Positions 1-64,000 of a stretch of DNA of 64,000 nucleotides are shown piece by piece. Under the pieces are notes generated by a model. It was not told the origin of the DNA. It made no database searches and worked only from the letters and a program-made list of their open reading frames with translations. Position numbers and translations under genes: made by a program. The first letter of the stretch is position 1, and every line of letters begins with the position of its first letter. Source of the stretch: Alternaria dauci (lineage: Eukaryota > Ascomycota > Dothideomycetes > Pleosporales > Pleosporaceae); NCBI RefSeq assembly GCF_042100115.1, contig NC_091273.1, forward strand, positions 1,488,001 through 1,552,000, read 5' to 3'.

Positions 1-3000
1 AGTAAAACTCCTAGGTCTATAGGTTAAGAATCTTCCTATAGTACTTCTTATAGATAGAATTTTAATATAGGAATAAACTAGCTACTCTTTATATTAGTTA
101 ATTACTAGCTAGAACCTAGTCCTACTAATTAAACTATTACTACTAACGTAGTAGACCTTACTATTCTAGTAAGTTAAAGATTAGGTATAGCTACTTATAA
201 TTTAAGTAATATAGTTAGATCTTAGAGATTAGTTTACTAAGGAAGCTATAGCTTATACTAACTATATATATATAGCTAAGAAAGAATATTAGGATAATAT
301 AAAAGAAATTTACTAAGAAGATATTATACCTAGAGACTTAGTACTTCTTTAGAATTTAATATAGGAAATTAATATATTAAGAGATTAAAAGCTTAATATA
401 AAATAGCTAGGACTATATAGAGAATAAGAGGTAAGGCCTAACTATAGAACCTACTACCTAGAAGACCTTAATAGTACTATTTTCCTATATACTATACTAA
501 GAAAAAGGCTAAAACTCTTCTACTAGTATCTTAAAGATAATATTATAAAAGAAGATAGAGGTAATATAAAACTATAGAATCTAAGGTACTAAGAAAATAG
601 TAGTATTATATTAGATATTCTAGTTATTCTAGATACTAAAGGATTACTACCCTAAGACTATAGACTATTAATATAACTAACTATATAATAGAAGGATAGT
701 AGGATAGTTCTTAGAGTAGTTATTACTAAATATCTAATAAAAGAAGAATAATAGGTATATATATAAGATTAGGGAAATTCTAACTCTAGATCTAACTCTA
801 ATACCTCCTTAGTATCTAAATAGACTATAAGATAGTCTATCTTTCTAAGAAGGGGAGGGAGAGTAACTTTTAGTAGTACTTTAATACCTCTAAGTACTCC
901 TTTATTAATTTAGGATAATACTAATTATTTATACTTTTTAAATATAGAATCTAGGTTTATAAGCTATAACCTAGATTCTATACCCTAACTACTAGAATAT
1001 ATTATAGACTATATACTATATAATAATATATTATAAATCTCTTTAGATACTAGAAAATAATAACTTAAGCGTATTTATAATACTACCTTAGGAATAGGGA
1101 GGAAGAAAATAATAATACTTAGTCTAGATCTTTATTATATAAAGTAAAACTTCTATAACTAGCTACTAAGTAGTATCTAGGCGTAGTCTTAGTATAATAT
1201 AAATAGAACGTATCTTTCTTTTCTTCCTTCTTTCTTCCTCTATTAAAAGTTATAAACCTAGAATCTATAGCCTTAGTAATAGGCTAACTTATAGCCCCTA
1301 ATAATTAGCTATTAGTTCTAATTAAAGAAGAATATAAAGGTAGAGAACCTCTCTATAGTATATACGCCTATAGTTATATATTATTATTTTACTTTTACTT
1401 TTACGTGCTCTTTTACCTTTACTTTTACGTGCTCTTTTACCTTTACTTATATTACTACCTAGGTAATATTAGCTAGGGAAGCTATAAATACACTACTATA
1501 GGATAGATAAAAGTAATACCTCTTAGCTTTAAGCTCTTAATTACCTTTTCTTTCTTTTAAACTACTCTTTATACTTAACTTAATTATACGTAAAACGTTT
1601 AAACTATAAAAGTAGTAGCTAGAAGTAGTATAAAAAAACTTCTTATACCTAATTACTTACTAGCGCACTTAGTTCTATATACTAAACTACTTTATATTAC
1701 TAAAGGAATAGTAATAGATAGCTCTAAAGAATAAGAATAAGAATAAGGATAAGGGTAAAGTATTAGTAATAATACCTCTTTCCTTATAGTTAACCCTACC
1801 TCTAATAACCTTAGGTTTATTATCTAATTTTAGTAATCTTAGAGTAGGAGATATATCTAAACTACCTAATAAAGAGTAATATATTATAATATTAAACTAA
1901 GAGCTAGTATTAGCTAAGTAAGATATTCTTAATATAGCTTAATAGGCTCTTATTAGCGTCTAAGACTTAGTATATAACCTTATTAACTAACTAGAAAATA
2001 AAACTCTATATTAGTAGTATATAATACTAAATATTTAGTTTTATAATAGTTCTTAGGCCCTTAAGCTCTTCTATAATTATATACTTAAGGTAATAGTAAT
2101 ATATAAAAAACTTCTAGGCCTAATAGATAAGTATAGAGGATATAAAGCCTTTATACAGTATTACCCTCTTATTAAGGAAATAACTAGTATAAAAGATAAA
2201 CGTAAGACTAAAATAATTAGCGTAATTAAGACTATTAAGAAACTAGAACTAAGATTAGTTAAGAACTACCTCTATAAGTAGAAGTCCTATATAATAGGTA
2301 CCTTCTAGATAATAGCTAATATAACTTTTATACTAAAATATATAAGGCTCTTTAACGCTATACTTTTCCTTAACTAAATTATAGTAGTTAGACTCTATAT
2401 AAAGAATTACGCTAATAATTAATTTATTAATAAATAGGACTAAGTAATATTAAAATCTAAACTAAAGTCTATATACTAGTTTATAGTAGATAATACCTTT
2501 AATATAAACTAATATAAAGTATTACTAGATACTAATATTAAAGAGTTAAGATAAATATTTAAAGCCTATTAAATAAAGGAGGATAACTTTATCTATAATA
2601 TAAAGAAGCTTAGGCCTAACGTATAATTAGAAACCTAACTACTATTTTAGATAACGCTACTCCCTTACTATATATAGATAGTAGTACCTAGTTTAAGCTT
2701 AGGGTTTACTACCTATATCTAGTAATAAGAGAAGAACTTAAAGAATAAAGGACTTAAGATATATCTAAAGTACTATTTATTTATCCCTATTAATAATAAG
2801 GTTAGTTAAGTAGAAGAAGGTATTACTAATCTAGCCTTTATAATTTAATCAGAAACTTACTCCCTTAGAGAAGTAATAAATAAAGCTAGGACCTTAGGAG
2901 TTAACGTACCTTTAGAAGTACGTAAGATAGTAGAACTAGAAGCTAGTAAGAAAGTAGTAGTAAAGAGGACTACTATAATTAACGCTATAGCTAAGAAAAA

Positions 3001-4340
3001 TATCTTAATAGCTAATATTCTATTACTACCTATTCCTAAGAGGAGTTTAAGAGTACTAAAGCTAACTTCTACTTACTAATAGAGTATAAATACTATTAAT
3101 TCTATTCTAGAAGATAATAAGTATTAAGAGGAGGACTTAGATACTTATAAATAGTTAACTTAAATCCTAGTAGACTTATATAAGTATATAGATATAGGGT
3201 CTATCCTACTAGTACTATTAAAGAAAGTATATAAGAAGAAAGTATCCCTTAAAGACTTAGAATAGTACGTAGTTATTAAGGAATAGTACTATAAGATTTG
3301 TTAGGATAGTAATAAGGTTAAGAATAATAATAGGTTATACTTTATCTATAAGCGCGCTACTACTATAGTAATAGGACTATTTAAATAAGCTATATTTAGT
3401 ATAATACTTAATAATACGCTTTACTAGCTTTATTACCTATATAGCTAATAGGATATTATCTAGAGTAATCTAGTTACTTTAATACTCTTTATTAGTTATT
3501 ACTATAAGAATTAATAGGAGGATAATATACTTAGCTATTATTACTACCTAAATAAACGTAACTTTACTAGCTTTAACTAGGATAAGATTATTAAAGACTA
3601 AGGAATAGTGTCCTTTTATATAAAGTTTACTAATAAAGGTAATATTATTACTAATTAGCTTAACTACCTATTTAGAGATAAGGAAATAGTAGAGATTATT
3701 AACTAAAGTTTTTATATATATTAATATTACCTATACTATATTAGAGGAAAAGAGAACTTAGGATAGCTTTATAATATATACTACTCTTTAATTTAGTAAG
3801 TTATACGCACTAACTTAGGATACTAGTTTAGTTATACTATACTTAGGAAGGAATATATATTAATTTTTTACCCTTACTATACTAAGTATATAATAGAAGG
3901 GGATAAGACTACTTTCTACTATATAGATCTTAATTTAGAATAGGCTAGCTAGGATAGTACTAGGTAAGATATAATCTAAGGATTAGTTTCTTTTAATAAT
4001 AAAGATAATTAAAACTATACTAAGATTCTAACTAGTTTTTATAAGATAGTTCTAGACTATATTAACTAGTGTACTATAGTTAGTATTTATTCTTCTACTA
4101 GCTATATTAAAGGTTAAGTTAATAGTAAAGACTAGCCTATAGTAATCTTATCCTAATACCTAAATATTAAATAGATAAAGGTTATATATAAGAAAGGAGA
4201 TACTTATATTACTTTACTAATATTACTATATAGATTAATAGGACTAGTAATAAAAGTATAATATACTATCTTTCTATAGTTTATTATAGTTTATAAGGGT
4301 ATTATAAAGGTACTAGCTATAAGTACTTATAAGGAAATCT
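1..4340. mobile_element. RIP-degraded transposon relics, unclassified
   Basis: Gene-free AT-rich block with stop codons in every frame. Reading by eye I find no CA or TG dinucleotide in roughly the first 1380 bases, the mark of exhaustive RIP. If TA is read back as CA or TG, protein-like stretches appear on the plus strand (for example about 2760-3300 and 3780-4330), so one or more coding elements once lay here, but I could not assign a family. A degenerate 28-base direct repeat with the core acgtgctcttttac lies at about 1390-1445. Confidence 0.7.
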
Positions 4341-4354
4341 ATAATATATATTAA

Positions 4355-5725
4355 TTAGCTTTAGCCTTTATAGACTTTTTTTTTATTATTATAGCACGTT
4401 TAGAGACTTTTTTAAGATAAAGCGCTAACTAAGTAACTATTAGCTTATACCTATATTTAGTATAGCTAGTATATATATAGTATATTATAAACGCTAGATA
4501 CTAAAGATATATAATAGTATTATACGCCTACTAGAGATAAGACGTAACCTTCTAATATATATACTATCCTCTACTAGCCTTTACTATTTCTACTTTTTAT
4601 AACTACTACTACTACCTCTACTACCCTTTCCTTATAATATTTATATTACTATTAACTATAACCTCCTTTTACTATCTTTATATTTATAGTTATAGCCTTA
4701 TTTAAACGTAGCTATTTATAATTCTATTACTACTAGATAATTAACTTTAGCTAAAAGAATACTAGTAGTATAGTTATCTATACCTTATTTTACTCTCCCT
4801 ATAGTATACGTTTAAACTCCCTCTCTATAATACCTAGATCCTTCTCCTTAACTACCTTATTAATATCTAGGATTTATTAGTATAGCTACTCTTTAGTCTC
4901 TTTACTAACGCCTAAGGCTACTATAGCTAAGTAGCTATACTTAATAAGCTTAATAAGGTAATATATATTAGTATATATAATAAATATTAACTTAAACCTT
5001 TTCTTCCTTAAGATTATTATTATAGTCTCCTCTACCCTCTCCTCTATTATAATATAGCTAACCCTAGTCTCTCTTATAAGGTACTTATTAGGTTTAGTAT
5101 AGTAAAAGTACTAAAGGACCTTAGGTTTACGCTCCTCTAACTCCTAAAAGACTTTTAGGGGTAGTTTACTAATATATAGTATACTTAGATCTTTTATATT
5201 ATTAAATAGTATAAGTAAGACCTCCCCTACTAAGGTATAATTATTCTTATAGTATAATATATTAATAATTACAATAGTATTTATATATAAGGTAGTTATA
5301 TATAGTATAATATAATTATATATAGTATTAAAGGTAAGCTTATAAGTTAGTATTAGTATAAAGGTTAGAAGTAGCTAGGTTTTTATATAACCTTTCTTAG
5401 TTATAGTAAATATACTATGTCCTCTCTCCCCTTTATAATATATTATAATTATATTACTAGCTAATAGCTAGTAATCCCTATTAGGCCTACTAAAGTTTAA
5501 TTAGTATCTTTTTTTAATTACCTTTAGTAAATTTTTTTAACTTTAGTTTTTATATATAGATGTTAGAGCTTTACTAAAAAACGTTAATTAGTCCTATATT
5601 TAAACTACGTTATTACTTTATTTTATTTATTAACTTTTATAACTAATAAGTAGAGTAATAGCTCTTTTTAATTTTTTAAAGTTATATTTTAATAATACCC
5701 CTATACTTATAGAAAAGAAAAAATT
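4355..5725 (+). mobile_element. R1-family non-LTR-like element, full length
   Basis: A 1371-bp copy of the R1 family, starting ttagctttagcc and ending in an A-rich tail (agaaaagaaaaaatt). It is flanked by the 14-bp direct repeats ataatatatattaa (4341-4354) and atagtatatattaa (5726-5739), which differ at one base as expected after RIP. The 14-bp duplication, A-rich end, and truncated relatives elsewhere in the window point to target-primed reverse transcription, but no reverse transcriptase can be read in it. Strongly RIP-mutated. Confidence 0.75.
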
Positions 5726-5739
5726 ATAGTATATATTAA

Positions 5740-6889
5740 AACTTAATAGCTCCTCCTTATACTCCTTCTAGATACCTAAATTAGTTTAGAGGTATTAGGT
5801 AGGCTTTCTTAGCTAACTTATATATTCTATTTAGTAATCTTATTTAAAAGGCGTTAATTAGATAACTCTTATAAGATAATAAGATAGTATAACTAGAATA
5901 TATTAAGATTAATAATATAAGTAAAAAATAGTAGATTTAATATATAAAGGTTAAGTAATAGAAAGTTATTAAGATAGTTAAAGAACTTTAGGTTATTTAA
6001 TAATAACTAAAGATATTTACTTTTATAGTAGTACCTAGAGAGAATATCCTTAATTAATCCTTCTTTACTAATAAGGGGAGGGCTCTAGCTTAAGATAAGG
6101 ATTAGAATAAATAAGATAAGGATATTACTTAAGCTAATACTCTAGCTTAACTAGCTAATAAGATTACTTTAGAACTAGATAAGATAGGGTACTTTATAGA
6201 ATTAGATAAGCTTACTATTAGATTACTAAGTAATTAGGATAAGAATATTTACTCTTATTTAGGTAGCCTATAAGTATCTAATATTACTATACCTCTTACC
6301 CCTACTATAGCCTTAAGTCGCATTAATTATTATAAGAAGTAAAGAATTAGGTACCTAGGTAATTAAATCTAGGTTATAGCTCTATAACCTAAATCCTATT
6401 AAAAATACTTACTATAATAATATAAGGTATTACCTAGTCTAAAAGATTTCTTTTATATTACTTTAGTTTCTTAGATTTTATAAGTTTAAACTAACTTTTA
6501 TCTCTTTTTTATTCTTCTCTTTTATTTATTTTTATTTATTTAATTTTACTTAGTAAAGCTTATAAGTAGAAGAGTTATAAAGGGACTATAACTCTAGGAA
6601 GGGGAGGTTTATACTAGTATATAGAGTAAGTAAAAGGGCTTTCCTATAAGTACTCCCTCTACTCTATATTAAAGGGGTAGTATAAAAATAATTATTAATT
6701 ATCTATTAGCTATCTATCTAATATTAAACCTTTATAGAACCTTTTATAAGTTTTTCTTTTAATAGTATAGAATATACTTACTACTCTTCTTATAATAATT
6801 AATTACTTCTATCTACTACTTACTTACGAGCGCCTTACTAGCTATATAAAGGATAAAACTTTAATACTAAGATATTAGTATCTTTATAC
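5740..6889. other. RIP-degraded AT-rich DNA, no gene
   Basis: Continuous TA-rich sequence between an R1 copy and the 2.8-kb repeat. I see no open frame, RNA gene or clear element boundary. A few CG pairs remain, for example near 6320 and 6835. Confidence 0.6.
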
Positions 6890-9885
6890 ACTTTAACACT
6901 TATATAGTAGTATAATATAAAGTAGAAGTACTTATAGTAGTAAGTAAAGATAGATAATAACTTTTTAAATATCTACTTTATTTCCTTAAATAATAGTTTA
7001 AGGACTAAACTTTTATTAAATAGAGACTATAGATTAGGGTTTAAGTATATAGCTAAAATATAGTACTTCTAGAACCTTATAGTATAGGTAATACTAAACG
7101 TAGAACTATTAGGACTAAGTTCTTTATCTAAGTTAAGAATACTATTATAATAGTAGAGGCTATAACTATAAGTACTACTATAGGCTTACTACTTATAGTA
7201 ATCCTAAGAGTTAGTAACCTTAAACTTAAGAATAATAATATACTTCTTAAATAACTTAAACTACTAATAGAAGTAATAAGTAATAATATAAAGATTATCT
7301 TATATATAGTCTTATACTAAATAGGTTTACTTTATAAATATTACTATCTTCTACTCCTTATATTAGGGTATAAAGTATAATAAGTTATTTTAGTAGTAGT
7401 CTATAGTAGAGAGTATAATAAAGAGATATAGAGCCTTTAACTAGTAGACCTATATACTATTAGTATATATTAATAATAGTATTAGGTTAGTATTAGTTAG
7501 TATTAGTTACTTACTATTACTTCTAATTTATTTCCTTTAGTATTCTAGAAGGCTTTAGTCCTATAAACTATTACTAACTAGTAAATAATAAAGTTTATAA
7601 GGCGCTAGCCTCTATTATTATTATTAAAAGCTACTTAGATATCCTTTAATAATATTTAGTTACTATTAGTTTAATACTTTATAAAAAAGCTTATCTTATC
7701 CCTTAACTAGTAGTATATTAAAGTATTAAATATAGTATACTAGAAATATAGGTAGTAAGTAAACCTTCTATCTTAATAGTAAATTATAACCTTAATATAT
7801 AAGGTATAGCTAATCTCCTATAGTTAAGGCTATATAAAGTCTACCTACCTAGTTAGGTATAAGGATAGGAAGGTAAGAGATAGATACTTTTCCCTAGTAT
7901 TAAACTCTAATATTAGTGTACATTAGATAAATCCTATAGATAAAAATATATCCTAAGTATTAGACTATATTTACTCTTGTAGCGCTTTAAACTTACTAAT
8001 ATTAGCTATAATATTAGGAATTACTATAACCTTAGGTAGAAGATCCCTATCCTTATTAACCTTATCTTATATAGAGGCCCTATAGTTACTTATAAGACTA
8101 GAATTATACTCTTATATAAACCTTTCTATTATATTATATTAGTTACTTATTAGTAATATAGAAGAAGATTATATAGTTTAGTAAACTTAGGTAGTAGGAT
8201 CTTAGATAAAAGTTATAAGCTAGTTATTAATATAATTATTAATAGGGAGAGTATTAAGTATAAACTTATTAATATAATTATTAATAGGGAGAGTATTAAG
8301 TATAAACTTATTAATAATAATATTAGAGTAACTAAAGTAGTTATCTTTTAGAAAGTATATCTACTATATAATAACTACTCTTTAGCCTTTATAGTCTTTC
8401 TTAAATTACTAATTAACTATATTAGGATTATCCTCTACTAAAGGTAGAGGTTTTAGAATAATAATATTAAGATAAGATAGAAGAAGAGGTAATTAACTAA
8501 AGACCTTTATAGTATTAACTATAAAGTTATATATATAGCTATAGTACTTATATTAAAGACCGCGATACTAGTAAACCTTTATAAAGATATAGATACGTAT
8601 AAGAAGTATCTCTTTAATATAAGTTAGAGTAAGTAACTTAAGTAGTATAGGCCTAGGATTAATATTATTAAGTTAACTAAAAAGTAGTATAAACTTATCT
8701 ATACTAGAGTAGTTTATATAATCTTCTAAATAGGCTAAATATTTATAGTTAAAAATATCTATCCTAAACTACGTATAGTTATAAGTATTATATATCTTAA
8801 GATAAATCTTTATAATCTTATAATAAAACTTAGTAACTAAGACCTTCTTAGAGTTTATTAGAGTATTAGTTTCTAAGAATACTAAGTCTTCTAAGTTTAT
8901 AGGTAGTAGTATTTAAGGTATATTATATATAAGGTACTCTACTAATTTAAATTTAGTAAGACTAATACCCTAGCTAATACCTTTACTAATACTACTCTTA
9001 TTATTATACTCTTATATTTCTAAATCTAGCTAAGATATAAAGATAGAAGTAATACTATAAGATAAGCTTATATTACTAAGTATAGACTTTATAAGTATAG
9101 ATAGTATAAGTATATATCTTATACTACTTATACTAGCTACTATAGAGTTAACTAATAGTAAAGATATTATACTTCTAAATATACTATTAAGCTATAGTAT
9201 TAAATTAGGATAAGATATAGATATAGTTATAGTAAATAAAAGTAAAGGAGGTATAGGTAGAGGCGTTTAGGTATAAATTAAAAATAATAAATGGTTTATG
9301 TAGATCTGTATAAGTAATATAATTCCTAGATTTACTATTAGGGGTAGGGATAAAATAGAAGTAAAGGCTAAGGTATATAATATAAGGCTCTAATACTTTA
9401 AAGTTATATATACATTATTATATTAGTATATATATATAGGTAGAAGGTAAGTAGTATAGTTTTACTTCTATTTCCTAGACTAAATCGCGTCTATTATAGC
9501 GCTTAGTATTAATTTTTATAACTAATAAGTAGAGGGATAACTACTTTTTATTTTTTTTAAAGTTATATTTTAATAATACCCCTATACTTATAGAAAAGAA
9601 AAAATTATAGTACTTAGTACTTTACGATACTTATAGTACTTAGGTAGTAGTATTATAGGAGGTATAATAGGTAAAAGAAGTATATAAATAGTTATAGTTT
9701 AGAGTAAGAAGGTAATATAGTAACTAGGCTAAAAAAGAAGTAAGTAAGTATTAGTTAGTATTAGCTTAGTATATAAGCTAAAAAAGATTAATTTTTAGTA
9801 GAATATTAGGATACTAATAAAGGAAATATATACTAGATAAAATAAAGGACCCTTATTTATAGTTTTAATTTTTAAATTATTTATA
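6890..9885. repeat. Long dispersed repeat, copy 1 (2.8 kb plus a 97-bp insertion)
   Basis: This block matches 42950-45760 nearly base for base in the same orientation. The differences are mainly C/T and G/A transitions of RIP type. A 45-bp tandem duplication is present here (about 8230-8320) but single in the other copy (about 44264-44310). A short R1 fragment is inserted at 9509-9605. The sequence runs into Gypsy integrase remains just downstream, so the block is probably the internal part of a retrotransposon, but I could not read reverse transcriptase or protease motifs. Confidence 0.65.
9509..9605 (+). mobile_element. R1 family, 97-bp copy truncated at its 5' end
   Basis: Only the last 97 bases of R1 are present, including the A-rich end. 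The flanks are the 14-bp repeats tatagcgcttagta (9495-9508) and tatagtacttagta (9606-9619), differing by one RIP-type CG/TA pair. The homologous block at 45475-45488 has the 14-mer once and no insertion, giving a filled/empty site pair. Confidence 0.8.
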
Positions 9886-10620
9886 TATTACTTTACTTAT
9901 AAGCTTACTTTATAATAAGATAACTAGGTTAAACTCTTACTAATAGTATAATTAGTTTATAATAGTACTAGGTCTATAATAACTAAGTACTTACTATACT
10001 ATATAAACTATAGATATAAGCTAGTTACTTATTAAGATCTAAAAGATATAGAAAGTATTATAGTAAGTATAAAAGATAAAGCTTACTTAATATAAGAACT
10101 ATATAATAAATTAAATAAGAATATAGTTTATAGGAACTTTATAAAAGCTAAAGTAGCTAATAAGTAAAGGATTAAGGGACTAACCTTTAAGAAAGGAGAT
10201 AAAGTTTTCTTATTTTAATAGAACTTAAAAACTAAGTAACTAAGTAAGAAATAAAATAACTTCTAAGTAGGACTACTTAAAGTTCTAGAAGAAATATATA
10301 ATATAAATTATAAACTCTAACTTCTACTAAGTATATATATCTACTTTATCTTTTATAAGAAACTCTTAGAAAGAGTACCTCTAGATACTAAGCTAACTAC
10401 TAATATAAAGCTTAAAGATAATAAGTATAAAGTTAAAGAAATTAAAGACTTATAGAAAATTAGTTATTAGTAAAAAAACTTAGTTAAGTAGCTAAGATTA
10501 CTAGAGAGCTAGAATACTTAAGAACTAAAAGAAAATTTAATAAACTATAAGTTATAAGTATAGAAGTACTATTAAAGATACTTAGAGAAGGGAGGACTAA
10601 GTCCTTAAAGGAAGAAAAGA
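9886..10620 (+). mobile_element. Relic of Ty3/Gypsy integrase C-terminus and chromodomain region
   Basis: Reading TA back to CA where a stop interrupts the frame gives protein close to the end of a fungal Gypsy integrase. A stretch like QDNWVKLLPIVQFVYNST (about 9913-9970) is the classical LPIAQFAYNS motif, followed by TTKYLPYYINYRYK. Further on come KKGDKVFLF and NLKTKQLSKKLDNFQVG (about 10190-10270), the GDKV/KLDHKKLG-type motif that precedes the chromodomain, then YKKLLERVPL and a short charged tail to about 10600. Dozens of stop codons make it dead. The family call is well supported; exact limits are not. Confidence 0.75.
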
Positions 10621-11449
10621 ATTTAGAAAAAGGATTAAAAGAAGTATTATCTTATAACTAGCCTAAGTTAGTTAATAATCTAGGTAGTAATAGATTAGTT
10701 AGCTAAAAGTCTATACTAAGGGTAAAGTTCCCCTTAGCTTACTCTTTTATATAATCCTAAAGACTTAAAATAGTATAATCTTAATTAGTAAATACTTATT
10801 CTTATACTTTAGTCTCTACTACTTCTAGCTAAAGTTAAGTAACCTTAGCCTTAGCTTAAAGAAGTACTAAGTACTTTTTAGACTTTTTAGCCTTAACCTT
10901 CTCCTACTCTTCCTTAGTTATAAATAAGCTATACTTAGCTTTTACTAAAATATAGCCTATATACTACCTAGAGGTAGTATCTATAAAATAATAAAGATTC
11001 TTCTCCTTATACTACTTATAATAAAAAGTTTTCTTATTTCTTTATTAGTAGATATAGTTAGTATAAGCCTAGTACTATTAAGTTAAGTTCTAAGTATAGA
11101 CATATTAAGAAGTCTAAACCTTAGTTATAGTTAGGAAAAGTAAAGAAAGGAGGAAAGAGAGGATATAATACTATAAAAGTAGCTATACCTCTACTACTAC
11201 TACTAGACTAAGTATAAGATAATAATAATTTAGAGAATTAAAATAATACACCTAAGAGGGGGGGTAATATTATAAGGTAATAAGGAATTACTTCCCTTTT
11301 ATATAGGTTATATAAAGGAAGACTATTAGGTAGATATAATAGATAAAAGTAGATCTAAGGTAGGGCCTAGATTACGTAAAAGGAATAGTATCCTACTAAG
11401 ACCTAGCTTCTAGGAGGCTAGTAAGGAATAGGAGGCTATAGCCCTCTTA
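10621..11449. other. RIP-degraded DNA between Gypsy relic and LTR-like repeat
   Basis: AT-rich, no open frame. Its position directly after the integrase end and before an LTR-like sequence fits the 3' part of a Gypsy element, but nothing further can be read. Confidence 0.45.
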
Positions 11450-11780
11450 GGCCTCCCTCTTAGAAGGGAGGGTAAGGAGGATAGGACCTAAGGTAATAAG
11501 TATAAGAATATATTAGATCTTATTATTATACTTATTATAGTTAACTTAAATAGTTTATCTCTTATATAGATTATTAACTAGTTATTCTATTATTTATAGA
11601 ATTAGTATTATTTATCTTTTAGTTATAATAATAACTCTTTTCTACCTAATTATTCTATATATTACTTTATAGATTACTACTTTAGTCTACCTTACCTTAG
11701 TATAGACTAAGCCTAGAGAAGTATAGCTAAACCCTATATAATACTATACTACTAATAACCTTACTCCTAAGAAGTATAAG
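11450..11780 (-). repeat. LTR-like repeat, reverse copy
   Basis: About 300 bp that recur in reverse at 63290-63590 and in forward orientation at about 41650-41990 and 58390-58670. The outer end reads tgttacatagg in the least mutated copy (58390), a typical TG start of an LTR, and is mutated to tattatatagg elsewhere. The other end is near the shared sequence taggtcct. Calling it an LTR is inference from the TG end and its position beside Gypsy remains. Confidence 0.55.
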
Positions 11781-12700
11781 GGCTACTTAGATAGTTACTA
11801 CTAATAGTAGTATAGTAAACTTTATAAGGATTATCTAAGGAGTCCTTATTATTATAGAGTAAGTTAAAGTCTAAATAAACTTCTTTATAGTAGAAACTTA
11901 TACTAATCTAATTATATTAGGTAATTTATTTCTAATAGATACTTAGGTAAAGATTAAGTATATAATTAATAGGCTAACGTACTATTATATCTTTAGTATT
12001 AATAGCTAATATAATACTAAGTTTATATATACTAAGAGTAATTAACTATCTAAACCTAACCTCTATACTAGACTTATCTTAAGAAAAGGAATAAGAGTAT
12101 AAAAACTAGTACTCTACTCTATTAACTTACTAAAAGGCTAGAAAGTAAAGTAGTATTTAGTATAATAAGAGTAATAGAAGTAAAAATAGACTTAGAAGAA
12201 GAGCTAAAGGGTAGTTAGTTAAAGATAAAATTTATAGGTAAGTAGAAGAACTAGAAAAGTAAGTAAGAAAGGAAGAAGTAGTAATATTACCTTTTATAAG
12301 AGAATAGTAACTTTATAAATAAAGGTATTAATAGTAGTATTATTATAAAAGATAGAGAAGGACTCTATATTATTATAATAAATAGTTATAAATAGCTATT
12401 AGACTAAGTACTAGAAGAAGTATTATAATAAGTATATAAAGAAAATACTACTAAGGATATAGAGGATATATTTTAGTAATAAAGCCTTATAAAAGTAGAT
12501 AAGGGTAAGTTAATACCTGTTAAGGTTATAATAGTAGGTCCTATTCCTCTTAGTTAGGCTAATACTATATTTAGGCTAAATAATATTTAGATTAATAGTA
12601 TATATAAATAAAAGGGAGAAGACCTCCTAGAGGATAATATAGAGGAAATATATTATATATATAAGTTTATATATAGTATAAGTCTTAAAGGAAGTCTTAA
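11781..12700. other. RIP-degraded AT-rich DNA
   Basis: No gene, RNA or clear element boundary visible. The end passes into truncated R1 sequence. Confidence 0.5.
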
Positions 12701-13436
12701 AAGAAGTCTTAAAGCTTATAAGTTAGTATTAGTATAAAGGTTAGAAGTAGCTAGGCTTTTATAGAAATATATAAAATTCTAAGTAAGCTTAATTATAGTA
12801 AAGATACTATATCCTCCTCCCTTTATAATATATTATAATTATATTACTAGCTAATACTAGCGATCCCTATTAGGCCTACTAAGGTTTAATAGGTATCTTT
12901 TTAGTTACTTTTAGTAAATTTTTTTAACTTTAGTTTTCGCGTATAAACGTTAGAGCTTTACTACCCTAAAATACTAATTAGTCTAGGATTTAAATTATAT
13001 TATTACTTTATTATTTTTTATTAACTTTTATAACTAATAAGTAGAAGGATAACTACTTTTTACTTTTTTAAAGTTTTATTTTAATAATACCCCTATACTT
13101 ATAGAAAATAAAAAATTATACTATATCCTCTCTCCCCTTTATAATATATTATAATTATATTACTAGCTAATAGCTAGTAATCCCTATTATACCCTCCTAA
13201 GGTTTAATAGGTGTCTTTTTTTAGTTACCTTTAGTAAATTTTTTTTAACTTTAGTTTTTACGTATAGATATTAGAGCTTTACTACTATAAAACGCTAATT
13301 AGTCTAGCATTTAAATTACGTAACTACTTTATCTTTTTTATTAACTTTTATAACTAATAAGTAGAGGGATAGCTACTTTTTACTTTTTTAAAGTTTTATT
13401 TTAATAATACCCCCCTACTTATAGAAAATAAAAAAC
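12701..13436 (+). mobile_element. Two truncated R1 copies in tandem
   Basis: Two R1 3' ends follow each other. The first runs from about 12700 to 13116 and the second from about 13119 to 13436, both ending in the block cccctacttatagaaaataaaaa. Each lacks the upstream part of the element, consistent with 5' truncation and insertion of one copy at the tail of the other. Confidence 0.65.
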
Positions 13437-13460
13437 TATAGTACCTAAATTCTAATCCTA

Positions 13461-15170
13461 GAACCTATTTACTTAGGTAGGCTGTGCAAAGCTTAATAAG
13501 TAATAAATAGACTTCTATTTACTATAAACTAGATATATACCTATTATATAATACGCTATTTATATAAGGCGCCTATACGAATTTTATCAATATAGTAAGC
13601 TTATAATAGTTATTTTCTTACTAGCGGATCTAGGCGGCGTAGTAATTACTTAAGAAATTAAAAGTATTATTACCCTACTCCTATTATAAATCTTCCTATA
13701 CTAGTCGTATATCTCTAGCGTTAATAATAGACCTATTATCCCCTTAAGCTACACCTCCCGCCTATATAGAGAGTATGTCTAATTCCTACTAGAAAATTAG
13801 AAATATAAAGTACAGCTCTATATTTATAATAAATAGTCCACTAAGTGTAGAAGATTATTAGACTTACGTAAAGTATATTAAAGACTTATTTTTAGAGCGT
13901 AGCGTTATAAGGCCTTAAGATAGTAAGGCTTAGAGAATTAAACTAACTATATTTAGGGCGCCCGCTATCCTATTTCTAGTATTAACTATTTTGTTAAGGT
14001 CTAATTAAGCTAAGCTTTTCCTAACATTAAATAGCTTATATCTAAATACTAGAAAGTTCTATACACTATAAAACTACTTTATAAAGAGGACGTTCTCTTT
14101 CTTCTTTTAAGCTAATATTCGCGCTCGTCTAGAGCTTCCGTCTATATAGAAATTAAGAGACTAGGTAAAGTCTAAATCTTTGATTTAGCTATAGTAGAGC
14201 CTTTAGTAGGTAACTCTAAAGTGTATTTATTATATACGTAAGCTAATTAAACGCAGTATATATCGTCTATCTAGGAGCACATAGCGTGTACACCTAGTAT
14301 AATTACTACTAAGTTCTATAAGCAATCGTTAGGGGGTAGTCTAGCAGAGATTCTATACATTCTAGTCCTACTAACGCTATCTGCTGCGGAGATAGATTGT
14401 TCTATAACTATAAACTTTCTAGAAATGCTTATAGTAGCACCTACTGCGACCTTAGCCTCTACCGCTACTACGGATTGCCCGCCTGCATATACAGACACCC
14501 GGATAGGGAACCTTCCCGTTAATGATTAGGGCTTGTTGCCTGCTAAGCTATAACTGCCGGACTTCCGTGTGCATAGATATTATCACTGAGGTGTAGAGCG
14601 TGGCGGTGATGCTTTTGAGCTACTATTTGGGTTTCTAGAAGTTATCTAGCATATGTATAGTCTTCCCTCTTACGTAAGTCCTTGGTATGTAAACACTAAG
14701 GCTACTTCTAACAAGGCATAGTGCTACTACATAGGCTTCTATATCTAAAACAAATCCTACTAATCTGTACCCTACTACGAAGGAGGCGTCTAAGCCTTTA
14801 AGTATTATATACTACCTTTATAAACTTAAGTTTACATTACGGTCAAACGTAAAGGAGCGATACTTATGTATGATTGCTATCAAGACGAAGAGGTAAGCTT
14901 GTCTTAGCCTCTTAGAGCTTAACTTACTCTATAGGTAGGTATAGGCGGAAGCTTATGGCAATCACGAAGACTGTAGTGGTTGCTTAAACTTGTAAAGCCG
15001 GTTCACAAGACCCCCGTGGGCCTTAATCAGGTAGCTGCTTTAGATTTGAGACTCTGTGCGGTGGTACAACGCACCTTGGCAATAAGTCGATATTCAAAAA
15101 GCCATCACTGTAGAGGCAAAATAAGACTCTAAAATTCAAGATATATCTAAATCTAGATTCACTGTCACCA
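13461..15170. other. Partly RIP-affected transition zone, no gene recognised
   Basis: CA, TG and CG dinucleotides gradually return across this stretch, marking the edge of the first island. Several frames stay open for 50-60 codons (for example minus strand 14316-14498), but none has a convincing start, splice pattern or recognisable protein. Confidence 0.5.
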
Positions 15171-15175
15171 TTACC

Positions 15176-15830
15176 ATGCTAAAGGCGGTAGCGAGCTTGA
15201 GCTTGGGCCCCAACAACTGTAAATCTGTTGCTGCCTCCGCCTCAATCACTTTCCACACCAACACAGCCAACAACAAGGTAAGTAATAGCGAAAGCTAACT
15301 AAATGTACTTCGCTAACATGCTGCTCTTGTAGCTTCCGCAAGAAGGCTACAGCTACATTTTGTTGGTGAGCACGATGCCGGCCGCGCGCCCCAGGGCCTC
15401 ATTCGAGCCTGTACCGCCCAGAGCGCGCGGCATGGTGCTCACCATCGAATTCCAGACAGCCGGTGGCGACCACGGCGTCACTACCAGCTCCCCAGTCTTC
15501 CAAGACTCTACGCCCGCTTGTAGATTCTGTAAGTGTTCTTAATAACTTGAGTGCTTGTCCTTAACTAACTTCTAAACTGTTAGTCCGAAGACTCGATCTT
15601 CGAGAAAGGCGTCAGCTCTGCCTTGACCTCTCCCGCAAAGCCACCCCAATGCCAATCTGCTGATGCGACCGCAAAAGCGAACGCCAGCAAGGACATTCCC
15701 CCTCTACAAGAAGTTCAGCAGGAAGGAAGATGCCGAGGGCGAAGGCGACGATGAGGACGCATGGAAGATGTCATTCACCAGTCTCCTAAGCCGCTGCTTT
15801 GCCATCCCAACACTCAGCTTCTGGATCCAC
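15176..15830 (+). pseudogene. Degenerate multi-exon gene of unknown function (paralogue of 23.1-23.5 kb)
   Basis: From an ATG at 15176 an open frame runs 34 codons to a good donor (15278, gtaagt) and an intron ending ttgtag at 15332, with a branch-like gctaac near 15312. A second exon (15333-15528) ends at gtaagt (15529), followed by a pyrimidine-rich stretch and tag at 15581-15583. The third segment encodes SIFEKGVSS and then an acidic run (GEGDDEDAW, about 15740-15765) in another frame. The copy at 23.1-23.5 kb repeats the order: hairpin, gtatgt donor, SVFNKGASS, acidic end. I do not recognise the family. Frames do not join cleanly with the most obvious acceptor (the acceptor ending ccgaag at 15590 would restore the frame), so this may be a real gene with an intron I mis-set or a decayed copy. 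Confidence 0.35.
15365..15443. repeat. GC-rich imperfect hairpin inside the gene fragment
   Basis: Inverted repeat with outer arms ggtgagcac (15365-15373) and gtgctcacc (15435-15443) and inner arms gccgcgcg (15381-15388) and cgcgcggc (15424-15431). The same hairpin in stronger form lies at 23080-23176. Confidence 0.7.
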
Positions 15831-16723
15831 CGATCGGTACGCTTTATGTTTGATTCGCTCTGACTTTGGCTAATTGATCTATATGTAGTTATCAACATCA
15901 TATACGTCCCTTTGACTCATGCGAAGCCGAACCGTGGTTGCTATCATGGCCTTCCATGGTACTGCGATGACCTATAAGCGAGCCACACACAACTTCCGAT
16001 TACCACCGTCACCATCGTACAATATACATCTCGTCGTTCACAGGAGTTATCAACATATCGCTAGTCCACTTGGTCAAATAAGGGTCTGGCATTGTGTTGC
16101 AGTTTAATGCAAAGGTCTAGAGTTTTTGGAATGTTTCAAGACCTGGTCAGACGACGTGTTTGGGAAATACACCTGCATTGAGTTCAATATACTGGGTTAC
16201 TCAACCGCGTTGTTGCACTGCGTAAGCATCAACACTACTCCACCATAATTAAGACCTGGTCAGACAAGATATTCTTACCTAACCTGATTCACATTTATGG
16301 TGCACCGCGTGGCTAATTTTCTGCTACATTCTACCTCTGCAAAGTCCTCGCTATTACGATAGTTGTAATGTTGTAAATGACGATGTACTAATGCTACACC
16401 CGATTATGAAGCTTGCACCTGATGTCTAACTGGGCAATTGTAGAACTGTTTACTATATCCGTGTTTTAGTTACCGTCGCGCGACGCAGAAACCGGCTGCA
16501 TACTCCTGTTTTAGATACCACTACCGGACCCAGGATTCTAGAGAGGTGTTGTGAGAGGGAAGAGAGAACTATAAAGTGACTGTTTAAGCTACACGTATTA
16601 GCATTGTGATTAACATGTGCTGCATCGTCTTTATCCGATATTCGCCGAAAAGTACAAGGCAGCAAAGTTATCTGCCGCCTTACTCGTAGGTGCCGCCCTA
16701 ATGGTTTTGTTAGCTATCTAACT
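15831..16723. other. Island DNA without a recognised gene
   Basis: Normal-composition DNA with short open frames on both strands (60-70 codons at most) and no recognisable product. The direct repeat aagacctggtcaga occurs at about 16138 and 16251. A frame on the plus strand is open from 16610 into the small gene below but has no ATG before 16724. Confidence 0.4.
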
Positions 16724-16893
16724 ATGGGAAGTATATCAGATCCGCATACACTACAGCGACCCGAACTACAGGATTCGTGGTTGAAAAGGCTGCAAGAGGT
16801 TCTCCAGCGAGTCGTAGTATATGGTAAGTTGGGACACTATTAGAGTATAGCATATAACTAACGTAAACTTAGAAGTTAAGATTCGGAAACAAG

Positions 16894-17100
16894 ATGGCTC
16901 CCTCAGCGTCACACAAGACAAGTAAAAAATTCAAGTTTAACTCCCCGATAGTCATTGGAGTTGTTGCAACTATCTTTGTAATATTTATAGCACTGGTTAT
17001 TTGGTTTCTATGGAAGAGTCGTCGTCACGTAAAGGCATCAAATAAGATTCGCCAAGATGCCGTTGAGAGACTGGAGGCTAATCAGTTGTTATCTAAATAG
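16894..17100 (+). CDS. Small single-pass membrane protein, unknown function
   Basis: A 68-residue product. A basic N-terminus (residues 5-14, rich in K and S) precedes one strong hydrophobic segment at about residues 19-41 (PIVIGVVATIFVIFIALVIW), then a basic stretch WKSRRHVK and a charged helical tail ending EANQLLSK. The charge pattern suggests a tail- or signal-anchored membrane protein, topology uncertain. An upstream exon is possible: ATG at 16724, 31 codons, donor gtatat at 16817 and acceptor ttag at 16872 with branch actaac would join in frame and give 106 residues. The stronger gtaagt donor at 16824 would not keep the frame. No homologue recognised. Confidence 0.4.
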   Translation: MAPSASHKTSKKFKFNSPIVIGVVATIFVIFIALVIWFLWKSRRHVKASNKIRQDAVERLEANQLLSK

Positions 17101-17640
17101 ACAAAGATACCTAGGTATAGTGTTGTAAATGTGAAAGTCAGTCACAACTTCCGATACTCGTCCATCGTAGTGATAGTTTCGATATGTGTTGTAGCTGAGG
17201 CCCGGTGAGTTTGATATGATGTTGAGCTGTAATGTATAACATCAACAACATTACGAGATATGTCTTTCTGGTTGGCCAGCTCCTCGCCACCTATTCGCTT
17301 CTTGGTCGTTTGCCACCTAGGCAGCGGCTCTCGAGGTCACCTTCACTTCCACTGCGCCGACAGCCAGGTAGCCGCCCACCAGCTTGAGCTCAGGCCTCAA
17401 CGCAAGTGACTTTGTCGCATCTATCTTCATCTTTTTTCCACTCCATCACTAATGAACACGACGACGACGACGGCTTCACCATCTGCGGGTAAAGCAAGAA
17501 GATAACCAGCCTAGGTTTCTAGTAAGTACCTCGCAGAAACGATCTAACAAGAAGTAAAGCCCCTAACCTAAAGTTTGACACTCAGACTGTTTCCGCGCTA
17601 AGAGCGCTACTAACGCATAACCTACCCTACTAGAATTTAG
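17101..17640. other. Island edge, possible relic of the hairpin gene family
   Basis: Unique DNA passing into RIP DNA at about 17600. At 17325-17480 the order of words (cagcttgagctcaggcctcaacg, then ttttccactccatcac) resembles the start of the gene fragment at 15.18 kb, so a third decayed copy is possible but weak. No intact reading frame. Confidence 0.3.
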
Positions 17641-18184
17641 CTTACCTAGTATAATTATTAATATAGTAGAGTAATAACGTTAGTAAAGTAGTTATATATT
17701 AAGATCCTAGTTAACGTTAGTAATAAAAGATACTCTCCTAAGTCCCTTTATTATCTCTAGTAATTTTAGTAATTTTACGCTATCTTAAGGATAATTTTAT
17801 ATATTCTATATATTTATTATAGTATAAAAATATTATATATATTAATATCTAGAATATATATATATATATATATATAGACTATTAAACCTTAAGAAAATAC
17901 TATCTTCCTATACTATAAAATTTATATAAAGGTAGGATAGAAGATTATTTTAAATATAAATCTAATAGTTATTTATATATAGAGTAATAGTTTAGACTAT
18001 TCTACTACTAAAAATATTATAAGTGCTATAAACTTAGGGGTATCTAATCTTATACTACTAAGATAAGATTATTATAAATATATATAATTTCCTTAAAATA
18101 GTCTTAGCGCTAATATAAGAACTTTAACTATAATTTATAAAAACTTTAACTATAATTTACTATCTCTTAACCCTATCTACTCTT

Positions 18185-21100
18185 CTATTTAAATAATAAA
18201 CGTACTATTAAAAGACGTAAGTATAATACTATTAAAAGATACTATAATAAATTATAGTAAAGGTATATTTCCTAAATACTTATTTTTACTATATATAGCT
18301 ATATATAGTTTAATAATAGATAGGTTAAAACTAAAGCCCTAAACTTTAAGTAGTTCTAGATAGTTATAGTAATATTAGGGAGAAGAGGAGTTAAAGTAGA
18401 AGAGGAGTTTTTTAGTTAATAACTATAGTTTATAGCTTACCTCTAGGCTTATAACTATAGTACTTAAGGCTATAGAAATATTTAAGTAACTACTAGCTCT
18501 TTAAATTTCTATTTCTTAACTTTTACTTTAATACTCTATCCTAAAGCTTATTACTAAAGAGAAATACTTTTTTTAATACTATATACCTTATAATATATAA
18601 TTATATTATAGGCGTTAAGTAGCTATTCCTAGAGTTATAGATAGTACTTAATATTAATACTAATACTAATATAGATATAAAGTACTAGTATACTAAGGAT
18701 TAAATTAGCTTAAACTATAATAATCTTAAGCCTTATAGTATCTTAAGCCCTTTCTTAGATACTTACCTCTCCTCTCTTAACTTATTAGATAATACTACTA
18801 AGGACTAATATAAAATTCTCTTCTATATAGATAGCCTATTTACTATAACTCTTATCTACTTAGGTAGTGTTACTTTACTAGCTAGTACTAAGATAAATAT
18901 AGAAGTAAGGTTATCTATTACTATAAAGTAGAATATTTATATTAAAAAGCTAAGTAATATAAAAGTAGCTAAAGGTATACTTATAATAAAGTAAGAGGTA
19001 TATATTAAGATAGTTATAAGTAAGGACTATAATCGATAGCTATAGTAAGTTATTAACTAGCTTATCCCTATCTTATAATTATATTAAGTAAGTATAGCTA
19101 ATAATTAATTTAATTATAATAATAATAATAATAATATAGGAGGCTTAGGATATAGCGTAATAGGACTTAGGTATATAGTAGCTATAAAGGAGTTTAGGTA
19201 ATAGTACTACTAATATATAAGCTTTATAGCTACTTAAAGGGAATTATAATAGTAGTAGTACTACTTATACTCTTAGAATATAATTACTATAATATAATAG
19301 AGCTTAATCTCTAGGTAGTATTAGTAGTAGTTATAATAATAATAAGGATATTAAAGTAGTATAAGGTATAATATAGATAGAGTAGATAGAAAGGTATTAT
19401 AAGTAAAAAGAGACTTCTAGATATACTAGGACTATTTAGGCTTAGTTTTAAAATTTCTTAGTAATATAATATAAGATAATACTATAGGCCCTATCCTTAA
19501 GGCTTAGGGGGGCTTAACCTTATTTACTTTTAATATCTAGATCTTATACTTAAGGTTATCCTTAAAGTTTTTAATACTTTTTAGTAATTATAAAGATATT
19601 TAAACCTCTTATTTTTACTCTTCCTTTACTATATAATATAAGGGTATTATACTAAGCGCTTTTAAGCTAGGATTTTACTACTATATTATTATTCTAGTTA
19701 ATCTCTTCTTTCCTCTTCTTAATATATTTTAATAGTAGTTTTAATATAAGTAGTTATAACTATCCTTAATCCCCCCTAGGCCTTAGGGATAGGGCTTATA
19801 GTATTATCTTATATTATATTACTAAGAAATTTTAAAACTAAGCCTAAACTATCTTAGTATATTTAGAAGTCTCTTTTTACTTATAATACCTCTCTATCTA
19901 TCCCCTATATTACGCTTAGCTATACTACCTTAATATCCTTACTATTATAATTACTACTAATACTACCTAGAGATAGAGAAGCTCTATTATATTATAGTAA
20001 TTATATTTTAAAAGTATAAGTAGTACTACTACTATTATAATTATAGTTATAGTTATAGTTATAATTATAATTCCCTTTAAGCGGCTATAAAGCCTATATA
20101 TTAGTAGTACTATCGCCTAAACTCCTCTATAGCTACTATATACTTAAGTCTTATTATACTATATCCTAAGCCTCTTATATTATTCTTATTACTATAATTA
20201 AATTAATTACCTACTACTTTATTAATACCTACTTTATATATATAATTATTAGCTATACTTACTTAATATAATTATAAGATAGGGATAAGCTAGCTAAGGA
20301 CCTACTATAGCTATCTATTATAGTCTCTACTTATAACTATCTTAATATATACCTCTTACTCTATTATAAGTATACCCTTAGCTACTATTATATTACTTAG
20401 CTTCTTAATATAAACCTTCTACTCTATAGTAATAGATAACCTTACTTTTATATTTATCTTAGTACTAGCTAGTAAAGTAATACTACCTAGGTAGATAAGA
20501 GTTATAGTAAATAGGCTATCTATATAGAAGAGAATTTTATATTAGTCCTTAGTAGTATTATCTAATAAGTTAATAGAGGAGAGGTAGGTCTCTAAGAAGG
20601 GGCTTAAGATACTATAAAGCTTAAGATTATTATAGTTTAAGCTAATCTTATCCTTAGTATACTAGTACTTTATATCTATATTAGTATTAAAATTAAGTAC
20701 TATCTATAATTTTAGGAATAGCTATTTAATACTTACAATATAATTATATATTATAAGGTATATAGTATTAAAGAAGGTATTTCTCTTTAGTGGTAAGCTT
20801 TAGGATAGAGTATTAAAGTAGAAGTTAAGAATTAGAAATTCGAAAAGTAGTTACTTAAATATTTCTATAGCCTTAAGTACTATAGTTATAATTTTTTTAT
20901 TTTCTATAAGTGTAGGGGTGCTATTAAAATATAACTTTAAAAAAATAAAAAGTAGCTATCCCTCTACTTATTAGTTAAAAAAGTTAATAAAAAAGATAAA
21001 GTACTAATATAGTTTAAATATAGGACTAATTAGCGTTTTATAGTAGTAAAGCTCTAACGTCTATACGCGAAAACTAAAGTTAAAATATTTTTACTAAAGG

Positions 21101-22577
21101 TAACTAATAAAAGACACCTATTAAACCTTAAGAGGGTATAATAAGGATCGCTAGCTATTAGCTAGTAATATAATTATAATATATTATAAAGGGGGGAAAG
21201 AGGATATAGTATATTTACTATAACTAAGAGGAGGTTATATAAAAACCTAGCTATTTCTAACCTTTATACTAATACTAACTTATAAGCTTTAATACTATAT
21301 ACAATTATTTTATACTATATATAACTACCTTATATATAAATACTATTGCGATCCTTAATATATTATATTAAAAGAATAATTACACTCTAGTAGGGGAGGT
21401 CCTACTTATACTGTTTAATAATATAAAAGATCTAAGTATTATATATATTAGTAAGCTACCTCTAAAAGTCTTCTAGGAGTTAGAGGAGCGTAAACCTAAG
21501 GTCCTTTAGTACTTTTACTACACTAAACCTAATAAGGACCTTATAAGAGAGACTAGGGTTAGCTATATTATAATAGAAGAGAGGGTAGAGGAGACTATAA
21601 TAATAATTCTAAGGAGGAAGGGGTTTAAGTTAATATTTATTATATATACTAATATACGTTACCTTATTAAGCTTATTAGGTATAGCTACTTAGCTATAAT
21701 AGCCTTAGGGGTTAGTAAGGAGACTAAAGAGTAGCTATATTAATAAATTATAGATATTAATAAGGTAGTTAAGAAGAGGGATCTAGGTATTACAGAGAGG
21801 GAGTTTAAATATATACTATAGGGAGAGTAAAATAAGGCGTAGATAACTATACTACTAGTATTCCTTTAGCTAAAGTTAATTATCTAGTAGTAATAGTATT
21901 ATAGATAGTATTTAAATAAGGCTATAACTATAACTATAGGGATAGTAAAAAGCTCTAAAGTATATTAGCTATACTTAGTATACTAGCTATATAGTTATTT
22001 AACTTATAGGTTATAGTTAGTAGTAATATAAGTATTATAAAGAAGGGATATAGTAGGGGTAAGAGTAGGAGTAGCTATAAAGGGTAGAAATAGTAAAGGA
22101 TAGTATATAAGTTAGAAGGTTACATCTTATCTCTAGTAGGCGTATAATACTAATATATATCTTTAGTGTCTAGCGTTTATAATATACTACGTATATACTA
22201 GTAGTACTAAATATAGGCTTATATAAGCCCGTAGTTACCTAGTTAGCGCTTTATCTTAAAAAAAGTCTTTAAATATACTATAATAATAAAAAAAGTCTAT
22301 AAAGGCTAAAGTTAATTACTATAGTTATAAACTTAGAGGTAAGCTATAAACTATAGTTATTAACTAAAAAAACTCCTCTTCTCTTTAATATTACTATAAC
22401 TCTCTAGAATTACTTTAAGTTTAGGGCTTTAGTTTTAAACTATCTATTATCAAACTATATATAACTATATATAATAAAAATAGGTATTTAAGAAATATAC
22501 CTTTACTATAATTTATTATAGTATCTTTTATTAGTATTATACTTCTATCTTTTACTAGTACGTTTATTATTTAAATA
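18185..22577. repeat. Large inverted repeat of a transposon family, one arm split by R1
   Basis: The sequence from 18185 to about 19505 is present again in reverse complement from about 19773 to 22577. The second arm is interrupted by the R1 element at 20892-22316. About 270 bp separate the arms. The same family appears forward at 58910-60415 and 60416-61690, and reversed at about 50217-50520 and 51100-51300. It carries short AT-rich tandem repeats (gttata and attata units near 20035-20080). All copies lack open frames; class unknown. Confidence 0.7.
20892..22316 (-). mobile_element. R1-family element, full length, exact 14-bp duplication
   Basis: A 1425-bp copy in minus orientation. It is bounded by the identical 14-mers tactatagttataa at 20878-20891 and 22317-22330, and removing the element restores the inverted-repeat arm it interrupts. 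With TA read back to CA, the plus strand (antisense to the A-rich end) carries a protein-like frame around 21440-21930 with words such as VFQELEERKPKVLQYFYY, so the element had coding capacity antisense to its tail. Confidence 0.8.
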
Positions 22578-23029
22578 ACTCTTCTTAGAGGGGGTATTAT
22601 TAGGCTTAGATAATAAAATTATTAAAGATAATCTTAGAGAGGTATATATTATAATAAATAATTTAATTATTTATACTATTAGCTATAGCTACTACTAGCC
22701 TAAATTATTAGCTGCGTTTCTATAGAAAGAGAATATACTAAAAAGTATAAAGGCTATAGAACGTTAAAGACGTTTTAAATAGCTTATATTAATTAGCTAA
22801 AATTATTAGGGCTAGATTAGGTAATAAGATTATACTTACTAAAGTATAGATAAGGTAGGGAGAAAGAAACTTAGGTAGCTATAAGGCCTAGATCCTACTA
22901 GGTAGCCCTAGCGCGCACTAGCTAATAAGCGAGCGCTGGGGCCATAAGCTAGGCCTAACTAAGCAGAGACGGTATAACTTCGGTAACACAGACTGTCAAA
23001 CTCTAAGTAGAAGTGTTTTGCTAACATTT
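22578..23029. other. RIP-degraded DNA and transition to the second island
   Basis: AT-rich to about 22870, then mixed. Nothing genic seen. Confidence 0.5.
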
Positions 23030-23475
23030 AATTATTAAAGTTTCTCTAGACAACAAGAAAGCTAAAGCAGACCTAGGCAGCTAGTGGTAAGCACGATGCT
23101 AGCCGCGCGCCCCAGGGCCTCGTTTGAACCCTTACTACTAGGGCGCGCGGTTGCTTGCATCGTGCCTACCACTAGCTTTCGAGGACACTATGCCTGCTTG
23201 TTGGCGTAAGGTATGTAAGCATCCTCTATAAGTTACCTAACTATTTGTACGTAACTAAGTTTTGGTTAGAGACTCCGTCTTTAATAAAGGCGCCAGCTCT
23301 AAATCTATACCTCCCCTAAAGCTAGCGAAGGCTACTAAGAAGGAAGCTAGACCTACAAAACTACAAGGCCAGCGTAAGGCCAAAGCCGCGCCTAAGAAGC
23401 AGACAGCCAGAACCTGGCGTTGTCAAGACAGATAAGGATGAGGACGATATCTTCCAGGATGACGAAGAGACCTAA
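23030..23475 (+). pseudogene. Degenerate paralogue of the 15.2-kb gene fragment
   Basis: Shares with 15330-15790 the GC hairpin, the word cgcgcgccccagggcctcg, a donor-like gtatgt at 23211, the peptide SVFNKGASS (against SIFEKGVSS in the other copy), an AK-rich region and an acidic C-terminus (DEDDIFQDDEET) ending in taa at 23473-23475. Frames are broken between these pieces, and roughly 60 bp present at 15.45 kb are missing. Light RIP-type changes (CA to TA) are visible. Function unknown. Confidence 0.4.
23080..23176. repeat. 97-bp near-perfect hairpin
   Basis: Outer arms gctagtggtaagcacgatgc (23080-23099) and gcatcgtgcctaccactagc (23157-23176) pair at 19 of 20 positions. The one mismatch is what a single G-to-A RIP change would leave. 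Inner arms ccgcgcgccc (23103-23112) and gggcgcgcgg (23141-23150) pair perfectly. Confidence 0.8.
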
Positions 23476-24170
23476 AGGTTCAGCTGGTACGTTTGTCTAA
23501 GGTGGCAACAATGCAGTTAGGTGATAGTTTCGCATTTGTTCTGCGAGACTTATGTACATCTTTTCTGATATGCAATATCTTTGCTTTGCTTATTACTGCG
23601 ACGCAAGATTTAAAGAGCTCTTGGTCATTCTATTACCATTGGCACAGTGACAACATCTCTTCCTAGAACCCCCCTAGCGCGGTACGGTAGTAATACATGG
23701 CGCCCAAAAGAATCAGACCAAGAACTCGTTACGAGCTCGTAGATAACAGAGATGAACAGCTCGCTGTACCATTGTGCAAGAGCTTGTGTGATAAAGCGCC
23801 TCCTTTGCCATAGAAAGTACAATACGAGAGAGGTCTGACCTTCAGCTGTGACCTCCTCAAAGGTCATGAGCCGATCTTTCTAGTGCACCTTCAAACGCTT
23901 ATTTTGATAAAGCGCTTGATATAATATCATTGTCAAATCCGCGGAATTTCGATATCTTGTGGTTGTACCGACCACTTGCAAAGAGGATATAACTTCCGGT
24001 AAAGGCCGCTTGCACTGGGTTGTAAACTCCAATATCTCACGAGCCGATAGGTTTTGGCTTCCGTACCTTATACGGCATCCGTGGTCATTGACACCAATGC
24101 AGGAAACAGATGCTCGAGTCCAGGGAGTTGACGTCGCTTCAGATGATGGCTCCGATCGTCCAATGCTATC
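23476..24170. other. Island DNA, no supported gene
   Basis: Open frames of 70-80 codons exist on both strands (minus 23625-23867, plus 23959-24174). None has splice support, a recognisable domain or a repeated copy to back it. Confidence 0.4.
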
Positions 24171-24570
24171 TTAAGCGTACTCCACTACCTCATCGGGTAT
24201 GGTCGACTCCCCCTTAGAGAGCTCTTCGACGGCTGGAATCGATATGGGGTGCTGGCTATCTTCGGTTTGAGAGGAATGTTCCTTGCAGTCGAAAGTGGCC
24301 GACTGGTCGTCGTCATTCCACTTCAGTTCTAAGTAGTATTCATCGGGGCTATATTCGCTGTTAGTCTCATTCAATTATGAGAGTGAACAATGCAACGTAC
24401 GCCGACTGATCTTGCACGGGGGTTTGTGAAGGTTTGCTATCATCCCACTCCGGTGAAAAGTAGAAGTCATCACTGCTTGCATGTTAGTCTCCCTCGATCA
24501 CAAAAGACAATAATACTAATTACGCTGACGGGTCTTGTACGGGAGTCTGTGAATGTTGAGAGGGGCTCAT
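24171..24570 (-). CDS. Small acidic protein built from duplicated exon-intron units, unknown function
   Basis: Three exons on the minus strand: 24570-24524, 24475-24401 and 24348-24171, total 300 bases, 99 residues. Both introns (48 and 52 bases) have GT donors and a gagactaac branch-site word, and both split an alanine codon after GC, so phases agree. Exon 1 ends SQTPVQDPSA. Exon 2 is exactly 25 codons and again ends SQTPVQDQSA. The starts of exons 2 and 3 also match (SDDFYF against PDEYYL), so the gene grew by tandem duplication of an exon plus its intron. The product is acidic (DDFYFSPEWDD, LELKWNDDD). Start chosen as the only ATG in frame; the frame stays open about 100 bases further upstream. 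No domain recognised. Confidence 0.5.
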
Positions 24571-24639
24571 CTTCGCTGCAGTTGCTGGAAGAGTAGTTGC
24601 CGCTGGGGCAGTCCTCTTTTTTATAGAGCAGTTATGATT

Positions 24640-25350
24640 CCTCCAAAGACAGACGCCGAGGGGGCTAACATAGCGGCCAGGATCCCCATGTCATCACAAG
24701 ATTCTGCCTTGTCTACACGGTGCATAGTGCAATGCAAGCCAATGGTTCTTGCTGATGCGAAGGTCAGGCATTAGACAAACAGATACATTTGGGCATACTG
24801 CCGACAGGATGAGCCTCAGTGCGGCAATACATTCATGCAGGACAGTGGGTTTGCCTTGCCAACGCTGCGCCCAGTGCCACAAGAGCCAATAGATTTTGAC
24901 ATTGTGTCACCAGGACTTCGAGAAGGGTATTCTCAGACGTGCTACTAACAATCTGAAGACAGAGCGGCAATGCATTCATGCATGATGCCGTGTCTACTTT
25001 AGAGCTACTCTGCTCGGAACGATGATGGCCAACGGTTACAGCGGCATAGAGCTCGTGATATGGAGACAGACGTATATTTGGACATGCTACCAACAGGTCA
25101 ACGACAGAGCGGCAACGTGTTCATGCAATGCATCGTGTTTGTCTTACGGCTGCTCTGCTTTGAACTATGCGAGCCAACGGATTCCACTGAATAAGGTTAC
25201 CATATGCGACCCAGAACCAAAAGGGCGCCTTGAGATCATCCTAGTGGTAAGACATTCATGCAGAGAGCACTCTCACTGGATGTTCTCGTCACAAGACCGC
25301 CAGTGCTGCGGCTTGAGATGCCGAACAATGATATCGATATTCATGCAATA
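24640..25350. repeat. Diverged tandem array, unit about 145 bp, 4-5 units
   Basis: The word gcggcaa..cattcatgca recurs at about 24821, 24966 and 25110, each time preceded by ct(a/g)c(c/t)(a/g)aca and followed by similar sequence (for example gccaacgg). Partial units lie at about 24670 and 25245. The array sits just upstream of the gene at 25444 and may include its promoter. Open minus-strand frames inside it shift between units and are probably by-products of the repeat. Confidence 0.6.
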
Positions 25351-25365
25351 ACCGCCCAAGGGGAC

Positions 25366-25373
25366 TTAAATAC
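25366..25373 (+). promoter_or_regulatory. TATA-like element of the 25444 gene
   Basis: ttaaatac lies 71-78 bases before an ATG in good context (accATGg), followed by a pyrimidine-rich leader. Spacing is usual for a fungal TATA box. Confidence 0.3.
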
Positions 25374-25443
25374 CCTTCGTTCGCTGTTCGACGAATTTCA
25401 TCCAACTTGCAACTCAACATCACCCTGACAACCTACGCTTACC

Positions 25444-27131
25444 ATGGCCGAAAAGGACGTAATGCATGTACTAAGCAACGAAGAGCTTATTAATCTCTGT
25501 GAAGAGATTCAGACACGTGAAGAATACAATACGGCAGGCCACATCGACGTATGCAAATCGACTATCTTGCTCTGTCACTGCTGATTTTCAACAAGGCTGA
25601 GAACCAATCTCGGGATAGAATCCTGGAGGAGATCCCGAATACTGGCAGAGTGCCCAGCGTATCATCCGACATGGCAACTCAACTTCCAAACTTTGCGGAT
25701 GATATTATGCCACCATACGAGAAGGAGACGACCGCCTCTCCTTCACCCCAAGCTCCACCATGCTTCTTGCTAGTTATGTCGACAATCCAATCTATTGAGA
25801 CTTTACCTCAGTACAGTCAAGGACCATTGCTAGCAATTTCAAAGACCTTGGTTTGTTTCGACAAGATTCCACAGTTTCCTCCTTCTACGACATCTCTGGT
25901 AGAGCCTGAAGTCATTGTTCCCTGTGCATCAGCCACAGTGCCAAACATCGAGGTCGAATCTTTAGAAGTACTACCACGGCCACCGCATGATGCAGTCGTT
26001 GAGACTACACCACCTCCTGTTATGGGTGGCGACACCATGGACTCTACTGTGCCTACGAAAAAGCGCAAGAGCTCTACGTCGAAGCAGACAGGCAGCCGGA
26101 AACGACTTGGCCGAGCTGGTCAGACCATCCCAGACGATTCAGACTTCGATTCATGTTCGATTTCCTCACCGCAGCCTCATGTCAGTGGAAGAGGAACGAG
26201 CACAAGGACTATCGACTACAAAGACCTTGAAAGAATAGCTGTAGCAGCCAAGACCTCTAAGCCTTCTGCCCGAGCCTCCGCAGAACACTCCACAGATATA
26301 CAAGACACGTCCACAAGACTATCTGAGAGTGTAACATCCATCAGCAGCGTGCGAATCACAATTGATCCTGAATCATCCGAGTCGGGAACAGCGCGCCGTC
26401 GTTCGCTAGGATTGCTAGCAGCTGATCGCGTCAAGGGGAGCCAAAGTAATCCAATAATAGTCGAGAATCTATCAGACGACGACCATGAGAACAACAATGA
26501 TTGCGGAGCTCATGTAGCATAGCACAAACAGTCAATTTTTATCGATCTGTCTGACGACGACGACGACGACGACGACGAGAATGATAGTCAAGATCTCCTG
26601 AACACTATCTCCCCGGACGATGAGCAATCACCTGCAGAACAGCACCAACAGCCATTACTCCACGATCAACATTCAGTTGATAGTTCTAGCCGCTGGTCGA
26701 AACGCGTACGCTTACAAACCTCGCGCCCAGGTTTTGTTGCATACGAGAAACTCCTCGACCGTAAGCTGGAAGGAATTGAGCAATCGTGGTTACTAGTACA
26801 GTCTCTCTGGATAGACTTCTACGAAGCCGCGAAGAGGCATGAAGGAGCTATGATGGTTGGCTTTACCACTTGTATCGAGCAGACTGCAAAGAAGTTCCAA
26901 TCCGGGAGAATCTCCGGTGACGATGCGCGCAAGTTGTCGAATTCGTGGGACCTTAGACGCTCAGTTTTGAAAGCGACGCTCGACACGGAAGAGGAGAAGA
27001 AGCGCTTGGATGATTTTTCTAGAGAACTAAAGCAGTTCATGGAAGCAACACAAGATTTGAGCGAAGAAGATTTTGGTATGCGGAGAGACGATGAAGATGA
27101 CATGGACTGGACTCTAGGTAGCATGAATTAG
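25444..27131 (+). CDS. Nuclear-type acidic/basic protein of unknown function, interrupted by one in-frame TAG
   Basis: Exon 1 is 25444-25548 (35 codons, MAEKDVMHVLSNEELINLCE). A 47-base intron (25549-25595, gtatgc..caacaag) leads in phase to exon 2. The frame is open to 27131 except for TAG at 26520-26522, giving 343 residues if it stops there or 546 codons in all. The middle is low-complexity, rich in S, T and P, with a nuclear-localisation-like KKRKSS..GSRKR near residue 190. Two hydrophobic-acidic motifs (PIIVENLSDDD and IFIDLSDDDDDD) flank the stop and resemble SUMO-interacting motifs. The C-terminal 200 codons are charged and probably helical (EEEKKRLDDFSRELK) and end DMDWTLGSMN. Coding character continues past the stop, and CAG to TAG in CpA context is the RIP change, so I read it as a recent nonsense mutation. 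No family recognised. Confidence 0.55.
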
Positions 27132-27198
27132 GCGTTGAATTGTTTGCTTAACACTATCTGAACGAAGGATGACAATGTAAACCACTCTGACTGCACAG

Positions 27199-27935
27199 CT
27201 ACTCGAAACTGCTTTGATGTTCTTCAATGTCTTGAATGAATCCCAGACGCCACGAAGCCTCATTATCCTTCTCAATTGGAGGTAACTGATTTTCCTGTGG
27301 CATCTTGTCCGCAGCTTTATCATCCTCCTTGTATCCTGAAGGCGGAGATGGACTCCTGTGGATTGGCTGGACCTGCCGCTATGTAAGCTAGAACTCGAAA
27401 GAAGCCGCACTAAGGAACGTTGCGAAGCATAGTTGGACGACGGTCTAAACTAAAGGCGAAATATTCCTCCTAAGGTCTTGTTCAGAAGAAACCGCATACT
27501 ACGTACCTGTGATTTCCGGAAATGGCGCAGCTCATCAGTCAAAGCTTCAACATCAAGCTTAAGATTTAAACTCTTAGACCTGTGTTCATCGAGTGCTGCG
27601 TAGGCTATACGACAGCTTTCTTACCACTGGGCGACCTCCTGGTTAAGCTTGTGTACCTAGGCTTCGAGTTCTATGCGACGAGCTAGTTCTGAGCATAGTC
27701 TACCACGTGTTTGATTGTGATTCCAGATCTCCCACTCTAAGACCTGCGCTAGCTGTAGATAGAGGTCTGGTTGATGCTGAGGCGAGGCGTGACTGCTTGA
27801 TGTTTGCAGTGGCCAGGTTGGAGTGCGGAGGTTTTCTGCAAGCCGATTGGTTACATCATAATGCTGATGACGTAATGGGTGTAAAGTGGGCCAGGTGACT
27901 GTGGGCCACGTAGCTTCAACTTGGTCCATAATCAA
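27199..27935 (-). pseudogene. Coiled-coil protein gene with two nonsense codons
   Basis: Minus strand, ATG at 27935 (or 27929). Exon 1 runs to 27507, a 128-base intron follows (27506-27379, gtacgt..acatag), and exon 2 ends at TAG 27199-27201. The product begins MDQVEATWPTVTWP, passes through a Q/S/H-rich part, then a heptad-like helical region (ARRIELEA, VHKLNQEVAQW, LNLKLDVEALTDELRHF), and ends in a hydrophilic tail (QENQLPPIEKDNEASWRL). Two stops interrupt the helix: TAG at 27657-27659 and TAA at 27621-27623. Both become glutamine if C-to-T changes are reversed, and the heptads then run on without a break. A 45-base intron from 27626 could remove the second stop, but then a coding-like segment would be lost. 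It lies convergent to, and 67 bases from, the gene above. Function unknown. Confidence 0.45.
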
Positions 27936-28490
27936 TAATGGTAAGGCTGATGCGATTGATAGACAGTGATGATGGACGATACCTTGGTACCGTGAATGAA
28001 GTTCTTGATCAAAGCTTTTATGGACACACCTTAGGTAGTTGTTACCTACCTAGGCACAAGTTCCCGTATCTGGACTTGGAAGACCGCCGCCGGTGAATGC
28101 CACCCGACTCCGGGATATGTCACCTGTTCTCTGCGAGCTCAAGCACGATATCGGAAGATCATCCCCTGAGCCTTTACGCAGCTTCCAGTATCATCCATAA
28201 TCTGGTAATCGTCCTTGCAGTGCTATACAACAAGATCAAAATTCTACCTAGGTAGCTTTCGTGACTCGTATCATGCAATATGGTATCAAAGGGTGTTGAG
28301 GAAGCATTTCAACGTCACCCAAGACCCCAGGTGCCTATAAAGCCAGGTCCGTCGCGGCTCACGGTACCAACGAAAGTAGCACTGTTGCAGCGAGCAATAG
28401 AGGACGATAAGCGTTGTTCTTTAATCTATTAAGAGATCCGCGAAAGTCCTTAGAGGACCTTAACCTAACAAGGCAACTTAGTGTAAGGTA
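27936..28490. other. Unique DNA at the island edge, no gene
   Basis: Normal composition, no long frame. The palindrome ctacctaggtag occurs at about 28247 and a variant at about 28045. RIP density rises after 28480. Confidence 0.5.
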
Positions 28491-29097
28491 AGCACATACG
28501 ATCAATATACGTCTATTGACAAGAGCTTATTATAGTTAGAGAGATAGCTATTAATGCAGGCTGTAAACAGCTTAAGATACTAAAGAGATTATCTAACCAC
28601 CTATACGTCTCTACTATTAAGTAAGCTTTTGAGACTAATAACTTAATCTTTTTCTAGTTAGAGTACTCTAGGTATATACTTAAAGAAATTCTTAATATTT
28701 ATACCTATCTTAAGGACCCTTATATTGAAGTAATAGCGAGTGTAGTAAGTTAGCTTATAATCTATATATTTACTAAGCTAATAGTGTAGGTTTTTCTCGT
28801 AGTATAATATATAGTAAAGATTATTATAATATATATAACGCTATATCTATCACTACTAAATAATTCTATAGTACTAGAAAACCTTTATTAGCTAACTTTA
28901 ATAATTTCTTATATATAACTAATAAGTATACCTAGAATAAGGACCTTAAGTGCCTTCGACTAGTAATACTTCAATATATAAATAGTGCGCCTAAAGAAGA
29001 ACTATAAAATCTTGATAAGGTATAATATCTACGTAAATCTACTAAGACCTTTAGCCTTAATAATAGAGAATAATAAAGTAGCTATAAACTACTTATA
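28491..29097. mobile_element. Partly RIP-affected transposon relic
   Basis: Intermediate composition with some CA and TG left. Reading across stops gives protein-like text on the plus strand (for example REIAINAGCKQLKILKRLSNHL near 28535-28600, then VSTIKQAFETNN), reminiscent of the helix-turn-helix start of a transposase. Family not assigned. Confidence 0.35.
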
Positions 29098-31855
29098 ATT
29101 TTTTATTTTCTATAAGTAAGGGGGTATTATTAAAATAAAACTTTAAAAAAGTAAAAAGTAGCTATCCCTTTACTTATTAGTAATAAAAGTTAATAAAAAA
29201 GATAAAGTAATAATATAGTTTAAACGCTAGACTAATTAGTATTTTAGGGTAGTAAAGCTCTAACGTCTATATATAAAAACTAAAGTTAAAAAAATTTACT
29301 AAAGGTAACTAAAAAAAGACACCTATTAAACCTTAGGAGGGTATAATAGGGATCGCTAGCTATTAGCTAGTAATATAATTATAATATATTATAAAGGGAG
29401 GGAGGGGCGGATATAGTATATTTACTATAACTAAGAAGGGTTATATAAAAACCTAGCTACTTCTAACCTTTATACTAATACTAACTTTAAGTATCCTACT
29501 ATATATAATTAAATTATATATAATTAAATCCTATATAATTAAATTATACTATATATAAATACTATAGATTTCCTCTAGATCTTTATCTAAGAGGTCTTCT
29601 ATTATAGCCTAAAAACCCTAACTAGACTAGTACTAATTAATCTATCTATAAGTATATAATATACTAGCCTTATATATACTTAGGAGCTACCTAAGGGGGT
29701 CTATAATAAGTTAAATAAGTAATTACTAGAGTTCTACTATATATTCTAGGATAGTAGAGTATCTAAGAGGGATTAGATTAATACCTATATTAGTAATATT
29801 ATTATAGAAGAGACTATTAAGGAGAGAAGGATATAGATATAATAGAAGGTTAGGGAGCTTAGGTATAAGGCTTAACTTAATAGATACTATAGCTATAAGC
29901 TCTTTATATTTAGCTATATCTTTCTCCTTAACTAGGGGGGCTTTAGGTAGGAAACCTAGGCCTAGCTATATAGGTAAGTAGTTAATATTAAATAGGTAAT
30001 AGAGGATTAATATCCTAGGCTTAAGGAGAGGGAATTTAAATAGATATTATAAAGATATAAGAATAAGGCGTAGATAGTACTAGAACTAATATTCCTCTAA
30101 CTAAAGCTAATTATTAGATAGTAGTAGCTATACTATAAGTAGCTAGTTAGTTATTCTTAAGAAGGGGTAATAGTAGTAGTTATAAAGAGTAGAAATAGTA
30201 AAGGATAGTAGAGGATAGTATATATATTAGAAGGTTATATCTTATCTCTAGTTTATAATTTCTTATTTTCTATAAGTAAGGGGGTATTATTAAAATAAAA
30301 CTTTAAAAAAGTAAAAAGTAGCTATCCCTTTAGTTATTAGTTAAGAAAGTTAATAAAAAAGATAAAGTAATTATATAGTTTAAATACTAAACTAATTAGT
30401 TTTCTAAGGTAGTAAAGCTCTAATATCTATATATAAAAACTAAAGTTAAAAAGATTTACTAAAAGTAACTAAAAGAAGATACTTATTAAACCTTAAGAGG
30501 GTTTAATAAAGATTATTAGCTATTAGTTAGTAATATAATTATTATATATTATAAAGAGGAGAGATAATATAGTATATTTACTATTACTAAGAAGAGGTTA
30601 TATAAAAACCTAGCTACTTTTAACCTTTATACTAATACTAACTTACTTTAAGTATCCTACTATATATAATTAAATTATACTATATATAATTAAATTATAC
30701 TATATATAATTAAATTATACTATATATAAATATATATATCCCTTAAGGTAACTTATTATAGCTATCTAGTTAAGCTAGTATACCCTCTCTAGTAAGGAGC
30801 CCTTTAACTTATTAAATATAAATAATATAAGCTCTATATATACTTAGGAGCTAAATTTAATAATTAGTAAAGAGCTAGAAGAGTAAATACTTTTAATACT
30901 CTAAATCCTTAGTAATAGTAAATCTATTAGCTAATACCTTCTTAAGAGGTCTAAGTTTAGTAATATTATTATAAAAGTAACTTATAAGGAGACTAGAATA
31001 TAGTATTTAAAGAGAGTTATAAAGTATAAAGAGATTATCTATACTAATACTTACTACTTTATTAATCTCTTTATATTTAGCTACCTTACCTACCTAACCT
31101 TTAGTAAGTAAAGTAAAAAGACTAAGAGATAGCTATACTACTAAGCTATTAATATTAAAAGAGCGCTTAAAGACTAGTATCCTAGGCTTAAGGAGAGGGA
31201 ATTTAAAGAGATATTATAAAGATAAGAGAATAAGGTATAGATAGTACTAATACTAATATTCCTCTAACTAAAGCTAATTATTAGATAGTAGTAGCTATAC
31301 TATAGGTAGCTAGTTAGTTATTCTTAAGAAGGGGTAGTAAGGGTAGTAGAGGTAGTAGTAGTAGAGGTAGTAGTAGTTATAAAGGGTAGCTATAAAGGTT
31401 ATAAAAGGTAGAAATAGTAAAGGATAATAGAGGATAGTAAAAGATAGTATATATATTAAAAGGTTATATCTTATAGTCTTTAGTTTATATATAACTTATT
31501 ACTATTATATATCTTTAGTGTCTAGTATTTATAATATCCTACGTACGTACTAGCTATACTAAATATAGGCTTATATAAGCCTATAGTTACTTAGTTAGCG
31601 CTTTATCTTAAAAAAGTATCTAAATATACTATAATAATAAAAAAAAAGTCTATAAAGGCTAAAGCTAATCTAGTTTATATATAACTTACTATTATTATAT
31701 ATCTTTAGTATCTAGTATTTATAATATACTATATATATACTAGTAGTACTAAATATAAATATAAGCCTACAGTTACTTAGTTAGTACTTTATCTTAAAAA
31801 AAGTCTCTAAATATACTATAATAATAAAAAAAGTTTATAAAAGCTAAAACTAAGT
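29098..31855 (-). mobile_element. R1 element with a second R1 copy nested inside
   Basis: R1 tail sequence in reverse starts at about 29098 and again at about 30264, and two R1 head ends occur at about 31665 and 31850. The simplest reading is one R1 copy (about 30264-31665) inserted in another. Duplications at the nested copy share only tctagtttata, so the boundaries are approximate. AT-rich 20-bp repeats (ctatatataattaaattata) lie at 29500-29545 and 30657-30735. Confidence 0.65.
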
Positions 31856-32213
31856 TATAAGTATAAAGTACTTAGTTTTAAAAGGTTTAGTAACCCTCCT
31901 AGTAACTATAGTAGCTACTATTAAGTAGTATAGTAAGTATAAAGTTATTATTAAGATTAACCCTCTTAAAAGTAACCTTAAGTATAAGTTCTAAACTTAT
32001 ATTTAATCCCTTAGCCTATTATATAAGTTTACTAAAAAAGAATTTAACTATATACTTAAGGACCTAGTATTTATTACTAAGGTCCTCCTTATAAGTACTA
32101 CTATTATACTAGCTAGTAAAGGTATAAATAAAGCTAATAAGTTATTTACTCTTCTTTAGGATATATAAGTCTAGTGTATATATAACATATAGGTTACTAG
32201 TATTATAATAACT
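31856..32213. other. Fragment of another dispersed repeat
   Basis: Continues at 33898 after removal of the R1 copy between them, and recurs in reverse at about 50520-51010. RIP-degraded, no frame. Confidence 0.5.
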
Positions 32214-32227
32214 AATAAGTAGTATAA

Positions 32228-33897
32228 TCTTTTATTTTCTATAAGTAGGGGGGTATTATTAAAATAGAACTTTAGAAAAGTAAAAAGTAGCTATCCCTCT
32301 ACTTATTAGTTATAAAAGTTTATAAAAAAGATAAATTAATAACGCGGTTTAAATACTAAACTAATTAGTATTTTAGGGTAGTAAAGCTCTAATATCTATA
32401 CGCGAAAACTAAAGTTATAAAAAATTACTAAAAGTAACTAAAAAAAGATACCTATTAAACCTTAGGAGGGCTTATTAGGAATTACTAGCGATTAGCTAGT
32501 TATATAATTATAATATATTATAAAGAAGAGAGAGGATATAGTAAATTTACTATAATTAAGCTTACTTAGATTTTTATATATTTTTATAAAAGCTTAGCTA
32601 CTTCTAACCTTTATACTAATACTAACTTATAAGCTTTAATACTTTTAATACTTTTAAGACTCGCCTTATATATAAACCGCTACGTATATATATATTTCCT
32701 CTTTATCCTTATCTAGGAGGTCTTCTAGCCTAGCCTAAAAACCCTAGCTAAATAGGTACTAATTAATATATCTATAAATATATAATATACCTACCCTATA
32801 TATACTTAGGAGCTACCTAGAGTAGTCCTTAATAAGTTAGATAAGTAATTACTTAAGTTCTACTACCTCTTATAGACTAAGATAGTAGATAATATTAATA
32901 TTATTAATACCTCTAATATTAGCGATATTAAAGTAGAGGAGATAATAAAGAAGAGTAGAACGTAGATACTAAAGGACGTAGAGGAGGTTATCTATAAGGC
33001 CTAGATTAATAATACTAGTAGTAGTAAAGTCCTTATAGTTAGCTATCTTACTATCTTAGTATTAGGAAAGGGATTAAGTTAAGAGACTAAGACCTAGCTA
33101 TAATAGTAAATAAGTAACGTTAGGAGGGTAATTAATAATTAAGATCCTAGGCTTAAGGAGAGCGAATTTAAATAGATACTATAAGGATAAGAGAATAAGG
33201 CGTAGATAGCGCTAGTACTAATATTCCTCTAACTAAAGCTAATTATTAGATAGTAGTAGCTATACTATAGGTAGCTAGTTAGTTATTCTTAAGAAGGGGT
33301 AGTAGAGGTAGTAGTAGTAGAGGTAGTAGTAGAGGTAGTAGTAGTTATAAAGGGCGGCTACAAAGGTTATAAAGGGCGGAAATAGTAGTAGATAGTAGAG
33401 GATAGTAGAGGATAGTAGAGGATAGTAGAGGATAGCGTATATATTAGAAGGTTACTATAAAAACCGCTAGGTTAACTAACGCGCTAATAAGAGCCTCTAG
33501 CGTCTAAGAAAACGTATTATATTAAGGCGGAATTACTAGGTGTAACGTCTAACTAGGACTAAGGTGTTAATAGCTTACTATCTTATCTCTAGTAGGTGTA
33601 TAACTACTATATAGACTCTAAGTTAGCTATATACGCTAATAAAAGCCTTAGCGTTAAAATAAGATATATTATATTAAATCTAAGGCGCTAGATATAACAC
33701 GTACCTAAATTCTAGGTCTTAGTAACTTACTACTATTATATATCTTTATATCTAGTATTTATAATATACTACGTACGTACTAGTAGTACTAAATATAGGC
33801 TTATATAAGCCTATAGTTACCTAGTTAGTACTTTATCTTAAAAAAAGTCTCTAAACGTACTATAATAATAAAAAAAGTCTATAAAGGCTAAAGCTAA
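32228..33897 (-). mobile_element. R1-family element, long variant (1670 bp)
   Basis: Bounded by exact 14-mers aataagtagtataa at 32214-32227 and 33898-33911. It is longer than other copies because of short tandem repeats (gtagtagtagagg, agtagaggat at 33300-33430) and an extra segment around 33450-33720 that also occurs in the outer copy at 53290-53440. Several CG pairs survive. Confidence 0.8.
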
Positions 33898-33911
33898 AAT
33901 AAGTAGTATAA

Positions 33912-34279
33912 GTACTTAGAGGAGGTTTATAATAGAGACTTTAAGGATTAGCTACTATATATTATAAATATTATTAAGTAGCTAAGATAGGTATAAGTAG
34001 TAGTATAGTAGAGTATTATATTATAAAGTCTCTATTAAGAATAAGTACTTAATATAATAAGTAGATATTAAAATATTAAAAAGAGTATATACTATAGTTA
34101 TCTTATAGCTATATACTATTTAGCTAGTTTTTATAAGGCCTTTTTTTCTTATACTATCCCTAAGCCTATTAGCTCTTTAACTACTTATACTTCCTTTAGT
34201 TTCTTTACTTTATCCTTCCCTTACTTAAGAAGAAAGCTATAAAAGTTATCTTTAGATAATTTTTAAGTTAGTTCTTAGG
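33912..34279. other. RIP-degraded repeat fragment
   Basis: Continuation of the repeat interrupted by the R1 copy at 32228. No gene. Confidence 0.5.
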
Positions 34280-34300
34280 AATAAGTAAGTATAATAGATA

Positions 34301-34394
34301 ATTTTTTGTTTTCTGTAAGTAGGGGGGTATTATTAAAATAAAACTTTAAAAAAGTAAAAAGTAGCTATCCCTCTACTTATTAGTTATAAAAGTT
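34301..34394 (-). mobile_element. R1 family, 94-bp truncated copy
   Basis: Only the A-rich terminal 94 bases. Flanked by a direct repeat of about 21 bp that includes aataagtaagtataatagat (34280-34300 and 34395-34415). The tail retains TG dinucleotides (ttttgttttctgtaag), so this may be a younger copy. Confidence 0.75.
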
Positions 34395-34415
34395 AATAAG
34401 TAAGTATAATAGATA

Positions 34416-37400
34416 AGGTTAGTATAATAGTATAATTAGAAGATTAATATAATATTATAAAGGGTTATATAAGAATAAAGTATAACCTTTAGATTAAATA
34501 CTAGAGTTTTATAAAAAGTTAAATATACTAAGCTATAGGGGTTTAGTATCTAAGCTATATACTTAATAAGTATTATACTTATATATAAGTATATAAGTAC
34601 TTATAAGTAAGTAGTACTATATATACTTTACTTTTAACTAATAACTAATACTTATAGATAAGTATTTATATAACTATAGTATAGTACTATACTATAATCC
34701 TTTAGCTATACTACTTAATCCTTTAAAGTACTTACGCCTACCCTTAGCTCCTCTTAGGTATAGTTTATAATAGTAATATAGCTCCTTAAAAAAAATTAAA
34801 ACAGTAATATAAAGTAAGCTAGATTATTTAAAGCTATAAAATATCTTTTTTATTCTTATTACTAACTAAGAGCTAGACTATAAAACTAAAAGTAAATAGT
34901 ATAAATACTTATAAGAACTATATATTATAAACTTAAAAACTTATAATACCTTATAATAACCTAAGTATATTAGAGGATATAGTTTTCTAAGAGCTTTAGG
35001 TAGGTATTTAGTAACCTAGCTACTTTAAAGGTATTAGCTATATCCTTAAGAGTAGTAATAATAGTACCCTAATAATTAACTATAACCTTTATAGCTAAGA
35101 AAGTTAATCTAATACTAAGTTAATACTATAACTACATATATACTAACCTAGAGCTAAAGGTATATTTCCTTAGTAGCCTTATAAATAGTAGTAAAGGTAG
35201 ATATACTTATCCTACTAGGTAGATTTAGGTAGTAATAGAATAGAGCTTTAAGCTCTATAGCTATAAACTCTTTAATATAGTATAGGATAATAAGCTTTAG
35301 TAATACCTAACCCTAATATTACTATTAGTACTAGATCTCCTCTACTATATAGGCTATATAATACTATTAGTAAAGTAAGGTATTAGTTAGTATTAGGTAG
35401 TATTAGACTAACCCTATTAAGTAATTTTCCTAGGTCCTATTATATTACTATAGAAGACTAGAACCTATTCTACCTTATAGTTAAATTAGATCTTAACTCT
35501 AGGCTATATATATAAAGTCTTACTAGTACTCTTATAGATATAGCTATTAATAACTATATAAGTTAGATCCTAACTACTACTACTAGCGCTACTAGTAGGA
35601 GTAGTAGTAAGTAAAGTATCTAGAGTAATACTAAGTAGCTATACTATTAAGGAACTTAGAGTAAGTAAACTAAGTAAGGTACCTAAATTAATAAGTAAGA
35701 GGTAGTAGTTAGGAATATATATACTTATTATTAAGATAATAAAGTAAAGAGCTTTATAAGTAATAGTAGGATAACCTTAAGTACCCTTAGGGTTAGTTAT
35801 ACTAAGTAAAGGATAAGTAATACTAAACCTTAAGTAAGTATAAGATATAGACTAATATTAACTAATACTAGCTAATACGTATAGTTAACTATATTAAGAG
35901 AAGTAGTAGTAGTATTATTATTATTATAGTAGTAGTAATTAGGGTTATTAGGTTATAAGTATAAGAGGTAAGTAGGAAGTAAGAGAAAGGTTAACTATAA
36001 GAGTTAATAATACTTTATTAATAGTAAACGCTTTTAGGTAACTATAATAATAAGTAAAAGTAGAAGGTAAAGGTAAAAGTAAAGGTAAACTTAATATATT
36101 AGAGCTAATAGATATTATAAGTACTATATAGTATATAAGTAAGTAGAAAGTAAGATAATATACTAATAAAAGTATTAGTATAGTGTTAGGTAATAATAGA
36201 TAGATATAAGAGGAAGAGGATAGAAGAGGAAGAGGATTAAAGTATAGAAGAAAAAATATATATTTAAACTTTACTTTTACCTTTACCTTTACCTTTACTA
36301 CTACTCCTACTAGTATAAGTAATAGTAAGATTATAGCTAATTAGGAATACCTATCCTAGATTAAAAGTAGGCCCTAAATATAGTAAGTCTATACTAATAT
36401 TACCTATACTAATAATATCTTTTCTACTCTATCCTTACTTCTTATACCCTACTTACGCCCTATAGACCTATAGAGCCTAATACTAAGTACGCTAAACTAA
36501 TACTACTATAACTACCTACTATACTAAATCTATCTAAGGCTATATACTCTATAAACCTATATACTATTAAGAATAGAGAGTAATGTAAGAAGGCTATAAG
36601 TATTAGGCTTATTAAGATCCTATTAAATAATACTACTAATAAGGTAAGTATATATTACTACCTTAACTAATATAGGCTTATATTAATTAGGCCTTATTAA
36701 TATTCTAGTTAAAAAAGTTTAAGCCTACTATCTAAAACGCCCTAGATATAGAAAAAGATAAGACTAAGAGAAAGTATCTTAAAGATAACTTCTACTACTA
36801 GAGTAATAATATTACTATAGAGATTAGGTATATTAGTATTAGGTAGGTATTAGGCCCTACTAAGAGGTTATAGGTTTAGTTAGAATAAGTACTTAAGCTA
36901 AGAGGGTAAGGTGCGAACTAAAAATACTACTATATAGAAAGAAAAGAATAAGTACTTTATAAAATAAGAAACTATCTACTAACTAGAGGATAGTCTAATA
37001 CCTCCTAATTAGATTATATATATAGTATTAAGGGTAGTTTATATAGAAGCTAATAGTACTTTTATAGGAGTAGAGTAAGAACTAGATATAAAAGGAGATA
37101 TAGATAATACTAAGTATAAGTATAGTATTAGGTAAGTATTAGCTAATACTAATACTATATAATAGTTATACCTAAGTATAAGGCTAGAGTATACCTTAAC
37201 TATATTAATAGCTAGTATAATAAAGACTATAACCTTAAGTACTAGTTATATATTAAAGATTTCTAGATAGAAATAGCTAAGAATACTACTACTAAGATTA
37301 ATATACTATATAATATAGACTTTAGAGTATACATTAAGTAGATAATAAGTACTAAGTTTAAAGTATATTTATAACTACTTACTATAATATAGGTTATACT

Positions 37401-39293
37401 AACTTATACTCCTTAGGCCTACTTATATTTATTAGAAAGCTCTTTATATACTAAGCTACTTACCTACTATAATAGGGTACGTTAGATATACTAGTATTAG
37501 TCTAGTATTAGCTAAAGCTAATAATATTAGGTTAACCTTATTAAGGAAACTTACTAGAACTATATTAAACGCTATAAGCCCCTAATTAAAATTAATAATA
37601 ATACTAGCCTACTAATCCCCCTATTTATACTACTTTTCTAAAATTAGCAGAGGATTATTATAGCTATAGTTATTACTATATAGATATAAGGATACTTCTA
37701 GGAAAATAGCTACCTTTACCTTACTACTTAGTATAGCCTATACTACCTACCCCTACTATTTAATAAATAGGTATTCTCTAATAAGAAGTTTCTATATAGG
37801 TATATTAATAGTAAGGAAGCTAAATATATACTACTAGAATTAAGAGAGCCTAAAGGGGGGCTACCTAAGAATATAAATAACTAGCTTAAGTTAGAGTAAC
37901 TAGGACTAGATTTTAAGCTAGGATATAGCCTAGGTATAGTAGTATTAGCTAAGTATTAGCTTATAAACTAATATATAGGTAATAGATAATAAGAATAATA
38001 ATATACTGATAGAGGATAAGCCTAAGCCTAATCTTAGTAAGTTTATATAGAAGGTATAGGCTAATAATTACTAATAAAAGATAGATAATTTATAGGCTAG
38101 AGTAGAGTCTAGCCTTAACACTAACTAGAACTTAAAAGAGGAAGAAGAAGTAATTAATATAAATAACGTAACTATACTAGAGTAATAAATTATAGATAAG
38201 CTAGGTAAGTAGAGTATTAGCTAGGTATTAGTTTAAACTAACTAGGATTCTAGAGGAATTAGATATTAACGTAGTTAAAGAAGAGCTTAACTCTAGGGAC
38301 TATAAATTCTAAGAGGAATCTAAGGATAACTCTAATAAAGAGGGAGAAGACTAAATATAAGGTATTTAGAACTACTATAATAAGTTAGTAGACGTAGGGG
38401 ATATAATAAAGGATTAATATAGCTAGTATTAGGCCTACTATAGAGGATAAGCTTAAAAAAAGCTTATCTCTTATAAAGAAATAATTTCTTTAGCTTACTA
38501 CTCCTTATCCTTCTTCTACTACTATACTACCTTACCCTCCTTTCTATATAAATAATTAAAGGATATAAGCTCTTTAAATACTAAACTCTCTAAACTTTTA
38601 ACTTAAGAAATAGTAATATATAGTAAACCTAAGATAAAGTCTCTTTTATCCTATACTACTACTTAGCTAAGACTTATACCTTAAGACTTATAAATAGTAA
38701 TAGCTTAAGTAAGTAATAATAGAAATTATAGCTAAGAATAAGATATCTTATTCTAATAAAACTTACGTAAAATAAGAAAGATAAGTATAATAGCTTAACT
38801 ATTAGCGCGCGTATAAAGGCTTAGACTAATATATTCTAATAAAGTAATAAGAATAGCCTTAGGTATCTCTTCTTATAGATTAGCTATACTAGTATCTTAT
38901 AGAATATTATTAATAATACTAGTAGTACTATTAACTAGTTCTTATTTAGTCTAGATATTAGTTATTAATAAAACTCTTATATAAATATATAAAGGGAGTT
39001 AGTTTAGTAGATTACTAGCTTTATTTATAGATATAGAGGCCTATATAGCTTAGTTATATTAGGCTAATATAACTAATACTAGACTACTATAATTATATAT
39101 ACTTTTATAGTTAATATAGGATATATTAATATAGTCGCTATATAAGTAAATAGTATCTTAGAATAAGGTATAGTTAGGATATAAGAGATTAACCCTATAT
39201 TATATTATAAATAATACTTAATTATTCTAAGTAGAATAGCTAAGTTAAAGTTACTATAAAGTATTATAAAACTAGGCTTATACTACACCTTAT
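34416..39293. other. RIP-degraded AT-rich DNA, unclassified element relics
   Basis: Nearly 5 kb without open frames. Some protein-like text appears when TA is read back (for example near 36900-38000), but no family can be named. Simple-sequence purine runs (aaagtaaaggt units) lie around 36055-36090, and pyrimidine runs (tttaccttta) around 36270-36290. Confidence 0.5.
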
Positions 39294-40646
39294 TTAGCTT
39301 TAGCCTTTATAGACTTTTTTTTTATTATTATAGTACGTTTAGAGACTTTTTTAAGATAAAGCGCTAACTAAGTAACTATAGGCTTATACCTATATTTAGT
39401 ATAGCTAGTATATACGTAGTATATTATAAACGCTAGATACTAAAGATATATAATAGTAGTAAGTTATACGCCTACTAGAGATAAGATATAACCTTCTAAC
39501 TTATACGCTATCCCCTACTATCTTCTACTATCCTCTACTATCCTTTACTATATCTACCCTTTATAACTACTACTACTACTACTACCTCTACTACTACTAC
39601 CTCTACCCCCTCCTAAGAATAACTAACTAGCTACTTATAGTGTAGCTACTACTACTACTTAATAATTAGCTTTAGTTAGAGGAATATTAATAGTAGTATA
39701 GCCTACGCCTTATTCTCTTATCCTTATAGTATCTCTTTAAATTCTCTCTCCTTAAGCCTAGGATACTAGTCTTTAAGCACTCTTTTAATATTAATAGCTA
39801 AGTAGTATAGATATCTCTTAGTCTCTTTACCTTACCTACTAAAGGTTAGGTAGGTAAGGTAGCTAAATATAAGGAGATTAATAAGGTAGTAGGCGTTAGC
39901 GTAGATAATCTCTTTACGCTTTATAACCCTCTTTAGATACTGTATTCTAGTCTTCTTATAGGTTACCTTTATAATAATATTACTAACCCTAGACCTCTTA
40001 ATAAGGTACTAGCTAATAGATTTACTATTACTAAAGATTTAGAGTATTAGAGTTATTTACTCCTCTAGCTCCTTACTAACTACTAGATTTAGCTCCTAAG
40101 AGTATATAGTAGTATAGCTTATATTATTTATATTTAATAGGGTAAGGGGCTCCTTACTAGAGAGGGTATACTAGCCTAGCTATATAGCTCTAATAAGTTA
40201 CCTTAAGGGATATATATATTCGTATATAGTGCGATTTAATTGTATATAGTAGGATACTTAAAGTAAGTTAGTATTAGTATAAAGGTTAGAAGCAGCTAGG
40301 CTTTTATATAACCCTTCTTAGTTATAGTAAATATACTATATCCTCCCCTTTATAATATATTATAATCGTATCGCTAGCTAATACTAGTGATCCCTATTAG
40401 ATCTCTACTTAGGTTTAATAGGTATCTTTTTTAGTTACCTTTAGTAAATTTTTTTAACTTTAGTTTTTATGTATAGACGTTAGAGCTTTACTACTATAAA
40501 ACACTAATTAGTCTAGCGTTTAAATCGCGTTGTTACTTTATCTTTTTTATTAACTTTTATAACTAATAAGTAGAGGGATAGCTACTTTTTACTTTTTTAA
40601 AGTTTTATTTTAATATTACCCCCCTACTTACAGAAATTAAAAAATT
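39294..40646 (+). mobile_element. R1-family element, full length
   Basis: A 1353-bp copy with 14-bp flanks atactacaccttat (39280-39293) and atactataccttat (40647-40660). The single difference is CA to TA, a RIP change after insertion. Confidence 0.8.
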
Positions 40647-40660
40647 ATACTATACCTTAT

Positions 40661-42949
40661 TAATATATAATAGTATCTAAGATAATAGTCCTCTTAAATA
40701 TATAATATAAGTATTAGCTATAAACTTTAATAGGATCTTTCTTTAAAGAGTAGTTATATAGCGCCTAATATCCTATAAGTAAGAGCTAGTAGTAATTACC
40801 TAAAAGAATAATATTAAGATTAGTAAAAGGGATATATACTTAGCTAAGCTAAATCTAACTATAATAACTATAGATAAAGCTAAGTATAGGTAGACTAACT
40901 ATTAACTTCTTATTAATAATAAGGTAGTAAATATATTTAAATACTACCTAGATATACTATTACTTAGTAGTATTAAGTAGATCTAACTACCTATATATAA
41001 ATATAATAGGTATTTAGAAGAGTATATTAATAGTATACCTAGAGATAAGGAAGGTAGTAATACTAGTAGGAGCGTAGTATATAATAAGGGACTCTAGCTT
41101 AGCTAATAAAACTAAGTACTCTAAAGTATAAGAGATATACTTAATTAAGTATATCTTCTTAGTACCCCCTTACCTATATAACTAGACTAATAACTATACT
41201 AGTAGGTAGCTATTAAGAGTAGCCTAAAAGTTATTAATAACTAAATTATATAGTATATACTACTTCTCTTATAAGGTACTAGCTAAGGTATTAGGTTTAG
41301 TATTAGGCTTAGTATTAGGCCTAGTATTAGTCTTAGTATTAAGCCTAGTATTAAGCCTAGTATTAGGCCTTACTATAAGGTAGTCCTTTTTTATATTTAG
41401 CTAATAGGTTTATATATTAAGCCTAAAGGAGTCTATATATTTAGTAGTACCTTAGTCCTTTACTTTATTACTAAGTTACTTACTAATCCTATCCTTATCT
41501 ACTAATTTCTTTATTAAGCTTAGTCTCCTACCTACTAGCTTATTAAAAGAGGACTTATTTAAAGGTTATATAAGCTCTAAATTAAAGTCCTCTTCCTTAA
41601 CCCTAAGATTAGGATTAGTATATAAGTCCTTTTCCTTAAATTTATATTCTTCCTAGTATATTATATAGGGGTTTACTATACTTCTCTAAGCTTAGTCTAT
41701 ACTAAGGCGAGATAGGCTTAGGTAATAGTCTATAAGGTAGCGTATAGAATAATTAGGTAGAAAAGAGTTATTATTATAACTAAGAGATAAATAATACTAA
41801 TTCTATAAATAATAGAATAACTAGTTAATAATCTATATAAGAGATAAACTATTTAAGTTAACTATAATAAGTATAATAATAAGATCTAATATATTCTTAT
41901 ACCTATTACCTTTAGGTCCTACTATCCCTTCTATCCCTTCTACTATAGATAGTTATAATAGTGCTACTATCCTAAAGTACTCTACTATCCTAGATATTAG
42001 ATCTTAGTGTAATAGTATATTATATAACTTAGTACACCTTATACTTAGCCTTTCTTCCTTTATCTATAGCTTCCCTTATATAAGGAGGATCTAACCTTTA
42101 TTACTTATAATATAGTAAGCCTAGTAGGTAGCTATATAAGAGTTAAATACCTAGCTATATAAGATCTAGATATCCTAGATATATTAAAATAAATAATATA
42201 ATATTAACTTTACTTAAGTAAACTCTTCTAGCTCTATAATAGCGCTATACTATAGTATATAGTTTAGTATATAAGGCTTAGCTCTTAGTTAGCACTTATA
42301 ATCTTTACTAATATATATAAAGTATAGTAAGAAATCTAAATAATATATATCCTCTATATAGCTTAGCTAACCTTTATACTTTATATAGAGAGATATACCT
42401 TATATAATAGTTAGTATATTCTCTAAGTTTAGGTTTAGATTCTCTATATTACTCTTATAGATAGTTTATAAAGTTAACTAAGTATCTTCTAAGTAGTAGT
42501 TAATATTAATAATAGTATAAGAGTAATATACTAATAGTAAACTAAATAGTATATATATAACCTCCTAAGCGCTATAATCCTACTTACTAATTAACTTATT
42601 TATAATACGTAATATAAAAGAAAGTAGAGAATAATTTAGCTTAACGTAAAGTAAGACTTAGAGGGTAATATCTTTAAAGGATTAAGACTAGACTTTACCT
42701 TTTATAGTATAAATACCTATATACTATATAACCTTAGCTATACTTATATAAACTTAGATATTAGTATTAGCTTACTAAGCTAATAGTAATAGTTATATAT
42801 AAGTATTAAGGTAAGGATAATTATATATAGTATAGAAGTATAAAAATAATTTAGTTAGTAGTTATTTAAAAGTAGGCTCTAAGTAGATAGACTAAAGTAT
42901 ATTAAAGTAGTAGACTTCTATACTAGTAGTTTTATCTTTATAGAGATAG
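40661..42949. mobile_element. RIP-degraded element with LTR-like segment and 12-bp tandem repeat
   Basis: Contains a forward LTR-like copy at about 41650-41990 (same family as 58390-58670) and a 12-base tandem repeat, unit near gtattaggccta, about seven units, at 41283-41378. No open frame. Confidence 0.5.
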
Positions 42950-45760
42950 TATAATATAAAGTAAAAGTACTTATAGTAGTAGGTAAGGATAGATAATAAC
43001 TCTCTAAATATCTACTTTATTTCCTTAAATAGTAGTATAAGGACTAACCTTTTATTAAGTAAAGACTATAGATTAGGGTCTAAGTATATAGCTAAAATAT
43101 AGTACCCCTAGAACCTTATAGTATAGGTAATACTAAACGTAGAACTATTAGGACTAAGTTCTTTATCTAAGTTAAGAATACTATTATAATAGTAGAGGCT
43201 ATAACTATAAGTACTACTATAGGCCTACTACTTATAGTAATCCTAAGAGTTAGTAACCTTAAACTTAAGAATAATAATATACTTCTTAAATAACTTAAAC
43301 TACTAATAGAAGTAATAAGTAATAATATAAGGATTATCTTATATATAGTCTTATACTAGATAGGCTTATCTTATAGATATTACTATCTTCTACTCTTTAT
43401 ATTAGGGTATAAAGCGTAATAGGTTATTCTAATAGTAGTCTATAGTAGAGAGTATAATAAAGAGATATAAAGCCTTTAACTAGTAGACTTATATACTATT
43501 AGTATATATTAGTAATAGTATTAGGTTAGTATTAGTTAGTATTAGTTACTTACTATTACTTCTAATTTATTTCCTTTAGTATTCTAGAAGGCTCTAGTCT
43601 TATAAACTATTACTAACTAGTAGATAATAAAGTTTATAAGGCGCTAGCCTCTATTATTACTATTAAAAGCTACTTAGATATCTTCTAATAATATTTAGTT
43701 ACTACTAGCTTAATACTTTATAAAAAAGTTTATCTTATCCCTTAACTAGTAGTATATTAAAGTATTAAATATAGTATACTAGAAACGTAAGTAGTAAGTA
43801 AACCTTCTATCTTAATAGTAGATTATAAGCTTAATATATAAGGTATAGCTAATCTCCTATAGTTAAGGCTATATAAAGTCTACCTACTTAGTTAGGTATA
43901 AGGATAAGAAGGTAAGAGATAAATACTTTTCCTTACTATTAAACTCTAATATTAGTATATATTAAATAGATCCTATAGATAAAAATATATCCTAAGTATT
44001 AGACTATATTTACTCTTATAGTACTTTAAACTTACTAATATTAGCTATAATATTAGGAATTACTATAACTTTAAGTAGAAGATCCCTATCTTTATTAACT
44101 TTATCTTATATAGAAGCCTTATAGCTACTTATAGGACTAGAATTATACTTTTATATAGACCTTTCTATTATATTATATTAGTTACTTATTAGTAATATAG
44201 AAGAAGATTACATAGTCTAGTTAACTTAGGTAGTAGGATCTTAGATAATAGTTATAAGCTAGTTATTAATATAATTATTAATAGGGAGAGTATTAAGCGT
44301 AAACTTATTAATAATAATATTAGAGTAACTAGGATAGTTATCCTTTAGAAAGTATTTCTACTATATAATAACTATACTTTAGACTTTATAGTCCTTCTAG
44401 AATTACTAATTAACTATATTAAGATTATCCTCTACTAAAGGTAAAGGTTTTAGAATAATAATATTAAGATAAGATAGAAGAAGAGGTAGTTAATTAAAGA
44501 CCTTTATAGTATTAACTATAAAGTTATATATATAGCTATAGTACTTATATTAAAGACTATAATACTAGTAGACCTTTATAAAGATATAGATATATATAAG
44601 AAGTATCTCCTTAATATAAGTTAGAGTAGGTAACTTAGGTAGTATAGGCCTAGGATTAATATTATTAAGTTAACTAAAAAGTAGTATAAGCCTATTTATA
44701 CTAGAGTACTTTATATAATCTTCTAAATAAGCTAAATATTTATAGTTAAAAATATCTATCCTAAACTATATATAGTTATAAGTATTATATATCTTAAGAT
44801 AAATCTTTATAATTTTATAATAAAACTTAGTAACTAAGACCTTCTTAGAGTCTATTAGAGTATTAGTTTCTAGGAATACTAGGTCTTCTAGGTTTATAGG
44901 TAGTAGTATTTAAGGTATATTATATATAAGGCGTTCTACTAATTTAAATTTAGTAAGACTAATACCCTAGCTAATACCTTTACTAATACTACTTTTATTA
45001 TTATACTCTTATATTTCTAAATCTAGCTAAGATATAAAGATAGAAGTAGTACTATAAGATAAGCTTATATTACTAGGTAAAGACCTTATAGGCGTAGATA
45101 GTATAGGCGTATATCTTAAACTACCTATACTAGCTACTATAGAGTAAACTAATAGTAAAGATATTATACTTCTAAATATACTATTAAGCTATAGTATTAA
45201 ATTAAGATAGGATATAGATATAGTTATAGTAAATAAAAGTAGAGGAGGTATAGGTAGAAGCGTTTAGGTATAAAGCAATAATAATAGAGGGTTTAAGTAG
45301 ATAGGTATAAGTAATATAATTTCTAGATTTACTATTAGAGGTAGAAGTTAAGGTATATATTATAAGGCTCTAATACTTTAAAGTTATATATATATTATTA
45401 TATTAGTATATACGCGTAGGTAGAAAGTAAGTAATATAGTTTTACTTTTATTTCCTAGACTAAAACGCGTCTATTATAGTACTTAGTACTTTACTATACT
45501 TATAGTACTTAGGTAGTAGTATTATAAGAGGTATAATAAGTAAAATAGGTATATAAATAGTTATAGTTTAGAGTAAGAAAGTAACGTAGTAACTAGGCTA
45601 GAAAGGGGGTAAGTAGGTATTAGTTAGTATTAGCTTAGTATGTAGGCTAAAAAAAGATTAATTTTTAGTAGAATATTAGGACGCTAAAAGGGGAAATTTA
45701 TACTAGATAAAATAAAGGACCCCTATTTATAGTTTTAATTTTTAAACTATATACATATTG
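42950..45760. repeat. Long dispersed repeat, copy 2
   Basis: Same orientation and order as 6890-9885. It lacks the 97-bp R1 insertion (empty site at 45475-45488) and the internal 45-bp duplication. RIP-mutated throughout, except for a CG-rich remnant at its right end (45757-45789). Confidence 0.7.
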
Positions 45761-45789
45761 CTTCGCTCGCAAGCTCGCTTCGCAATAAG

Positions 45790-46129
45790 TAAGCTAAATT
45801 ATTTATAGGTATATAATTAGTATAATACTAAGTTATTATAATTTTATTATAATTTACTTTAGCTATATAACCTTATTTTTTTAGGATCCTAATATTGTGG
45901 GATAGCTTATTGCATGACCCAGCTCATTGCGTGCACGGACACGGTAGGGTGTTGCTACCGCCAAGGTTGCCACGTACGCCCGTTCGGCACAAAACTCGGC
46001 CAGTCGGGGTATATCGATCTGTTTATACTCCGCGACATGCCCTACTTTCTTAGTTTAGGTCCCCTGTTCTCTCAACAACCTTCCAGCCTACTTCATTCAG
46101 CCTAATTTGTCCACAATCTTTTATTACAA
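45790..46129. other. Island boundary and promoter region of isocyanide synthase 1
   Basis: RIP DNA ends at about 45890, leaving only about 240 bases of normal DNA before the ATG at 46130. The leader just before the start is rich in C and T (ttattacaaATGg). Confidence 0.5.
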
Positions 46130-47400
46130 ATGGCTAGCAACAATTCATTGCAGGTTGACGCGATTCTCGCTATTTTTCGTCGCTTCTCTCGTCTTGAAGA
46201 ACGGAACCAGCCAAACGAGGCACGTGGCTATAGTACGGCTGTCATTTCAAAGATCCAACTCAGTTTTGCATCCAAAAGTCCAATCCCCTTGCTCCTGCCT
46301 GCTGCCCCTTTCAAAAATTCTTGTGCAGACAAGGTCTTGGACACAAAGCACCCTGATTTTGGAGAAGAGTTGGGTTTGTCCAGGCTCAACCATCTCTGCG
46401 ATGAATTGACAAAGGTGCATCCCTTTGGCGCAGAACTTACAATGGTATCTGATGGCCCGGTCTACAATGGTAAGCTATGCTTGGTCAAGACTGACACCGC
46501 CTCGCTGATACCAACCATCCAGATTTACTCTGCATACCTGGCTCTGATTACTACGATTATGGTGTCCGGCTGCGCAAGATTGCCGCCGACAAAGGCTTTA
46601 CATGCATTCGATTTAGGCGTTTAGCCGATGTACTTGGACTAGCAGATGGCGACAGCCTGTCCAAGGACGAACATCTAGCACTAGCTAATACATGCCGAAC
46701 CGAGATGGAAGCGAGGTTCCTGCCGAAAGACGCGCAGATCAAGGAAAAGATCGAAACCCACAAAGACACAAATCTGACCTACCAGGGTTATGTTAAGCTT
46801 GCCGATGAGGACTTGCGATGGGGTCCGGATCTTGATCCACAGATCAGAGATGACAGGGAGAGGTACACCAAGGAGACCCAGAAGGTCGCAATCAGAATGA
46901 CTGAGCGCTTGCTCGTAAGTCCGTCTGCTCGAGTGTTATCCAATTTTTTTGTCTAAAATCACTTTTCCTAGGCTTATGAAGGAGCTTTAGAAGCGGCTTT
47001 TCCGAATCACATTAGGCTTTCCATTCATCGATCAACTGGAGAAGCCAAGATACCCATACCCTTGATACCACAGCCTGAGGGCTTTGGGTTCCAGCCCTGG
47101 CACTGCTGTGTTGTGGTTACCGCTCAAGGGCGGTACCTGGCTGCTCATTCAAAGGACTATCGAGACAACAAGAACTTCGAGGTCATTGAAAAACATGGAA
47201 GACCCTTTTTAATACGTGAAAGACATGACGACTTTAATTGGCCAGAACACATCAGACTACATCATACTTACGGAGGCAAAATAGTTGTAGAAAACATCTC
47301 ACCAGAGAAAGCGGAACTAAATGCAGAATTCAAGCTAAAACTTGCTAACCTAGCTTTGAGGTTTGGGAGTGTGGAAGTGCGTGGGTTTCAAATTCAGTAG
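46130..47400 (+). CDS. Isocyanide synthase (DIT1/PvcA family), copy 1
   Basis: Three exons, 46130-46469, 46523-46914 and 46972-47400, with introns of 53 and 57 bases; 1161 bases, 386 residues, no breaks. Family enzymes turn an amino acid (tyrosine, tryptophan or valine in known cases) plus ribulose 5-phosphate into an isonitrile. Seen here in order: DKVLDTKHPDFGEELGLSRL (residues about 65-85), SDGPVYND across the first intron (about 108-115), the YDYGVRLRKIAADKG helix, IPQPEGFGFQPWHCCVVV (about 270-290) holding the PWH motif, AQGRYLAAH, and YGGKIVVEN near the end. Length fits a single-domain synthase without a fused dioxygenase or NRPS. It converges on the amidase, 87 bases apart. Intron positions match those of copy 2. 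Substrate cannot be read from sequence. Confidence 0.87.
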
Positions 47401-47487
47401 GAAACTCCAGCCTTGCTCTACTGGTTCATCATTTGATGCACCAATTAATAAAGTATGCCAAAATATGCAGCTACTTGTCCCGACCGC

Positions 47488-49536
47488 CTATTTCTTTTGC
47501 AGTATTTCCCCGCCATCTACACTACTTGCTCCGGCTGCTGAAGCTCTTAGTACGCCTCTCTGATAAAGCTTGGTGACCAAGTTCAACAGAACGGAATCGC
47601 ATCCTTTGGCGACCATCAGGTTTATCGATATAGGCAAATATTCTACGTGATTTGTTATCGTGGAGTAATACGACATCTGACCGACTGTGTCGTGCTCGTT
47701 AGTACAATGGTCTAGACTGACTAGCTCAGTGCATAAACTCTACTTACTCGGGATAGTTATATCAGGAGTTTCTCCCATGACACTCCAATATTGGGTTGCA
47801 AAGCCCGAGGGCGGTGTAGGTGGGTTTCTGTACGTGCTTCTGTATTGCACGCTTAATGGAGTAAAGTAGGCCAAGACCGCGGAAGTACAAGTCTCGTCAT
47901 CTTCCTTGAGGACGTTCTGATGGAACCAGTCCATGAAAACGGTCTTGTTCCTTAGCGCATTGGTCCAGGCCGCTGGTGGCTGCGCATCTCCGAATGCCCA
48001 GCGCACTAAGGGAACAGGGTTAACAGCGGGTAACCTTCCATCATGGAGGAGTCGATAGTCGGTGTAAAAGGGATCGCGCACCAGTTCTGCCTGACGCTGG
48101 CTTACGATGGTGGTGTAGGTATTGTTCATCAACGACCCTAGATCTTCTGGTGCCGACGGCGGTCGGGTCTCCTGCCAGGTTGTAGTTATGTTGAACCAAT
48201 CGGTCGTCCCGTTGCCAAGCACACCTCTCAAACCATGCCAGAATTGGTCGAGAACCGCAATTGTCTCGTTCGTCAAGTTAACTGCCGGGTAACTTTCAAT
48301 CAGCAACTGAGTGGGAAGAGAGTCATGAGATCTGTTGCGAGGGAGCGCGTAGAGTGCAGCAGCGGCATCGTGAAGAAGGAATGGATCCCTTGCAATCAGC
48401 GCGGCAGTATCCAGCTCCGGAGCTAGTGGTAGCGTGAATTGTAACGGCGCAGCGCCGTGTGACGGCCGTAAGCCATATACGCCGTTTACCCGAGCCGGAC
48501 CGCGAATGCTCCCACCTGTATCCGACCCTAATGCAAAATCAAGCCATCGATACGAGGCCACACTCGACCCAGCTCCTGCGGACGAAAAGTTTGGATCTTG
48601 ATAGCCGTCCCCACGCGGATTGAAGGGCGAGTGGTAGTCAACCCAGTCTGCCGTTGCGTATTCTCCATTAGCAAACTGAGCAGTCTTTTGTTTGCCTACT
48701 ATAATCGCCCCTGCGTCGAGCAGTCTTTGAACTGACGGTGCTGTTGTATTGCTAGGGGGATACAAGTTGTACCAAGCTCGATTTCCATTGCCAGTCTTGA
48801 TGCCGGATATGTCAAAGATGTCCTTGACGCCCAGACGCATGCCGTCAAGTGGTTTCATCGCTGTTGGTCTGTAGTAAAGCCGAGATGGGACTGCGATCGT
48901 AAGACCATGTCCCGGTATATGCGCCGGAAGAACCGAATGCTTGCCAGTAGGGTCGGTGTACATAGACTCGATAAAGGACTCTTGATGATCGGAAAAAAGC
49001 CGATATGCCCGGTGAATGCTACCTTGAGATGACAGGAAATAGGGGCCTTCGGGAAGGGTCTCATTCAGCATTTTTGAAGGGAAAAGAACAATTCTTTTGC
49101 CCTCAGATTGTTCAGAAGCAGCTTGAGAACTTCCATTCATACTCTTTGTTGCTTGAAGGTACACCACTAGGTAATCATCAGTACGCAACACGGATTGAAA
49201 CCCATAGCTTCAGGGAAGCATACCGTTTGCGAACCCTTCGCTCCACACATCATCAATCGTCCTGAAACGGATGAAGTCTCGCTCTAGGCCGGCCTCTGAA
49301 AAGTCACCTGACTCGGTAGAAATCACGGTCAACGCCGCAAAAGATCCGGTAGCAAAGTGCTTTGCTCCGAGAAGTGGAGTTTTAGAATCATCTAGGAGAG
49401 ACCCAACTGCATCTGGGGGGATCCAATAATCGATGTCGTCAAGACGTGCGGTGACACTAGTGACGTGTGGACCTTGCTGGAGTGACAAGGCAGCAGGCAA
49501 TAGAAATGTCCAACAAATTGCGAATGAAAAAGCCAT
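47488..49536 (-). CDS. Secreted amidase-signature hydrolase
   Basis: Minus strand, three exons: 49536-49224, 49166-47748 and 47684-47488; introns of 57 and 63 bases, the second with branch tactaac; 1929 bases, 642 residues. Starts with a signal peptide ([20 protein letters not shown]). A roughly 150-residue N-terminal extension precedes the amidase domain. Catalytic elements: lysine in [10 protein letters not shown], the cis-serine region [11 protein letters not shown], and the nucleophile region [17 protein letters not shown], so the Ser-cisSer-Lys triad is present. Several N-glycosylation sites (NET, NTT, NRT, NGT) fit secretion. The end, IPIGQMSYYS across the last intron, is typical of the family. 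Acts on an amide C-N bond; substrate unknown. In this setting it could cleave an N-formyl or other amide derived from an isonitrile, but that is inference and its secretion argues for an external substrate. Confidence 0.9.
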
Positions 49537-49748
49537 TCTTGAGGCGCAAAAGATTTGTGAAGAACGTGAAGCTGTGTATCTATCACTTTACTTATTTAAT
49601 CGTTGCCCAAACCCCCCAAACCCCTGCTTTGTGCTTCGTTCAATTAGTTCTCCTTCAGGCTAGTCAGTCAGATGTCGGAAATGAATCACGGCGTATAAAC
49701 TGGTCAACGGGGAAATGAAAAAGATAGGTTAGTTAAGCATAGACCTAT
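49537..49748. promoter_or_regulatory. Amidase upstream region, left part of a split divergent promoter
   Basis: About 212 bases of normal DNA between the amidase start and the transposon. Before insertion it would have joined 53614-53990, giving about 590 bases between two divergent genes. It ends in the 14-mer aagcatagacctat (49735-49748) that is repeated at 53600-53613. Confidence 0.5.
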
Positions 49749-50264
49749 AATTTTGATTTTTTTTGTTTTCTGCAAGTGGGGGGATATCATCAAAATAAAA
49801 CTTTAAAAAAGTAAAAAGTAGCTATCCCTCTACTTATTAGTTATAAAAGTTAATAAAAAAAGATAAAGTAATAACGCGATTTAAACGCTAGACTAATTAG
49901 TGTTTTATAGTATTAAAGCTCTAACGTCTATATATAAAAACTAAAGTTAAAAAAATTTACTAAAGGTAACTAAAAAAGACACCTATTAGAAACCTTAGTA
50001 GAGGTCTAATAGGGATTACTAGTATTAGCTAGTAATATAATTATAATATATTATAAAGGGAGGAGGATATAGTATATTTACTATAACTAAAAGAGGGTTA
50101 TATAAAAACCTAGCTACTTCTAACCTTTATACTAATACTAACTTACTTTAAGTATCCTACTATATATAATTAAATCGTACTATATATAATTAAGTTATAC
50201 TATATATAATTTAATTACTATTAATACTACCTAGAGATTAAGAAGCTCTATTATATTATAGTAA

Positions 50265-50390
50265 TTATAGTAATTATAGTAATTATAGTAATTATAGTAA
50301 TTATAGTAATTATAGTAATTATAGTAGTTATAGTAATTATAGTTATAGTTATAGTTATAGTTATAGTTATAATTATAATTATAATTCTCT
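50265..50390. repeat. AT-rich microsatellite, 9-bp and 6-bp units
   Basis: Repeats of agtaattat (about nine) followed by agttat units, inside the composite insertion. Confidence 0.8.
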
Positions 50391-53034
50391 ATAAGTAGCT
50401 ATAAAGCCTATATATTAGTAGTAGTAGTACCCTTATATATTACTACTATAGCTATTATAGCTATTATACTATACTTATTACTATTATATACCTAAATCCT
50501 ATCGCGTTATATCCTAAGCCTTCTATATTATTAAATTAATTATTTACTACCTATACCTATCTTAGCTCCTTAATAATATCTATAATATATAGTAGCTAGT
50601 CCTTAAAGTCCTTATTATAGACCTCCTCTAAGTACCTATACTACTTATTAGTTATTATAATACTAGTAACCTATATATTATATATACACTAGACTTATAT
50701 ATCCTAAAGAAGAGTAAATAACTTATTAGCTTTATTTATACCTTTATTAGCTAGTATAATAGTAGTACTTATAAGGAGGACCTTAGTAATAAATACTAAG
50801 TCCCTAAGTATATAGTTAAATTCTTTTTTAGTAAACCTATATAATAGGCTAAGGGATTAAATATAAGTCTAGAACTTATACTTAAGGTTACTTTTAAGAG
50901 GGTTAATCTTAATAATAACTTTATACTTACTATACTACTTAATAGTTACTACTATAGTTACTAAGAGGGTTACTAGGCCCTCTAAAACTAGGCGCTTTAT
51001 ACTTATAATAATATTATATATAATAACCTTTATATTAGAGATACTAGAGTTACTAGAGTTACTAGATATACTAGATATATTAAAGTATAGGAGTTAAGAG
51101 AAGAAAATTTAAGTTACTTAAATATTTCTTTATTCTTAAGTACTATAGTTATAAGCCTAGATATAAGCTATAAACTATAGTTTAAAAACTTCTCTTCTCT
51201 CTAAACTCCTCTTCTCCTTAATATTACTATAACTTTTTAGAACTACTTAAAGGTTAGGGCTTTAGCTTTAACTTATTTCTTATTAAATATATATAGCTAT
51301 ATATAGTAAAACTATTAGCTTTAGCCTTTATAGACCTTTTTTTTATTATAGTATATTTAGAGACTTTTTTTAAAATAAAGTACTAACTAAGTAACTATAA
51401 GCTTATAATTACATTTAGTACTACTAGTATATATAGTATATTATAAACACTAGATACTAAAGATATATAATAGTATTATATACTTACTAGAGATAAGATA
51501 ATTTATAGTAACCTTCTAACTTATATACTATCCCTTACTATCTTCTACTATCCTCTACTATCCTTTACTATATTTACCCTTTATAACCTTTATAGCTACC
51601 CTTTATAGCTACCTTTTATAACTACTACTACTACCTCTACCTCTTCTTAAGAATAACTAACTAGCTACTTATAGTATAGTTACTACTACTATTTAATAAT
51701 TAGCTTTAGTTAGAGGAATATTAATAGTAGTATAGTCTACGCCTTATTCTTTTATCCTTATAATATCTCTTTAAATTCCCTCTCTCTAAGCCTAGGATAC
51801 TAGTCTTTAAATACTCTTTTAATATTAATAGCTTAGTAGTATAGCTATCTCTTAGTCTTTTTACTTTACTTACTAAAGGTTAGGTAGGTAAGGTAGCTAA
51901 ATATAAAGAGATTAATAAAGTAGTAAGTATTAGTATAGATAATCTCCTTATACTTTATAACCCTCTTTAGATACTATATTCTAGTCTATTTATAAGTTAC
52001 TTTTATAATAATACTACTAGCTTTAAACTTATTAATAAGCTATTAGCTAATAGATTTACTATTACTAAGGATTTAGAGTATTTAAGGTATTTACTCTTCT
52101 AGCTCTTTATTAACTACTAGATTTAACTCTAAGGTATATAGAGTAGTATAGCTTATATTATTTAAATTCAATAAGTTTAGGGCTCTTTACTAAAGAAAGT
52201 ATACTGGCCTAGCTAAATAGCTATAATAAGTTAACTTAAGGGATATATATATTAATAAATAATTTAATTTAGTTATATATAGTAAGATACTTAAAGTTAA
52301 TTTTAGTATAAAGGTTAAAAGTAGCTAGGCTTTTATATAACCTCTTCTTAGTTATAGTAAATATACTATATCCTCTCTCCCCTTTATAATATATTATAAT
52401 AGGGATTACTAGCTAATAGCTAGTAATCCCTATTATATCCTCTTAAGGTTTAATAAGTACCTTTTTTTTAACTTTAGTTTTTATATATAGATGTTAGAGC
52501 TTTACTATAAAATACTAATTAGTCCTATATTTAAATTATATTATTACTTTATCTTTTTTATTAACTTTTATAACTAATAAGTAGAGGGATAGCTACTTTT
52601 TACTTTTTTAAAGTTTTATTTTATTAATACCCCCCTACTTACAGAAAATAAAAAAATTATTAGTAATATTATTATATAGGTAGCTATTAGGTAGAGGAGG
52701 ATATAGATAAGGAGGAAGGGAGAGGAGCTAGTATATATAGCTTATATAGATAGCTACTATAGCTATAAGCTCCTTATATTTAGCTACCTTATTATTCTTA
52801 AATAAGGTACTTTTAGTTAAGAAACTAAGAACTAGTTATACTAGTAGATAAAGGATATTAAATAAGTATTAGAGGAGTAGTATCCTAGGCTTAGAGAGAG
52901 GGAATTTAAAGAGATATTATAAAGATAAGAGAATAAGGTATAAATAGTACTAATACTAATATTCTTCTAATTAAAACTAATTACTAAATAATAATAGTTA
53001 TATTATAGGTAACTAGTTAGTTATTCTTAAGAAT

Positions 53035-53210
53035 AAGTAGTAGAGGTAGTAGTAGTAGAGGTAGTAGTAGTAGAGGTAGTAGTAGTAGAGGTAGTAGTAG
53101 TAGAGGTAGTAGTAGTAGAGGTAGTAGTAGTAGAGGTAGTAGTAGTAGAGGTAGTAGTAGTAGAGGTAGTAGTAGTAGAGGTAGTAGTAGTAGAGGTAGT
53201 AGTAGTTATA
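53035..53210. repeat. 15-bp minisatellite inside R1
   Basis: About eleven near-identical units of aggtagtagtagtag. Read back before RIP the unit would be aggcagcagcagcag. Shorter versions are in the other R1 copies (for example 33300-33345). Confidence 0.9.
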
Positions 53211-53613
53211 AAGGGTAGCTATAGTAAAGGATAGTAAAAGATAGTAGAAGATAGTAGAGGATAGTATATATATTAGAAGGTTCCGTCTTATCTCTAGTAG
53301 GTGTATAACTACTATAAAGACTCTAAGTTAGCTATATACGCTAATAAAAGCCTTAGCGTTAAAATAAGATATATTACGTTAAATCTAAGGCGCTAGATAT
53401 AACACGTACCTAAATTCTAGGTCTTAGTAACTTACTACTATTATATATCTTTAGTGTCCGGCGTTTGTGACACACTACGTGCGTCCTAGCGGTGCTAAAT
53501 ATAGGTATAAGCCCGCGGTCACCTAGTTAGCGCTTTATCTCAAAAAAAGTCTCTAAACGTGCTGTAACAGCAAAAAAACTCTGCAAAGGCTGAAGCCAAA
53601 AGCATAGACCTAT

Positions 53614-53990
53614 TACGAGCGTTGCTGACGCTAAGCTCTGCTACCTCTATACCCCTGTTTAGTGGGTTTACCTACGCGCTAGTATGGCCGCCCCTATTTT
53701 TCTCATGGCCGGATGACATGTCACCTCTGCACGAGCGACCCTCGGATTCTTCCCATGAATCTGGAGCAGGGATAAAGATGATCATAAAATTCATTTACGA
53801 TGTTCTTTCTAGACCTGATTTCGCAAACACGAGAAGATTGAACAGGGCTGTAAAGGTCAGGCTCAATTCTCGCTTGTCTGCCAAAGCCGATCGCCAACCC
53901 CGCCCGATTTCGGTTATTTCTCGTCTCAAGCCTTTGAATTCGACTTCATCACAAAACGCTGGATGCTTTACTGAAGGACAGGCGCCGAAA
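53614..53990 (+). promoter_or_regulatory. Upstream region of the DJ-1/PfpI gene
   Basis: Normal-composition DNA between the transposon and the chosen start. A frame in phase with the gene is open from 53622, which would add 123 residues (MLTLSSATSIPLFSGF..). I treat it as untranslated because DJ-1 proteins begin close to the first strand, as the 53991 start does, but an N-terminal extension cannot be excluded. Confidence 0.45.
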
Positions 53991-54712
53991 ATGGCTCAAC
54001 AAAACACGGACAGTAAGGAAAAGTCTTCCACTAAGCACAAATTTCTTCTGACATAATCGAAGACAAGCCTGTAAACTTTGGCATCGTTTTGTTTCCTGCT
54101 TTCCAGGCACTTGATGTGTTTGGACCCCTTGACGCGCTCAATGTGCTCTCTCGTACAAAACGGATGAACCTACACATCATTGCCGCATCCATGGAACCCG
54201 TCTCAACAAAGCTGCACGCCAAACAACCTGTAGAATCAAATTTTGAGCAGCTAATATTGCCAACTCACACTTTCGAAACCGCGCCAGCGCTTGATGTTCT
54301 CATAGTACCTGGCGGTCAGGGGACACGTGCATCGGATATAACGGGTACCGTGGATTTTATCAAGAAGGCATACCCTTCACTTCAGTACCTGATAACCGTC
54401 TGTACAGGCTCTGGACTCGCAGCCCGCGCTGGAGTTCTAGATGGAAAGAGGGCAACCACAAACAAGCTTTCTTGGGATGCTACGATTGCCTTGAGACGGG
54501 AAGTGAACTGGATACACAAAGCTCGTTGGGTACAAGACGGAAACATCTGGACCTCCTCAGGCATCAGCGCTGGAATTGACGTGACATTTGCATGGATGGA
54601 GAAGGTCTACGGTTCCAAGATAGCGAAGGAAATCGCGAACAGGATGGAGTACACCCGTGTGACAGATCCAACCAAAGATCCCTTTGCAGATCTCTATAGT
54701 CCTCCAAACTAG
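53991..54712 (+). CDS. DJ-1/PfpI superfamily protein, probable isonitrile hydratase
   Basis: Exons 53991-54012 and 54063-54712 around a 50-base intron (gtaagg, branch ctgac, end cgaag); 672 bases, 223 residues, the usual size for isonitrile hydratase. N-terminal FGIVLFPAFQALDVFGPLDAL has the strand-loop with LD..GP found in this subgroup. DVLIVPGGQGTR follows. The nucleophile elbow TVCTGSGLAARAGVLDGKRATT carries the reactive Cys in the CTG context and the ATT that follows in hydratases, and TSSGISAGIDVTF is the conserved C-terminal signature. The bacterial enzyme adds water to an isonitrile to give an N-formamide. Sitting between two isocyanide synthases, a role in self-protection or product turnover is the natural inference. 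Other DJ-1 activities remain possible. Its stop codon overlaps that of the convergent transporter gene. Confidence 0.87.
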
Positions 54713-56170
54713 CTCAATTTTGCCCTTGACCTGTTTATGGCAACTGATACGTAGGCCAAACAACCTGCCAATAGCGTGAACCCTGCAAACAACTGAGCAT
54801 AGAGAAAGCTTCCGTTATTGAGCGCGACGAGTTGACCGCCAATGGGTGGCCCAGTGAGACACGCGATGCTCACGAAGCCGAAAACCATACCGACCTTGGT
54901 GCCTACCCTTGTAGGATCCGTCGACAAGTCACTGACTGCAGCTGGGAACAGGCTCTGGGTCGCATTCGCTGCAATACCATAGATGACAGCCCATGCGAAC
55001 TGTCCCTCAATGGATGATACACCTATCCAACCAAACAGTAAAATTCCACTGACACCAGCCGCAGGAATCAGTGTGTTCAGTATCCCAAAGTATCTATCCG
55101 CCAAGAGCGCTGGGATGACCCGACCGAACAAACCGACACCGTTCACTACAACGATGGAAAGTAGTGACTGGGTCTGCGAGAATTCGAGTACTGTACGTCC
55201 GAATGTGCCAATCTAGTCTCATTAGTAAATAGGCGTGCATCGGCTGCCATGACAGAAGGCAAAAAAGACTCACGTAAAAGTAAGCGAAATACAATCCCCA
55301 CAGGGACAGGAATGAGCCAATGACGAACAGGTTGAAGGAACCTTCCTTGAGTGCTCTTGCATCGAAAAACGACCGCGGTTTGCGGACTGGAACACGTGTC
55401 TTCGTAAAGGCGAGGATGGTCGCAGCATTGAACGTTATAACGAAAGCCATAATGAAGACCGTCCATCGGAAGCCGTGACGATGAAGACAAAAGTAGGCAA
55501 TGAGTGGGAAAATCATACCACCCGTGGAAGAGCCACAGGTAGCTAGAGAAACGGCCAGCGCTCTATGTCTCTTGAAATATGTCGGGAGGATGGAAACGAT
55601 CGGCGCGAACAAAAAGCCGTGTCCAAGGCCACTGCAGAGGCCTTGTGAAAGAAACAACTGCCAGTACTCTGTCGAGATAGCTGTCATGAATGCCCCTAGC
55701 ACCTGCAGTATGCAGCCGAGAACGAGGCAATGTCTGAGATATCCCATATCAACAGTCCTCCCGGAGAACACGCCGACGAAGTTGAGTAGAAACATCTGCA
55801 TGCCGCCTATCCAAGCGATATCTGATGATGATCTCCCCAGTTGTTCAACGTAGTATTGCTGAAACAAGCCGAAACTGAATGTAGTGTTAGAGCCGACTAC
55901 CATCGGTAGTGACGTTTCCGCCGCCGGTGTAACTCACGATGTAATATATCCCCAGCAGTTGAAGATAACCAAGTGGCCCATGATGACTTGCGTCCACGCC
56001 GAAAGACCTCCATCAGGAATATCGTCTTGTGCATGACCTATGTCTGGTAACCTTGGATTCCCCAGAGAACGGGATTCTTGCCTCTCAGTACCTGAAGGCT
56101 CGAGGACAACCCCGGCCTGTTCGTGAGGAGATAGATGGCTACCCATCGTTGTATATTGCGTGCGATCCAC
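54709..56170 (-). CDS. MFS transporter, monocarboxylate-porter-like
   Basis: Minus strand, exons 56170-55938, 55874-55274 and 55212-54709; introns of 63 bases (branch ctaac) and 61 bases; 1338 bases, 445 residues, complete. After a hydrophilic N-terminus of about 50 residues, the first membrane helix region reads WGYITSFGLFQQYYVEQL, the fungal MCT-like motif. GRTVDMGYLRH is the loop 2-3 motif, followed by GLCSGLGHGFLFAP, a central loop with KTRVPVRKPRSFF, then the second half with NGVGLFGRVIPALLADRYFG and CLTGPPIGGQL. About 12 membrane helices. Likely a plasma-membrane or vacuolar carrier for a small acid or metabolite. In this cluster, export of the isonitrile product is the obvious guess. 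It shares a 736-base divergent region with isocyanide synthase 2. Confidence 0.9.
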
Positions 56171-56906
56171 TGCAGCTGGACCAGGCTGATCAGTTCAGAC
56201 TGAAAGGGTAATCTAGGGAGATCTCAACGAACTTTAAATTCCAGGCTTAGCTTGCAGTTCCGAATGTAGTGAAAAGCTTCCGGGGGGGGAGGGGGGGGGG
56301 TTCCTGCAGAGACAAGACGAAAGTTTGAGTTGACGATGCCAATAAAGAAGGCGTTCAAAGGCTGACACCCCAATGTGAACGGGAGGTAAAATTTGGTATC
56401 AGCATTCGGGCTTATTGACGGACGAATGACAAATACAGTGTTGGCGCGCGTGCCGAGCCGCTTTCCTTACGAGAACAGCTACTTTCTAGAGTTATAGAAA
56501 TAAGTATAAGTAAGACTACCTTCAAAATGGTAAGTCTAGATCTCTGTACCTTGTATATTGTGTACATAAGGAAGGTAACTAGTGTATATTAATTAAAATT
56601 GTCCGTGTCGCTAACGCCGCGCCGGAGTTGTGCCTTTTAGGGGACGAAGATGTGACGATTGAGAGTCGGGACCGCATGCAGCTGCAGTCTTACCGGAATA
56701 TTACCTTTTCTAGGATTGATTTGAGATAGAGATTTCTTCGGGCGGAAACGAACAGACAGATTCTTAGTAGCTGTTTAGCTGTCTGTTAAATAGGCTCATG
56801 TTTCCATAACTAACGCTATATCTGGCACATATATACTCCGAAACACTATTCACATTAACTTTCCAATCAAATCCACTTATCACATATCCTTGTTTGTGCT
56901 TCGAAC
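56171..56906. promoter_or_regulatory. Divergent promoter region, transporter and isocyanide synthase 2
   Basis: 736 bases without a gene between divergently read genes, so probably a shared control region. It holds a G tract (56282-56300, G8-A-G10), an AT-rich stretch around 56480-56600, and a TATA-like catatatac at 56828-56836, about 70 bases before the synthase ATG. No specific factor site can be named with confidence. Confidence 0.5.
56282..56300 (+). repeat. Poly-G tract
   Basis: Eight G, one A, ten G in the divergent intergenic region, about 110 bases before the transporter start codon on the other strand. Single-copy in the window. Confidence 0.9.
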
Positions 56907-58321
56907 ATGTCTCTTTCCGCCAGTATCGTCGCATCCGAAAAGCCGACCTTCATACCAACTTTCGTAGCCGAGCACGGACACGGCCTCAAACCCGCGTCGC
57001 TCTCGAACGATCACTTGTTGAAGGACATCTATAATGGATGGCCTAATAATTGGCAACCAGACCGCACTGGAGAAGTGCCAAATCAGCAGGATGTGCAGGT
57101 CGACGGGATAGTCACTGCAATCATGGATATCCTAGAGCGATTCAGCCTCCAACAGCACGGCAATGACGTTTTCATGGGAAGGGAGGTCTTCTCGCCAAGG
57201 GTTCGCCATCACGTCTCCAAAAGTCAATATATCCCCATGGTGTTGCCGGCCTTCCCGGCCAAAAGCATCAATACCCAAGACAAAGTTCTGGGAACCAGCC
57301 CTGATCTTGGCGAAGGACTTGCTTTGGATAGATTGAACGACCTTTGTAATCAGATTGGTCAAATCTATAAGCCTGGTATTGTGGTTATTATCGCAACTGA
57401 TGGAGCTTGCTATAACGGTCAGTACATGATTACGAACCGAAAGACACTTGCTAACCATGAAAAAGATCTCACAGGTGTGACAAATGAAAACCTTTGGGAA
57501 TATGGAGCCACACTACGTAAGATGGTAACAGAGAAAGGCTACGATCGCATCGAGTTTGTCCGCATCATGAATCTGTTGGGTTTACACACGGACGAACACA
57601 TCTCCAAAGAACAGTATTTTAGTTTGCTCGAACCTTCACGAGTGGAACTAATGTCCAGGTACGGCGATTCTGACTTTGATGCAACTTATTGCATCAAGAA
57701 CGACCCGGACTACAAGTCGACCTATGACGGATATGCCAAGTTTTTGAAGAAGGACCTTGCCTTCAGCCCCTTCAAACAAAATATAGCCAGCGGAAGGAAG
57801 TGGAGGACCTTGGTACACGAGACGGCGAAATCAATGATTGCTCGTGGCGTGGTATGTCACTCCCCAATTCAATCGAGGCACTATATGCTGACACAGAACT
57901 CTAGGCATTTGCAGCGCTCATCCGGGAGAAATACCCCGATTGTGTGCGTTTGTCTATCCATCCCTCGACCGGTCTAACGAAGATATCGATGCCGCTAATA
58001 CCTCAGCCCGACTCCTTGTCCATGACACCTTGGCATTGTGCAGTAGCCGTAGACGTGCATGGGAGATTTACAACAGCACACGCAGGAGTCCTGCGGGAAA
58101 CCCATGATCTCGGGCTCAAGAATGGTGAGCCGTACTGCTTCCGCGAGCGATCCCCATTGTATTCATGGGATGCAAAAGTTGAATTCAGCCATCTTTACGG
58201 GGGAGGGTTAATTGTACACAATACAACGGGTCAGGCTAAAGAGTCATTATCTGATAGAGATCGTGAGAAGCTGGTTACTCTGTCTCTTTTGCAGGGAAAG
58301 GTTGTTCTGCAAGGATTCTAA
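56907..58321 (+). CDS. Isocyanide synthase (DIT1/PvcA family), copy 2
   Basis: Exons 56907-57417, 57466-57851 and 57905-58321; introns of 48 bases (branch gctaac) and 53 bases; 1314 bases, 437 residues. The first intron is a multiple of three and stop-free, so an unspliced reading looks open but would break the motif TDGACYND. Motifs in order: DKVLGTSPDLGEGLALDRL (residues about 127-145), TDGACYND (about 165-172), LWEYGATLRKMVTEKG, IEFVRIMNLLGL, IPQPDSLSMTPWHCAVAV (PWH motif, about 345-362), HGRFTTAHAG and HLYGGGLIVHN. It has an N-terminal extension of about 65 residues compared with copy 1. Same intron positions as copy 1 (inside the N-D pair and before AF/AY), so the two descend from one gene, but protein identity is only moderate and substrates may differ. 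No fused domain. Confidence 0.89.
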
Positions 58322-58389
58322 GATCCAAAATAAGTTAAAAACAGTTTTTAGCTTAAGAAACATCAAGAGATTCGTAAGAAACTACAGAA
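58322..58389 (+). other. 3' flank of isocyanide synthase 2
   Basis: Only 68 bases of normal DNA before the LTR-like repeat. It is AT-rich and could hold the polyadenylation signal; no clear consensus. Confidence 0.4.
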
Positions 58390-58670
58390 TGTTACATAGG
58401 GTTAGGCTATACTTCTCAAAGCTTAGTCCGTACTAAGGCGAGGTAGCTAGAAGTAGTAATCTGTAAGGTAGTTGTCTAGCAATTTATATAGAAAAGAGTT
58501 ATTAAAGTTAACTAATAATTAAAAGATAAAACCTATTCTATAAGTAATAGAATAACTAGTTAATAATCTATATAAGAGATAAACTATTTAAGTTAACTAT
58601 AATAAGTATAATAATAAGATCTAATATATTCTTAGACTTATTACCGTAAGTCCTATCCTCTTACTTAGCT
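58390..58670 (+). repeat. LTR-like repeat, least mutated end
   Basis: Starts tgttacatagg, matches 41650-41990 forward and 11450-11780 and 63290-63590 in reverse. The first 110 bases keep CA, TG and CG, after which RIP becomes complete. Confidence 0.6.
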
Positions 58671-61600
58671 TTTAATATCTCTAACATTACTAGTACTTAG
58701 TAAGGACCTAGTATCTTAAGATATTTAGTCTTAGTAAGATATTAGTTATATAATTAGTATAAGGCGCTAATTATTACCTTCTAATATAAATACTAGTTAG
58801 CCTTTAACCCTTAGTCTTTATTAAGGAGAGAATCCTTCCTATTACTTATAATAGATACTACTAAGTAACACTTAAACTAGTAGAAGCTCTATAAAATATA
58901 AAAGCTTTAGATTAATTTAAATAATAAACGTGCTAGTAAAAGACATAAGTATAATACTATTAGAAGATACTATAATAAATTATAGTAAAGGTATATTTCC
59001 TAAATACTTATTTAAATGATAAACGTGCTAGTAAAAGACGTAAGCACAACACTATTAAAAGACACTGTGATAAATCGCGGTAAAGGTGTGTTTCCTAAAC
59101 ACCTATTTTTACTGTATACAGCTATATATAGTTTAATAATAGATAGGTTAAAACTAAAGCCCTAAACTTTAAGCGGTTCTAGATAGTCGCGGCGACGTTA
59201 GGGAGAAGAGGAGTTAAAGCAGAAGAGGAGTTTTTTAGTTAATAACTATAGTTCGTAGCTCGCCTCTAGGCTCATAACTATAGTACTTAAGGCTATAGAA
59301 ATATTTAAGTAACTACTAGCTCTTTAAATTTCTATTTCTTAACTTCTACTTTAATACTCTATCCTAAAGCTTACTACTAAAGAGAAATACCTTCTTTAAT
59401 ACTATACGCCTTATAATGTATAATCGCGCTATAGGTATTAAACAGCTATTCCTAGAGTTATAGATAGTACTTAATATTAATACTAACGTAGACGTAAAGC
59501 ACTAGTACACTAAGGATTAAATTAGCTTAAACTATAATAATCTTAAGCCTTATAGTGTCTTAAGCCCCTTCCTAGACGCCTACCTCTCTTCTCTTAACTT
59601 ATTAGATAATACTACTAAGGACTAATATAAAATTCTCTTCTATATAGATAGCCTGTTTACTATAACTCTTATTTACCTAGGTAGTGTCGCTTTACTAGTA
59701 AGTACTAGGATAAATATAGAAGTAATATTATCTATTACTATAGAGTAGAACGTTTATATTAAGAAGCTAAGTAATATAATAGTAGCTAGGGGTACACTTA
59801 TAATAGAGTAAGAAGCGTATATTAAGATAGTTATAAGCGGGGACTATAATAGATAGCTATAGTAGGTCCTTAGCTAGCTTATCCCTATCTTATAATTGTA
59901 TTAAGTAGGTATAGCTAATAATTACGCGCGTAGGGTAGGTATTAATAGGGCGGTGGACGATTAATTTAACAATAATAATAATAATAATATAGGAGGCTTA
60001 GGATATAACGCGATAGGACTTAGGTGCGCAGTAGCTATAGAGGAGTTTAGGTAATAGTAATATATAGGCTTCGTAGCCGCTTAAAGGGAATTATAATTAT
60101 AATTATAATTATAATTATAACCGTAACTATAACTATAATTATAATAGCGGCGGTACTTACGCTCTTAAAATATAATTACCGCAATATAATAGAGCTTCTT
60201 AATCTCTAGGTAGTATTAGTAGTAATCGTAATAGTAGGGACGTTAAGGCAGTGTAGGGCGTAATATAGGGGATAGACAGAGAGGTGTTATAGGTAAAAAG
60301 AGACTTCTAAATACGCTAGGATAGTTTAGACTTAGTTTTAAAATTTCTTAGTAACATAATATAAGATAACACTATAGGCCCTATCCCTAAGGCCTAGGGG
60401 GGTTCCTAAATACTTATTTTTCCTATATATAGCTATATATAGCTTAATAATAGATAGGTTAAAACTAAAGCCCTAAAGTTTAAATAGTTCTAGAGAGTTA
60501 TAGTAATATTAAGTAAAAGAAGAGTTTTTTAGTTAATAACTATAGTTTCTAGCTTACCTTTAAGCTTATAACTATAGTACTTAAGGCTATAGAAATATTT
60601 AAGTAACTACTCTTTAAATTTCTATTTCTTAACTTCTACTTTAATACTCTATCCTAAAGCTTACTACTAAAGAGGAATACCTTCTTTAATACTATATACC
60701 TTATAATATATAATAATATTAAGAGTATTAATTTACTATTCCTAAAGTTATAAACTATACTTAATATTAATATAGATATAAAGTACTAGTATACTAAGGA
60801 TTAAATTAGCTTAAATTATAATAATCTTAAGCCTTATAGTATTTTAAGCCCTTTCTTAAATATCTACCTCTCTTCTCTTAACTTATTAGATAATACTACT
60901 AAAGACTATTATAAAATTCTCTTCTATATAGATAGCCTATTTACTATAACTCTTATCTACTTAGGTAGTATTACTTTACTAGCTAGTATTAGGATAAATA
61001 TAGAAGTAAGGTTATCTATTACTATAGAGTAGAATATTTATATTAAGAAGTTAAGTAGTATAATAGTAGCTAAAAGTATACTTATAATAGAGTAAGAGGT
61101 ATATATTAAGATAGTTATAAGTAGGGACTATAATAGATAGCTATAGTAGGTCCTTAGCTAGCTTATCCCTATCTTATAATTATATTAAGTAAGTATAGCT
61201 AATAATTATATATAGGGTAGGTATTAATAAGGTAGTAGATAATTAATTTAATAATAATAATAATAATATAGGAGGCTTAGGATATAGTATAATAAGACTT
61301 ATTAGGTATATAGTAGCTATAGAGGAGTTTAGGTAATAGTACTACTAATATATAAGCTTTATAGCTACTTAAAAGGAATTATAATTATAACTATAACTAT
61401 AACTATAATTATAATTATAATAGTAGTAGTACTTATACTCTTAAAATATAATTACTATAATATAATAGAGCTTCTACTTAATCTCTAGGTAGTATTAGTA
61501 GTAATTATAATAGTAAGGATATTAAGGTAGTATAGCTAAGTATAATATAAGTAAAGTAAATAGAAAGGTATTATAAGTAAAAAGAGATATCTAAATATAC

Positions 61601-61804
61601 TAAGATAGTTTAGGCTTAGTTTTAAAATTTCTTAGTAATATAATATTAGATAATACTATAAACCTTATCCCTAAGGCCTAAGAGGGATAACTATAATTAT
61701 AATTATAATAGTAGTAGTACTTATACTCTTAAACTATAATTACTATAATATAATAGAGCTTCTTAATCTCTAGGTAGTATTAATAGTAATTATAATAGTA
61801 GGGA
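58671..61804 (+). mobile_element. Tandem RIP-degraded copies of the inverted-repeat family
   Basis: Two head-to-tail copies of the family seen at 18185-19505 lie at about 58910-60415 and 60416-61690, with a short duplicated start at 58915-59020 and a fragment at 61690-61804. The stretch 59020-60350 keeps many more CG, CA and TG pairs than any other copy. Microsatellites of attata/actata units at 60090-60140 and 61380-61410. No open frame. Confidence 0.65.
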
Positions 61805-63115
61805 TAATTTTTCTATTTTCTATAAGTAGGGGGTATTATTAAAATAAAACTTTAAAAAAGTGAAAAGTAGCTATCCCTCTACTTATTAGTTATAAAAGTT
61901 AATAAAAAAGATAGAGTAATAACGCGATTTAAACGCTAGACTAATTAGTGTTTTATAGTAGTAAAGCTCTAATGTCTATACGTAAAAACTAAAGTTAAAA
62001 AAAATTTACTAAAGGTAACTAAAAAAGACACCTATAGGAAACCTTAGCAGAGGTCTAATAGGGATTACTAGTATTAGCTAGTAATATAATTATAATATAT
62101 TATAAAGGGAGGAGGATATAGTATCTTTACTATAATTAAGCTTACTTAGAATTTTATATATTTCTATAAAGCCTAACTACTTTTAACCTTTATACTAATA
62201 CTAACTTATAAGCTTTAAGACTTTATTTAAAACTTATACTATATATAAACTTATATATATAATATATTTCCTCTATATTATCCTCTATAAGGTTTTCTAT
62301 TATAGCCTAAAAACCCTAACTAGATAAGTAGTAATTAATCTATCTAATATATAATATACTAGCCTTATATATACCTAAGAGCTACTTAAGGTAGTCTATA
62401 ATAAGTTAGATAAGTAATTACTAAAGGTTTACTATATATTCTAAGATAGTAAAGTATTTAAAAGAGATTAGATTAACCTCTATATTAGTAAGATTATTAT
62501 AGAAGAGACTATTAAGGAGAAGAGGATATAGAAATAGTAGAAGAAAGTTAAAAAGGTTAGATATAAGGCTTAGCTTAATAAACGCTATAGCTATAAGCTC
62601 TTTATATTCAGCTATATCTTTCTCCTTAATAAAGTAAGCTTTAGTTAAGAAACCTAAGCCTAGCTATATAAGTAAGTAGTTAATATTAAAAGAGTAATAA
62701 AGGATTAATATCTTAGGCTTAAGGAGAAGGAATTTTAATAGATATTATAAGGATATAAGAATATAGTATAGATAGTACTACTACTAATATTCTTTTAGTT
62801 AAGGTTAAAAGTATAGTAGTAGCCCTAGGTAGTTATTCTTAAGAAGAGGTAGTAGTTATAAAGGGTAACTATAAAGGTTATAAAGGGTAGATATAATAAA
62901 GGATAGTAAAGGATAGTAGAAGATAGTAGGGGATAATATATAAGTTAGAAAGTTACTCTAAATTATCTTATCTCTAGTAAGTATATAATACTATTATATA
63001 TCTTTAGTATCTAGTATTTATAATATACTATATATATACTAGTAGTACTAAATATAAGTATAAGCTTATAGTAACTTAGTTAGCGCTTTATCTTAAAAAA
63101 GTCTTTAAATATTTA
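61805..63115 (-). mobile_element. R1-family element, head end missing
   Basis: The A-rich terminal block in reverse at 61805, then the usual R1 order, ending at about 63115 inside the head sequence (rattaaatatttattata), short of the standard end. No clean duplication found. Partly conserved CG pairs at 61920-62050. Confidence 0.65.
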
Positions 63116-64000
63116 TTATAAGGTAATAAGAGGACTCTCTCCTTAACGTAAGGGTTAGGGTTAGAAGCTAACTAGCGGCTATATTAGAAGGTAATAATCT
63201 TAGCAGGGCTGTAGTTACGTAGATAGTATCTTACTAAGATAGGTCTTCTTAAGATACTAGGTCCTCCCTAGATACTATTAATATCTAAGATATAGAGGGC
63301 TAGGTAAGATATTAGGACCTAAGGTAATAGGTATAAGAATATATTAGATCTTATTATTATACTTATTATAGTTAACTTAAATAGTTTATCTCTTATATAG
63401 ATTATTAACTAGTTATTCTATTATTTATAGAATTAGTATTATTTATCCTTTAGTTATAATAATAACTCTTTTCTACCTAATTATTCTATATCTTACCTTA
63501 TAGACTATTACTAATATCTATCTTACCTTAGTATAGACTAAGCTTAGAGAAGTATAGTAAACCCCTATATAATACTTTAACTACCTTAGATATTAGTAGA
63601 TATTTAACTAATAGATTTACTTAATTAAGATTTAATATAGTATCCCTAAGAGTAGTATAGGATAATAAGGCTTAGGGTTAGAGACCCTTAATACTAGTAG
63701 CTATACTAGCTAATTATAAGATGCTAAATATATCTAACTTAGACTTAGAGGAGAACCCTAGTAATAGAGAGCTAAGAAATCTTAAGTAATAGGCCTTTAT
63801 TTAGGCTTAGTAGATAGCTAAGATATAGAATATAATTAATTAGCTTATAAGCTAGATAATAGCTACCCTTAATAAATAACCTATTTCTACTAAGAAACCT
63901 AAGATAGTATTACTAGGGAAATATAGTTGAGAGTAAGAAAAGCTATAAATATTTCTTACTTATATTAACTTATACTATAAGGATAATAAAGTTTCTACTA
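63116..64000. other. RIP-degraded DNA with reverse LTR-like copy and short telomere-like motif
   Basis: A short taagggttagggttag motif at 63149-63164, a reverse LTR-like copy at about 63290-63590, then AT-rich DNA to the window end with protein-like but stop-filled text around 63640-63960. Confidence 0.5.

Follow-up and report, generated by a model that had tools for sequence, protein, structure and literature searches.

Alternaria dauci (Pleosporales, Dothideomycetes) is described in PMC9114375 as the cause of carrot leaf blight. The window analysed here, 64,000 nucleotides at C2:1488001-1552000, lies on C2, a contig of 5083791 bases in an A. dauci genome of 34.9 Mb and 10 contigs. From splice signals and agreement with relatives we predicted five gene models in this window (Table 1), encoding two isocyanide synthases (ICS), an amidase-signature enzyme, a DJ-1/PfpI protein and an MCT-like MFS carrier. 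A preliminary description of this DNA had placed five complete genes here on alternating strands, and the spliced models agreed with all of its coordinates and orientations; the profile searches that it had proposed returned PF05141 for both synthases and PF01965 for the DJ-1 protein. All five proteins score more than twice their respective curated Pfam cut-offs, none of the spliced models contains an internal stop, and all nine introns are of the GT...AG type. The DJ-1 gene spans 722 bases, which is not a multiple of three, and its single 50-base intron (54013-54062) is therefore required. RIP-damaged genes or pseudogenes were ruled out by the intact models, and bacterial contamination by the introns and the fungal closest relatives.

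Table 1. Positions, strands and scores of the features of the A. dauci locus, numbered from the first base of the window
Feature	Position	Strand	Score or composition
ICS1, monodomain isocyanide synthase, 386 aa	46130..47400 (exons 46130-46469, 46523-46914, 46972-47400)	+	PF05141 261.7 bits
Amidase-signature enzyme, 642 aa	47488..49536 (exons 49536-49224, 49166-47748, 47684-47488)	-	PF01425 105.6 bits
RIP-saturated AT-rich stretch parting the cluster in two	49800..53500		GC 0.249, TpA/ApT 1.95, (CpA+TpG)/(ApC+GpT) 0.05
DJ-1/PfpI protein, putative isocyanide hydratase, 223 aa	53991..54712 (exons 53991-54012, 54063-54712)	+	PF01965 62.6 bits
MCT-like MFS carrier, 437 aa	54709..56146 (exons 56146-55938, 55874-55274, 55212-54709)	-	PF07690 105.5 bits
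Divergent upstream region common to carrier and ICS2, 760 bp	56147..56906		Interval between both start codons
ICS2, monodomain isocyanide synthase, 437 aa	56907..58321 (exons 56907-57417, 57466-57851, 57905-58321)	+	PF05141 297.1 bits

The genes fall into two blocks, at ~46.0-49.7 kb and ~53.5-58.4 kb, with RIP-saturated DNA between them. Base composition separates genes and surroundings: the five genes have a GC content of 0.47-0.51, TpA/ApT of 0.63-0.80 and (CpA+TpG)/(ApC+GpT) of 1.13-1.37, and the three AT-rich blocks, one on each side and one in the middle, have values of 0.25-0.26, 1.79-1.95 and 0.03-0.10 respectively. The cluster genes escaped mutation while the DNA around them became RIP-saturated, and a RIPed stretch of ~3.7 kb now splits the cluster. 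Open reading frames of at least 110 aa in the flanks are retroelement gag-pol or overlap gag-pol, including one of 232 aa that is antisense to gag-pol and matches no Pfam family. Positions 1-45000 of the window hold six such reading frames, the two longest of which match no Pfam family, and genes with short exons could escape a survey of this kind.

No dioxygenase, P450 or regulator had been visible beside the five genes, and this holds for the window extended by 10 kb on the left and 30 kb on the right (C2:1478001-1582000), where there was no TauD match among 25/25 candidates scored, no P450 among the 92 of 197 candidates scored and no Zn2Cys6 regulator among the 150 of 236 scored. The nearest listed P450 on this contig is at 1672519, ~126 kb past ICS2, and the nearest listed Zn2Cys6 domain at 1616558, ~70 kb past it. 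The four upstream regions have no 7-mer common to all, and no 8- or 9-mer is found in three or more of them. Nine 10-mers occur in two upstream regions, against a mean of 2.0 in shuffled sequences (0/100 shuffles reach nine); they come from a 14-base word that is inverted between the amidase and DJ-1 upstream regions, from two 10-mers, and from an 11-base word common to the amidase and carrier/ICS2 upstream regions. These shared words may be repeat-derived. The motif TTTGC[TG]C, which we take to be a copper-type pattern, occurs once, 14 bases upstream of the amidase start, and chance could yield it.

Linked synthases and known isocyanide clusters

Both synthases match the PF05141 profile across the domain and, in an alignment of 57 ICS sequences with the two window proteins, retain nearly all of the family-conserved residues, confirming them as the two genuine DIT1/PvcA-type enzymes proposed earlier. 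Each is single-domain, with no match to PF02668. The A. dauci genome contains six PF05141 genes (11 exon matches), one of them a separate crmA-like gene on contig C4, and with 11/11 PF05141 candidates scored a second cluster with two ICS genes was not seen. A tree was built by a quick method from 53 of the 126 ICS matches, and judged from their sequences ICS1 and ICS2 are ancient sister paralogues.

A synteny search had also been proposed, and co-contig relatives and adjacent locus tags bore out that ICS1, ICS2 and the DJ-1 gene are linked in other fungi as well. Eight other fungi have an ICS1-type and an ICS2-type protein encoded on one contig: Boeremia exigua, Fusarium decemcellulare, Lecanicillium saksenae, Stachybotrys elegans, Colletotrichum spinosum, Pestalotiopsis fici, Talaromyces stipitatus and C. 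graminicola (P0023 and P0077, the latter inside the ICS1 clade). In three of these the locus tags are consecutive (F. decemcellulare NM208_g5974/g5975, L. saksenae NLG97_g5215/g5216 and P. fici PFICI_08075/08076). Relatives of the DJ-1 protein are on one contig with ICS2-type proteins in seven cases, among them A. panax (G6011_00702/00703), B. exigua, C. destructivum, Dactylonectria, L. saksenae (g5213) and C. orbiculare, and with ICS1-type proteins in three, among them B. exigua and L. saksenae. These counts drew on 54 of 101 rows of the ICS2 search (dioxygenase fusions, bacterial and other distant rows were left out), 23 of 25 ICS1 rows and the best 120 of 4466 DJ-1 matches; a shared contig was assumed from equal record size, and on whole chromosomes it does not imply proximity. 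True closeness of the genes is indicated by short contigs, of 16 and 20 kb, and by adjacent tags. Many rows of the comparison were without a partner, the ICS1-type and ICS2-type genes of Dactylonectria are on separate contigs, and in A. panax, which is with A. dauci the only Alternaria named among the 101 ICS2 matches, DJ-1 and ICS2 are present and ICS1 was not found among the 25 matches from a search limited to 8000 candidates. Since relatives of the main genes are co-located in other fungi, the pathway is probably real.

For ICS1, both proteins from Pleosporales group within a clade that also contains the Hypocreales Lecanicillium and Stachybotrys (100/100), and keeping all Sordariomycetes as one clade was rejected (p-AU 1.2e-05); apart from a few species with confirmed classification, these two genera among them, class labels are our own assignment. 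The same arrangement was found for ICS2 with weaker values (88/88; one-clade test p 0.026). The DJ-1 tree, for which 32 of the 120 listed matches were used, puts Paramyrothecium beside the Pleosporales (95/91) and Lecanicillium elsewhere, and here the one-clade test did not reject (p 0.131). The one-clade tests were chosen after the first tree and the p-values are therefore optimistic. These thinly sampled ICS trees hint at an exchange between Hypocreales and Pleosporales, and either such a transfer or an old duplication followed by loss would explain them.

A cluster family of this type has already been described. In the preprint of Nickles et al. (2023; PMC10153163), GCF 1 is characterised by two monodomain ICS backbones that form two clades from one ancestral duplication, with a small clade placed between them and a scattered distribution. 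A. dauci likewise has two linked monodomain synthases from one ancestral duplication, as seen in our tree and in the shared contigs, and comparing ICS backbones alone we infer that its cluster is a member of GCF 1. We are fairly confident that the locus is a small fungal isocyanide biosynthetic cluster of the two-monodomain-synthase type, most like GCF 1. The words 'amidase' and 'Alternaria' are absent from the main text of that paper. The preliminary description had called the combination of genes unusual, and this did not stand: in the same survey MFS genes occur in about 60% of ICS clusters and isocyanide hydratases in 21.1%, and two-ICS clusters are on record in GCF 1 and in Aspergillus fumigatus (PMC10153163, PMC5974471).

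The A. fumigatus 4G cluster, with icsA and icsB, is described by Lim et al. (2018; PMC5974471) as having two ICS genes without a canonical synthase, and this was the only relevant item among the matches listed in a two-synthase phrase search of the literature. It resembles the A. dauci locus in having two ICS genes in one cluster, but IcsB is an ICS-dioxygenase, whereas both A. dauci proteins are single-domain. The xanthocillin (xan) cluster of A. fumigatus also combines an ICS with a ThiJ/PfpI isocyanide-hydratase homologue, XanA; it differs in its ICS-dioxygenase XanB and its P450 XanG, neither of which was found at the A. dauci cluster, for the P450 among the 92 of 197 candidates scored (PMC5974471). 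Yeast DIT1 is a PF05141-type enzyme with tyrosine as substrate (PMC5974471), but no DIT2-like P450 is beside either A. dauci ICS gene among those same candidates. Isocyanide chemistry in Alternaria is otherwise represented by the crm pathway, which is credited with brassicicolin-type compounds (PMC9381783). Unlike ICS1 and ICS2, CrmA is ICS-NRPS-like, and the crmA-like gene of A. dauci lies apart from the cluster.

Two of these systems bear on whether the DJ-1 protein produces a final N-formyl product instead of protecting the cell. XanA is credited with N-formyl xanthocillin derivatives and yeast Dit1 with the formation of N-formyl tyrosine (PMC5974471), and we hold such a role to be a real if somewhat unlikely possibility; the authors of the survey regard these hydratases as self-protection, although this is a hypothesis of theirs and not decisive (PMC10153163).

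Amidase, carrier and DJ-1 protein

The N-terminus of the amidase looks by eye like a signal peptide, and the protein has 11 N-glycosylation sequons. Residues Lys219, Ser299/300 and Ser324, presumably the Lys-Ser-Ser triad of an amidase, align with those of solved amidases, and a GSDTGGS-type motif is present. The carrier scored 84.4 and 72.1 bits with the NCBIfam lactate/monocarboxylate carrier models, both under the cut-off.

Perhaps the pathway consists of the two synthases and the DJ-1 gene only, with the amidase and the carrier as chance neighbours. Both families have further members in the genome, namely an amidase paralogue at C2:4.965 Mb that is 60% identical in part and other carriers with up to 44% identity in partial alignments, and amidase linkage outside A. 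dauci was seen in a single predicted protein, P0123 of a Colletotrichum sp. However, the first part of P0123 is an amidase, 66% identical to the window amidase over 410 residues (556 bits), and its second part is ICS1-type sequence; fused in one prediction, these genes must adjoin in that Colletotrichum. The paralogue at C2:4.965 Mb aligns with P0123 as two separate segments (66% over 207 residues, 277 bits; 38% over 280, 171 bits). A search of the literature for isocyanide and amidase biosynthetic gene clusters in Colletotrichum found no paper. Against chance in the case of the carrier, its stop codon overlaps that of the DJ-1 gene within the CTAG at 54709-54712, it shares one upstream region with ICS2, and MFS genes are the most frequent companions of ICS genes in the published survey (PMC10153163). 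We consider it doubtful that both genes are bystanders.

The CTG elbow and the SSGISAGID motif noted earlier were located in the DJ-1 protein, as VCTGS beginning at residue 120 and SSGISAGID at residue 172. In isocyanide hydratase Asp17 acts as acid/base and Cys101 as nucleophile (PMC10971408). Asp25 and Cys121 of the window protein align with these two residues of InhA, and their equivalents are invariant in 37/37 fungal relatives aligned. Going by these sequence comparisons, the DJ-1 protein is likely to function as an isocyanide hydratase. The label of isonitrile hydratase given to it before is upheld in part, in that the protein keeps the catalytic Asp and Cys and is far closer to InhA than to human DJ-1 and PfpI, but InhA comes second to 3mgk, an uncharacterised ThiJ-family protein. 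The scores are 132.6 bits for 3mgk, 77.4 for InhA and ~24 for human DJ-1, and with a 37-sequence profile 184, 106 and ~25 respectively. The lead of 3mgk would suit a protein with a different activity of the DJ-1/PfpI superfamily, linked to the synthases for other causes, as would the wide occurrence of similar proteins in fungi; they are also common in basidiomycetes, and the family is therefore not bound to these ICS genes. Given the conserved catalytic pair, the score of InhA and the DJ-1 relatives on contigs bearing ICS genes, we judge this other activity improbable.

Synthase divergence and a proposed pathway

At one position Asn replaces Ser in 12 of 13 proteins of the ICS1 clade, and Ser is present in 41/41 other aligned synthases; the Penicillium/Talaromyces sister group of the clade has Asn in three of five. 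The ICS1 side of the tree also has a long stem branch (0.71), and ICS1 has lost an otherwise invariant Phe. These changes could mean that ICS1 no longer synthesises isocyanide and has diverged into a partner or a regulator of ICS2, but no Lys, Asp, Glu, Arg, His or Trp has been lost from the window protein at columns at least 90% conserved in the other synthases, and the fold of an ICS1-clade member is unchanged, so that we think this quite improbable.

Family membership suggests how the five proteins may act, with one or both synthases making an isocyano acid. ICS2 would join the nitrogen of an amino acid to a carbon of ribulose 5-phosphate, giving an alpha-isocyano acid. ICS1 may do likewise, perhaps with another amino acid or intermediate because of its Ser-to-Asn change. 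The MCT-like carrier would export the isocyano monocarboxylate, the DJ-1 protein would hydrate stray intracellular isocyanide to the N-formyl amino acid, and the secreted amidase would cleave an amide outside the cell, the simplest candidates being the formamide and an acylated derivative of the product. The product is likely to be simple, given that no P450, TauD or NRPS gene was found around the cluster, and it may be metal-binding. Isocyanides are known for copper binding and antibiotic action. The bacterial N-substituted formamide deformylase is not known to be an amidase-signature enzyme. Isonitrile hydratase and that deformylase are both known from bacteria (PMC5391958), which by analogy makes a hydratase-amidase order a reasonable idea.

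A more speculative proposal, to which we give a low probability, is that this is a horizontally shared pathway in which ICS1, with its clade-wide Ser-to-Asn change, and ICS2 have split their substrates and yield two isocyanides or a mixed product, and in which DJ-1 hydratase and secreted amidase act in succession, turning isocyanide into formamide and then amine, so that the product is recycled or disarmed both within the cell and beyond it. What this analysis adds is the A. dauci cluster, the association with an amidase, the Ser-to-Asn mark of ICS1 and the hint of transfer; clusters of this type have been described already. The substituted residue is worth studying, sister synthases that have been paired over a long time raise the testable question of why there are two, and the presence of an amidase hints at a so far unexplored reaction following hydration. 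In this genus, brassicicolin A of Alternaria brassicicola is a described phytotoxin, and a synthetic valine isocyanide is antibacterial (PMC9381783). The words isocyanide and isonitrile are absent from the main text of a paper on the NRPS and PKS genes of A. dauci (PMC9114375).

No A. dauci protein was returned by the ICS1 search among the 25 matches from 8000 candidates, nor by the DJ-1 search among the best 120 of 4466 matches, and both genes therefore seem to be absent from the public annotation or modelled otherwise in it. ICS2 is represented there by P0002, which is identical to our protein over 71% of the ICS2 length, has the same two introns and ends prematurely in exon 3.

Isocyanide synthase genes and relatives of the cluster genes in the genome

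Beyond the two isocyanide synthase (ICS) genes of the cluster, ICS1 and ICS2, the A. dauci genome carries four more genes with the PF05141 domain, one on each of contigs C4, C5, C6 and C7. The MCT-like carrier adjoining the ICS-TauD gene on C5 is 34% identical to the carrier of the window. A closest genome paralogue was also located for the amidase, as was a DJ-1 relative; both lie in the end region of C2, with about 87 kb between them.

Features in the A. dauci genome, the window and its flanking stretches (L010 to L012)
Feature	Position	Remarks
crmA-like ICS-NRPS gene	C4:185033-189707	PF05141
ICS-TauD gene	C5:46354-47223	PF05141; MCT-like carrier adjoins
Further ICS domain	C6:1628885-1629746	PF05141
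ICS gene	C7:614090-615065	PF05141; P450 at ~1.4 kb
Closest genome paralogue of window amidase	C2:4964848-4966405	60% over one piece, 41% over other
DJ-1 relative	C2:4877263-4877982	50%; three TGA within match
Two higher-GC islands in RIPed region	window 14500-17500; 23500-28000	
Perfect 15-base tandem unit, 11.4 copies	window 53036-53206	adjoins DJ-1 gene
gag-pol ORFs, Ty3-type retroelement	L012:2-4815; L010:9656 to L011:5762	opposite orientations

Public models and upstream regions of the cluster

The public model of ICS2 (P0002, for 56907-58321) is 313 aa long, ending early in exon 3 and lacking the C-terminal part, and protein searches with ICS1 and DJ-1 gave no A. dauci protein among the matches listed. 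The regions upstream of the amidase (49536, - strand) and DJ-1 (53991, + strand) genes have in common a 14-base word, in inverted orientation. Ten-base words found in two upstream regions numbered 9, more than in shuffles (mean 2.0).

Repeats and islands of the RIPed DNA

The longest ORFs of the 23500-28000 island (333 and 202 aa) matched no Pfam family. Shorter versions of the 15-base tandem unit were found at three more RIPed sites (window 31357, 33313 and 39581), a distribution that looks as if one repeat family had been inserted multiple times. Long, very similar gag-pol ORFs of a single kind of Ty3-type retroelement flank the region on both sides.
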